Shown here in pieces: positions 1 to 64,000 of a stretch of 64,000 nucleotides of DNA (positions are counted from its first letter, which is position 1; every line of letters begins with the position of its first letter). The stretch covers positions 40,712,001 through 40,776,000 of the forward strand of contig NC_081826.1 in NCBI RefSeq assembly GCF_030867095.1, read 5' to 3'. The stretch is from Alligator mississippiensis. Lineage: Eukaryota > Chordata > Crocodylia > Alligatoridae. Under the pieces are notes generated by a model. The model searched no databases. It was not told the DNA's origin and saw only the letters and a list, made by a program, of their open reading frames with translations. Position numbers and translations under genes: made by a program.

Positions 1-580
1 ACATGATGATGAAAAAAAGCCTTAGGGCTTATGAGGGAAATTTGTTAATATAATAATTACAAGATGCTGACAAATTGTATTTTCTGCTGAAATGATTATT
101 GCAGTGATGAAAGCTGTCAGAAGAATTATGCAATAGTTTTTATACATGGAAGTAAATGGCTGAAGAATGTAATACGTCTTGTTTTTAACAAGTCTAGGTC
201 TGCTTGCCTTTGAGATCAAGGATTTACCAAAGTGAATTTAAGGGAAAACAAACTTCTGTGAGGTCCAGAAGGAGTGACTATATTTCTAGAGGTGCTCAGA
301 TAAAGCAGACCTTTAAGATGGGTCACCAAGTCATTGGCTGAAATGCATATTGGGTTAAGACAGCTGACCCAAAGGAGTGGCAACAGTAGAGAACCAAAAG
401 CAGCTACATATACTGAAAATAACTTTCCAAGCAGAATACATACAAAGAGTGCTGCGCTCAGTCTATAAGAATTTGCCAGAAAAATTGGAAGTGGGCCAAG
501 GACACCGAAGGCTAGGAGTTAAAATGTGCAAAGAGACTTAGGCCATGGTTGACCTGACAGCACCTATTTATTTGTATTCT
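1..580. other. AT-rich sequence, no gene seen
   Basis: AT-rich, non-repetitive looking sequence. No coding exon, RNA gene or recognisable repeat was found. It lies downstream of ERICH5 exon 1 on that gene's strand, so it is probably ERICH5 intron. Confidence 0.5.
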
Positions 581-714
581 TCAAGTACCATGGGCCCTAA
601 GGAGCACCCGGCTAACAGTCCCTACTGTGTGGGGCCAATGGGTAAAAGATACAACAGAATTCTTGGGACAACAAAGGCAAAAAAGCAGGACAGGAGTGAC
701 ACGAGGGTCAAAAC

Positions 715-1290
715 ATGAGAATGAGTGCTCCTGAGGGGGACACTGAGCAGAGCCCCCTGGGCCGTGCCCACCGGTCCTCAAAGGCATCCAAGGAACTGGT
801 GGACGCTGCCCAGTGGTGCTCCATTTGGAGGCATGTGCGGATCAGTGAGAGGAAAGCGGGCCCTCAGTCCATGGGCACCTTCCCAGCCAGAGCCTCCTTC
901 CTGGTCAAGAACAGGGCCCACTTGGACAGGACCAGGAGGAGGTTGACCAGGAGGCCCCAGGACTTGGTAGGGCCATGGATGGGGTGTCCAAAAATAAAGG
1001 TGGGGGGTAAAGTTCAACCAGAACCTCAGGAGGAGGTTCTGGAGGTGGAGGGGCTGCAGCCTGGTGCACTTGAGGGTCATGTGTGCCAGGGTCTCCCTCT
1101 GCCCACAAAAGGGGCAGGAGACCGGGGTATCCGTAAAGCTCACCACATACACGGCCATGGTGATGGCTCCATGGAGGAGCCACCAGCTGAGGTCCGCAGT
1201 GGCTCATGGGATGAGGGTGGAATACACTCAGCCACTGGGGCTTGGTCCAGAGTCACCTTAGTTCACAGTCAAAAAGGCACCTAATCATGG
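715..1290 (-). mobile_element. Tx1-like LINE ORF2 C-terminal remnant
   Basis: On the minus strand, 778-1158 reads a peptide holding CPFCGQRETLAHMTLKC, a C-x2-C-x7-H-x4-C knuckle. This is typical of the region downstream of the reverse transcriptase in Tx1/R2-like vertebrate LINEs. The stretch just before it (DLSWWLLHGAIT) also fits that family. Downstream of FWTPHP the family-like reading (GPTKSWGLLVNLLL, then HHWAASTSSLDAFEDRW) continues in another frame and contains a stop, so the copy is broken by at least one frameshift. Only the 3' portion of the element is present. It is an isolated fossil with no intact ORF; the open plus-strand frames here are antisense shadows. The clade is a family-level guess from the motif. 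Confidence 0.6.
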
Positions 1291-4200
1291 TAACGGTGTA
1301 TGTGCCCATAAATTAAATTAAGAAGTAGCGAGTTAAGTGTCTCCATTCAAAGTAGGACATGTATCCTTTTGGATGGGATTTCCACAGGCAGCATGCAAGG
1401 CAGGGGCAGGAAGAGACAGCAGATGTGCCCAGTTTTTGCTCAACTGTCTAATAGCTAGAGGACTTGCCTAGGAAGTGGAAGACCTGGGCTCAAGGTCCTT
1501 CACAGCTTGAAGAAAGTTAGGACCCACATTTTCTACTACTGGAAAAGCATCATAATCACTAGTCTATGGGCTGGGCTAGACATCCTCCAGCCTTCTACTG
1601 AAGCCAAGAATACAAGACTCCTGGGGCCAGAAAACAAGCAACAGAGTCTAATTCTGTAGCTCCAGTGGGCAAAGGTGTTCCCATGGGAGAGAGTGAGATG
1701 TCAGTTCCAGCCCTTGGGACTGCTTATGTATTCTGCATTAAATAGTTATTGGATTTACAAGACAGATATTCACTGCTTGTTAAAATCAGGCCTGTTTACA
1801 GTATCTCAGTTTGGCCACCAAAAGTGGAGGCACCCAAAACGAGCAGAGTTTTTTTTTTTAAATAAGACTGCTCCCTCCCAACAGCTGATGAGAAAAATCA
1901 CAAATCTCCCCCAGCCAAGATTTGAATAACAATGATGCAAAACTCCCCTCTTTCCTTTGCAGTGGAAGGGGGGATGCCTTCCACTTCCAAAGGCTCTGTT
2001 CCCACATATTCAGTCTTCTGGAAACAGAACATTCTGCCTTTGCCACCATCCTCAAGCCCTTCATGTGCTCATTGGAGGGCAATTCCTTTCTCCTTTATTT
2101 TTTATTGTTTTAGCTTTTTCTATACATCTTTTGCAATTTTATCCTCCTCAGAAATCATTTGGCCCTAAGGGCCCCCATGACATATTACACTCAAGACATG
2201 ATTAACCAGTTAATCACATCTTGAGTTGTGACCTGGCTACACATTCCATCAGTTAATGGAATGATAACATGAAAAATAAGCCACAAACTTTTTCCACAAA
2301 ATATGTATAACAAATTTGTGGCTGGTTCCTATGATGCCATTAAATGAATGCGTGGCCTGATGTGGCTGGGAGCCCTGCAACTGATCGGAGCTCCCAGCTA
2401 CAGGGGCACACAGTGCACCTTCAATCCTGGGAGCCTGCAGGTCAGCTGATGGGTTCCCAGCCTCAGGAAGCTTGCTACATGCGAGTGCAGGGGGAGCCCA
2501 GGATTATCACCACAATCCCAGGTTCCCCCTACACTGGCAATAAGGTGTAATGTGTTCTGACACGTAATCCCACAATTATGCCTCCTGCCGCATGTAGCAT
2601 GTCAAAAAGCACAACTGTGTGGATTGTGCATCAGATCCTATCATGCCTTTACCTACATGTCTGGCAGGGGCCTAAGAAATGGATAAAGAGTGAGCTTATT
2701 ATATGGATCTGCAATCAGCATTTTATTGGAAACAATGAGCATTTTCAACAAAAGAAATACATTTCAAGGATTCTTACTAGAAGTCCTCTCTAGTGTCCAG
2801 AGACCAACTGAACATACATTACAACCAATCCTCAATAGGTTTTATACATGTACAAAATAAGTATAGATTTTAGAGTGATGTCATGCCACGTGCACCAATA
2901 CTGCTAAAAAATATGTGTTCCATTGCTTTCTTCCAAAATAGGGTGGATTCTCTACTATAGAAGGAGACCTCCAATTTGTCAGTTTAATATCTCCATTCCC
3001 CAAAGAATGAACATCATATGCCTGTCAGCACTTTTAAAATAATTAAAATTACAGGCATTATAAATGCTAATCTTCAATGATGGCAGAAAATTTAGGTAGG
3101 TAGTCCCCACAACAATATGCTCATTAGCCGGCAGTTGCATGTTTTCTGTTCAAGATCTTTATTATAGATCTATTGAAAGAGCCCCAAAATTCTGCACACT
3201 CTATTTTAGCCAAATTAAATATTTTTTTTCCCATAAATTTAGAGGAGTCTTTCAAAATACCTTTTTTCCTACTAAATGAAATCATATGGCAAATAAAATG
3301 TAAGATCCCCAGTTTGTGCAACTATTTCCTTGTTTTTACATGTTGCAATGTATTATCACCATACCATTAAGTATTCATTATGCCTCACAACCTCTGCCAA
3401 CAAAACTCCTTGAAATGAAATGATTAAAATACCTCATATTCAATAATCTCAGTCTCCTTTACCCGCCCTTTCTTGCTCATGTACAAAAGCACTAATATCT
3501 GCAGCGAAACTGAAGAGGAATTTGGCCTTGGCATATTGACAAAATGAACCAAAACAACAGGTACGCTATCAGGAACAAAACTTCCGATGAAATATTAAGT
3601 GTGCTCTTCTATACAGAGGTGTACTGGTTTAGACTGTTCCATCTAGCACTCTGAATTATAATAGCCCCTAACGAACCTGCTGTTAACTCCTCAGCTGTAA
3701 GGAATTAAATATTTTAAGACACAGAAGCTAAAAGATTAGTACATGCAGGAATTCTTTTTTCTACAGTCTGGAAAATAACTATACTGAAAATCTTTATAAG
3801 CGTATAATGACTAAAGTATTATGTACGTAATTAAAGGAAATAGGTAAAAAAAATCAATAAAACAAAAGGACGACAAACAGGCTTTTATATTAAATTTGTT
3901 TATAATTTATCCCAAGCTGCTGATGTGCATTATAATGCTTATGTCAGACAGCTCTGTAGGTTCAGCCTAGAGTCGGGGAGCCCCACAAAGAACGGTGCGA
4001 AAATTATACTTCAGGCAGGCAAAATATCTTCCAAAGCTTCTCTGTGCATGATGGACGGTCCATTATCCATTTCCATCAATTATTTGGGAGTGGTGAGGAA
4101 AGAACTCTTCTACCTTGACCTCATTGTCTCCCCTGACTGTCAAACTCACTTTCTGCCATCTTTTAGATTAGGGCATGTTTGGCTAACACAACATTCATCT

Positions 4201-4540
4201 TTAAGATATGTGCAGCAGCTCTGTGGAAGCAACTGGGCTGCATTTAGATTTTATATTGAACATGAGCTAAAACCAGGATTTGGCTTTTGATGACTCTGAA
4301 ACTCATGCTAAGCTCAGGCCTACTCACAAAAGTTAAAATACAGAATACTGATGCTAACTGCACAATGCAAGAGGATGTGAGTTTATGACTAGGCCATCTG
4401 AGAAGAAATAATGAAGTATCTCTTCCAGCTTATCTTGCTGTATTCAGGATGATTTCAGGCAGGCTCCTAGTTTTCTGGTGTGTAACCATATGAATTGTCT
4501 ATCCTCGATTAATTAGTATAGTAAATATTTCTTTTGCGAA
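1291..4540. other. Non-coding sequence, probably ERICH5 intron
   Basis: About 3.2 kb without a supportable gene. It contains an imperfect inverted repeat at 2189-2226 (arms beginning ACTCAAGA, with TTAA near the loop), a GGGCCC-type palindrome at 2161-2174, and several A/T-rich tracts. No Glu-rich frame resembling ERICH5 exon 2 was seen. Confidence 0.45.
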
Positions 4541-4559
4541 TAACTCGTGTTTATGTGCA

Positions 4560-5100
4560 GGAAGAGACATTCTCCATATGTGATGGATGTCTCCTCCTGA
4601 TTTAGTCCAAGGACGCATGTTTTTCCTGGCTGTTAATCAGTTTCTTGATATGTTCCAAACTGGATAACCTTTGTTACTGAAGAAATTCAAATTAGAAATT
4701 TCTGATAACTAGTAATGAGCAGGTTAATTAACATGATTTTCCCATCAATAACTGCTTGGGACTCTCTCTTGATTTATACAAGTAAAAGAATACTTTGAAG
4801 ATGCTAAGCTAAGGGAATAAAAAGGCAGTAAAACAGCAAACAGCGTACATGCTTCAAGAGTGAGAAATCTCTCCGACACCAGTTGCTGATGTGCCTGACT
4901 TACTCGAGAAGTTGAAAAGAAACAGACCGCTTCTTTAGTGAGACATCACCTTATAGCTAATTACTGGACTTTGATTTGGTTTGGGCTCACTTGACTTGAT
5001 TTTGAATACTTGTAGTAAATAAAGTCTCTGTCACTTATCGAATGAGGTGTCGTGTCAATCCCTGGGCTAGTCTAAAATCCTAGGTTTTTATTTGCTAACA
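4560..5100 (+). mobile_element. Possible solo-LTR fossil
   Basis: This stretch has the layout of a long terminal repeat. There is a TATA-like AATAAAAAGG near 4818, about 180 bp of leader-like sequence, an AATAAA near 5019, and an end in CTAACA, which fits the inverted terminus of many vertebrate LTRs. The 5' limit is uncertain and no convincing target-site duplication was found. No internal retroviral gene lies beside it, so if real it is an old solo LTR. It could also be unique sequence with a chance polyadenylation signal. Confidence 0.3.
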
Positions 5101-5258
5101 CTTTATAGTTTTAAAATATCTTTAATATCTTTTAATTTTAGAAAAATGAAAAACTATGACCAAAGTGTACAAAGAGCCAAAGTATCAACGCATAGAACAT
5201 CCAGCATCAGATACAAAGAAAGGGTGCAGTTCTGGTAACTTTCACCCAAAAGTTTTAC

Positions 5259-5511
5259 CAGGGCAGTGGTTGGCAATGTTTTGTAGTCATAAGCTGGAAC
5301 AACCCAGCTCAGGACCAAGGTAGGCCAGTGTTTTGGCCCAGCAGCCACTGCCATCATAGCTTTTCCCTGCCACTGCTTTTCTACACCCCCTGATGCAAGC
5401 ATGATTCCTCATGGCCCAACCCCAACACGAATGAATCCCCACACTGCCACTGAACACCCCCAGCTCCTCAGGGTGGATCTGGCCTGCGGGCCATATGTTG
5501 CCAACTCCTGC
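5259..5511. mobile_element. hAT-like MITE, degraded
   Basis: The segment starts CAGGGCAGTGGTTGGCAA and ends TTGCCAACTCCTG, which is inverted-repeat pairing of the CAGGGGTTGGCAAC type found repeatedly in this window. Inside are phrases (GGATCTGGCC, GCGGGCC) also seen in the 12256-12487 copy. No clean 8-bp target duplication could be read at this copy. It is non-autonomous and has no transposase frame. Confidence 0.5.
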
Positions 5512-6803
5512 ACAAGAAAATTGTACTTCATCCCAGTGACATGAGCAGAGGGGCTCAGCTAATGAGATTAAATATGCAGGACCAGATGCAGAAAGCTAAT
5601 GATTTCAAATATAAAATCAGAATAATCGCAAAACTTAAAATAAATAAATCAATCAATCAAATCACAAGGCTTATAAATATGCAATCTTTGGCAGAGATGG
5701 AAAATGAAGAATCATGTGCCAGGGTGCAGCTGAACTACACAAAATGGAGACCAGGGCTGTATGCACCAAGGTGATTAAAACCTGAAGGTTGTTTCCACTT
5801 AAGTTGGAAAACAAGCCAAGACTGTGACACAAGAGGCCCGTCTCAGCTCTGCACCACCGAAGGATCTTTTATGCCCTGGGCTAATCCTCACCAAGCCAGA
5901 TGCTACCAACAGAACAATGACAAGCAGATAGAGCACTTTGAGAAACCTGTTCTCTAAAGTCCCAGGCTTCATATAAAGACCCTTTAAAACTGACAGTGCA
6001 TGGAACAAATAATTCAATACCATGAAAAGTGAGGGTAAGGTTTTGATGATTCAGTCACACAAAAGTAGGGAGGATATGGCTAAACAAGTTAAGGATCCTA
6101 CAAAACATCAGTCATGTAGATACCTCATGCTCATGTAATTAGACCTAGGGGTGTAACGGGATGCGTGAGCACCCTGGGTGGCAGAGTGGACAGGATAACT
6201 TCAGGGGCTCTGTTACAATGGCAGTGGCTGGGACACTGGCTCAGCTGCTGCTATTTTTTTGTCCCCCCCACCCCCATCCTCCATTAAGCACCCAGGGCCA
6301 TTCCCCCCCGTCTCTGGTAAGCTACTGATTAGACCCAAAATAGCCTGATCCTGGTCAAATTATGCCAGCAGGGTTTTAAGGTCCATTGTCTTAAATGGGG
6401 CAGGAATGTACATACTGAATTGAAACAGATCCCACATGGATAGCAGGGTCAGTTACATCCTACAATTTATTTTTATGCAAAACAACTATTTTTTTTACAG
6501 GACATTGCACAAAAGGACAACAGCAGGAATCAACTCTAAATTAGAAACAAATTATTTAAGAATGAAAACCAATTGCTTATTAACACAGACCAACTGCATT
6601 TAAAAACACATCAATTGAAAGAGGTGGCAGCCACTCACATATACCTAAAATGTAGAATTTGGCTCAAACACTTATAAAATGTTACTAACAAGAGTAAATA
6701 TATAGTTCAGAAATACAAAGTAGAATATTTCAATCTGTAAAATATTCAGTCTTTGCATTAACTAAAAACTCCAAATACTGCTATGTTGTCATTCATGATT
6801 TTA
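5512..6803. other. Non-coding sequence
   Basis: No gene found. A short GGATGCGTGAGCACCC phrase near 6158 resembles one near 26850 and may be a repeat end. Poly-C and poly-T tracts occur near 6250. Confidence 0.4.
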
Positions 6804-7490
6804 TAGATCCTCTTATAGATTCATAGATGTTAGGGTCGGAAGGGACCTCAATAGATCATCGAGTCCGACCCCCTGCATAAGCAGGAAAGAGTGCTGGGTC
6901 TAGATGACCCCAGCTAGATAACTCATCTAACCTCCTCTTGAAGACCCCCAGGGTAGGGGAGAGCACCACCTCCCTTGGGAGCCCGTTCCAGACCTTGGCC
7001 ACTCGAACTGTGAAGAAGTTCTTCCTAATGTCCAGTCTAAATCTGCTCTCTGCTAGCTTGTGGCCATTATTTCTTGTAACCCCCGGGGGCGCCTTGGTGA
7101 ATAAATATTCACCAATTCCCTTCTGTGCCCCCGTGATGAACTTATAGGCAGCCACAAGGTCGCCTCTCAACCTTCTCTTGCAAAGGCTGAAAAGGTCCAG
7201 TTTCTCTAGTCTCTCCTCGTAGGGCTTGGTCTGTAGGCCCTTAACCATACGAGTGGCCCTTCTCTGGACCCTCTCCAGGTTATCTGCATCCTTCTTGAGG
7301 TGTGGCACCCAGAATTGCACGCAGTACTCCAACTGCGGTCTGACCAGTGCCCGATAGAGGGGAAGTATCACCTCCTTGGACCTATTCGTCATGCATCTGC
7401 TGATGCACGATAAAGTGCCATTGGCTTTTTTGATGGCTTCGTCACACTGCCGACTCATGTTCATCTTGGAGTCCACTAGGACTCTGTTTT
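6804..7490 (-). mobile_element. CR1 LINE, 5'-truncated 3' end
   Basis: Minus-strand frame 6856-7476 reads the C-terminal portion of CR1 ORF2, including [36 protein letters not shown] and RVQRRATRMVKGLQ. It ends with the CR1 3' tail, read on plus as TTCATAGATGTTAGGGTCGG at 6820-6839. The frame is open to its end but starts well downstream of the catalytic domain, so this is a standard 5'-truncated, non-mobile copy. It is closely similar to the copies at 20952-23082 and 54878-56157 and is therefore fairly young. Confidence 0.9.
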
Positions 7491-7956
7491 AAGCTAAGAA
7501 AAAATTAAATGTATGAACATTTGTATGCAAACATATACATGTACTATCTAGTCAACAACAAAAGAAAAACATTTTTCATATTAAGGTGGGATCTTCAAAT
7601 GTACCAGGGAAATTTCAGAACAAAAGTGTCAGTGAAAGTCACAAAAATACTTCCTATTAAATCAATAGACCTATTTCTGTCTCATTTAAGTCAATGGTAA
7701 AACATTCACCGATTCATCCAATCAGGATCAGGTCCAGAGAAGTAACTGTATAAATGTAAACTATGTATGTGAATAAGACTTTATGGTACCCAATTCGTCC
7801 TGCTGTTCCTTACTTGTACTTTTTCACTGGATTGTTGGATTATTTGGTCCAACATACCTGTATGCTTACCATGGTGGTGTCTGGGACCAAATAATGCAGA
7901 CCAGCAAAACCACTTTGCACTGGTCTGCTGCTGGAAACCAGCTCAGTGATGATTAG

Positions 7957-8345
7957 CCTAGCATTTCATAGAAATACAGAAAATTAGAGTTGGAAGGGAT
8001 CTCAGGAGGTCACCAAATCCAACCCCCTGCTCAAAGCAGGACCATCCCCAACTAGATCATCCCAGACAAACTTTGTCTATCCAGGTCTTAAAAACCTCCA
8101 AGGATGGAGATTCCACCACCTCTCTGGGTAACCTGTCCCAGAGTTTTACTACCCTCCTAGTGAGAAAAGTCTTCCTAATATTTAACCTAAACTGCCCTTG
8201 CTGCAACTTGAGACCATTGCTCCTTGTTCTGACATGTCACCGCTGAGAATAGTCCAGCTCCATCCTCTTTCGAATTCCCTTCAGGTAGTTAAAGGCTGCT
8301 ATTAAATCCCCTCTCTGATTCTCCAGTGGGAGAAGGTTGATGCCA
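7957..8345 (-). mobile_element. Older CR1 LINE 3' fragment
   Basis: Read on plus, it has the CR1 tail layout: ATTTCATAG, AGAGTTGGAAGGGATCTCAG, then CCCCCTGCTCAAAGCAGG. The reverse of the ORF2 C-terminus follows. The wording differs from the young subfamily at 6804-7490 and the reading frames are more broken, so it belongs to a different and older CR1 subfamily. Confidence 0.8.
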
Positions 8346-9179
8346 AGGCTCCCTTTTATAACAAAGTCAATGGAATCTGTGCTCCTAAGCAACTCAAAGC
8401 AAAAAGAAAAGTTTTGTTTGCAACTGTCTAGTTGGTCTAACAAAAAAGATATAAGCTCTACACCACACTGACTGCCTAAGCAACTCAGGCACTTTTGAAA
8501 AATCTCACTTGCCATGAATACTTCTTCTTGATCTGGAGACCCTCACTCAAACTTTAAATTCTAGCAATACGAACAGATTGCAGGATTGGACTTAAAATCT
8601 GCTCCCTTTGAGGTCACTTGACCATGCTCCTGATCAGTAACAGCTCCATCAATGACTTCAGGGGGAAGAGATTTAGTTTACAGTGATCAGGTAGCATTTA
8701 TGAAACAATGAAACATAAGATACCAGTAATATTAAATATTTCTATGACAAATATATTGACAAGCACAATGAAAAGTGATAATACACTATTATAAAAGCAG
8801 TCCTTGCAAATGGGACATTAATCATTTCACCCTCTAAAAGGATAATTCACTGTGTTTTATCTGAAAACAGTAACTATTTGTCATCATTGCAAAAAAAGAC
8901 TAAAATTGAACTACGTAAGAAAATTGAACTAACTCGTTTAGCTGTATCAACTCATGCTGGTTTTAGCTATGTGGAAGATGTACGTAGCTGAAGTTTAATT
9001 TGCAGATGCTTCTCGGTGCCACAAACACCCAACAACAAAGAATTGCCCCTGGCTTTGAAGAACTTAGAGCCAGTTCCTCCAGCAATTCCTTTCTAGGCTA
9101 AAGATCTTGGGACGTCATTACTAGTGTTGCTCCAAAATATCCTATCGTTGCTCTTCACAGCTTTCTAGGTACAAATAGG
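8346..9179. other. Non-coding sequence before the CpG island
   Basis: AT-rich sequence without a gene or a clear repeat. It lies inside ERICH5 intron 1. Confidence 0.45.
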
Positions 9180-9930
9180 GGGTTTTCCCCCCTTCTTCTT
9201 TTGCGTGTGCGAGAGAGAAGGCGAAGGAGCCCTGCAGCTGTTGCCGGGTCTGTGTAACCGGGGGGCGGCTGCTCCTCTCTGGGTTCCTTCTCCCAGCAGC
9301 CCTGCCTGCTCAGCCCCGCACCGGGCGAAGCGGGGAGACATCCGCCTGCCCCGTGCGGGACTTGCCCCGGGAGCCGCTCTAGGCTCGGCTGACAGCAGCG
9401 CTGGGCTCTTCCCGCAGGGCCGGCCCCGGCCCCGGCCCCGGCCGCGGGGCAGCCTCCGTTCCCGCCCCCAGCCCGCCCGGGGCAAGAGCCCCCCGGGCCA
9501 CTCACCACACGGCTGCAGCCCGTTGGCGCCGGGCGACGTGGGCGCGGGGAGGCTGCTGTCCTGGCTCGGCGTCTGGGCGCTGCTGGAGCAGCCCATGGTG
9601 CCCGCGAGAGGCTGCAGCCCCGGCCCCCGCCAGCCCGCTCCGCGGGGTCTACGGCTCCGGCCGCGGCCTTATGACCGGGGGGAGTGCCCGGCCCGGCCCG
9701 GCCCGGCCCCTGCCAAGCTGCCCGGGGAAGGCGCCTCCCCGCCCGCCGGGGCTGGGCAAGGGCAGAGCCCGTCCCAGGGCGCGGGGCCGCGGGGGGAGCG
9801 GGACCCGGCGCGGAGGCACGAGGGGAGGAAGAGCCGGACAACAGAGCCCGCGGCTGGGGAGAGCCCCGCTCAGCCCCCGGGGAAGCGGCTGGCTTCCAGG
9901 TTTCATGGCAATACAACCCCCTCCCCTCCA
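9180..9930. promoter_or_regulatory. CpG island over ERICH5 exon 1
   Basis: About 750 bp of very GC- and CpG-rich DNA in an AT-rich surround, with a short CCCGG-type tandem run at about 9686-9712. It covers the start codon at 9596 and the first splice donor of ERICH5, as expected for a CpG-island promoter. The long open frames here on both strands come from the base composition. No TATA box was recognised, and the transcription start cannot be placed. Confidence 0.75.
9506..9596 (-). CDS. ERICH5: ERICH5 coding exon 1 (glutamate-rich protein 5)
   Basis: The exon starts MGCSSSAQTPSQDSSLPAP and ends after 30 codons plus one base at a strong donor (GTGTG|GTGAGTGG). From memory, human ERICH5 begins MGCSSSA with DSS a few residues on. 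The gene sits head to head across the interval from RPL30 as in human, which supports the name. The MGxxxS start is a classical N-myristoylation signal (inference), so the protein may be membrane-tethered. Its molecular function is poorly known. The remaining exons, including the large Glu-rich exon that names the protein, were not found and should lie left of the window. An alternative is another small MGCSS-type myristoylated protein, but synteny makes this less likely. Confidence 0.7.
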
Positions 9931-10358
9931 GCCCAGGATGATCTCCAGCACCGCTCCCGGATGGGTCTTGAGGTGGTTTAAAAGTCAAAACCTCTTCTTC
10001 ATTTTTTTTTTTGAGTTGTTTTCCTATTCCAGGTCAAATTAGCCACATCCCTTTGGAAACCTCGCGATTTGAGCAAAACTCAGTCCTTGAAACACTGTAG
10101 TGCTACAACTGGCAAGTGTGCTCCACCCCAGACTTCTCAGCTTGGGGCTTCACATACTCCCTAATCTACTGGCAGGCCTCATGTGAAGGCCCAAGCCCTC
10201 CGGCTTGGGGTTCAGATGCCCCCAAGTCTCACTTGCCCTTGGCCAGCCGCCACAGGAGCAAGATAGGGAGGAGTCTGCCATTTCCATAAAGTAGGCTTGT
10301 AGTCAAGATCCTCCCACTGGAAGCTGGCCGCTGGGAAGCTAACTGCAAGACTCTCAGG

Positions 10359-11115
10359 CTAGGGACAGACATTCAAAAAGCCTGAGCCTGAATTGATTCA
10401 AGCTTTGCAGGTTAGTGTAACCTGGTTAGGCTAAATCAGTTTTGTAATGGGACAAACATCCCAGAAATGCAGGCACATACCTGCAGTGGCTCAGGCTAGA
10501 AGCTACAGGGCACTAGAGCAGCCTTCCCTTCCTTTTTACAATGCTGAGCTGAGGGGGGCCTGGTGAGGCCCTGGCAGGTTGCTCTGATTAGCCCAGTAAG
10601 GAATTGATAACAGTGTTTATCACCCCATTAAGAAAACAACAGAGGGACATTACCAGCTTCCTGTTGATTCTGCCTGTTGATTCAGCAGGGACCATAGCCA
10701 GCATGTGGTCTGCTAGCTAATACACAGACACCTCCTCAGAAAGGCAGAAGGGAGGGGGGAATTCCTGCTTAGCAGGGAGTGGTGAGGGGGAAGGGGGAAC
10801 AGCCTGCAGTCTTGCTGGAGCTGCAGCCAGGGAGCAGAGAGGAGGGGCCAGCCCTACTGTGGAGCAGAGAGCCCCACTCAGCCCTGAGAGCACACTGGGG
10901 TGGGGTGGGGGGGGGGGGTCCTGATTTATCTTAAACCAGCAAGGGGTATTGCATAAACCCGTCTGAGCCAAATCAGTTAAGTCTGATACTACATTCAACC
11001 AGGTTTATCTCAAATCAGTTTCAGCCATTTTCAAACTGGTTTATGTGCACTGAACATCTGTCCGTTATAGGTTTAAACCAGTTTCTGATCACTTAAACCG
11101 GTTTGTGTGTGTGGC
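10359..11115. mobile_element. DNA-transposon relic with CTAGGGACAGA ends
   Basis: The left end reads CTAGGGACAGAC. The right end (about 10920-11113) is homologous, in inverted orientation, to the copy at 50588-50932. That copy starts CTAGGGACAGAAG, so the two ends of the family share an 11-bp terminal inverted repeat. Shared interior phrases include AAACTGGTTTATGTGCA and TTTCAGCCATTTTCAAACTG. No transposase frame was recognised, so it is non-autonomous. Superfamily not assigned. Confidence 0.6.
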
Positions 11116-12255
11116 AGTGAAGATTGCACTGCCAGAGCAGAAGAGAATAAGAAGTGCTGGGGCAGGTTCTTCTCACCAAAGAACCTGACAGGAGCGGGGG
11201 AGCAGGACACACGGAGAGCAGGGATGCCCCAGTTTATCAGTTCCTGCAGGTTCCAGTTGACTGGGCACGAGACAGTGAACAATCAAAAACCGTGCCCCAG
11301 AGCAACCAGAAGAAGAGGAGACGAAAGTGAAAGTAAGGTGGAGACAGACCAGCAGATGCGGAGGGAACTCCATGGAGGAAAATCTCCACACTTACCTGAA
11401 GTAAGGAATTGAGAGAGATGACCGATGGGACTCAGCAGCAAGCAACCATCACAATGCTGAGCCTGCAGCAGAGGAAGATATCAAAACCGTGAGTGAGGGT
11501 AGTGCAGGCAAAAGCGCTTGTGCAAACAGATGCTCTGAGCCCTGCAGCCCTCTGAGACACACATCTGTACCCAGCAAAGAGTGGCTTGTCTGCACCCAGC
11601 CAGTAACAGCTTTCTGAGCATAATAAGGATAACAGCTGAGTAGTGTGGCTAGCCTCCCTCCTGTTTTCCTTTTTACATCAAGTCCTGGCAGGTGAGATCG
11701 GGTGGATAAGCTAGAAAAAAAAGAACCCTCCCATAAACCTTGGCTGTAACACCATAACGACACAAGCCCCAGAGAGCTCCTACCCACCCATCACATGAGT
11801 AGAGATTCATGTCGTGTAGGGATAGTCTCACAATGTGTAATGTCTGTCCATAGCCTCATAGGGTGTCCTGTCTGCAGTGCATTGGACAGAGGTGCACTCT
11901 TCATTACACAATACCATTCAAATCCATCTTGGTCTGGGCAACAGACCAGCGCAGCAACTACACTTGACCTTAGCTCACAAACCCTTGAGCCACAGACCTG
12001 TCTGCAGAAGTTGTAGGTCTTTCTACAGGGGAGAATAGGACAGGATGTCTCTCTTTTTCCTTCCTCCGTTCCCTCTTCTCTGCTTCCAGGGCAAGACGGT
12101 TTACCTCATAATGGAATGCTGCTTGGTTGAGATAGCGGTGCCACTGGAGTACATCAGCAGCCAGCAACAGATACTGCAGATATAACTATTCTCTGCAGGG
12201 TGGGAGCCCGGACAAAGTAACATTGTGCCACTATAGGAAAAATAATGGTCTAATT
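11116..12255. other. Intergenic sequence, no gene seen
   Basis: Between ERICH5 and RPL30. Several open frames of up to 112 codons occur but show no domain, splice structure or similarity that I recognise. Confidence 0.4.
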
Positions 12256-12487
12256 CAGGGGTAGGCAACACATTTTCTAGCTGTGGGCTAGAACAAACCA
12301 CCCTGGCATCAGTAGCAGAAATGCAAGCGCTAAGACCCAGCTACAGCCAGTGCTTATTCTTGTGGAGGCATGAGAGAGCTCCCAAGTCACCCACTGCAAA
12401 ATGCTTCCAAAGGCCCACATCTGTGGGTCATATCCAAAGGTTCCACAGGATGGATCTGGCCTTCAGGCCGTGGGTTGTCAACCCCTG
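12256..12487. mobile_element. hAT-like MITE with 8-bp target duplication
   Basis: A 232-bp element bounded by CAGGGGTAGGCAAC and GTTGTCAACCCCTG, a 14-bp terminal inverted repeat with slight mismatch. It is flanked by GTCTAATT (12248-12255) and GTCTAGTT (12488-12495), an 8-bp target duplication with one mismatch. The 8-bp duplication and CAGGG ends are diagnostic of the hAT superfamily. No coding capacity. Confidence 0.85.
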
Positions 12488-12495
12488 GTCTAGTT

Positions 12496-15050
12496 TCACT
12501 GTCTCAGTAGAATTAAATGTAGAAAAGAATAGTAAAAAGAAAGAACAAGAGAAGTTAATTTGCTTTCCAGTTTAATGATCTTGCATTTTAAAAATGATAT
12601 ATATCTAATTATGGAGAAAAACTGTCTAACTTGAGCTATAATTCTTGTAAAGTTGTCATGACAGTCTTTCTTGCCATGAACGTATCCAAAGTGTGATGAA
12701 AATTCAAAATGCTCCACATGCCCATGTTCTGATAATTTTTTTCAAGTCTCTTCACTTGCATTGTACACTTTGTGTTAAACCTTTTTCATGTTTGCAATAT
12801 GACCTTGGAAAGTTTATCCTGCGAAAAAGTCACTGGCAGCTGTTCTCAGTCACACATACTCCTATTTAAATCCCATTTGGAGGTTTGGACCCTCATTTTG
12901 TATAGTCTTTTACAGAAATATGAGTGTAGACTATCCAAAGAAAAAGACACTGTTCCAGTTGGTCAGAGCTTTAGAGGTTCCTGCCATAATGTGTGCCATA
13001 AAAGAATCTAGAGAGACAAAGAAATTGCTTGCACCAAGAGAGTAACTAAGGTCATTCTGTCTTCTTCACAGCTGCTTTGCAAAAAGTAAAGAAAATAAGT
13101 ATCTTTTATGGCAAGACAGACCTAACTCTTCCTGGAGTACTTGCAGAGCATTAGCCAGAGTAACTACTGCTATGATTTTTTAAAGAATGCCCTAAGAACT
13201 CCCTTTGCACCTGCCTAATTTTGTCTAATCTAGATTTTTCTACAGTGCCGTTTACTGGGGTTCCTAAGTGCCCTCCTGAAACATCTTTTATAAATGAACG
13301 TGGAAGGCATGCTACCGCATTTCCTTGTTCACTTGTACCCTTAGAGGAGAATAGTGGCCCTTCTGCTCCACGTTCACAAAAATCAATATTGTGACTACTC
13401 CTCATGCAAAGCAGAGAAAGTTGCTGGAACCTTTTAATCTCTAACCAATTTTGGCCCCATATTTGTTAATTAAGATAATCAAAGTCTACTCCTTTTTTCA
13501 TATGAAGTCACTGAAGTCAAATTAAGTCCATCCAACATTTGCATCTATTGGAATCATTTGCCTTCAAACATGAAACATTTTGCCATACAATATCAGGTGT
13601 ATCAATAATCAGGTGTAATGTGCTAGCCAAATGAGAATGGGATCATTTTTATGTACACAGGAGGCAAAATAACATGCAAACTAGGGAATGGGAGAGGCTG
13701 ATTCAGTTTCCTCTGCAGTCCCCATATGATTCAGGAAAACGCCGTAACCATCAGGCTATAGGTTAGTCTAGGTGGGGTCAAGTCCAAGAGTCCTACTGAC
13801 ACTTCAGAGAAAGGGAACAAGCACAAATAGGTGTCTTGTAGTGCTAAGGATACTCACTTGGAAGGAGGATCCTGGGAGCATTTCTGTTTTATGTTCAATG
13901 AGTCATTGGATAAAACATAGAAATGGTCTTGGCAACACAGGCCAGAAACCAAAACACTCTCCTCCCATTAAGTGCCACAAGAACTTCAACAGGATGGGTG
14001 GGCCAGATCCTGGAAGTGGAAAATGTGAGGTAGACCCTTCTTCAGGCTGAGGAGGGAACAGAACCCAAGTTTTCACTTTCTGGGTATGTACTTTAACCCC
14101 AAGGCTAGTATTATGAAGTATGGGCATTACCTTCTTCTTTGGTGGTTGTGTTTTAAAAGAAACTGATGGCCACCATCGTGTTTTGTGAGCAGCCTGATCC
14201 TGTTGGTATGTGATAGCTCTGCTCTGAGTGCCAACTGAAGTGGGCCATTCAGGGAACAAAGAGGAACACCTATTTTTGGGATTCCGACTGGGCTTACACA
14301 TGAGCAGGGTGCCAAACTGCTCAGACCAGGGCAGTTCTGTTCAGAAGCAGAAATAGACACTTTTTAGTGAATACTAAAATCAAACAAGGAGGACCTATGG
14401 AATTTAGGCAGTCCTAGAGAGTGCCAGCAGGTGAAGAGGAGTTTCCAGGATCATAATTCAAGATATATATGCCTAGCTTCTACGTAAGTCCTGTTTTAGA
14501 TGCCAAAGTCTAGCCCGATTTATCCAGGGTACTGAAAACAGAGGAGCATTTAAATTATTATTTTCCAGGGGTGACAGGGGGGACACATCTAAATTTTTTA
14601 TTTAAAGCTAAGTAAAGAAATGAAACCAGAGAAGTAAGGAGGTTGAGAACAGACAGACATATTGTCACAAATAAAGAGAGAGTGCCATTTCCACAGCCTT
14701 AGGCTGTGTATTCCAACTTAGGTGGCCTGATTCATCCCATCCAACTCAAAAAGAGAAATAAATAAATGCACCTGACAATTAAAAAAAACAAGGAACGTGG
14801 AGGACAGGACAGAAAAGAATAGTGGGTAAAATGCTAGGACAGAGGTGAAGGTGGAGGGGGAGGGTTGGTATGTGTCTGTTTTCAGGTTTTGTGTGAACAT
14901 GTATTTTTGCAGGAGTAACTGATAAACAGTATTTACTGCTTTGTGGAAACCACCTCAGAAATCCAGGCAGTTAGCAACGTGCCATCCTACAGTAGTGTAA
15001 CTTAGCAGTGTGTGACCAGTGCACAAGCCGCAGGCTCTGAGTTAAAGGGA
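12496..15050. other. Intergenic sequence, no gene seen
   Basis: About 2.5 kb with moderate AT content. No exon, RNA gene or clear repeat was identified. Confidence 0.4.
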
Positions 15051-15059
15051 GCACCGGTA

Positions 15060-15345
15060 ATGCTCAGGAAGGTGCAGGAGTCAGTGGTACTTGGGAACGG
15101 GGTGGGAGGTCGGAGCATCACTTTGGGAGTGGATGGGGATTGAAATAGCACTTGGGGGGGGAATGAGAGTCAGAGCATCACTCATGGAGGGATAAGGGGC
15201 AGATTGGTGCTTATAGTGGCACGCGGGGAGAGTCCGGGGGGTCACAGCAGTATACAGGAAGGGGGTGGAAGTTGAAATAGCACTCGGAGGGAGCAGGATG
15301 TAGGTGTTGGGGCAGCACTCAAGGAGGGGCAGGTAGGTGCTGAAC
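15060..15345. repeat. Degenerate G-rich minisatellite
   Basis: Repeated phrases such as GAGCATCACT, TTGAAATAGCACT and GGGAGTGG/GGGAGCAGG recur at about 25-50 bp spacing over roughly 280 bp. This indicates an old, diverged tandem array. A short open frame on the minus strand here is a product of the repeat. Confidence 0.55.
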
Positions 15346-18053
15346 CCTGTGTTGTCAACTTCCAGTGGCAACAGAATTTGGCAGCGTTGGATGGCAAAGG
15401 GTGTTAACCCCCCTGGATGCTGGCAGTGCCGACACTTCCCTCTGCAGCAGCATCTCCCGTGGGGCTATTGGGATTTGCACCCAGAGCCCAAATCTTAACA
15501 GTTATGCATCTGCCATCCTGGGTTTATTATTTTAATTATTTCAAGAGACACTTACATGGAAACGGAGCTTTATTTCCTAACTCTTGAACCATGGTAGCCC
15601 ATGAGGCAGCAGCTCCTTGTGGATCAGCTGGCAGAATAGAGGACAAAGGGCTTACTGAGTCCTGCTGATGCTTCCTTACTTTAAGTTCTAATCCTGTGTG
15701 TGTGACTACAGTAGTGACCAAATAGAGGATTATAACTTTGAGTGGGCAATAACCATTAAGCACCAATAAACTTGTAAGAAGTGAAGAGTCTGTGTCCGTT
15801 TGCAATTGTGCATAAACAGTTTTAAGGCAACGACCCATCCCAGATTCTCACTGTCCAGAATTTTGGGGCTGTGTCCCTGCATTCCTGAGGACTACCTGGA
15901 ATGGGATTTTCATTGTGAATTTGAAAAAAAAAATAGTCCTAGATTGCTCCTGGGCATTCACAAATTGTGCAGTTGCCTCAGTCCCTCAAACTGTTTAACC
16001 ACTATCAGCTGTAAATAGTTGTCTGTGGAGATTCTAGGACTGTGTCCCTTGTTTCATTCCCAGAAAGCTGGTCACTAAACAATCAAAATATATAAGCAGA
16101 ACTGCTACTCCACAAGCAATTTTACAGTTTTCATAAAGCATCAACAACTTCTAAGCTAATTAGGCCAGTGCTGCAGAACCCAACTTGATTCACTCTTTCG
16201 GGAGGCTAGCAGCTGATTGTAATTTTGAACTTTTCTAGGCAATGAACCTGCTGCAAGTTTAAATTTACTACATTTTGATCCCCTACTCAAGTGTTGCCGT
16301 GAACTCCCAGGACTCATCAAATAAGTCTTTTAAATAAGTTTACAAAAATAAAAAGATCTTTTAATCCCGCTACAAACCCTTTTACCAGATCTTTAGGCTT
16401 TTTTATACAAGAATGAACAGGACTGCATAGGGCAATAAGACTGCAAAATGTTTTAACTATGTTTATTTTGAGAGGAAATTCAGGCCATAGCCTCACCTGG
16501 TGTGAATCACTGTAGCTCCCCCAGAAACAATTGAATGATGCTGACCCACGCTAGCTAAAGATTGGCAGATGCAACATGTTTTAGTTAGCCTAGCAAAACC
16601 CTTGAACCAGCAGTGCGTAACTAGAACACAGTGCACTATTTCCAGGGAAGGAAAGAACCTGAAGGAACTTTCTGCCAGACTGCTGACAATTTTTAGGAAC
16701 CTACACCTATATATTTCTTGACAGAATGTGTCCTTAGGAAGTGAAGACTTTCTTTGGACCTGGAAACATTTCTTTAATCATTTGAACTTAGTATGTATAT
16801 AGCTCTCACTAAAAAAGGCCTCCTTTGCCAAGCTGAAAATAATGGGCAGAGAAACAACAAACTTATAAGCATAAAGTAGTACAAGAGCTACTAGGTGTGC
16901 AAATATCCACAAATAGATATTCAGCTTCAAGATCATCTTTGTATCCTGGCTCTCATTCCTCCCCTTGCGACTTCTTTTTCTTTTTATTTAATGGTATAAT
17001 CACTGGATGGATGGCTGATGGGAAATGTCAATGCTGATTCAACAAATACTTATTATTAGGATTCCAAATTCCCAGTGGTCTGAAACAATGAGATATATTT
17101 GTTTGCCTGACAATGAAGGGATATTTTGGTGCACAACCCGATGAAAATTGGATGAACATGTTTGCATTTGTGCTAAATGTGATCATTATCAGAGAGCACA
17201 GCCTGTCACTTTTAATAGCTGTAACAAGTGCAAAAGAGAAAATAATGAATGCAGGTGCCCATATGGAGTTCTTATATAACTGCCTAATGATTTTGGTGGA
17301 AAAATATACAAGAAGAATAAAGATAATGTTTTTCCATATTTTTCTTTATGAAAATAATCCTGACAATGTTTACAGGAATCTAAAAATGAGCCTGGTTATG
17401 TAGATAAAATGAAGATCTGGGGCTAGATTTTAGCACAAATAAAACAAACTGCCTGCATTTCTGAACCCTCATGCCTACCATCTATCTAGTTAAGGGCTAG
17501 ATTGTGGTGCCAGACTGCACTGAGTTGGAGGTGGTGGTACCTAAGCCATATTCCTTAAGACAGGAGGCTGGATGAAGTGGGCTGAGGAGCGGAAGGGAGA
17601 CGTACAGTCCACAGGCCAGGCCAGAACTACAGACCAGCCCCACATTCCAGATCCAAAGCGAGTGCCAAGTGCGCTTATGTCCCAGAATGGTGGAACAGCC
17701 ACCACCTGCAGCACAGTCTGGAGTTGCTGTCACTGCAGGGCTTCCATTGCTAGCTGGTCTGACACTCTGGGACATGAGGTACAGTGGGCACAGCATGCAG
17801 TGCATGGGGTCATTGGGTACGCCCCACATGCTGCCTGTGGGTCACTTTACAATCCACGAGCAGCACTGAAGATGATACAGTTCTCTGGACTGGATCTGCC
17901 CTGGATTTGATGCGCTGGATCTGACACCCTGACTTAAGGGTAGCTCTAGGAGACCAAAACATACCTCTGAACCACATCACAAAAGACTGCCAGGCTATCC
18001 TCTTGTTCTCAGGGGCTCAGCTACTCTGCCAAGGGAGCAGAAAGAGGAGGTCA
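15346..18053. other. Intergenic sequence, no gene seen
   Basis: About 2.7 kb. The open frames at 17113-17403 (plus) and 17572-17910 (plus) have no recognised domain or splice context and are not called. Confidence 0.4.
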
Positions 18054-18061
18054 GACTAATT

Positions 18062-18234
18062 CAGTAGTGCTCAACCTCCAGCTTGCAGGCTGAATTGCAC
18101 CTATAGATTGAGCCTGTGCACCAACCGCATGCTGTATGTGGCCTACAGACTGAGCCTGCCCATGGGAACCAGACCACAGACTGGCTCCATTCCAGTCATT
18201 CCAGTCCACAAGTCCAGAAGGTTGAGCACCACTG
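18062..18234. mobile_element. hAT-like MITE with target duplication
   Basis: Bounded by CAGTAGTGCTCAACCT and AGGTTGAGCACCACTG, a long terminal inverted repeat. Flanked by GACTAATT (18054-18061) and GACTAGCT (18235-18242), an 8-bp duplication with two mismatches. Non-coding, 173 bp. Confidence 0.8.
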
Positions 18235-18542
18235 GACTAGCTGATCTGGGGAGAAAGTAAGCAAGCACAAAACCCCATTTACTCCTGTGTGCCTGAAGCC
18301 AAGGTATATGTAGGCCACACAGGTCACACAGTCTGCCTATGTGATCATTCATTTCTGTCTGATGCACAGTCAATATCATTAATAGAAGTTTTATGAGAAT
18401 CCAAATTACACACAACTTTACAAAATGAAACATTTTCAATAACAATTTTAGAGTGTTCAAAGATATGTTTTCCTTTTTTCACTAGAAGGAGTTTTTTCAT
18501 TTTTCTTATTTTCTATTTTAGTTGGCCATAGACTATCTATAT

Positions 18543-19113
18543 CAGGGACTGGCAAGCCCTGGCACTCATGCCAGATCATGGCACTCGAGCCCATTGTGCT
18601 TAGCATGCTAGTACCTGTCCAGGCTCTGGGCAGCTGCTGCCAGCCATGGAACCTGGGCTGCTCCCACCAGGCAGCTGGAAGGCTACAAGCCCAGCTACAA
18701 GCAGCACAAACTCCATGGCTGGCAGCAGCTGGCCAGAGCCTGGGCCAGCTAAAGGAGTGGTGCCAGCCTCTTTCCGGTGGTGAGGGGGAAGGCTAAGGAG
18801 GACTGCATTCCAGGCCGGAGCAGGGTGGGCTCACAACATGCTTAACAAAAAAAACCCCACCACACAGCACAACAACAAAAGTAGTATATGAACTTTTATT
18901 TATTCTTACCAGGTTTAGAATTTTTAGAAAACATAGTATTTACTCTAAAAAACAAAGCAACATTTATTATTATTAACTATATTAAGATGCACTGCATCCT
19001 GCCATGTACCCCCCACCCCAGTTTTGTTTTCCTGGCAAGCTGACACTCCAGCACCTTACAAGATAGTCATTGTGGGTTTTTTGGCACTCTAGCCAAAAAT
19101 ATTGCCTACCCCG
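18543..19113. mobile_element. hAT-like non-autonomous element with target duplication
   Basis: Begins CAGGGACTGGCAAG and ends ATTGCCTACCCCG. Flanked by ATCTATAT (18535-18542) and ATCTATAC (19114-19121), an 8-bp duplication with one mismatch. At 571 bp it is longer than its relatives at 12256 and 18062, but no transposase frame was seen. A GC-rich left half adjoins an AT-rich right half. Confidence 0.8.
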
Positions 19114-19386
19114 ATCTATACTGTAACAGCACATAAAACAGAAATGTAACTGAAGGGGGAAGGTAGGGGAAGGCATCCAGAGCAGCAGCCCCAGGCACTG
19201 CCTTTGTGGTAGAAGGTTGCAAGAATAGTTGCAAATGCAGTGATAGCTGATTGCAGCTCAAAATTGCTCAACTACATGTATGCATGCAATCACTATATCT
19301 TTTTTTGTGTAGGTTTCATTTAAGTGTTGTAGGAATATATATCTTGATTACTGTTTCGGAATGATATAAAGTGGATCCTTGTTAGA

Positions 19387-20910
19387 GTGAGTAACCTATA
19401 CTACCACGACGACCTCGTGTGGGGGCTGCGGGTACTCGACCACCTGGGCGACAGCGATCATCGCCTGCTGGAATTCACCATCCAGCGCAAGGTGGCAAAA
19501 GCCAGCAGCAAGGCAGCAGCCCTGGACTTCAGGAGGGTGGATTTCAATGAGGTAAGAAGAATAGTTGGGGAAGTACTGAGGTCCCAGAGGGGAGGGAAGT
19601 TAGGTGTCCAAGAGGAGTGGTCGTTCCTTAAGGAGATGATCCTACAAACCCAAAGGGAGGTAATCCTAACAAGGGTCAAAGGGGGCAAGAGGGCGCAAAA
19701 GCCCCCATGGCTCACCAAAAGCATACGGGAACATCTAGCTAAAAGGGAGGCTTACACCAAATGGAAGGGAGGGGCCATCACCAGGGAAGACTATACTTCA
19801 GTTGCTCGGGGCTGTTGGGGGGCGATCAGGAAGGCAAAGGCAGAGATGGAACTGGGACTAGCTACCTGGATTAAGGACAACAAGAAGTCCTTCTTTAACT
19901 ACATAGGGGGCAAAAAGAAGGTACCCGGTAACGTGGGGCCTCTGCAAGACACACTAGAAAATCTGGTTGTCACACCAGACGACAAAGCTAACCTATTTAA
20001 CGATTTCTTTGCTTCCATTTTCCTCAACAGGGACCAGATCAGCCCGTCCGCCGGGACCCCCTCAGGTCCCCGGGAGGCGCACCCAGGCCTAGGGTCAGTG
20101 AGGATCTAGTCAGGGAACTTCTGTAGGGACTAGACATATTTAAATCAGCTGGTCCTGACGATCTCCACCCCAGCGTGATGAGGGAATTAGCAGAGGTCAT
20201 TGCAGGCCCCCTGGCACGGCTTTATGAGCACTCGTGGTGCTCTGGTGTGATGCCAGAGAACTGGAAAAGGGCCAATGTGGTTCCCATTTTCAAAAAAGGG
20301 AGGAAGGAGGACCCAGGGAACTATAGGCCAGTTAGTCTTACCTTGATCCTAGATAAGCTTTTTGAGAGAATTATCCTGGCGCATGTCCACGAGGGGCCAG
20401 CAGGGGAGGTTATGCTTAGGGGCAACCAACACGGGTTCATTAGAGACAGGTCCTGTCAGACCAACCTGGTGGCCTTCTACGACCAGGTCACAAAATCCTT
20501 AGACACAGGGGTAGCAGTGGACGTAGTATTTCTGGACTTTAGGAAGGCCTTCGACACTGTCTCTCACCCCATTCTCATTAAAAAACTAGGGGACTGTGGC
20601 GTCAACACTTACACAGTCAAATGGGTCACTAATTGGCTGGAGGGCCGCACCCAGAGAGTGGTTGTGGACGGTTCATTTTCGACCTGGAGGGATGCGGGCA
20701 GTGGGGTCCCCCAGGGCTCGGTCCTCAGACCCGTGCTGTTCAACATCTTCATCAGTGACTTGGACGAGGGGGTAAAAAGCACCCTATTCAAATTTAATGA
20801 TGACACTAAGATGCGGGGGGATGTGGGCACACTAGAAGGGAGGAATAGGCTGCAATTGGACCTAGACAGGTTACAGGGGTGGGCAGATGAGAACAGGATG
20901 GGTTTCAACA
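19387..20910 (+). mobile_element. CR1 LINE (outer copy, 5' part)
   Basis: Reads CR1 ORF2 from the end of the endonuclease (GDSDHRLLEFTIQ) into the reverse transcriptase, including [40 protein letters not shown], and [20 protein letters not shown]. The catalytic box that is normally FADDTK reads FNDDTK here. A stop and frame change near 20109-20175 separate two open stretches (19387-20109 and 20175-20927). The element is interrupted after GFN by a second CR1 and resumes at 23086. It is dead. Confidence 0.92.
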
Positions 20911-20951
20911 TTCATCATTTCTTATGATGAATAATAGAATTCATCATAAGA
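20910..20951. repeat. Filler palindrome at the nested CR1 junction
   Basis: TCTTATGATGAAT (20920-20932) and ATTCATCATAAGA (20939-20951) form a perfect 13-bp inverted repeat around a 6-nt loop. ATTCATCAT also occurs at 20910-20918. The segment belongs to neither CR1 and lies exactly at the 5' junction of the inner insertion. Confidence 0.85.
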
Positions 20952-23082
20952 CTTCGAGTGGGTAAGGTAACTAGTATGGTGAAAGTGCTAGACTTTAGGA
21001 AAGCTGATTTCAGTGAACTCAGGCGATTAGTCAAGGACGCACTGCAGAGTAGGAGTTTTGAAGAGATGGGAGCCCAGGAAGGGTGGCTGTGCCTTAAGGA
21101 AATGATCCTTCGGGCACAGAGGGAGACGACCCCGATGAGAGGAAAAAGAGGGAAAGGGGCCAGAAAGATTCCCTGGCTGACCAGAGAAATCTAGAGCAGC
21201 CTACGGGCTAAAAGGGGAGCATATAAGCAGTGGAAACAGGGAGAGATTACCAAAGAGGAGTATACCTCCTCTGCTCGCACTTGTAGGGAGGCAGTTAGAC
21301 GGGCCAAAGCTACCATGGAGTCTGAGGATGGCATCCCAAGTTAAGGATAACAAGAAATTGTTTTTCAGCTATATAGGGAGTAAAAGGAAGGCCCAGGGTG
21401 GAATAGGACCCCTACTAAATGGGCAGAAGCAATTGGTGATGGACAGGGGTGACAAGGCTGAACTCCTCAACGAGTTCTTTGCCTCAGTGTTCCTTATCGA
21501 GGGGCAAGACAAGTCTCTCACTGGGATGGTAGAGAGGCAGCAGCAGGGCACCAGACTTCCATGCGTAGACCCTGAGATGGTGCAGAGTCACTTGGAGGAA
21601 CTGGATGCGTTTAAGTCGGCAGGCCCGGATGAGCTCCATCTGAGGGTGCTGAAGGCACTGGCTGATGTCACTGCACAGCCACTGGTGGGAATATTTGAAC
21701 ACTCGTGGTGCACGGGCCAGGTCCTGGAGGACTGAAAAAGGGCCAATGTGGTCCCCATTTTCAAGAAGAGGAAGAAAGAGGACCCAGGCAACTATAGGCC
21801 AGTCAGTCTCACCTCCATCCTTGGCAAAGTCTTTGAAAAAATTATCAAGGCTCACATTTGCGAGAGCCCGGCAGGAAAAATTATGCTGAGGGGGAACCAG
21901 CATGGGTTTGTAGCAGGCAGATCGTGCCTGACTAATTTAGTCTCTTTTTATGACCAGGTTACAAAACGCCTGGACACAGCAGGAGGGGTTGACGTCATAT
22001 ACTTAGACTTCAGGAAGGCCTTCGATATGGTATCCCACACCATACTGGTGAACGAATTAAGAGGCTGTGACTTGGATGACTACACAGTCTGGTGGGTGGC
22101 GAATTGGCTAGAGGGTCGCACCCAGAGAGTCGTAGTGGATGGGTCGCTATCGACCTGGAAGGGTGTGGGCAGTGGGGTCCCGCAGGGCTCGGTCCTTGGA
22201 CCAATACTTTTCAATGTCTTCATCAGCGACTTAGACAAGGGAGTGAAGTGTACTCTGTCCAAGTTTGCGGATGACACAAAAATGTGGGGAGAAGTAGACA
22301 TGCCGGAGGGCAGGGAACAACTACAAGCAGACCTGGACAGGTTGGACAAGTGGGCAGAAAACAACAGAATGCAATTCAACAAGGAGAAATGCAAAGTGCT
22401 GCACCTAGGGAGGAAAAATGTCCAGCACACCTACTGCCTAGGTCGGCAGTGTGACGAAGCCATCAGAAAAGCTAATGGCACTTTATCGTGCATCAGCAGA
22501 TGCATGACGAACAGATCCAAGGAGGTGATACTTCCCCTCTATCGGGTGCCAGTCAGACCGCAATTGGAGTACTGCATGCAATTCTGGGCACCACACTTCA
22601 AGAGGGATGCGGATAACCTGGAGAGGGTCCAGAGAAGGGCCACTCGTATGGTTAAGGGCTTGCAGGCCAAGCCTTATGAGGAGAGACTGGGGCACCTGGA
22701 CCTCTTCAGCCTCCGCAAGAGAAGGTTGAGAGGTGACCTTGTGTCTGCTTATAAGTTCATCACAGAGGCACAGAAGGGAATTGGTGAAATTTTATTCACC
22801 AAGGCGCCCCTGGGGGTTACAGGAAATAATGGCCACAAGCTAGCAGACAGCAGATTTCGACTAGACATTAGGAAGAACTTCTTCACAGTTAGAGTGGCCA
22901 AGCTCTGGAACGGGCTCCCAAGGGAGGTGGTGCTCTCCCCTACCCTGGGGGTCTTCAAGAGGAGGTTAGATAGGCATCTAGCTGGGGTCATCTAGACCCA
23001 GCACTCTTTCCTGCCTATGCAGGGGGTCGGACTCAATGATCTATTGAGGTCCCTTCCGACCCTAGCATCTATGAATCTATGA
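20952..23082 (+). mobile_element. CR1 LINE inserted into another CR1 (inner copy)
   Basis: A younger-subfamily CR1, 5'-truncated, with ORF2 from DFRKADFSELRRLVKDALQS onward. A frame change near 21735 breaks the first part. The long frame 21748-22995 carries [50 protein letters not shown] and the intact FADDTKMW catalytic box, followed by the C-terminal domain. It ends in the CR1 tail (CCCTAGCATCTATGAATC, 23060-23077). Compared with the copy at 54878-56157 it lacks 24 in-frame codons between TYCLG and RQCDEA near 22443. Confidence 0.93.
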
Positions 23083-23858
23083 AAACACTGACAAATGCAA
23101 GATGCTGCACCTGGGGAGGAAGAACCAGCAGCATACCTACAGGCTGGGGAACTCCCTTCTTGTCAGTGCAGAGACAGAAAAGGATCTTGGAGTCATCATT
23201 GATGCCAAAATGAACATGGGCCAACAGTGTGGGGATGCAGTCAGGAAGGCCAACCGCACCTTGTCATGCATCCACAGATACATCTCAAGCAGGTCCAAGG
23301 AGGTGATCCTCCCCCTCTATGCGGCACTGGTCAGGCCGCAGTTGGAGTACTGTGTCCAGTTCTGGGCGCTGCACTTCAAGAGGGATGTGGACAGCATTGA
23401 GAGGGTTCAGAGGAGGGCCACTCACATGATCGGGGGCAGCAGGGCAGGCCCGACGAGGAGAGGCTAAGGGACCTGAACCTGTTCAGCCTCCACAAGAGAA
23501 GGCTGAGGGGGGATCTAGTGGCCTGTTACAAACTAGTCAGGGGGGACCAGCAGGCATTAGGGGAGTCCCTGTTCCCCTGAGCACTACCAGGAGTCACTAG
23601 AAATAACAGTCACAAGCTGGCAGAGGGCAGATTCAGACTAGACATCAGGAGGCGCTACTTCACTGTCAGGGCAACTAGGATCTGGAACCAACTTCCAAGG
23701 GAAGTGGTGCTGGCTCCTACCCTGAGGGTCTTTAAGAGGAGGCTAGATGAACACCTTGCTGAGGTCATTTTACCCCAGTGCTCTTTCCTGCCATGGCAGG
23801 GGGTCAGACTTGATCTGTCAAGGTCCCTTCTGACCCTACCAACTATGAAACTATGAAA
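23083..23858 (+). mobile_element. CR1 LINE (outer copy, 3' part)
   Basis: Resumes the outer CR1 at [19 protein letters not shown] and continues through [19 protein letters not shown]. The end of the ORF is broken near 23460, and it finishes at the tail CCTACCAACTATGAAACTATG. Removing 20911-23085 restores the phrase TTTCAACACTGACAAATGC, which shows that both parts are one element. Confidence 0.9.
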
Positions 23859-23897
23859 CATCACCATCATTATCTTCATCATCATCATCATTCCTTT
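23859..23897. repeat. CAT-type microsatellite at CR1 3' end
   Basis: A run of CATCAC/CATCAT units directly follows the outer CR1 tail, probably grown from its short 3' terminal repeat. Confidence 0.7.
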
Positions 23898-24868
23898 AAT
23901 CTCCAGTGTAGTTTGGAGTGTCCAGGGTTCAAGGTTATGGGCAGGAATAGCTCTGGTGTTTCCCTCCTCTGGGACAGTGAGACAAATCAGGTAGAAGTGA
24001 GGGAGGGGAAGGTGGGGGAGAGGGTGTCTCTTTGGGGAAGGGAGGGAGGATATCATCTGCTTTAGGGACTTTAAAAATCCAAAAGTGGGGGATGCAGCTG
24101 TACCATTTCGCCACCTCTGGATCCACCTCCGTACACATATATTAAGAAACACAGCCATAATAGAGAATGGTCTAAATAGAGAACACATACAGAGATGGGA
24201 GAAAAGAAGCATCGTCTTATTTTGCAAATGAGAACCTGGGCATAGAGAAATTACTATACTGCATCTAGCTGCTTAGCCAATTGCTATGTAGTAAGGCTCT
24301 CAGGCCATTTCTCAATAAAATGACAATTCCGTTCAGTAAAAGCCTGTGATGGATGATATTACCCCATATTGTCTCCACAGACAGATTCCACAGATCCCTA
24401 GTGGTTGTTTAAATTAAAAATAGCTATCTTACCCATTCATAGCTGCATTTCCAAAGAAAACCTTGGATTGACTTGATACTAAGTTTCAGTGGGAATCATG
24501 TAAGCATATAGAATAGATGCTACAAGTGCTTATTTTAGATGTGGACAATAAAACTGTAAAATGCCCACTATTAAGTGGTCAGACCTATGTTTTTGTGTGG
24601 CTACCAACAGTAAAAACACAGGCTAAATCTACCCATTCTGTAAGACTAAGAAATGATACTTGGTGAGGATAAAATGTCAGACACCTGAATGTCCAAATGG
24701 ATGAGAAAATGGCAGTCTGTACATACTAATGATACTGCATTAAGGTCCATCTGAATGTGTCCCATTGTGTTTCACAGATTGTATACAGTGCTCACTTCAC
24801 ACTCCTGCACACACACAGGGATGAAGAAGTTCTCTAGCATGATTTCAAGGTCAAGCCATTGCTTCATT
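23898..24868. other. Intergenic sequence, no gene seen
   Basis: About 1 kb with no supportable gene or repeat. Confidence 0.4.
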
Positions 24869-25224
24869 ATGCTGAGTCCACATGAGCGCAGATGTTTGTT
24901 TCCCCAGGGACAAGTAGAAGTGGCACACTTGAGCCACTGCTACTTGTCCCTGGGGAACACCCATGCCACACGCCCTCTGTTGTGTGGCAGGTTACCCTGG
25001 GTGGCGTAGAGGAGACTGGGGCTAGTGCCTGTTGCTGCCGTGTGCCACCCCACTTTTGCTTGGTGTGTGTTTTTTTAACCCCAGGATCTCCCAGGGTCAA
25101 ACCCTCCTCACCCCCCGCACTGCAAGCCAGCAGCGTGAGGAATGCCTGCAGCGTGGGGAATGGTGCAGATGGGTCTGCAGTGCCACAAATTGCAGATCCA
25201 CACTCATCTGGATGCAGCCTTAGA
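24869..25224. mobile_element. Probable MITE with internal 25-bp hairpin
   Basis: The ends TCCACATGAGCGCAGAT (about 24877) and, reversed, TCCAGATGAGTGTGGAT (about 25200-25216) pair as imperfect terminal inverted repeats. Inside, 24900-24924 and 24933-24957 are 25-bp inverted arms with one mismatch around the loop ACACTTGA. No coding frame is convincing. Confidence 0.55.
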
Positions 25225-25550
25225 GGCTTTTGACATCATGCTCTGACACTGCAGGTTTGGTACTGGAACACCTTAGTCTGGTGCTTTCCCCTCACAATCT
25301 ATTTAATGTGAATGCATCAGCATTTTAACTGAGGAAGTAGGAAGATCTCTCGGATCACTGCTATCTCAATTTGGATGCAAATCAAATTCCATTTTTTTCT
25401 GTTGGAACATTTCCTCTGCTTCTGTTAGTACTCAGTGCCCTCAGTACTCTTGAAAACAGCTCCCTCTGCAGGAACCAAATTACTGGATACTGTTCTGAGG
25501 TAGCTGCAATGCTAGTACCTGTCAATTCCTGTTTGCCTTTGATCATCACT
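25225..25550. other. Intergenic sequence, no gene seen
   Basis: No gene or repeat identified. Confidence 0.35.
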
Positions 25551-25926
25551 GGGTGCATCTACAAGTGCATTTATGCTGGCTTAAATTTACTGCACAGTAA
25601 ATTACTGCACAATAAGCGGGAATAGGCTGGCATCTACATGTGTAAGCATTAAAGCATATTAATGCTATGTGTGGACTGACTTGGGACTAAAGTCATTCCC
25701 AAGTCAGTTCACACACAGTGTTACTGTGCAGTAAGTAACGTGTGTTACTGCACAGTAACTAATCGAGTATAAATTTGATACCTGCATGATACAGCTATCA
25801 AATTTCCACAAGTCGGTGTAAGTCGTCATATTTACTGCACAGTATGGGCCTTGATGTGTAGACACGTGCCCACACTGTGCCGTAATTTCAGTTACTGCGC
25901 AGTAATTCGCATGTATAGTCATGCCT
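25551..25926. mobile_element. Palindromic MITE rich in TTACTGCACAGTAA
   Basis: Ends GGGTGCATCTACAAGTGC and, reversed, AGGCATGACTATACATGCG are relatives of the GGGCATGTCTACA ends at 30984 and 45187. Copies of the self-complementary TTACTGCACAGTAA occur near both ends. Non-coding. Related sequence flanks the nest at 59815-60800. Confidence 0.65.
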
Positions 25927-27499
25927 ACTGAGTCCTAAGAAACATGGTGCTGCATTGATCTTATTTAGAGAAGCTCTGCAGGGCCTTCTCTAACCTCTGC
26001 TACTTTTAGCTGATCTGACCCACACTAAAGACAGCCCAACCCAGTCTTTGCTTCCTCCCTTTTGTGGATCCCAGACCGTAAGGATAGGCTTCTCCATAGG
26101 CACAAAAGGCAGAGCATGGCATAGTGAGGCAGAGCAGCAAAGAAGGCTATCCTCCCACTTTTGTGAACTAGGGAGACATCCAGTCAGGTTCCAGCCCCCA
26201 GGGGTTAAAATCTTCCAGGGGAAATTTTTTAGCAAATAAGCATAGCTCTGTTAGAAATACTCCAGTTAGAAAAATGGCCATGCCTGATAAAGTTAAAAAA
26301 TGTGTGCAATGATACCCTTATTTGTGCTCCCATTTCCTTCCTCAGTAGACTGTCACTTGGTTCATCTGGTTCACATTTAGTTGGCTTGCAAAGAGCTCTT
26401 AAGTCTAATGGGACTGTATCCTGTGATTTCCTCCCTGCATTAAATTGACTGTGGCCTGCACTTCAGAGGTTGCGGATTCTTCCTCCCCACGTTGTGAGGT
26501 GTCCATAGATATTGCAGGCTGAGATCACCATCCATTGTGATATCCCTACTCATGTAATAACACAAATGGGGAGGGCAGCCTTTTGATAGGAAGGCTGCAT
26601 TCCTGTCTCATCACCCTGCACTGCTGCTTGTAACCCATCTTTGGTACGTCCTTTGCAATATTTGAACAGATGCCTATATTCTTGCGGCAGTTTTGCACCT
26701 GAGTGTGCACAGCTCCTTTTCATAGGCCATGAAGGTCCAGGACTTCTACCCCAGGCAGGACAACTTTTCTTAGTCATATAAACCTTGCCTGTATTCTCTG
26801 GTAGCAAAAATAGGCTTTCAAAAGTGAGCAAAACCAGTGGCAATGCGTATGGGATGCACGGGGGTGCGTGTGCACCCCGAGAGCACTGGTGCACCCCCTA
26901 ACCAGCAGTGTTCCCTGCTTAGGTGACAGGCAGGACGGGCAGACAGCAGCGCCGGTGCCCCCCCCGGGAGTGCTGGCCGGGGCATGGGGGTGCTGGATGA
27001 AGCACTGCTGGCACTTCTAGGAGCGCTGCGGCCACTTCCGGGAGCACCGCTCACCCTGACTGGCTGGCACGATCGGCCGGTCGCTGACTGGCCGCTTGGG
27101 GGTATATGTGCCCTGCCAAATCAGGTAGCACCAGTTGCCCATGCCCAAAACCTACTGGAGGCTTGAAGTGGAGGGGGTTGGGTGAGCGTGCCCTCACAGG
27201 CACCCTCTGACAGCACAGACCATGTCTCTCATAGGACCAACTGCATAGTTGGGAGAGGGCGATCATTGTAGGGACAGGAGGCTGGTGAAGTTGCTGCTGC
27301 AGGGCCAGGGTTGCCACCCCCCTTCAGGAATTTCGTCTCGGGAGTCTGCCGGCAGTCACCCGAGCAATAAATGATAGGGCCTTCATTAAAATAAATATTA
27401 AACGTTGAATCCGATTTATACAGTAGTCCAGTGGGTTTTTAAAATGTCAGAGTCACGCGTTTGCTTTCCTAGCATAAAGTCTACGCAGAACAATCCATA
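25927..27499. other. Intergenic sequence upstream of the RPL30 CpG island
   Basis: No gene seen. A GC-rich patch at 26840-27310 opens with a palindromic GGGGTGCGTGTGCACCCC and is probably a degraded repeat. Confidence 0.4.
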
Positions 27500-28060
27500 A
27501 CTGATACATGCCGACACGTGAGTGGTCGCGGCACCCCGGTCTTCCAGAAACCTCCGGGGACAGACTCCGAGGGGCCACGGAGCCCCCGGCTGCACAGAGG
27601 CCGCAGCGGACTCGGGGCCGTGGGTCTCAGCCTCTCTCGTCTGCAGCCCCTCACAACACGCCGCTGCGACGCGAGCTGTCACCGGTGAGACAGACAAACC
27701 CGGCGGAAGGCTTCTGCTCGGCCCCGCCACGCGAGACACAATGACGCAACGCGCGGGTGAAGCGCGCGATGCAAGTAATCCACGCACTGGCGTGACATCA
27801 CGACCAGGCGAGACGACCTAGCAGCGAAGGGCCCCCCAAAGACTCGAAGCACCGACGCGACCCGACGCCCCGCCCGGATCTGACGTATCCACGGAAGGGA
27901 ATCAACCAACCAATCAACCCCCAAGGTCCCGCCCCCGCCCTCTGCTGCAGCCCGCCTCCGGCCCCGCCCCTAGTGCTAACGGCCCAATCGCTGCGCACGA
28001 GAACCGCCAGCCGCTTCCGGACTCCTGGCCCCGTCCCCTGTCACTCGTGGCCCCCGCCGC

Positions 28061-28071
28061 TGCGCACGCGC
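28061..28071 (+). promoter_or_regulatory. NRF1-type motif
   Basis: TGCGCACGCGC fits the palindromic NRF1 consensus. It lies about 95 bp upstream of the inferred RPL30 start. Confidence 0.6.
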
Positions 28072-28106
28072 CTTTCCTCCCGGAAGGGGGAGGCGGGGCG
28101 ACCTAT

Positions 28107-28116
28107 TCTCGCGAGA
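28107..28116. promoter_or_regulatory. TCTCGCGAGA promoter element
   Basis: A perfect 10-bp palindrome about 50 bp upstream of the inferred start. This motif is a known CpG-island promoter element, reported to be bound by BANP. Binding here is inferred. Confidence 0.65.
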
Positions 28117-28160
28117 GTAGGCCGGGACCGCGCGGGGACCTGCTGGGCGTTCCGGGAGTT

Positions 28161-28202
28161 CCTTCCTTTCTTGCTGCCCGGCCATCTTGGAGGCGCCTCC
28201 CG
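28161..28202 (+). other. RPL30: RPL30 exon 1 (non-coding, 5'-TOP leader)
   Basis: Transcription probably starts at a C within the pyrimidine tract 28159-28172 (TTCCTTCCTTTCTT), the 5'-TOP signature by which ribosomal-protein mRNAs are controlled by mTOR through LARP1. The exon continues through a YY1-type GCCATCTTGG (28181-28190) and ends at donor CCCG|GTGAGT. From memory the human RPL30 leader also has a pyrimidine tract followed by GGCCATCTT. The exact start base is not known. Confidence 0.75.
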
Positions 28203-28293
28203 GTGAGTGGCTCCGCGGGCCGGGCCGGGCCGGGCCGGGGCGGAGCGGGCGGCGGGACCGCGACCCGGGCGCTAACCCTCTCCTGTGTTTCAG

Positions 28294-28323
28294 CTCCCGC
28301 CGGACCCGACACGAGGCGGCAAC

Positions 28324-28344
<21 letters not shown>
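28294..28344 (+). CDS. RPL30: RPL30 exon 2 (start codon exon)
   Basis: Acceptor GTGTTTCAG at 28293 and donor GACG|GTGAGT. The ATG at 28324 sits in AACATGG, a good Kozak context, and gives seven codons (MVAAKKT). Confidence 0.95.
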
Positions 28345-32228
<3,884 letters not shown>

Positions 32229-32280
32229 ATGGTGTAATGCTATCTGTCTTTCTATAATAAAACTGGCTACAAACTTGTTT

Positions 32281-32873
32281 TAAAAAAAGTCTGTATAGTG
32301 TTATATTGGTTTTGGGAAGTTAATGTGCAATAGACTCATACCTACCGTTGCCAAGCTGATCACTTTTTTGTCCTTTGGAAAATATTATCCAAAAGCTTTC
32401 ATAAATAGCTTTGGGCTTCATGGTCAGGGTTGAGGGAGTAGAATGAGAATAGTATGGGGTAAGAAAGCTAAAAAAAAAACACGTAAGTTTTAAAACTTCA
32501 TTAAAGTACACAGTTAACAGGCTTAGATGTCTGTAGGAAACCAAAATAAGACCATGAGGCAGGAAAACTCTTTATATAGCAGTAAGTTCTCTTCTTGGAA
32601 TGGAAAATTGTTCTGAAAATAACACATGGAGAACTTGCATAGCACAATCTAGACACAGATCTTTTATAGTGACTACACCAAAGACCTTCAGGTACTTGAA
32701 AGCAACTTCTAGAAATGACTGTTTATCCCTCTAGAAATGAGAGCTCTTAAACTCGAAATTGGCATGTGGAACTTGAGGTCTTTGAATATTTGTTGGGGAT
32801 CTTCATCTGTGCTATAAGGAAGCCTAAATTGTAACTAGTGCTGCTATTAGAAGTCTCTAGAATTTGTGCTCTG

Positions 32874-32876
<3 letters not shown>
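32281..32876. other. Region between RPL30 and MATN2 3' ends
   Basis: No coding exon seen. With the stretch to about 33.9 kb it separates the convergent 3' ends of RPL30 and MATN2. Confidence 0.5.

Positions 32877-32910
<34 letters not shown>
32877..32910. repeat. (GT)n microsatellite
   Basis: Seventeen uninterrupted GT units. Confidence 0.95.
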
Positions 32911-32912
<2 letters not shown>

Positions 32913-33574
32913 ATTTAAGCCCGTGCTGCTTGTGTTTGTATTATAATATGTGGCTCCCCAATCATGTTTTCTCCACTTGTAGACTAGACACATTTTGTAT
33001 AGTAGGCTTGGATTCTGAAGCCATTACAACAGAAAGGATGTTACAGTAGGTGGGAGAGCTTGTTAGAGTCTCTGAACTTCTCAAGAAGGTTCTTGGGAAC
33101 AGTTGGTATCTGGAATTGATGTCCATCGGGACATGGAGTAACTTGCAGACACTGGTGAAAGGAGTGATATTCAAAACCTCCAGGCTCATCTTGAGTTCCT
33201 TTATTTTTATTTGCACCCAGCTGCCAATGATGGCTAAAAGTGGATTAATGATTGTAATAGAGCACAGTAGTAGTGTTCCGAGTGCTTTACAAACAAGTAT
33301 AAGGCAAGAATCTAGTGACCAAAAGTTAACATTCCTGGGCTCAGCCTGTTTACTGGATTTCGCTCAAGGTCTGAAACATTAGGCAATATAAGACAATCTT
33401 TGTTCTGGATGAGGCAGCAGACTGATCCTGGAAAGTTCGGGGCTGCTGGAATGGTACAAGAAACTTTTCATTTAAGTTCTGTTATATGTATTTAACTGGA
33501 AGGCAAATAAGTCCAATTTTTATATTGGGGATAGAAATTAGTGAGGAAAAACTACAAAACTAGCTTTCTACACA

Positions 33575-33800
33575 TCATACTGAAGTAGAGCTGGAATGGG
33601 CCTCACAAGGTCAGCTAATCCAGTCTCCTGCTCAAGGCAGGACCATCCCAGGCAAGTCTGTCTATCTAAACTGCTCTTGAAACTTCAGGGATACTTCTCT
33701 AGGTAGTTCCAATGCTTGACCCACCCTCATAGTTGGAAAGTTCTGCCTAATCTCCAACATAGCCCACTTGGGATTTGCCTTTAAAGTCCAATTCATTCTG
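33575..33800 (-). mobile_element. Old CR1 3' fragment
   Basis: Read on plus: GAGCTGGAATGGGCCTCACA, CTCAAGGCAGGACCATCCC and GGCAAGTCTGTCTATCTAAAC. These match the layout of the older CR1 at 7957-8345 with more divergence. It lies just past the inferred MATN2 3' end. Confidence 0.65.
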
Positions 33801-33929
33801 CACAATGTTGTTAGCTTTAGAATATGAGGGAAGGAGTAGAGTGCAACTAATGAATTTAAAAATTGATCAATGTAGTGTTCTAAAATGCCCACAAACACCA
33901 TGAAGCTCTCCATTTAAAAATAAGAATAT

Positions 33930-33935
33930 TTTATT
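33930..33935 (-). terminator. Candidate MATN2 polyadenylation signal
   Basis: AATAAA on the minus strand, about 250 nt after the MATN2 stop codon at 34183. It would give a 3' UTR of about 270 nt. Other distal signals could be used. Confidence 0.5.
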
Positions 33936-34182
33936 TATCATTGCATAGCTTATTTCCACTGTTGCGTTAGAATTTTGGCTGGTTACTAAACTATATATGC
34001 TCATCTCAATTTTTATCTGCAATCAATGCAAACTCAGCATATAAATACTGGGCCCAAAAACATTTCATCCTCGGACATGAGGAAGTGTGCTATGTAGCTT
34101 TGTATGGCTTTAACAAAATAGCTCTGTTAACAACTTGTATAAATATACCACATGTTTATATACTTTTGTTAAGAAATGCTCA

Positions 34183-34235
34183 TCAATATCTTAGTCTGTC
34201 TTCCAAAGCTTCCATCCTCTTTGTTATTTCTTCCA
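34183..34235 (-). CDS. MATN2: MATN2 last coding exon (coiled coil C-terminus)
   Basis: Encodes [17 protein letters not shown] and stop TGA (34183-34185), a heptad-patterned coiled-coil end that closely matches human matrilin-2. It is preceded by an AC acceptor, not AG (CCTTAAC branch site 34246-34252, then GCCTAC), so the upstream intron is U12-type AT-AC. Confidence 0.93.
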
Positions 34236-37200
34236 GTAGGCATAAGTTAAGGTGGAAAAAACATACCTTGCACATGACTTATCATAAAACAGTTTGTCTG
34301 GCCATCTAAAACAATCCAGTGTTTTGGGGGGTTTTTTCAATCTAAAATATAGGAGGTAAAATTCTTCTAAAGGTAGTAATATGACCAGATCAGTGCATGT
34401 TAAACTTACAAACTTGTTTCTAACCAGCTAAATGCTATAGTTATGCTAAATGTGCTCTGCCTTTGATCACAGCTCTTCCATATCTTTTTACTCAACATTT
34501 TGGCATGTTACTCTGACACTACTGTCATTGTACTTTTTGCTGCTGCCACGTCTCAGACTTATTACAGAATGAAAAACACAGTTTTATGTGTTGTTGTTGT
34601 TTTTTCCCCCATAAAATGCTAGTGGTTGTGGGCTTGTAGTCTTGTTTTCTGAGATGGCTTTCACACTACCATTTGCCTCTTCTAAAGTTTTTGGTTTTTC
34701 CCCTATTTCCTTTGGTTCCCAGGCCTAGCTGTAAGAGCACAAGGAGCTGTGAAGCTAAATAATACTGCTAGCTACAAAAAAAAAAATGAGTTCCTTTTAT
34801 CTGCAACAGCATTACTAACTTAAAAAAAAATAAAAACAAGTGTCTACACACAAGCTACAGGCCATTACTTATTAAGGGATTTGGTTAATTAAAAAACAGG
34901 ATAAAATAAGCTTGTATTGCCACTGAATGAGCAATGCTTGGCCCTAGCTAAAATAAAGCAATCCTTCAGGGTTTCAGTGTCAAGCAGTTGGAGCACTTGG
35001 TTTATAGTGGGTTACAACAGAAAAAAGAACCTTGTCCTACATCTAGGCAAGGGGTGTACTGAAAGATAAATTATCTGTAAGTGCTTTAGATAATTTTTTA
35101 TTGAGCTAGAAAGTTTGACTCCCTATTCTAGTGCTTGGGGCACTTGAGAGGAGGGAACATCTAAGAGGAATAGCAGCTGCTGTCACTACCATTGTCTTTG
35201 GGTCTGAGCCAGGAGATATTCTTAGGGATCACCTGGATCAGGCCACATAGGTAAGATGGGCTATAGGAATGTTTTTACTTTCCACATCCTGTCAGGGCTT
35301 GGTTACGATCAAAAACGCTGTGTGACCTGTTGTGGTCTTAATTGTTTGCAACAGAATTGCTCTGTTTTTTCATGGTCAAGAAATTTAGTGAAAGCTAGGA
35401 GCAGGCACTTCCACCTTTTCTAAGGGGTCTAAAAAGGTTGATAACCACTGGTCTAAGCCTTCAGAGTCCATGCTACTTCAGCTTCCTTTTAAACATGTAG
35501 TCATGCTTTAGAAAGCTGTTGTTCTTGTGCCCACATTTTGGTGTTTGCCACCTTTTGGCTGGCTTTGGCAAAGATTGCATGCATGTATAACTCCTTGAAA
35601 AAAATGCTGCTCGTCTGTGTAGATGTTGTTTTTTTTACCTACTGTTCTTCATCCTCAATACTTCTCTTTACTGAAGGAGAAAAGTGAGTAGGGTGCCTGT
35701 CTTATTTGACTTCTCAAACACCTTTCACAAAGGCATGGAAAATTCTTTCAAAAGCACTGAGGTAATGGGGCCTCTGAAAAATATACACATATTCAACAGC
35801 TTTGTATTTAACATTGTAAGTAATAGGGCTTGTTTTTAAAATCAGTTGGCATGATTGTTTTGGTATAATAAACCATGCTTTTTTCATTTGGAATATTATT
35901 TTAAATGACTCCTTTCATCTGAACACATTTCCTTCTGTTCTGCCAGTGTTCTGATACATAAGGGTTTCTTGCTTCCAATAATCACTATTCATCGTTATCG
36001 ATGGAGGATTAAAATGAAACGGAATAAAACAAGACCAGTAACTGGTCAAATTCAGTTTCCATTTTCATCACTGCCTCTAAAGATTTTTGGTTTGCTATTC
36101 AGGGGTTATGAACAATGAAGATCGACTCTATTAAAGAACATTTGGGCCCTTTCCTGAAGGAGCAGCTGATTCAAAATCTTAAGAACCTTGCCTCTGGCTT
36201 ACTTCCCTAACACCGTGCTGCTTTGTGGGTCATGGAGTACTCTAAACTTTGAACTACAAAAGCATGGTTCTGGGTAGCATCCTCTAAACTTTTTCCCCTT
36301 CTGCGTAACTTCCATTATTTCTTTGATCTAAGAAACATTCAGAAAGGATATATCGTTGGGTTAGTTTTCTTACTTCAGTGGCTGCATAGTTCTGGAATGT
36401 CACAAGACTTTCACATTTGCAGTGGTCTTTATCTTTTGGAGGATTTGCTGGAAAAACAAACATTTTTTAAAAGCAGTGATGCATAAAATGACACCGTAGT
36501 GATGCTACTAATGCACAGTATATTCAGTGTAGCTTCCTTGCATTGAAACATGGAATAATACCAAAAGGATCATTTAACAAATCCTAATTGCATAGAGTTA
36601 GTTGCATTAATTGAGGATTGTGGAAGAGTTAACTGGGGTAACATGAAGAAACAGGTAATAGAGGGTGCTATGGCACAGGTTATCATCTAAGATTTTCCAA
36701 ACTTGGTGCATCTTTCCTAATCTGTGATCAAAAGGCCTGGTGTCTAAAGATTATGTAAATGACAATTACCTGATGTGCCTATTGTTTTTGAACGGCTCTC
36801 TTCAAAAAGATACTTGTGGTGTACTGCAAAATTGGAACAGGCTAGGAGGTCTGTGATGGTTATGGTAGCAGCTTCAAGTCCTGCAAAAACAAAAACACCC
36901 CAAGAAACAGATTATACAACACATCTGTTGTATTTTGTCAACAATACTACTTCATGTAAGGCTAGATTATACCATGCTTATGGCAGACTTCACTAAGTGA
37001 GCTCATCCATTTTAGTGGGAGCTATTTATAAAGTACTACTCAATGGATTTTTATTTTACCCAGAGAAGCTGAAGATTTCAAAAACAACATTATTTACTCT
37101 AGTGAATTTAGGCCTGGATTGTAGATGGAGTTTCTGTTAGCCCCCAGCATTTTGGATCTGATTGACATAATTGTAAATAAAATTAACTATAGCTGGGGTA

Positions 37201-40200
37201 GAGAAGCAACAGCATCCAAATGAACATGGTAGTAAGGTGAGAGCATGCAGCTTTGGATCAGTTTCTGAGCTTCGCTGCAGAAGTTCAGGTGTGGGGGGAG
37301 GATCTTTGTCCAAGTCTCCCTCTAAGTGGTTGGCTTACCCTAAAGAAAACTGGGCAAGGATAACTGGAGCGGGGTGGGGGAGGCAACATGACACAGGTCT
37401 AGGGAGCAGATCACCTAGTTAAAGCATCTAACCTGAAGAATGTTGACCAGGCTTGGGAGGGCTCCCTGCTGATGCATCCTGATTTTCCAGAGCTGCCAGA
37501 AATAATGGAATGAGATCATATTCAGAGAAATGCAACTGTGACTTTGCACAAACAATTCTGATATAAAGAATAAGACCTTTTTTTACCAAATAGATTTTTC
37601 TTACTAGCAGCTTATCTCCCTGTTTGTGGTGAATAGGTAATGATGATTCTTACCATGTAAACAAGAAAATGCAGTGTTGCCCTTAAGTGCTCCAACAGAA
37701 CCTTTTAGTTCTACTTACCAGAAATATTCTGTTGCTGTAGTGTTTCTAGTTTTAACGCTGCCTTCAGAGAGAATTAACTGAAGCTGAATTCTCATTTAAC
37801 ATGGGGGAGCTGAGTGAGGCAATAAGTCACTCGTTCTGCTTCACAGTTCTCATCAAAATGGAAAGTAGCAATTGGCAAGTCACAGGATAGGGGAAGGCAG
37901 GATAAAACAGAATTTTAACTACCACACTAGGATAATAAACAGAAATAAACAATTCCATCACAGCAAGAACTGTAGATCATTTTATTTCCTCAAATGTGAG
38001 TGGTACATTTCCCCCCCCCCCCCCCCCCCCCCCCCCGACTTAATACCATTAGATATTTTGTAGCGGGAGCCCTTGTTCCCTCTGATTGGTTTTCAAGAAC
38101 TGTAACATCTTGTCTGTAGTAACTGGTACACTGGATAGACCAAGCAAGACAAGTGAGACCTTTACAGCTATGAGGGCCAATTTTTGTTACAACTTTCTAA
38201 AGGAAGGCTAAAGACTACTAGAAATGATGGAACTAGTTCCCAAGAGCTCTCAGGGTTCTTTGCATTTTGTGAAAAAGTTTTTCCTTGCATCCACAGCAAT
38301 ACCTCCATATCTATCTTCTCGTATAGAATATAAACTGGTGCCAAGTCTTGGAAGTCATAGCAACTAAAAAAGCTGGTCTCAGGCATGTATAATGAATAAA
38401 TGAAACTGCAGTTGACTTGGCTGTAAATGAGAATCTGGTCACTTTAGTTGGGGAGTCAAGAAGATGGATGTGTTGCCACCTCCATTGCTTTATTGGGTGC
38501 TATTGGCCAAGTCAGTATAAACGCACTGACTTGATGGGCTGATAGGCTCAGATGGATATTCCTACAGTGTTCTGGGCACCTAATTTCAAGTAGTGGGGTC
38601 TCATTTCTAGAAGTGCTGAGAACTCTGTTTTAACTTAATAGGAACTGTGGTTTGCATATAAGTGTTACATACTAAGTACTGAAAAGTTAGGTTTTGGGTG
38701 TCTGAAATTGGGCACCCAAAATTACTTTTGATGTTATATGTTTATGTAACTCAGTTAAACACCAGTTAACTGAATATTACCAGGTCCTCAAGAGTGCTGT
38801 GACAAGAAATTAGTTCATATTAATTAACTGGGTAGCAGTCCCATACAATAGTCATAAGCAGCACAGAAAAGCCCATGAGGAAATTAATCATCTTTAGTAA
38901 ATACAGCCACATTTTGAACAGTGAGAACAAAACAATATTTAATAGCTGTCAACTGAGGACAGCCCAGTTTCTTGTGTAGGAGAAAAGCCCCAGAAAACAC
39001 TTTCTTAGGATAGAAAGGGGAAAAGGATGCTGTAAACCCCAATTTTGTACTGCTTGCTCATTAAACAATATAAATCATAGCCCTTTAGCTTGTAAGAGCA
39101 GGCTAGGATGGGTTTTCTTCTATTTGGAAATCCTGGTTATGTTCCTGGTTAAGTCTGCCTTGGGAGAACCATGACTTCAGGTTGGGAGATTAGGGATAAA
39201 GCTTTAGGCTTCTTATGACTGAAAACTCCCTACTCTGGGTGGTTGGTTTGTGGTGGCAGATCATAACTCACTCTAGGAAAAGCTGTCTGTGGAACCTGAA
39301 AGGACACCCGATACATCTCCAGAGAGAACAGAAGGCTAGAGACCACCCAGTAATCCCTTAGCTGAGAAGCTGAAATAAAGTTGCTAGATGTACAAAAAAG
39401 GACACAAATCAAAGTTACAAAACAAAATGATCCAATGAAAGTGAACAGTTGACCTGTTCCTCTGCAGGAGGCAGGAATTTCTGGTGACCTGAGCTGAAGG
39501 GAAGGAGTTGGTCTTGAAGTACCCAACAAACCCTGGGTTGCCTCTGAATTCCACAATGCAAGTCATTCCCCTGGCATGAGTGAGGAACGGGGGAAGAAGC
39601 TGTGCAACAGAATAGTGGGACTGAGACTCACTGAATACTGGAGGACAAGTTTCTAATTTAAAAACACTAGAGGGCAGGATTGACTTGAGTTTTTTTAGCA
39701 AGTCACGTTTCTGAAAAAGTAAATGAAATATATGGTGACTAAATGATGCTACAGCTACCTGAAGGGTATATTTTCTGCATGGACTGCCAGGGTAGATAGT
39801 GTACAGAAATTGGTAGGGTAGCTGCCAGAGAATTTTGGACTTGAAATCTTGCCATGTTTTTAAGAGTGTCATCAGCTGTTTGTTGGTCCAGCAAGAGGGT
39901 TAATTTTATACATATTATTTTTCTGCAGATCAGAGGGACCTAGCAGTAAGACATTTAGGATTGAGGCAAAGGCAGAGAATAGACAGTAAAAGGTTCCTCA
40001 TTCTTTCCCCCCTGTAGTGTGCTCTCTTGCCAGGCAGTTTTGTACAGCAGAACTAAAAAACAAACAAAACTTTCCCGTTGAATGATTAAATGCAGTAAAA
40101 ATGAAGCAACCCCTTGAGATTCCTGTGCTTTGGTCTCCTGTTACACAAAGACTTTTCTGAATGCTGATTCAGAATGATATATGAATGAATGAGTGACACT

Positions 40201-43200
40201 TAAGGGCTAGGAGTATTTGACTGGGGCAGAGAGTATAGCCTGGTCCCTGGTGCACAGATATCCCTTCCAACTCCGATTCCCTGCTGTTTTTACAAAGGAG
40301 CTCACAGGCGAGTGTCTCATACTTGTTATATAATGTGTGGATCAGATTCTGAGCTGGAGAATCAAAAGACCTGGGATTATGTGCAAACTGAGGTTCTCCC
40401 TGTTTACTTCCTGATTATATTAAACTACTTGTTTTGGAAATGCTAAAAAGAACCCTTAAATACAAAGCTACTAATACAGGCCTAAGAGCAATTCAAGTTG
40501 CTCAATAAAACATAAATAATTTTGAATATTTTCCCCAGTGTTCTAACGAACTAAATCATGTTGCTTTAGTAGGGTGCGGTTCAGCGAGTTGCTGATCTAA
40601 CTGCAGCACAGAGGAGGGGGAGTGTATATTCCCAATCCTTTTGGGTTTTAAAAGTGTATGTTTTATATATGCCTTTATTGGAATTGAGAAAAGAAAAGGA
40701 AAAAATGATCTGTGCCTTTGGCCCTAGATTAAGATTTTATGTTCTTCAAATGTTAAGCAGTCAAAGTATGACTCTTGCTGAGTGACTCAAGTTTCTCATG
40801 TTTCAGATAAACCGCTATGTGGTATATCCTGGGCCTGTATTATGAAGGAGGTTAGATGACATAATTCTAATGTTCTGTCCTGGTTCTGAAATCCATTACT
40901 AGAAGTAGCTACAGTATTTCCTTTTCTATTTCCCTTTTTCTCAGTGAAAGTGGCATATGTTACCTTCACAGATTCGTTTTTTTAGCTTTTCACTTATCTC
41001 CCCCATGGAGCTGAAATCCTGAGCATAGAAGAGATGCTTGTCTGATGGCTCAGAAGCAATTTCCCGCAGTTCTTCCTCAATTGCTTTTCCTATTCCAACG
41101 GCATAGATGGTTATACCTGGGTGCAAAAAAAAAAAAATGCATTCTATTCCTAGAGCAACATTCAGATCCTCTGCCCATCTGAAAGGAAAATGCAAGTATT
41201 AATTACCTAGCATCACAAATATGGATACAAAGATGGCGTTTGGATAATTCCAGCTACACATTGCTTAGGTGTTGCACTCAGCAGCTCCACCACCAGAACT
41301 TCTGGTGGCAGACAGCAGCTTCCCCACCAGGTTGGGCAGACTGTGTGCATGCTCATGTGCTTCTGGCCAGTCTGCACAGCAGCTGGGCCACCACAACACA
41401 AAGGGCACTTCAGGAAGGCATGAGCTGCTGAATAGGCCTTGGCAGCTGACTGGAGGTCTGGTAGTGTTTCTCACACCATCAGTTGGCTGCTGGATGGCAG
41501 CAGAAGCCTTACTTTGTTTGTTGAGATACTGTAACTCTGCCAGCAGAGGTGCTGCACACACCAGTGGCAGAAATATAGTGCAGAGTAAGCCCTTAAGTTC
41601 TGTGTTGTTCTAGTAATGGAGTGCTTTACTGTTGATTTTATTAACCAGAAATGTTCCAGTTTAAGAAACCCTAGAGGCTTGGCTACCACTGATAAATGAA
41701 CCCTGACAGAGCAGATGCAGGGAGAGAAAACAGTTTGGATCAACCTAAGCAGTGGCACTGACAGCCCCTAGGAGGGAAATTGGGACATTACATACACACA
41801 AGTCTTTTTAAAATTTTTTTAAGGCAGTGGCTTCTAGCTTGCTTGGTCTCCTGGGCCAGTTTTGGACTATTGGGCTCCATAGGTGATAGGGCAGGCAATG
41901 GCTTTTACCTCTCTGGGTACCTGAGCTATTGTATTGACACAGGGATACTGCCACCTTGAGGAGCTGCACCAGCCAGATCTGGCCCATGGTCTGTATGTTT
42001 GAAGTGCCTAGTTTCAGGGGATTAATACTCTTTTTCATCCTGAGAGCTGGGCTGGGGGAAATAGCTCTCAATTTCCTCTCACCAGGGGGATGTCAAACAC
42101 ACTGCATGTAAGATGCAGCACTCCTCATATCCCTTATTTCAGCAGCTGGCATGAAACTTGTAGTCTAACCTGAGTAAAGTAGAACCTGAATCATTCAGAG
42201 CTGGGTAGTTCACAACCCACTTAGTGGATAGAAGGTTGCTGAGGCATATATTCCAAAGAGCACCTCTTCTCCATGCAGATTGAGCGCAGCTATGGCTGTG
42301 CACAGCTGACTGGAATGCCCTTTGAAATAAAAGCTGCAGCTATGACACCTCAGTGATTTCCCCCATAGGGGTATACAGAGCCACAGCAACTACCTAACTA
42401 GTTCACAAATCTTCATCTTCAGAAAAGGGTAAGGAACCTACCCTGAGAAGTATCCAGGTTCTACTATACTTGTTTCTGGTTATGTGAGGCCTGGCATTAG
42501 AAAATGCCCTCACTGTACTGATGCCCTGGATTTTTAAGAATAATGTTTAATGTTGACCTATCAGCAAAATGTCACTATGAAATTAATTCATGATATTTGG
42601 CTGAGATCCTAGCTGTTTTGAAAAACTCATGCAGCAATAATCTTTCAAGGCTGGAAGCTCTTTGTAAGAAAAAACTTCACATAAAAGGCATCAGATAGCC
42701 ATGCCTCTATGCTTTGTTTCAGGTAAAATGTAGGGTATAGAGTTTGCATATGTTCTTTCTTTGTTACTGGTTGATAACATCTGAGTACCCACTCTGAATT
42801 CTATCGCTTGCCCTTCTGGCAGTGCAGAAGGGCATGATGATATAATAAATGCATCTTGTCTATCTCCTATCTCCACTTTCAACATTGTACTTATTTTATA
42901 AGCACTGTCCTTATTTTCTATGAAGATTGTGTCTGACATTGTGCTAGCCAGGAAAATAAAACATCCAACATATTACAGAGGCCGATTCAGTTTAATGAAT
43001 GGACCATTCATGCTGAAGTCTGTTGCTTTTTAAAGACTTGTTGATATCAGTAATAGAACATTCAGGGCCAAATTCATACTCATAGAGACATAGCCTACAA
43101 TGGGATTACACTGGGGAGGTATTTGGCTCACAGTGTCTCACATGCAAGTATATGTGATCCAATACTGATGTGTTCTTTAGTAAAAGTGGGGCTGACTTGC

Positions 43201-46200
43201 ACTGCTTTCCAAATCCTCTATTCACAAAGTCTGCGTGGTTTGATGCAGACTTCCAGACCCTACTTATCTTAGTACTAAAACCATGAGTTTCCAGTTTAAT
43301 TTTCAAAAGTTTAAAAAGAGGCATTCTATGAATTTTTTTGAGACTGCAAGCTGTTGTCCCTACTCTGAACATTACCCCACTGCTCCTTTCTCATCTTGTA
43401 ATTTTACTTTCTCCCTTTCTTCTCATTACAAGAGGGACATCACCTGGGCTACAAGAATTGGTGTCACTGCTTGCATTCAGCTGTGCATTGCTTGATCAAG
43501 TAATAAAGTGGGAAGTGATAATGGATTCAAGTATCCCTAGGGGTTTGGCAACTGTATTTGTCACAGTCCATCACCCCACAGTATTAGAAGAACTGTTAAT
43601 AAAATAGGATTTGATTGTTTTGAGGGAAAAAAATCCCCCCCCCCCCTTTTTGTGGAAAGTTTGCAATTCTTACAGTCAGCTCTGCATGCAGAAACAATGA
43701 TTCTTGTTACCGGTAACTGATCAGAATGGATTTCTGCCATCTTGCTCCTAGAGTAGAAATTTACAGGTATACAGAACCATGTTTACTGGTCAAAATCACC
43801 AGTCTTTGTTTAAATCTAAACATAACCTGTCATGCAGCTAGACAGACCTCTACATGCTCCTTTTTCCCTACAAGGACAGTAGATAGGGACAATAAAGCAA
43901 TTTATAATTAATTCCAAATCTGTGATGTACTCTAACAATAGTAGTATGCAATATGGCATCTCTGCCAGGTTGTTCTCCAGTGGAATGGTGCATGTATGAT
44001 ATTTTGAGACTGTGTGTGATAGGAATATTTAATTCTTCATCCAGATTAAGTTCCTCTATGCATACATCCAAAGCATGGCACAATATTCAAGGTAAGCAAG
44101 GAAACTATTGTGTACTGAAGTACGCAACCCCCGAAGGTTCAACGTGTAATTCTTTGTAGTAAAACTGATTCTCTCTGGCAGAGGCTGCAGCAGTACATGC
44201 ATTAGCCAGTGTCTTGATCAAGGTACATTGGAACATTTTATTCATAATACTACCCTTAAAAACAGTGATGAAGAAATTGCAGCTTACCATTCTGCTTTGC
44301 TTTGCCAGCCCACTCAGAGACTTCATCTTGGGCTCGTCCATCTGTAAACACAATACAGACTCGAGGGACCCTTGATAAAAATGGCCTTGCTCCTTCTGCT
44401 TCAGTAAAGCTTCTCTCAAACATTTGTTTCAGGGCTAGTCCAGTCATGGAACCTTTCCCCATGTATTTCATTTGGGATACAGCCTTTTTCATTTCCTTGG
44501 CTGTGTTGAATTGTCTTAATGTAAACTCTGTGCGGACTTGGGTGGAATACTGAAGCAAACCAACTCGAGCAGATTTGGAAGAAATCTCAAGTGAATCCAA
44601 GATTCCAGAGACAAACTGTTTCACAATTTCAAAATTATCCTGCCCAAGACTTTTTGAACCGTCAATCACAAACACCAGATCAATTGGGCCTTCAGTACAT
44701 CCTGCATGAATAAGATAAAAGCAAAAAATTAAGATAGCAAGACGGACCAGTGATTAGGGCTTTAATCTGGAACTTGGCACCTGCATTAAACTCCTCTCCT
44801 GTGAGCCTGAGAAAGTCAATAGGGCATGATTTTCAAAGGTGTTTAGATACCTAAGTCTCACAATTAATAACAACCTGTCCTTACCCTGCAGCTCTTTCCA
44901 AGCCCTGTGCCCCTAATTGGGGAGCCAGGGCCAGGAGCTCCCTGCTGCTGGGGCAGGGGGACATTGTTCCTGGCCCAGTGCTCCCTGCCAGCTCCTGAGC
45001 TAGCACCCAGTTGGAGCCTGGAGCCCCCCCTGGTGGCACCATGGGCCCACTGCAGGGCTGTAGGGAACTGGATGCAAATCTGTCCCTTAATTCCTGCTTG
45101 TGTAGACAGCTGCCAAAAACCCTTACTTTGGAGTATCTTACACCAGAGTAAATTTAGGCTGGAGGAAATGCATGTGTAGACATGCCCTTTGTGTTTTAAC
45201 CCCATTTTGTAAAACAGAAAATCACTGGTAATACATTGCTAAGTCCCAGGAGTACTGTGATGCTGAATTTGCTAATGCACTGAAAATCTTAGATATTACC
45301 TTGACCAGTGCCATGGCAAGTGTTTAAATCAATGTACTAATAGTTCATTATCAATTTAACAAGAAATAAATTATTATAACTTATTATGAAGTTTTTCTCT
45401 GCTGAATATCCTATTTAAATAACTATATTTTTTATTTCATGTTACTATTTATGCTGTCTTTTCATCTGAAACTTTAGGTTTTTTTCCTTACTACTTGAGT
45501 AAGGCATAAAAATAGTGAAGAAAATTAATGAGGATTAAATATCATTACTTCTAAATTCATCATTCCCATAGAAATGGACTCTTATCGAGAATGGACAGAA
45601 AAAAAATGAATACATGTGTTTAAATAGTTTTAGGTCATTCCTGTAATATTCACCATCAAACTTCACACCAATTTTTGAGGGAAATTTGTCTGGGGGAAGA
45701 CTATGAGATTCATGCCTTTATTTTGAGACATTTCCAATATCTCCTTTGTCTGTACCCAATTAACTTTGACTTCTTAATTTTATCAGCGTCAGGATCAGCA
45801 GACTCAGAATACTGATCTGCTAGGCCAGGGGCTGGCAAAATATACCCCAAAGGGTGGATCAAGCCTGCTAAGCACTTTCATCCAGTCCACAGAGCCCACC
45901 AACAAATTGTGCCCTGCCCAGCCCTTCTGCCAGTGAGGTTGGGAGCAAGGCATCCATGCATACACCCCCCCCCCCCAAACATACCCTATTGCCTTGCTTC
46001 CACCCGCATGGGGGGGAAGGGACTGGCCCAGCCAGCATTCAGCTTCTGTGCGCAGTTGCTGCTGCCACTGCTCCAACCACCAGGGACCTACTCTGCTTCT
46101 CTGGTCTCCTGCTGGCTCTGGTCTCCGGGCAGCAGGTAGGGAAGCAGCAGGGTTGGGGCTGCAGCTGGGTCTGAGCAAGTGTAGAGGTTGGGGATGGAGC

Positions 46201-49200
46201 TGGGGCTGGTAGCAGTGTGGAGCCCGTGCCCAGGGGGGTAGTGGCAGCACAGAACTTGGCTGGGCGCCATGTGGGTGTGCGAGGGAGGAGGGGGGAGTGT
46301 GGGGACCGCCCCCCCCTCCCATACCACACAGCCTTAGCAGGTGTGGGCAGCAGTGGCAGCAGCAGGTGGGGTGCTTAGGGTGCAGGCGCCCAGTGGGGCA
46401 TGGCTCCAGCCAGTGCTGCACATCACAGTGAGGGATGCAGCCTCCATTGGGCCACCTGTATCGCTGGCTCTCCGTCACTCAGCAGCTAGGCTGTTTTGTT
46501 GATAATAATGTATTTAGCATATTTTTCATGGTAACACTTTAAAAATTAACCTAATATAAATATCAACTAGGACTTTGTCCTGCTTACAATTTGGCATAGC
46601 TATTCAGAATACAACTACATATTGGGATATAGCTGTATTCTTTAAGTAATATAAAACATTGTTATTGCTTATATGTAACTAACATTTAAAAGATAACTTC
46701 CTTATATTGTTTAGATGGTAACTCATTGTTGCACTGCTTATTACAACTTGAAGAAAGAGACAAGTGATCTTTTGTTATATTTTGCAAAAGACTTCTACTG
46801 ACTGCTGAACAGAGTATGGCACACAAAAGACCAATGGAGTTAGCTAGCTGAGTTGTCAGAAGAGGAAGGTAGGTGTGAAAGATTCCTACTGCTGGACTCC
46901 CTCTAAAAGTGGGTGGGGGAGGTAGCTTGTGTGAGAGGCAGCTGACAACACAAGCACTTCTCCAACAAAATGCAAATGGAAGCTAGTAGTCTCAAGATGA
47001 AGGTAGCAGCACTGCAAGAGCTGGGGCCAGGGTAAAATCAGCTGATCCTTGGAGAAGAGACTGGCTGTTGACCACTTGGCTATCACAACCAAATCCTCTA
47101 TCTCTAAAGGTCAGGAAATAAAATCTCAGGGAACAGCTTGCTACTTCCTTAAGCAGTAGGACAACTGTCAGGGGAAGCCATGAAAACTTTCTTTGTAGGT
47201 TTTCAGGAAGAGGCTAAACAGTTATCTGCTTGGGATGGTACAGGAACTGTAAAATTACGTGCCTGTGCAGAGTTAGACTAGATGGCTCATGAAATCCCTT
47301 CTTATGGGGATATCCCACTGCAATGCAATCCTGGTAATAAAAGGGGAGGAATGTATCCCAGTTGCTGGGAAGGAGGGACCTAATATCCCAAAGGTTAGGC
47401 AGCTGTTCTACAGAGGAGAATCTGGTAGATATAGAAGATCACAAACCTAGTGTTAGTCAGCAATCTGATCTTGTTGCATAAAAATGAAACCTCATTCAGG
47501 GATATATTAACGGGCATAAAATATGCAGGAAAATCATTACTCTTCTTTAACTGGTACAGGTAAGGCCTTGGCTGAAGTACTGTATTCAGTTTGCTCACTG
47601 TAAGATGTAATTAGCAAGAGTCCAGTGGAGAGCAATAACAATGATTACAGACTTATAAATCGTGACCCATGAGGACAAGATGAGTAAAATTTGTTATTTC
47701 TAAGAAGGAGAAGAAAAGATTTAGAAATAAGCATTATTATACTTTATTTTATAAAACCAATTCTTCTTACTTTCTTAATAAGTATTGCTTACAAAGGCTT
47801 CAAATTGAATTTTCCATTTTGGTCAGGTATGCCTTGTGATTTCTTAAAAGTTTTGAAGAAGCCATACCGGATCAATTTACTTTACACTAAAAGGCATGAA
47901 TACTGAAGACAGAATTAAACATATTAAAGATCAAAATACTTACTTCTGCACTTCTTCCCATCGATGTCTAAGACAAATCCTTTGTAACACTTGCAGATGT
48001 ATGAATCATCATTGTTAACACAAACATGCTCACAGCTGTGGTCAACAGATTTACAGATATCTTCACCTGATAATAGTTTTGATATTTAATATAGCATCCC
48101 ATTTAAAGCACTTCTGTAAATTCAAAGATTACAAGGACAATATTCCAAGAAAAGGATTCTGATCTTCTTTGTGTATAACGACATATGCAAATAAATGTCA
48201 GGTTACTAACTTCAGCAAGTTTTCCCATTGTCTCTTAATATGAATTCCTCATTGCACTGGCAGGTATATAAATTGTTAGTATTAATGCAAACATGCTCAC
48301 AGCCATGGTCAATGGACTTACAGAGGTCTTTATCTGTGAATTGTTAAGAAGGTTTGCTAATTAAATCACTTTTACAAATGCAACCAGCATAAGGACGATC
48401 TTCCAGTTAAAGGAAAACTGAAGTTTCTTCTCTTCTTATCTGCTGAAGACACAACTGTATGGTAAAGATCAAGCTACTTACTTCTGCATGTTTTCCCATC
48501 CTCTCTTAATATGAATCCTTCGTGGCACTGGCAAATGTATGAACTATCAATATTAACGCAAAGATGTTCACAGCCATGGTCAATTGAATTGCAAACATCT
48601 TTATCTGAAAATAATTGAGAGCACTTGCTTGTTAAAACACTTCTTGGAAAAAGAGAGATTACTAATTAATCTTCTATTAAAGATCAGGCTACTTACTTCT
48701 GCAAGTTTTCCCATCCTCTCTTAGTATGAATCCCTTATGGCACTGGCAAATGTATGAACTATCAATATTAACGCAAAGATGTTCACAGCCATGGTCAACT
48801 GAATTGCAAACATCTTTATCTGAAAATAATTGAGAGCACTTGCTCGTTAAAACACTTCTTGGAAAAAAAGAGATTACTACTTAATCTTCTATTAAGGATC
48901 AGGCTACTTACTTCTGCAAGTTTTCCCATCCTCTCTTAGTATGAATCCCTCATGGCACTTGCAGATGTATGAGTCATTACTGTTAATACACACATGTTCA
49001 CAGCCATGATTGATTGATCTGCAGAGGTCTTTCTCTGAAAATTTTCAGCGAATTTGATAGTTAAAACTCTTCTTGAGATGCCTAGATTACTAGATCAAAG
49101 ATAATCCTCTAATAAACTTCAAGCTACTTACTTCTACATGTTTTTCCATCCTGTCTCAGTATGAAACCCTCACGGCACTTGCAGATGTATGAGTTGTCAC

Positions 49201-52200
49201 TGTTAACACACACATGTTCACAGCCGTGGTTGACTGATTTGCAGAGGTCTTTATCTGAGAATTGTTAAGAAAATTTGATAGTTAAAACTTTTCTCGAGAT
49301 GCCCAGATTACTAGAACAAGGATAACCCCCAATAAACGGCAGGCTACTCACTTCTACATGTTTTTCCATCCTGTCTCAGAATGAATCCCTCACGGCACTT
49401 GCAGATGTATGAGTTGTCACTGTTAACACACACATGTTCACAGCCATGGTTGACTGATTTGCAGAGGTCTTTATCTGAGAATTGTTAAGAGAATTAGATA
49501 GTTAAAACTTTTCTCGAGATGCCCAGATTACTAGAACAAGGATAACCCCCAATAAACGGCAAGCTACTCACTTCTACATGTTTTTCCATCCTGTCTCAGT
49601 ATGAATCCCTCACGGCACTTGCAGATGTATGAGTTGTCACTGTTAACACACACATGTTCACAGCCGTGGTTGACTGATTTGCAGAGGTCTTTATCTGAGA
49701 ATTGTTAAGAAAATTTGATAGTTAAAACTTTTCTCGAGATGCCCAGATTACTAGAACAAGGATAACCCCCAATAAACGGCAGGCTACTCACTTCTACATG
49801 TTTTTCCATCCTGTCTCAGAATGAATCCCTCACGGCACTTGCAGATATATGAGTTGTCACTGTTAACACACACATGTTCACAGCCGTGGTTGACTGATTT
49901 GCAGAGGTCTTTATCTGAGAATTGTTAAGAGAATTGGATAGTTAAAACTTTTCTCGAGATGCCCAGATTACTAGAACAAGGATAACCCCCAATAAACGGC
50001 AGGCTACTCACTCCTACATGTTTTTCCATCCTGTCTCAGTATGAATCCCTCATGGCACTTGCAGATGTATGAGTTATCGCTGTTAACACACACATGTTCA
50101 CAGCCGTGGTTGACTGATTTGCAGAGGTCTTTATCTGAGAATTGTTAAGAGAATTTGATACTTAAAACTCTTCTCGAGATGCCCAGATAACTAGAACAAG
50201 GATAACCCCCAATAAACAGCAAGCTACTCACTTCTACATGTTTTTCCATCCTGTCTCAGTATGAATCCCTCATGGCACTGGCAAGTATATGAATCATCAT
50301 TATCAACACAAGCATGCTCACAGCCATGGTTGACTGATTTGCAGATGTCTTTACCTGGGAATGGTTTAGCTAATGTTTAATGCAGTTTCCTAATGGAATA
50401 TTTTTATAAACTTACAGGGCTAATTATACAAGTAAAGGGAGACAGGAAGCAGAATATCTGGAAGTGAATCTGTAAATTTTTGAGTAATGTCAGATGGTTA
50501 TTTATGTGGGACATTAGTTTATCTCCTATACGTAAAAAGGAAATGCATCATTTGGATTGCCTTCATTTGGAAAGTAATCTTCTTGGACTAGGGACAGAAG
50601 TTACACACAAACTGGTTTAAGTGATCAGAAACTAGTTTAAACCTGTAACAGAACAGAAGTTGAGTGCACATAAACCAGTTTGAAAATGGCTGAAACTGTT
50701 TTAAGATAAACCTGGTTGAATGTAGTATCAGACAGACTTAATTCATTGAGGTCAAACTGGTTTATGTAATTTCTGTCCCAGACCCCTTCCTGGTTTAAGT
50801 TAAATCACAGTCCCCCAGCATGCCTTGCAGCTCTGGGCTGGGATATCTGCTCCAGCAGAGCAGGGATGGCCCCACCCCCTGCTCTCTAGCCAGAGCAGTG
50901 AGGGCTGGCTGATAAGGGGGTAGGGGTGGGAAGGACTAAATGACCTTCTGAGGTCCCTTCCAACCATAATTTTCTACGATTCTATGGAAGTTGACACATT
51001 TAAAATAGGAGGCAAATTTATAACATGGAGAATTATTATCCACTGGGACAATTCACTAAGGGAAATTTGGTCGATTCTTTATCATAGGCAATTTTCAAAT
51101 GAAGATTGGCTGTTTTTTTTTTTAAAGAAATGCCTACTTGAGATAATTAAATCAGGAAAGGCCTATGGCCTGTGTTAGGCAAATTAGATTAGATTATCAC
51201 AGAGTTCCCTTTTGGCCTTATTAATCTAAAAAAAATTGTCCATTAAAGGGCTGTGAGATCCCAATGTACAGTGGAGATCAAGCTACTTACTTCGACATGT
51301 TTTCCCATCCTCCTTCAGTTGGAATCCTTTATGGCACTGGCAAATGTATGAATCATCAGTATTAACACAAACGTGTTCACAGCCATGGTTGATTGACTTG
51401 CAGATGTCCTTGTCTAGGGATAGTTTAGATGACATTTAATACAGTTGGCTAGCTAAAACACTCTTCATAGAAATACAGGTTACAGTGATAAGAATAATTA
51501 TTGTACACTGAAAGGGATGTGAAGTTACTTCTTCTTTTCCTGCTGAAGACCCAGCAAATATATGGCTACTTACTTCTACAGGTTTTCCCATTTTCCCTCA
51601 GTATGAATCCATCATAGCACTGGCAAGTATAGGAATTGTCACCACTAACACAAACGTGTTCACAGCCATGGTCAACTGAATTGCAAACATCTCTATCTGA
51701 AAATAATTGAGGAGTTTTCTAGTTAAAACACTTTTACAAATGCATACATTACAAGGTTAATATTCTATTAAAGATCAGGCTGCTTAGATACTTACTTCTG
51801 CAAGTTCTCCCGTCTTCTCTTAGTGCAAATCCATCATGGCACTTGCAGATGTATGAATTATCAGCATTAACACACACATGTTCACAGCCATGATTCACTG
51901 ATTTGCAAATGTCTTTTCCTGGGAATAGTTTAGATATTTAATACTGCTTCCTAATTAAAACAGAGGTATAAATGCAAATCCCATAAAGTAAAAAAGCAAT
52001 GAAATTCTTCCGCTGCTTTTTTTTTTTTGTCTGCCTCACACACACAAATATAAGACAGAACAGTTACTTACTTCTGCATGTTTTCCCATCCTCTGTCAGG
52101 GTAAATCCCTCACGGCATTTGCAGACATATGAATTGTCAATATTAACACAAATATGCTCACAACCATGGCTGATTGACTTGCAGACATTTTTACCTGGTA

Positions 52201-55200
52201 ATAATTTAGATGGTTAGGAAAGTTTGCTAGTTAAAATGTCTAATAAACACAGTCATAGTTTTCTAGTGAAAGAGTGCATAGTTTAGTATGTCCTTGAATT
52301 AGTGGGATCCCTCAAGCAATGTGTTCCTGGCCATCACTGACTTTTTCATCTTTCATAACAGACTCCATTTTATTCACAACCATTTTATTAAGGGGGAAAA
52401 AATGTTAAATTCTAGGCTAGGTAAAGATGTTATACCTATTTTGCTTTAAGCATGCAGAAAGTACTCTGAAGCTGTAACTGAACAGACACCATGTCTCAGA
52501 ATGCTTTAAAAACGGTGGATTATGCTCTAAGTTAACCCTTGATGGATGAGTTTTAGTCTAAGCTTTTTTTGTTAGAGTGCTTTATCAAATGTCTGTGCCA
52601 GATCCCATAAAGGGTTAACTTAGAACACAATCGCTGTCACCCTAGGCAGTGTTGTGCAAGGCTGCACTCTGGTCTCAGGCAGGCAGTGGTGCACTGTGTG
52701 GCTGGGGCTGTTGCATGGCCAGGGCTTTTGCAGGGAGAGAGACCCCAGACCTTACCCCCTTGGCTGGGCAGCCCACCCAGTCAGTCCAGGGAGGCTGTGG
52801 AGGAAAGGGGTCTGGGCTCTGTGTCCCTGCAGCAGCCCCAGCCCTGGGGTGTACTGCTACCTGGCCAGGGAGGCTGCAGGGGAAGGGGCCTGGAGTCTGT
52901 GTCCCTGTAGCAGCAGTGGCCCCAGACCCCTTTTCCTGCAGCTCTGGCCACTGCTTGGCTGGGGGCAGGGGCTGTGGGAGAAGGGGTCTGGGATCTCTCC
53001 CCGCCACAGCTACTGCTGACAGTCATCAGCTGGCGGGGGGGCTGGAGGGGCTACTCCGGCAGCCTCCTGGGAGGTAAATGTTCAGTTTGCTCGTGCTCCA
53101 ATTCAGGGGTTGTCAACTTGGGGTACACATACCCACAGGGGTAACTTGGGAAGGCCCAGGGGTACATGCAGGTAGGTGGGGATAGAGTGCCACCACCCAC
53201 CACCCCACACCACCCTGCCTAAATTATTCAAACCCTTTTTATCATTCTCCATTACATATTTTGGGCAAAGAAATGAAACATCATTAATAATACTGAAAGC
53301 TCCTTGGTTGCTATGTAAGGAGATGAGCCTTGGAAACATTTAAACTTTTTAACCTGATTTCAGAAAAAAAAATTGCTTGCCTGTTGCAAAAACGCAACTC
53401 TGTACTAAAGAAGTTTTGCATTGCTAACAGTCCAATTTCAGAGCTACTGATTTATGCTGCATATATGATGATACTATACAGAAATCATATAACAAGCAAT
53501 ACAGCATCAGGCTAATTGGTCTGATAATAACTTACGTTTACAAGTTTTCCCATCATTTCGTAGTCTGTATCCCTCAAAACACTGACAAGTATAGGATTTT
53601 TCACCATTCACACAGATATGTTCACAACCATGGTCACTCAATGCACAGTAGTCCACTCCTTCATGATCAATCAGCATGATTGAAATTGTAGAAAAAAGGA
53701 AGAAGTTAAAGATTTATGTATTGGTAACTAGTCATTTCTAACATTGTTGCAGGTCATATGAAAAAGCACATACCTTGCATGGCTTGAACAATAATTAATT
53801 TCTCCATCATAAAATATACCTTTAAGATATTGCAACAAAGTCTTTAGATATGATTTGCAGTGGTTCCAGAAAAAATATTGAGGAAATTGAGGAATTTCTA
53901 CAGGCCACCAAAACAAGGGGAGGAGCTGGATCTGGAGTTCTCTCAAGAACTGAAAGAGGCCGTGCATGCAAGGGACTTGGTTGTCATGGGTGACTTCAAT
54001 TACCTGGACATAAATTAGGAGGAACACTTGGCTAAGTCAGATTGGTCATGCAGTTCCCTGACTGTGATCGAGGAGCTCTTCCTGGACCAGGAAGTGCAAG
54101 GGCCAACCAGAGGTACGACTCTCCTAGACTTAGTCTTGGCCAAGGGAGATGATATAATGTCTGGCTTGAGCATTCAGGGTAGCCTGGGAAACAGCGACCA
54201 TGAAATTATCAGGTTCACCATCTGCCACAAGGTCAACAAATCAACCAGCAGAATTGAAGTCCTGGACTTCAAAAATGCTGACTTCAGCAGGTTCAGAGCA
54301 TTAGTACGGGAGGCAATGTGGGACCAGGAAGGCAAGGCAACAGGGGTACATGAAGAGTGGTCGTTGTTCAAGGATCCTCAAAGCACAAAAGAAAACTGTT
54401 CCTGCAAAGAAGAAAGGCAGCAGAAGGGCTGGCAAGCCCTCCTGACTTAATAGGGACATTGCAGTCCTCTTAAAAAAGAAAAAAAGAGAGATACGCACAG
54501 TGGAAGCTAGGGATGGTCCTCAAGGAGGACTATACAACAGTGGCCAGCACTTATAGGGAAATGATCAGGAAAGCCAAGGTGGTGACAGAGTTTAGGTTAG
54601 CTACAGTAGTCAAGGACAATAAGAAGTCTTTCTTTAGGTATGTAGGCAGTAGAAGGAAAACAAATGGAAGTGTGGGACCCCTGCTTAACACCTTGGGACA
54701 CCTGGTAACCGGCATTCAGGAAAAAAAATAACTCCTGAATGTTCACTTCACTTCGGTATTTCACCAGACCAAGGGGAAAGTCAAGCAAGATAAGGCTCAT
54801 AGGGGACATGCCAGGACTGACAGCCTCCCCACTGTGGATGCTGAGTGGGTGGAATACCAATTAGAAAAGCTAGACATTTCATAGATTCATAGATGTTAGG
54901 GTTGGAAGGGACCTCAATAGATCATCGAGTCCGACCCCCTGCATAGGCAGGAAAGAGTACTGGGTCTAGATGACCCCAGCTAGATGCTTATCTAACCTCC
55001 TCTTGAAGACCCCCAGTGTAGGGGAGAGCACCACCTCCCTTGGGAGCCCATTCCAAACCTTGGCCACTCGAACTGTGAAGAAGTTCTTCCTAATGTCCAA
55101 TCTAAATCTGCTCTCTGCTAGCTTGTGGCCATTATTTCTTGTAACCCCCAGGGACACCTTGGTGAATAAATACTCACCAATTCCCTTCTGTGCCCCCGTG

Positions 55201-58200
55201 ATGAACTTACAGGCAGCCACAAGGTCGCCTCTCAACCTTCTCTTGCGGAGGCTGAAAAGGTCCAGGTTCTTTAGTCTCTCCTCGTAGGGCTTGGTCTGCA
55301 AGCCCTTAACCATACAAGTGGCCCTTCTCTGGACTCTCTCCAGGTTATCCGCATCCCTCTTGAAGTGCGGCGCCCAGAATTGCACGCAGTACTCCAACTG
55401 CGGTCTGACCAGCGCCTGATAGAGGGGAAGTATCACCTCCTTGGATATATTTGTCATGCATCTGCTGATGCACGATAAAGTGCCATTGGCTTTTCTGATG
55501 GCTTCGTCACACTGCCGACTCATGTTCATCTTGGAGTCCACTAGGACTCCAAGATCCCTTTCCACTTCCGTGCCACCCAGCAGGTCATTCCCTAGGCAGT
55601 AGGTGTGCTGGACATTTTTCCTCCCTAGGTGCAGCATTTTGCATTTCTCCTTGTTGAACTGCATTCTGTTGTTTTCTGCCCACTTGTCCAACCTGTCCAG
55701 GTCTGCTTGCAGCTGTTCCCTGCCCTTGGGTGTGTCTACTTCTCCCCACAGTTTTGTGTCATCTGCAAACTTGGACAGAGTACACGTCACTCCCTCCTCC
55801 AAGTCTCTTATGAAGACATTAAAGAGTATTGGTCCAAGGACCGAGCCCTGAGGGACCCCACTGCCCACACCCTTCCAGGTCGAAGCCGACCCATCCACCA
55901 CGACTCTCTGGGTGTGACCCTCTAGCCAATTTGCCACCCACTGGACTGTGTAGTCATCCAAGTCACAGCCTCTTAACTTGTTCACCAGTATGGGGTGGGA
56001 TACTGTATCGAAGGCCTTCCTGAAGTCTAAGTATATGACATCCACCCCTCCTCCTGTGTCCAGGCGTTTCGAAACCTGGTCAGAAAAAGAGACTAGATTA
56101 GTCAGGCACGATCTGCCTGCTACGAACCCGTGCTGGTTTCCCCTCAGCATAATTTTTCCTTTTATAAGTCAGCAGGACCGGATGGACTCCATCTGAGAGT
56201 GCTGAAGGAGCTGACTGAGGTCATCATGGAAGCCCTGGCAAAGCTCTTTCAGAATTCATGGTGCACAGGGGAGATCCCTAAGGATTGGAAGAGGGTCAAC
56301 ATAGTGCCCATCTTCAAGAAAAGGGAAGGAGGAGGACCCAGGCAACTATAGGCCAATCCGCCTAACCTCCAACTCAGGGAAAATTCTGAAAAAGCTCATT
56401 GAAGAATCTGTGCGCGATATATTTGTGGAAGGTAAGATTCTGAATGACAGCCAGCATGGCTTTTTGTCATGGGTACGTCTTGTCTTACCAATCTCATCTC
56501 CTTGTACAACCAGGTCTCTCGCCACCTGAACACAGGTGATGTGGTAGATGTTATATACCTAGACTTCCAAAAGGCTTTTGATCCAGTATCGCACGATATC
56601 CTTGTGGGAAAACTGGAAGATTGTGGGTTCAGCTGCTTGATGGTGCAATGGGTGGGAAACTGGCTACAGGGTAGGACCCAGAGGGTTCTGATGAATGGAT
56701 CTGTCTCATCCTGGTGCGAAGTGGCCAGTGGTGTCCCTCAGGGGTCCGTGCTTGGACCAGTGCTTTTGAACATCTTTATCAATGATTTGGATGGGGGAGT
56801 GAAAAGCTCACTGGCCAAGTTCGCAGATGACACCAAGTTAAGGGGCAATGTGGACATGTCAGAAGATAGGTTGCTGATAAAGGCAGACCTGGACAGGTTG
56901 GAGAGCTGGGCAGACCAGAACCAGATGAAGTTTAACACTAAGGTGCTCCATCTGGGAGCAAACAACCATACAGGCTTGGTGGTGACAGCTTGACTTGCAC
57001 CACAGCTGAAAGGGACCTAGGGGTAATGAATGAACATTGTATGAATATGAGCCATCAGTGCAAGGCGGTGGCCAGCAGGGCAAACAACATGCTGGCATGC
57101 ATCAACCAATGCATCTCATGTAAAACTAAGGAAATGATACTCCCACTGGACTCAGCACTGGTGAGACTGCAGTTGGAGTACCGCACCCAGTTCTGGGCAC
57201 CGCACTTCAATAAGGAAGTGGAAAAACTTGAGAGGGTCCAGAAAAGAGCCACCCATATGATCAGGGACTTGCAAGGCAAGCCATACGAGGAAAGCTTGAG
57301 GGACCTGAGCCTCTTTAGCCTAAAGAAGAGAAGGTTGAGAGGGGACTTGGTAATGACTTACTGCTATATCAGAGGAGTGCATCAGGAGCTTGGTGAATAA
57401 CTGTTCATTAGGGCATCCCCGGGGAAGACCAGGACCAATGGAAGGCTGCTTCAGGCTTAATACTAGGAAAACCTCCTTCACAGTCAGGGTGTCCAGACTG
57501 TGGAATAAACTCCCTCCAGAGGTGGTGGATTCACCTACCCTGGAGGTTTCCAAGAGGAGACTAGACAGTCACCTGGGGTCACCTAACCCCAGTTGTCTTC
57601 CTGCCTAGGGCAGGGGGGCTGGACCCGATGATCTGCGAGGTCCCTTCCAGCCCCTAACAATCTATGAAAAGTACCTTTCTACTACAAAAATAGCTTGGAA
57701 ACCAGAGTGCAGTTATTTCAGTGCTTGTTCAAAAAACATAAAAGCTACTTTACTACGATTTCATGCAATATCCAGGAACAAAGCTACAGACGTTTCCTCG
57801 TAATCATTCATCTTTCACTGATGTTCATGCACACTTATTTGATGTTAAAGCATATACATGGTGAATCCCAGAACTAACTGCATGCCTGGTCCTGTAACTA
57901 TGAAAGCCAGTGGAAAGGCTTTTGTTGATTTCAGTGGACTTTGGGTCAGCCCCCATCTACTTTCAGGTAGAACAATAACTGATAAAGGTGGCTTTAATTC
58001 AGTTATACTTGGCCACTTGACTTTCATAAGGATTTTATTTTCTTTAATGACAGAGAATAATGCCTTGAGAGTTCCATATGCAGTGCTCAACTCAGCTCTG
58101 TTTTATGTCTATTGCATGCAGGGTCCTGCTTGCTTACTGTAATTAGATGTCAGAGCAGAAACCAGTTTATCACAAAGATGATACAGTTGTCTTAAGATAA

Positions 58201-61200
58201 TCTTGCCTGTGTGTATAGCACCAGTTGCTGGACTCTCAGACGTTTTTACACTGGAAGTAGAGTATGCAAAGTGGTAAGTCCTCTGTTCAACTGCTCACTT
58301 ATGCTATCTAAAAGTGCCAAAAATCTTTTATGACAATCTAAGAGGATTGTCTATGATGAAATTTTAACAGCTGAAGCTCAGAAGCAGCACAAATTCTGTT
58401 CCCAAAATGATGTGCAGAATGAATAAGCTGGCAAGAGGAGGAAATATTAAGGGAGGACCAAAATCAGTGTCAAAAGGATCCAGAAGTCACTGTACAGCTT
58501 CAAAGTTCCTGATGGGCATCCAAGTACCGACTGGAGGAAAATAAGTCAGATTAAAAAAATATATTTTCTACTACCAAGGAAACAGGACTTTCCATTGGCA
58601 AGTTGATAAACTTTTAAAATCAGAACACGGCTGTTTCTCTATAACAACTGGCTCAGTTAGAAACACTGGGCTGCATCATCCATCTATTCCTCTTCCACCT
58701 AGAAGACATAAGTTTTGGCCTGCAAAATTATTTGACCCTCATCTTGAGATCTGCAGGGATGGATAGAGTTTTATGGACAGCAGGGAGGCAGGCGAGGGTG
58801 AAGATAAAGCTGTTTTCTGCTTTGCCTGAATTTTTCCTGAATCCTCTCTGTGACTAACTCCGCAGAGGTAGTCTGATTCCTGCTGAAACTATGCCCAAAG
58901 GAAAGGAAAGCAGTAAATTTAGAGGCTTGAGAGGTAATGTGGCTTTCAAAGTCTGCAAAATCTGCCAGAACTCTCTCACCAGAAGGGACAGTTCCAGGAA
59001 AAGTCAACAAAATGACATTCATTCAGCTTTCTTTCCTTCTTGGCCCCTTCTGCATATTTTTTTCCAATGGCAATTTGGCTCACAAACCCTATTACACTGC
59101 AATGATTCTTAATGCTCATTAGTTGCATAAAGAAATAGAAAGGTTGCTAAACCAAGTCTAATTTCTGATGCACTGGGGCTCCTATGCAAAATGGATTAGT
59201 GACTCTGTCCTGAGGACTTGTTTCTCTTGGGTAAGCAGTAAAGCAACAGAACACTTACATACACATATGTGGCTTTAAGGGCAGGAGCCCACTGTTCTAT
59301 ATGTGTCCACATGAGCAAGAGGGATAGAAGCTGATGGAAGTAGAGGGTGAAATATTCCAGTGGCTGCTTAGCTATAATAGACTGCTCACTCATTAAAACC
59401 CACATCTCTAACAGTAGAGAGAACAGCATAGGCCCAGTATCCTCTTCACCCCTACCAGCAGGAGAGAGAGCAGAATTAGACACATGAAGCTCTGGGTAAC
59501 TGAGGCTAGAGCCATCCCCTCTCGAAGGGATTGTGGAACTGCAGCCTGAAAACAGTCTCTCATGCCATTTATAGATGTCATGTTTTCTAGGTTTAATCTG
59601 GACTATAGTTGTCACTATATGCTCATTGATGTCTGTAGTCTGAATTAAAATTGGGTCCAGTCTGAATGAACTAATTAGATAATCCTCTTTAGGAACTCAG
59701 GAAATAAGCTCTCCAAATATCAATCCCCACAAAGGAAAAAAAACCCCCACCCCACTGCCAGAACACATTGGCTGAGATAGTCATCAACACTCAGGTCAAT
59801 TGCACTCAATAAGATTTTTGGAACAGCACTTTACGTAACAGTAAACCTTACTGCACAGTAATACTCAGCAGTTAATTTGCTACTTGCATTTGCAGGTAGC
59901 AAATTAACTGCTGAATAGAGTAAATTACTGCGCATAAGGGTTGTAGATGCAGATTTACTATGGGTGTGTGAATGGGCCGAATTCGATTCAGATTTGGCCC
60001 AAATCAGAGACAGTGATTCTGTTTGTTGATTCAGATCACTGACCCCGATTTGATTCAGCTAAATTCAAATCTGAAGATTTGATGCTGTGCCCCCCCTGGC
60101 TTAGTGACTGGTGCCTCCTGGGTTTGGGGAAGGCATCTGGGGTCCCCCCATGGGCAAATCGCCAAGCTGGAAGGGTGCAGGGGGTGGGAGCCCTGTGCAC
60201 TCCCCGGTGAACCTGGAAGTGGACCAGATGTACTTCCAGTCCACTCCTGGGTTTGCCGCTGAGTATGCAGGGCGCCCCCCCTGTGGTTTTGTTGGATGCT
60301 CCATCCACCCCACCATCGCAGCGTTCATGAGCTGCACTTGGTACCTCGAGGTATGTAGAAAAAACATTTAAAGCTATGTCTATGGCTGAATCACTGTTTC
60401 TCCAAATCAGCATCAAATCTTCGGATTCAGCCGAATCAAATCGGGGACAGTGATCCAAATCAATGAATAGAATCACTGTCACCTTGAGGTACATCACCTT
60501 GGATGGGGACTGCCTGAATATGTCATCTTGAGGTACGTAGAAAAAACATTTAAAGCTGTGTCTATGTCTGAATCGCCAAATCTTTCCGAATCTCTCCAAA
60601 TTGATTTGGAGGGTTCCACTTTGATTTGGAGAGATTAAAGGGTCTCCTGATTAGATTCAGATTTGGAGATTCAGCCACTGAATTGGGCCAAATTTCTGCT
60701 GAATTGAATCAGGGACCGAAGCTTCCTACAACCGTAATGCTTACTATGCAGTAATTTGCTCTACTGAGCAGTAAAGCATCTCATATAGACACACTCAGCC
60801 AATAGGTTTGCAACAATGTAATAGGTTTAAACAGGCTTATTATCACCTCCTAGTTACTTCCAACTGCAAATGGCAAGCGCATAAGCCCACACAGAGGCTG
60901 CAAATAGGGTCTGTTAAGGGACTGGTTGTCAATGATTGTCAATTAACCCTTAATTCAAATTGAAATTTGATTTGAACTGTGTGATGCGAATCAGTTAATG
61001 CGGTTTAGAAAATAGTGAGCACTTCTACAAATGGCCTAAATTTCCCCACTATAAAATGGTATCTAGCTGGCAGAGAGATCCAGGAGCTGAAGGACTGAAT
61101 GCAAGGAGCATATGAGGTGAGAACTGAAAATAAATTTTCCTGTGAAGTATGTATTTGATCCCTCACAACACACTGGCAAACTTGACTACAAATATTTTAG

Positions 61201-62400
61201 AGGGAATCTAGTCTTTTTTGGAAGGTTTTTGTATATATTTAATAGAGTTTGATGGTGCCTATTCTTTGGAAGGCTCAGTACATATCTGGATTTTGGTAAA
61301 GATGGCTAATATGCCCTGCATTATGTATGGCGAGAAAGGAAGATCTGACGTCTTACGAATGAGCAGGTGGTATATTTTGTACTTTTTTAATGAAGAGAGA
61401 AGATACTTAGTAGGAACTTTCATGGTTCTTATAGTCATTTATAATAATATTTAAGTTCATTTGAAAATTCCAGCTGAAAGAAGTTAGGTATCCAGAGCTC
61501 ATTGGTTTATGCACCTAAGTCCCCTAAACTCATTTGAAAATTCCAGGTTTTGTTTTTGTATTGGCTAGATTTTTGCTTTTTATTCCATCTTCATGTAACT
61601 ATTCATGAGCATTCACAATTTATGCCCATTCCCAAATCAGTATTAATGAATTTTAAAAACACAAGAGGCAAGTAGAAATTGAAGATTCATCCCTCTTTTC
61701 AAAAGAAATACAATTTACGTAACAGGAGAAGAACAGTCTTTGGATTTTAGCCAGGTCAAATTAACAGTCTCAGCTCCTTAGCTGAAAGCATAATTTGATG
61801 TGGAATAAGTTATTAACTTTCGTTTTTTTAAAAAATTACTAGTAGCAGTCATTATAATGTGAGAGGCAAACACGTTGTCATAGAGCAGATGGTGGCCCAC
61901 GGATAAAGGAAAGAGAAAAATCAAAGGGTCAATTTTCATCCCAGCAAAAAGTTAATATTTAAGTTTTAAGGAGCATTTATATGGATTTCAATATATTCTG
62001 AGTTGTTTTAATTAAGGATAAATGTTGTGAAAAGGATAGTAAATGTAATGCTTCAGAGTTTAAATCAGTCTGAATGACTAGCGATCAGGATGAGATCTAA
62101 TGTGAAAGCAGATTACTCCACACTGCTTCTGTGGAGTTTTACATCTTCTTTGGCTACTATGAAAGACTGGACAGTAGCTAGACAGATCTCAGGAGTGAAC
62201 CAGTTTGACAATTTCTGTGTTCTTAGCACCTTCCCCTTCTTTAATTCTGAATAAAAAATTATTATCAAGTGACTTACGTGTGCAGGTTTTTAGGTCTTCA
62301 TTAATGATAAATCCCTCAGAACACTGACAGAGGTAGGAGTCGTCTGCGTTCAGGCACAGCTGTTCACAGCCATGGTCATTCTCAGCACAGTGGTCCACTC
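34183..62400 (-). CDS. MATN2: MATN2, matrilin-2, 3' portion with expanded EGF block
   Basis: Matrilin-2 is a secreted extracellular-matrix adaptor: vWA1, a run of EGF modules, vWA2, a variable linker and a C-terminal coiled coil that drives oligomerisation. This window holds the gene from an EGF5-like module to the stop codon. In gene order the exons are 17 EGF exons (62278-62400 down to 47944-48066), two vWA2 exons, a linker exon and two coiled-coil exons. Identification rests on near-verbatim matches remembered from human matrilin-2: [34 protein letters not shown], and the C-terminal CKCE...EVRKLTQR...RMEALE. The vWA2 metal site is intact (DGSKS, the Thr of GSMTG, the Asp of TDGRAQD). Human has ten EGF modules in total; 17 are seen here and the upstream ones lie beyond 64 kb. 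vWA1, signal peptide and promoter are outside the window. The neighbour RPL30 is convergent, as in human. Confidence 0.95.
34236..36351 (-). other. MATN2: U12-type AT-AC intron of MATN2
   Basis: The 5' splice site is ATATCCTTT (36351-36343, minus strand), identical to the U12 AT-AC consensus. The branch site CCTTAAC lies about 11 nt before the terminal AC. The intron is 2116 nt and splits a Leu codon (T|TG). Matrilin genes are known for an AT-AC intron inside the coiled-coil module. The intron otherwise holds no gene. Confidence 0.93.
36352..36447 (-). CDS. MATN2: MATN2 coiled-coil exon (first part)
   Basis: Acceptor GTTTTTCCAG. Encodes [14 protein letters not shown], then TFQNYA and TEVRKLTQR, including the Cys pair (CKC) that crosslinks matrilin chains just before the coiled coil. 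It ends at the U12 5' splice site. 96 nt. Confidence 0.94.
36770..36880 (-). CDS. MATN2: MATN2 linker exon between vWA2 and coiled coil
   Basis: Acceptor GTTTTTGCAG, donor CATCAG|GTAATT. Encodes [19 protein letters not shown], then HHKYLFEES, matching the human linker (INIQDLLSCSNFAV). Its entry phase fits direct joining to the vWA2 exon at 40964-41116. Extra alternatively spliced linker exons, known in mammals, were not found. Confidence 0.92.
36881..40963 (-). other. MATN2: MATN2 intron between vWA2 and linker
   Basis: About 4.1 kb. It contains a 26-nt poly-C run (38011-38036). The 162-codon minus-strand frame at 39384-39872 has no similarity to matrilin. No additional exon was recognised. 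Confidence 0.6.
38011..38036. repeat. Poly-C tract
   Basis: 26 consecutive C on the plus strand (poly-G in the MATN2 transcript) in a MATN2 intron. Length may be unreliable in sequencing. Confidence 0.9.
40964..41116 (-). CDS. MATN2: MATN2 vWA2 exon 2
   Basis: Acceptor TGCACCCAG, donor TGTGAAG|GTAACA, 153 nt. Encodes [20 protein letters not shown] through [12 protein letters not shown] to EKLKKRICE, the C-terminal third of the von Willebrand A fold. Leaves phase 1. Confidence 0.96.
41117..44287 (-). other. MATN2: MATN2 intron within vWA2
   Basis: About 3.2 kb. A poly-C run lies at 43635-43646 and a small CCACCAGAA palindrome at 41290-41308. No gene seen. Confidence 0.6.
44288..44701 (-). 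CDS. MATN2: MATN2 vWA2 exon 1
   Basis: Acceptor TTCATGCAG, donor AATG|GTAAGC, 414 nt. Begins [19 protein letters not shown] and holds the complete MIDAS set: DGSKS, Thr in GSMTGLAL, Asp in VFTDGRAQD. vWA2 mediates ligand binding in the matrix. The codon split at its 5' edge gives CRRCTEG with the preceding EGF exon, as in human matrilin-2. Confidence 0.97.
44702..47943 (-). other. MATN2: MATN2 intron with repeat-like GC-rich patches
   Basis: About 3.2 kb. 44880-45187 is GC-rich and ends TGTGTAGACATGCCC, a terminus of the GGGCATGTCTACA MITE family. 45829-46490 opens CAGGGGCTGGCAAAAT, a hAT-like terminus, and is GC-rich; its other end is unclear. The 224-codon minus frame at 45804-46478 falls in this repeat and is not called. 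Confidence 0.5.
47944..48066 (-). CDS. MATN2: MATN2 EGF exon (last before vWA2)
   Basis: 123 nt, phase 1 at both ends, one EGF module of about 41 residues with six Cys ([16 protein letters not shown], then YICKCYKGF, then KKC). This module is divergent (HSC instead of HGC). It is the one next to vWA2, and its final codon split gives the CRRCTEG junction. Confidence 0.93.
48211..48333 (-). pseudogene. MATN2: MATN2 EGF exon with in-frame TGA (dead or poison exon)
   Basis: Same 123-nt frame as its neighbours with six Cys, but the codon after the sixth Cys is TGA (48212-48214) where the others have AGA. The conserved Gly-Phe becomes Glu-Phe (NEEF). The donor is GTTAGT instead of GTAAGT/GTGAGT. 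Three changes at conserved positions suggest relaxed constraint. Because all exons are phase 1-1, skipping it keeps the frame. Inclusion would truncate the protein before vWA2 and could trigger nonsense-mediated decay. A sequencing or assembly error at one base cannot be excluded. Confidence 0.8.
48482..48604 (-). CDS. MATN2: MATN2 EGF exon
   Basis: 123 nt, phase 1-1. Reads [40 protein letters not shown]. Near-identical to the next exon upstream (48697-48819), including flanking intron sequence. Confidence 0.95.
48697..48819 (-). CDS. MATN2: MATN2 EGF exon
   Basis: 123 nt, phase 1-1. Reads [32 protein letters not shown]. Starts 215 bp from its neighbours on both sides; the introns are 92 nt. 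Confidence 0.95.
48912..49034 (-). CDS. MATN2: MATN2 EGF exon
   Basis: 123 nt, phase 1-1. Reads [32 protein letters not shown]. First member, from low coordinates, of the run with exact 220-bp spacing. Confidence 0.95.
49132..49254 (-). CDS. MATN2: MATN2 EGF exon (220-bp array)
   Basis: 123 nt, phase 1-1. Reads [40 protein letters not shown]. The peptide is identical to the next three exons upstream. Donor GTAAGT. Confidence 0.95.
49352..49474 (-). CDS. MATN2: MATN2 EGF exon (220-bp array)
   Basis: Same peptide as 49132-49254; only silent base changes. Donor GTGAGT. 97-nt introns on both sides. Confidence 0.95.
49572..49694 (-). CDS. MATN2: MATN2 EGF exon (220-bp array)
   Basis: Same peptide as 49132-49254; the two exons differ at one silent base (GGA/GGT). 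Phase 1-1, 123 nt. Confidence 0.95.
49792..49914 (-). CDS. MATN2: MATN2 EGF exon (220-bp array)
   Basis: Same peptide as 49132-49254 with silent changes only (for example TAT for TAC). Phase 1-1, 123 nt. Confidence 0.95.
50012..50134 (-). CDS. MATN2: MATN2 EGF exon (220-bp array)
   Basis: 123 nt, phase 1-1. Differs from the identical four by CHEGF for CREGF; the last full codon is AGG instead of AGA (silent). Donor GTGAGT. Confidence 0.95.
50232..50354 (-). CDS. MATN2: MATN2 EGF exon (array edge)
   Basis: 123 nt, phase 1-1. Reads [31 protein letters not shown]. It diverges from the array in its first half but shares the 3' half and intron, as expected at the edge of an unequal-crossover array. 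Confidence 0.94.
50588..50932. mobile_element. DNA-transposon relic with CTAGGGACAGA end
   Basis: Starts CTAGGGACAGAAGTTAC and runs homologous, inverted, to the right part of 10359-11115 (shared TGAAAATGGCTGAAACTG on this strand). The far end is lost where a CR1 tail follows. Confidence 0.65.
50933..50987 (+). mobile_element. CR1 3' tail fragment
   Basis: Reads ATGACCTTCTGAGGTCCCTT then TTCTACGATTCTATGG, the terminal 55 bp of a CR1. Nothing upstream of the tail remains. Confidence 0.8.
51291..51413 (-). CDS. MATN2: MATN2 EGF exon
   Basis: 123 nt, phase 1-1. Reads [39 protein letters not shown]. Acceptor TCCCTAG, donor GTAAGT. Separated from the array by a 936-nt intron holding two transposon relics. 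Confidence 0.94.
51574..51696 (-). CDS. MATN2: MATN2 EGF exon
   Basis: 123 nt, phase 1-1. Reads [32 protein letters not shown]. Six Cys and GT-AG borders intact. Confidence 0.94.
51796..51918 (-). CDS. MATN2: MATN2 EGF exon
   Basis: 123 nt, phase 1-1. Reads [33 protein letters not shown] 99-nt intron separates it from 51574-51696. Confidence 0.94.
52072..52194 (-). CDS. MATN2: MATN2 EGF exon
   Basis: 123 nt, phase 1-1. Reads [32 protein letters not shown]. The first residue is formed across the junction with the EGF6-like exon (C|GT). Confidence 0.94.
52195..53535 (-). other. MATN2: MATN2 intron with GC-rich repeat
   Basis: Includes an imperfect 27-bp inverted repeat (about 52516-52542 and 52605-52631, core CTAAGTTAACCCTT). 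A GC-rich block at 52640-53080 has internally repeated phrases such as GAGGCTG and GTGTCCCTG. A CAGGGGTTGTCAAC hAT-like terminus lies at 53104. Open frames in the GC-rich block are repeat artefacts. Confidence 0.5.
53536..53658 (-). CDS. MATN2: MATN2 EGF exon, EGF6-like
   Basis: 123 nt, phase 1-1. Reads [19 protein letters not shown], then YTCQCFEGY and RNDGKTC. This aligns with human EGF6 (RVDYCLLSDHGCEY as remembered). The first AG after the distant pyrimidine tract is used as acceptor. Confidence 0.94.
53870..54877 (+). mobile_element. CR1 LINE (outer copy, 5' part) in MATN2 intron
   Basis: Starts in the APE-type endonuclease ([23 protein letters not shown]) and runs toward the reverse transcriptase, with [17 protein letters not shown]. 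Several stops and frame changes show that it is dead. It is cut at LDI by an antisense CR1 and resumes at 56158. It lies antisense to MATN2. Confidence 0.9.
54878..56157 (-). mobile_element. CR1 LINE, antisense insertion inside CR1
   Basis: Minus frame 54966-56150 is open for 394 codons: [52 protein letters not shown], the intact FADDTKLW box, then the full C-terminal domain and the CR1 tail. It is 5'-truncated just before the fingers/palm and so lacks the endonuclease. It is the best-preserved CR1 frame in the window and among the youngest insertions. Confidence 0.95.
56158..57668 (+). mobile_element. CR1 LINE (outer copy, 3' part)
   Basis: Resumes [20 protein letters not shown], then [62 protein letters not shown] and the C-terminal domain. 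Ends GGTCCCTTCCAGCCCCTAAC, then AATCTATG. Frame changes occur near 56350 and 56990. It differs from the inner copy in wording, so it is a distinct and older subfamily. Confidence 0.92.
59815..60800. mobile_element. Nested MITEs in MATN2 intron
   Basis: The outer parts (59815-59950 and 60725-60800) carry TTACTGCACAGTAA-type motifs as at 25551-25926. Between them an element opens GTGTGTGAATGGGCCGAATT and closes with AATTGAATCAGGGACCGAAG, an inverted-repeat pair of GAATCGATT-like ends. Inside the inner element, GTAGAAAAAACATTTAAAGC occurs at about 60355 and 60537, a roughly 183-bp internal duplication. Confidence 0.6.
62278..62400 (-). CDS. MATN2: MATN2 EGF exon, EGF5-like
   Basis: 123 nt, phase 1-1. 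Reads [20 protein letters not shown], then [10 protein letters not shown] and NEDLKTC. This is a close match to human EGF5 ([13 protein letters not shown] and NEDLKTC as remembered), which anchors the module numbering. Acceptor CAATAG, donor GTAAGT. Confidence 0.96.
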
Positions 62401-63289
62401 CTATTGATTTATGTTAGTAATTGAAGAAAACAAATTGAAGGTTTAAACACCAAACTCAGGACAGTGAACTTAGTGCTGAAGTTTTGGTAAAATGATTATC
62501 AAGAAAAAAAATCAATGACACTGTATTTGCATCATATCCCATCTGAGAAATCTGAGTTAATTTGTTCCTCAATTATAAAGTGGCTTAAAATGTTATGTCT
62601 CACTTAACAAGGAGCTTTAATAACCCCCATTTTACAGATTACAAATGTGAGAGACAGAATGGTTTTTATCTGGCCCATAATCATACCAGGTATCTATACC
62701 AGGTGTCTATAACACAGCCGGGAAGAAAGAACTCAGAAAGCCTGCCCAGCCCTGCAAGGCCATTTTCTCTTCTCTTTCCTCAGAAGAAAGAATCTCTCCT
62801 TTGCTGACCATGTTTTTCTCAGAAAAAAAATATAAGCATGAATTGAAATTAAAAATTTCAAGTGGCTACATATAACAACTAGAGGTTTATGAATAAATTC
62901 TGTTAAAAATATTCTGCAGATAGGTACTGTTAGTTAAAGATTAAATGTGGGACAATTAAAAACTAGCAGTGTAGGTATATCCTCAACATAACCAGTTTGA
63001 TTTTTTATGAGTCCAAATTTGTGATAGAAATTTTTTTTTTTAATTAAAGGTATGGTAAAACCAAAAGCATGTGTAGGGACAGAAATGAACCTGGGTTTAA
63101 AGTCTGAACTAACTAACTAACTAACTAGGGGCAATCAAAAGGGGTAGCCAAGAGCTCATGCAGCAAGAATTTGTGAATGTACAATGTACAGGAGCTGATC
63201 AAAGTAAGTTGGGGTGGGGAGAAGTGTGGGCAGGATGGGGGGGGTAGGTTCACTGGGGGGTTATGTGTCTTGGGGTGGGAGGAGCTGAG
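62401..63289 (-). other. MATN2: MATN2 intron upstream of EGF5-like exon
   Basis: AT-rich, with no further EGF exon up to the window end. Earlier MATN2 exons lie beyond 64 kb. Confidence 0.6.
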
Positions 63290-63905
63290 GGGCTAAAAAT
63301 AGCCCCCAGAGGACCCACTAGCCCTCCTGATCCCAGCAAACCCTCCTGGACCCCAACAACCCTCCACGGACCCTGCTAGCCCCCCAATCCCTCCAGGCCA
63401 CCTGTGGAGCCTGCTTGCCCCCCAAACCTGACAAACCCTTCCAGTCCCCACCAACCCCCCATGGACTGTGCTGGTCTCCCCAATCTCTCCAAGCCCCCAT
63501 GCAGACCCTTTTGCTCCCCCAATTCCACCAAACCCTCCCAGTCCCACCAACCCTCCCGATTGACCTGCTTGAGTTCCCCCAATCCTCCCAATCCCTCCCC
63601 CTGCACAGACCCTGCCTGCCCCCACAATCTCCTATGTGGACCTGCTTGCCCCTCTGATCCCCACAATCCCTCCCCTGAACTCTGCTAGGCCCCCTGAAAG
63701 CCCCGATCCCCCCGCAGACCCCACCAGTCCTCCTGTTTCCCGCAATCCTTCCCGTGAACTCTGCTAGGCCCCCTGATCTCCCTGATCCTTCCCACAGACC
63801 CTGCCTGCCCCCCTAACCTTCCTGCAGATCCTGCTAACCCACCTGATGCCCCCATGGACCCCACTTGCCCCCCATAATCCCTCAAAGACTACACTGCCCC
63901 CCACC
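63290..63905. repeat. C-rich degenerate minisatellite
   Basis: Roughly 600 bp of diverged units built from phrases such as GACCCTGCTAGCCCCC and CCAATCCCTCC, with almost no G runs on the plus strand. It opens long Gly-rich or Pro-rich false frames on both strands. It lies within a MATN2 intron. Confidence 0.8.
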
Positions 63906-64000
63906 CATCCTGATTTACTTTAGATCAGGTGACCATAACCTTCCACTAACTCCCCCAAATGTCTGTACATTCCCCAAATCATTTACAGATGCAAGGTCAG

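Follow-up and report, generated by a model that had tools for sequence, protein, structure and literature searches.

Matrilins link collagen and proteoglycan networks, and their EGF arm sets the spacing of two binding domains. In mammalian matrilin-2 (MATN2), the domain order is vWA1, EGF array, vWA2, unique domain, and coiled coil, and the human EGF modules are encoded by exons of 123 nt in phase 1-1. Matrilin-2 has been described with ten EGF modules, with vWA domains that bind matrix partners, and with a coiled coil that oligomerises (PMC6271824), and matrilins vary in EGF module number (PMC7013758). The alligator gene analysed here has the same domain order, but contains 22 EGF exons, 21 of which are translatable and 15 of which form a compact array, instead of the ten modules of mammals. 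Tandem multiplication of exons that encode a domain is an established type of event. The kringle IV-2 region of LPA shares with this gene near-identical domain-coding units in tandem within one gene, as well as a nonsense variant within the repeat. It is described as a coding VNTR with a unit of 5.6 kb, of which an allele carries 1-40 (PMC11462820, PMC7442989). The unit of 5.6 kb encodes a kringle, whereas the unit of the MATN2 array comprises 220 nt with one EGF exon; furthermore, LPA copy number varies between individuals, whereas the MATN2 array is known here from one assembly. In the adhesion receptors CD97/EMR, fibrillins, and Notch, none of which are matrilins, the number of EGF modules varies with lineage or isoform as symmetric exons are gained, lost, or skipped; these proteins are not known to contain a compact 220-nt exon-intron unit. 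The MATN2 array is unusual in its compactness, and part of it is very young. A literature search without most subscription journals, which are the main home of papers on matrilin gene structure, found no account of an expansion in matrilin-2, so that this is weak evidence of absence.

The window, i.e., the whole stretch of 64,000 nucleotides analysed (C3:40712001-40776000), holds the 3' two thirds of the matrilin-2 gene on the minus strand; positions without a contig name refer to this window. We consider it likely, with a probability of roughly 0.8, that the gene is the crocodilian orthologue of MATN2, with a 3' EGF region grown by tandem duplication and an arm of 21 modules. The vWA domains, EGF modules, and C-terminal coiled coil of the matrilin family were all found, and the exons of vWA1, vWA2, the unique domain, and the coiled coil are intact. 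On the minus strand, the gene contains a first vWA2 exon (44288-44701; Pfam VWA, 2.1e-41; both borders read), a second vWA2 exon (40941-41116; Pfam VWA, 6.7e-9; 5' border read, 3' border approximated by the end of the open frame), a unique-domain exon (36780-36878; approximate borders), a first coiled-coil exon (36352-36447), and a second coiled-coil exon with the stop codon (34183-34235). The two coiled-coil exons are separated by an AT-AC (U12-type) intron with the donor ATATCCTTTC after the first exon and CCTTAACTTATGCCTAC before the second, which we take to be a trait of the matrilin family in this position; the intron ends are at 36334-36352 and 34235-34260, and a CCTTAAC branch-like motif was seen. 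When joined, both coiled-coil exons gave the cartilage matrix protein (matrilin-1) as best PDB match (1aq5; E 2.2e-6; next match 0.005). This was the only matrilin match in the PDB, as the vWA2 exon matched collagen VI and integrins and the EGF profile matched EGFs of the LDL-receptor family; an NCBIfam search with the vWA2 exon gave no match. Pattern matches among viral and prokaryote genome contigs (7 and 58, respectively) gave no confirmed relative, as expected for a vertebrate gene. In a provisional comparison, the first vWA2 exon is identical to human MATN2 at 113 of 138 positions; vWA2 is 60% identical to the nearest paralogue exon of the same genome.

The gene neighbourhood was in line with this assignment. 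SNORA72 (31682-31812; 105.8 bits) and an exon of the L7Ae/L30e family (29058-29372) were found on the plus strand, downstream of and tail-to-tail with the matrilin gene. In human, RPL30 is presumably the tail-to-tail neighbour of MATN2, and SNORA72 would be expected within RPL30. Hence, the alligator neighbour fits RPL30. A GC-rich stretch (9165-9668) contains a minus-strand frame with MGCSSSAQTP, which we assume to resemble the start of ERICH5 and thus to extend the human gene order. The window also holds long, partly intact LINE reverse-transcriptase frames (54966-57600, 19348-23467, and 6856-7488), one set of which lies in the intron between the first two EGF exons of the window. These open reading frames are of the CR1 type, and RVT_1 was matched by both frames tested (54969-56168 and 21736-22992); CR1-type LINEs fit a sauropsid (PMC4316615). 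The insulin exons of the same genome encode segments of 30 and 21 residues that correspond to alligator insulin, which makes a crocodilian source likely.

A border-aware scan of the minus strand (47944-62400) retrieved all seventeen EGF exons of 123 nt claimed in the first-pass annotation (E01-E17), each of them in phase 1-1 and bordered by AG and GT. In a six-frame scan with an HMM profile built from these seventeen exons themselves, they scored 68.7-87.4 bits, and nothing else in the window scored above 2.0 bits; accordingly, the two introns flanking E02 (8.6 kb and 1.3 kb) yielded no further or concealed EGF exons with this profile. Pfam placed EGF-type models on E01-E04. The first exon, E01 (62278-62400; 68.7 bits), and the second, E02 (53536-53658; 71.2 bits), encode modules 6 and 7 of the gene. 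A G-rich, minisatellite-like stretch with loosely repeated GGG-containing units lies just upstream of E01 (63290-63890). Fifteen exons (E03-E17) are situated between E02 and vWA2, a number that had also been counted correctly, except that one of them, E16, contains a stop codon missed by the earlier reader; as a result, 16 of the 17 window exons are translatable, 14 of these being located after E02.

Upstream of the window, twelve stretches yielded vWA1 (about C3:40810370-40810940; 44% identical to vWA2) and five EGF exons (C3:40803048-40803170, 40801413-40801535, 40788381-40788503, 40780376-40780498, and 40778198-40778320; each 123 nt; 49.6-54.9 bits), where four modules had been expected. 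This gives 22 EGF exons for the whole gene, of which 21 are translatable, so that the earlier estimate of about 20 modules against ten in human stands; the exons of the other domains are intact, and the pattern of substitutions speaks for translation. When joined, the 21 translatable modules read through 861 amino acids without a stop, and adding E16 introduces one. A genome-wide protein search with one array module gave at least 52 matches overall, with 150 of 228 candidates scored, namely the same 22 at the MATN2 locus and 30 weaker ones elsewhere. The labels EGF5 and EGF6 had previously been given to E01 and E02. In a provisional comparison with eight of the ten human modules, E01 had one clear best match (31/38), whereas E02 was split between two (28/38 and 26/38). 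By order, E01 and E02 are modules 6 and 7 of the gene, and the human numbering was probably off by one.

The tandem array (E03-E17; 47944-52194, minus strand) comprises E03 (52072-52194), E04 (51796-51918), E05 (51574-51696), E06 (51291-51413), E07 (50232-50354), a core of five near-identical exons with a spacing of 220 nt (E08-E12; 49132-50134; exons at 50012-50134, 49792-49914, 49572-49694, 49352-49474, and 49132-49254), E13 (48912-49034), E14 (48697-48819), E15 (48482-48604), E16 (48211-48333), and E17 (47944-48066), the last base of which, as read by eye, is spliced to vWA2 in phase 1. These fifteen exons group together (support 92/96; 15 rows in the group, in an alignment of only 40 columns), to the exclusion of E02, of the five modules upstream of the window, and of ten paralogue modules. 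The introns of the array mostly measure 92-160 nt, one being 936 nt long. Against a single reference intron, nine of the 14 introns between E03 and E17 scored better than shuffled sequences (I03, I05, I06, I15, and I16 did not). In an all-pairs comparison, 13 of the 14 (all but I06) matched at least one other intron above 100 of 100 shuffles, four of the five introns failing the single-reference test being linked in this way only, and the stretch preceding E03 likewise matched at least one array intron above all 100 shuffles. This homology indicates that the copied unit consisted of an exon plus an intron. The array thus most likely grew by repeated tandem duplication of one phase 1-1 EGF exon of 123 nt with its short intron, most copies having a spacing of 215-283 nt between successive exons. 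Duplication probably took place through unequal crossing-over, which may sometimes have involved two units at once, and the symmetric phase lets each new unit add 41 residues with the frame kept.

The copies differ in age. Within the core, the exons are 95-99% identical, E09-E12 encoding the same protein sequence and E08 differing by one residue, and introns I08-I11 are identical at 94-97 of 97 positions (0-3 differences). E14 is a young duplicate of E15 (exons 95% identical), introns I13 and I14 share 88 of 92 positions, and other neighbours in the array are 68-88% identical; gapped intron identities, made without a control, are inflated, and the ungapped comparison involving E12 and E13 was set aside because indels inflate the differences. 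TRF detected an array with period 220 (48473-50366). The longest exact repeat in the tandem array is 240 nt at offset 440, and core units differ at 3 and 8 of 343 positions at offset 440 versus 7, 8, and 10 at offset 220, which is only suggestive of duplication by two units (440 nt) at a time. If the young copies are left out, E02 is still followed by about ten units. Alligator and crocodile DNA diverge by well under 10%. By this yardstick, which ignores gene conversion, the older copies would predate living crocodilians and the core would be younger. Variation at the silent sites of E08-E11 exceeds that of introns I08-I11 (6 of about 23 versus 3 of 97; Fisher p 0.0015; 49352-50134), as was also the case for E09-E12 (4 of 23; p 0.025); this would not be expected from duplication alone. 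One possible cause of the excess is homogenisation of the introns, and another is conversion from older units.

Short-read assemblies and gene predictors would readily miscount an array of this kind, and an assembly artefact had been named beforehand as an outcome that would overturn the expansion. An assembler that multiplied near-identical 220-nt units is a scarcely credible source of the copies. The longest exact repeat does exceed the length of short reads, but each of the E08-E12 units carries its own differences, the core spans only about 1.2 kb in a chromosome-scale assembly that suggests the use of long reads, and the clearly different older copies (E03-E07 and E13-E17) cannot be explained by such multiplication. 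In addition, the array DNA was found at a single place in the genome (6 matches, all within C3:40759937-40765636), and neither the window nor the 120 kb upstream contains any N. The assembly comprises 2,346,462,532 bases in 195 contigs, with C3 measuring 303.7 Mb.

The main ground for placing the array exons in the protein is that changes between the copies are mostly silent. The pooled NG86 ratio over pairs of E03-E17 was 0.12, and a codon model gave an omega of 0.246 for E03-E17 without E16 (versus omega 1: 2dlnL 51.9, p 6e-13). Similarly, omega was 0.042 for E08-E12 alone (2dlnL 13.7, p 2e-4), seven of the eight variable sites of these exons being third positions (p 0.0026). The silent-site bias predicts that the extra exons are very probably translated. 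A different view, which we consider rather improbable, is that the exons are real and mostly skipped or alternative, the usual protein having about ten modules and the array serving as a reservoir of optional cassettes. Indeed, any subset of exons would keep the frame, as every exon is in phase 1-1; the introns are short; some acceptors are weak, those of E01, E02, E13, and E17 being pyrimidine-poor; and the dead E16 must be either skipped or harmful. However, this view fits poorly with the mostly silent substitutions, which extend to the youngest five exons, and with the donors, which read GTAAGT or GTGAGT in 16 of the 17 window exons. Donor strength, roughly estimated, was lower for E08 (1.81 versus 4.1-4.3) and lowest of all 17 for E16 (0.22). 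Partial alternative splicing of array exons may take place.

E16 reads TGC TGA A, followed by the only GTTAGT donor, the in-frame TGA standing directly after the last cysteine, at a place that codes for an amino acid in the other 16 window exons, all of which have GTAAGT or GTGAGT donors. A conserved Ser and a conserved Gly are changed in this exon, the latter into Glu. With two private changes at positions that are otherwise invariant, E16 is not exceptional (three in E01 and two in E17). Judging from these letters, E16 has decayed and is presumably skipped in the mRNA. Alternatively, E16 could act as a switch, its inclusion truncating the protein after module 20, without vWA2 and the coiled coil, or triggering mRNA decay. 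E16 indeed has an acceptor that looks normal and, if included, ends the joined EGF reading at residue 861; its donor, the weakest of 17, and its changed Ser and Gly nevertheless look like decay, which makes a switch very improbable.

Returning to the array as translated exons, the predicted protein would carry 21 EGF modules (861 amino acids) between vWA1 and vWA2 instead of ten. With all 21 spliced into one mRNA, the arm between the two ligand-binding domains would be about twice as long, and the C-terminal coiled coil would still assemble oligomers. Most likely, the expansion yields a lengthened spacer arm, and a mechanical or spacing effect on the matrix may follow. The consensus of calcium-binding EGF modules is D/N-x-D/N-E/Q-C. 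In the translations of the 17 window exons, Glu or Gln never directly precedes the first Cys, and PF14670 scores highest on the modules (140 bits, versus 72.7 for EGF_CA). As the modules lack this calcium-binding residue, a rigid rod of the fibrillin kind is not to be taken for granted. A natural doubling of the arm in one lineage would allow the role of arm length to be tested in evolution, and the compact exon-intron unit represents a way of adding protein modules stepwise with the frame unbroken. A further, tentative reading, to which we give less than even odds, is that E08-E12 are a live coding VNTR, module number differing among crocodilian species and individuals atop an older expansion common to all crocodilians. 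Unequal crossing-over would then be fuelled by exact repeats as long as 240 nt, and the module sequence would be maintained by selection. If so, the length of this adaptor arm would vary in steps of 41 residues, and variation of the young core between individuals would make a structural matrix protein polymorphic in size, much as apolipoprotein(a) is.

The matrilin-4-, -1-, and -3-like genes of the same genome, which were named from their vWA and EGF make-up, contained four, one, and five EGF exons, respectively (14, 34, and 30 kb scanned). In mammals, matrilin-4, -1, and -3 have four, one, and four EGF modules. The expansion is therefore specific to MATN2, although MATN3 may have gained one module. 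The five EGF exons of the matrilin-3-like gene are located at C1:20506365-20511142.
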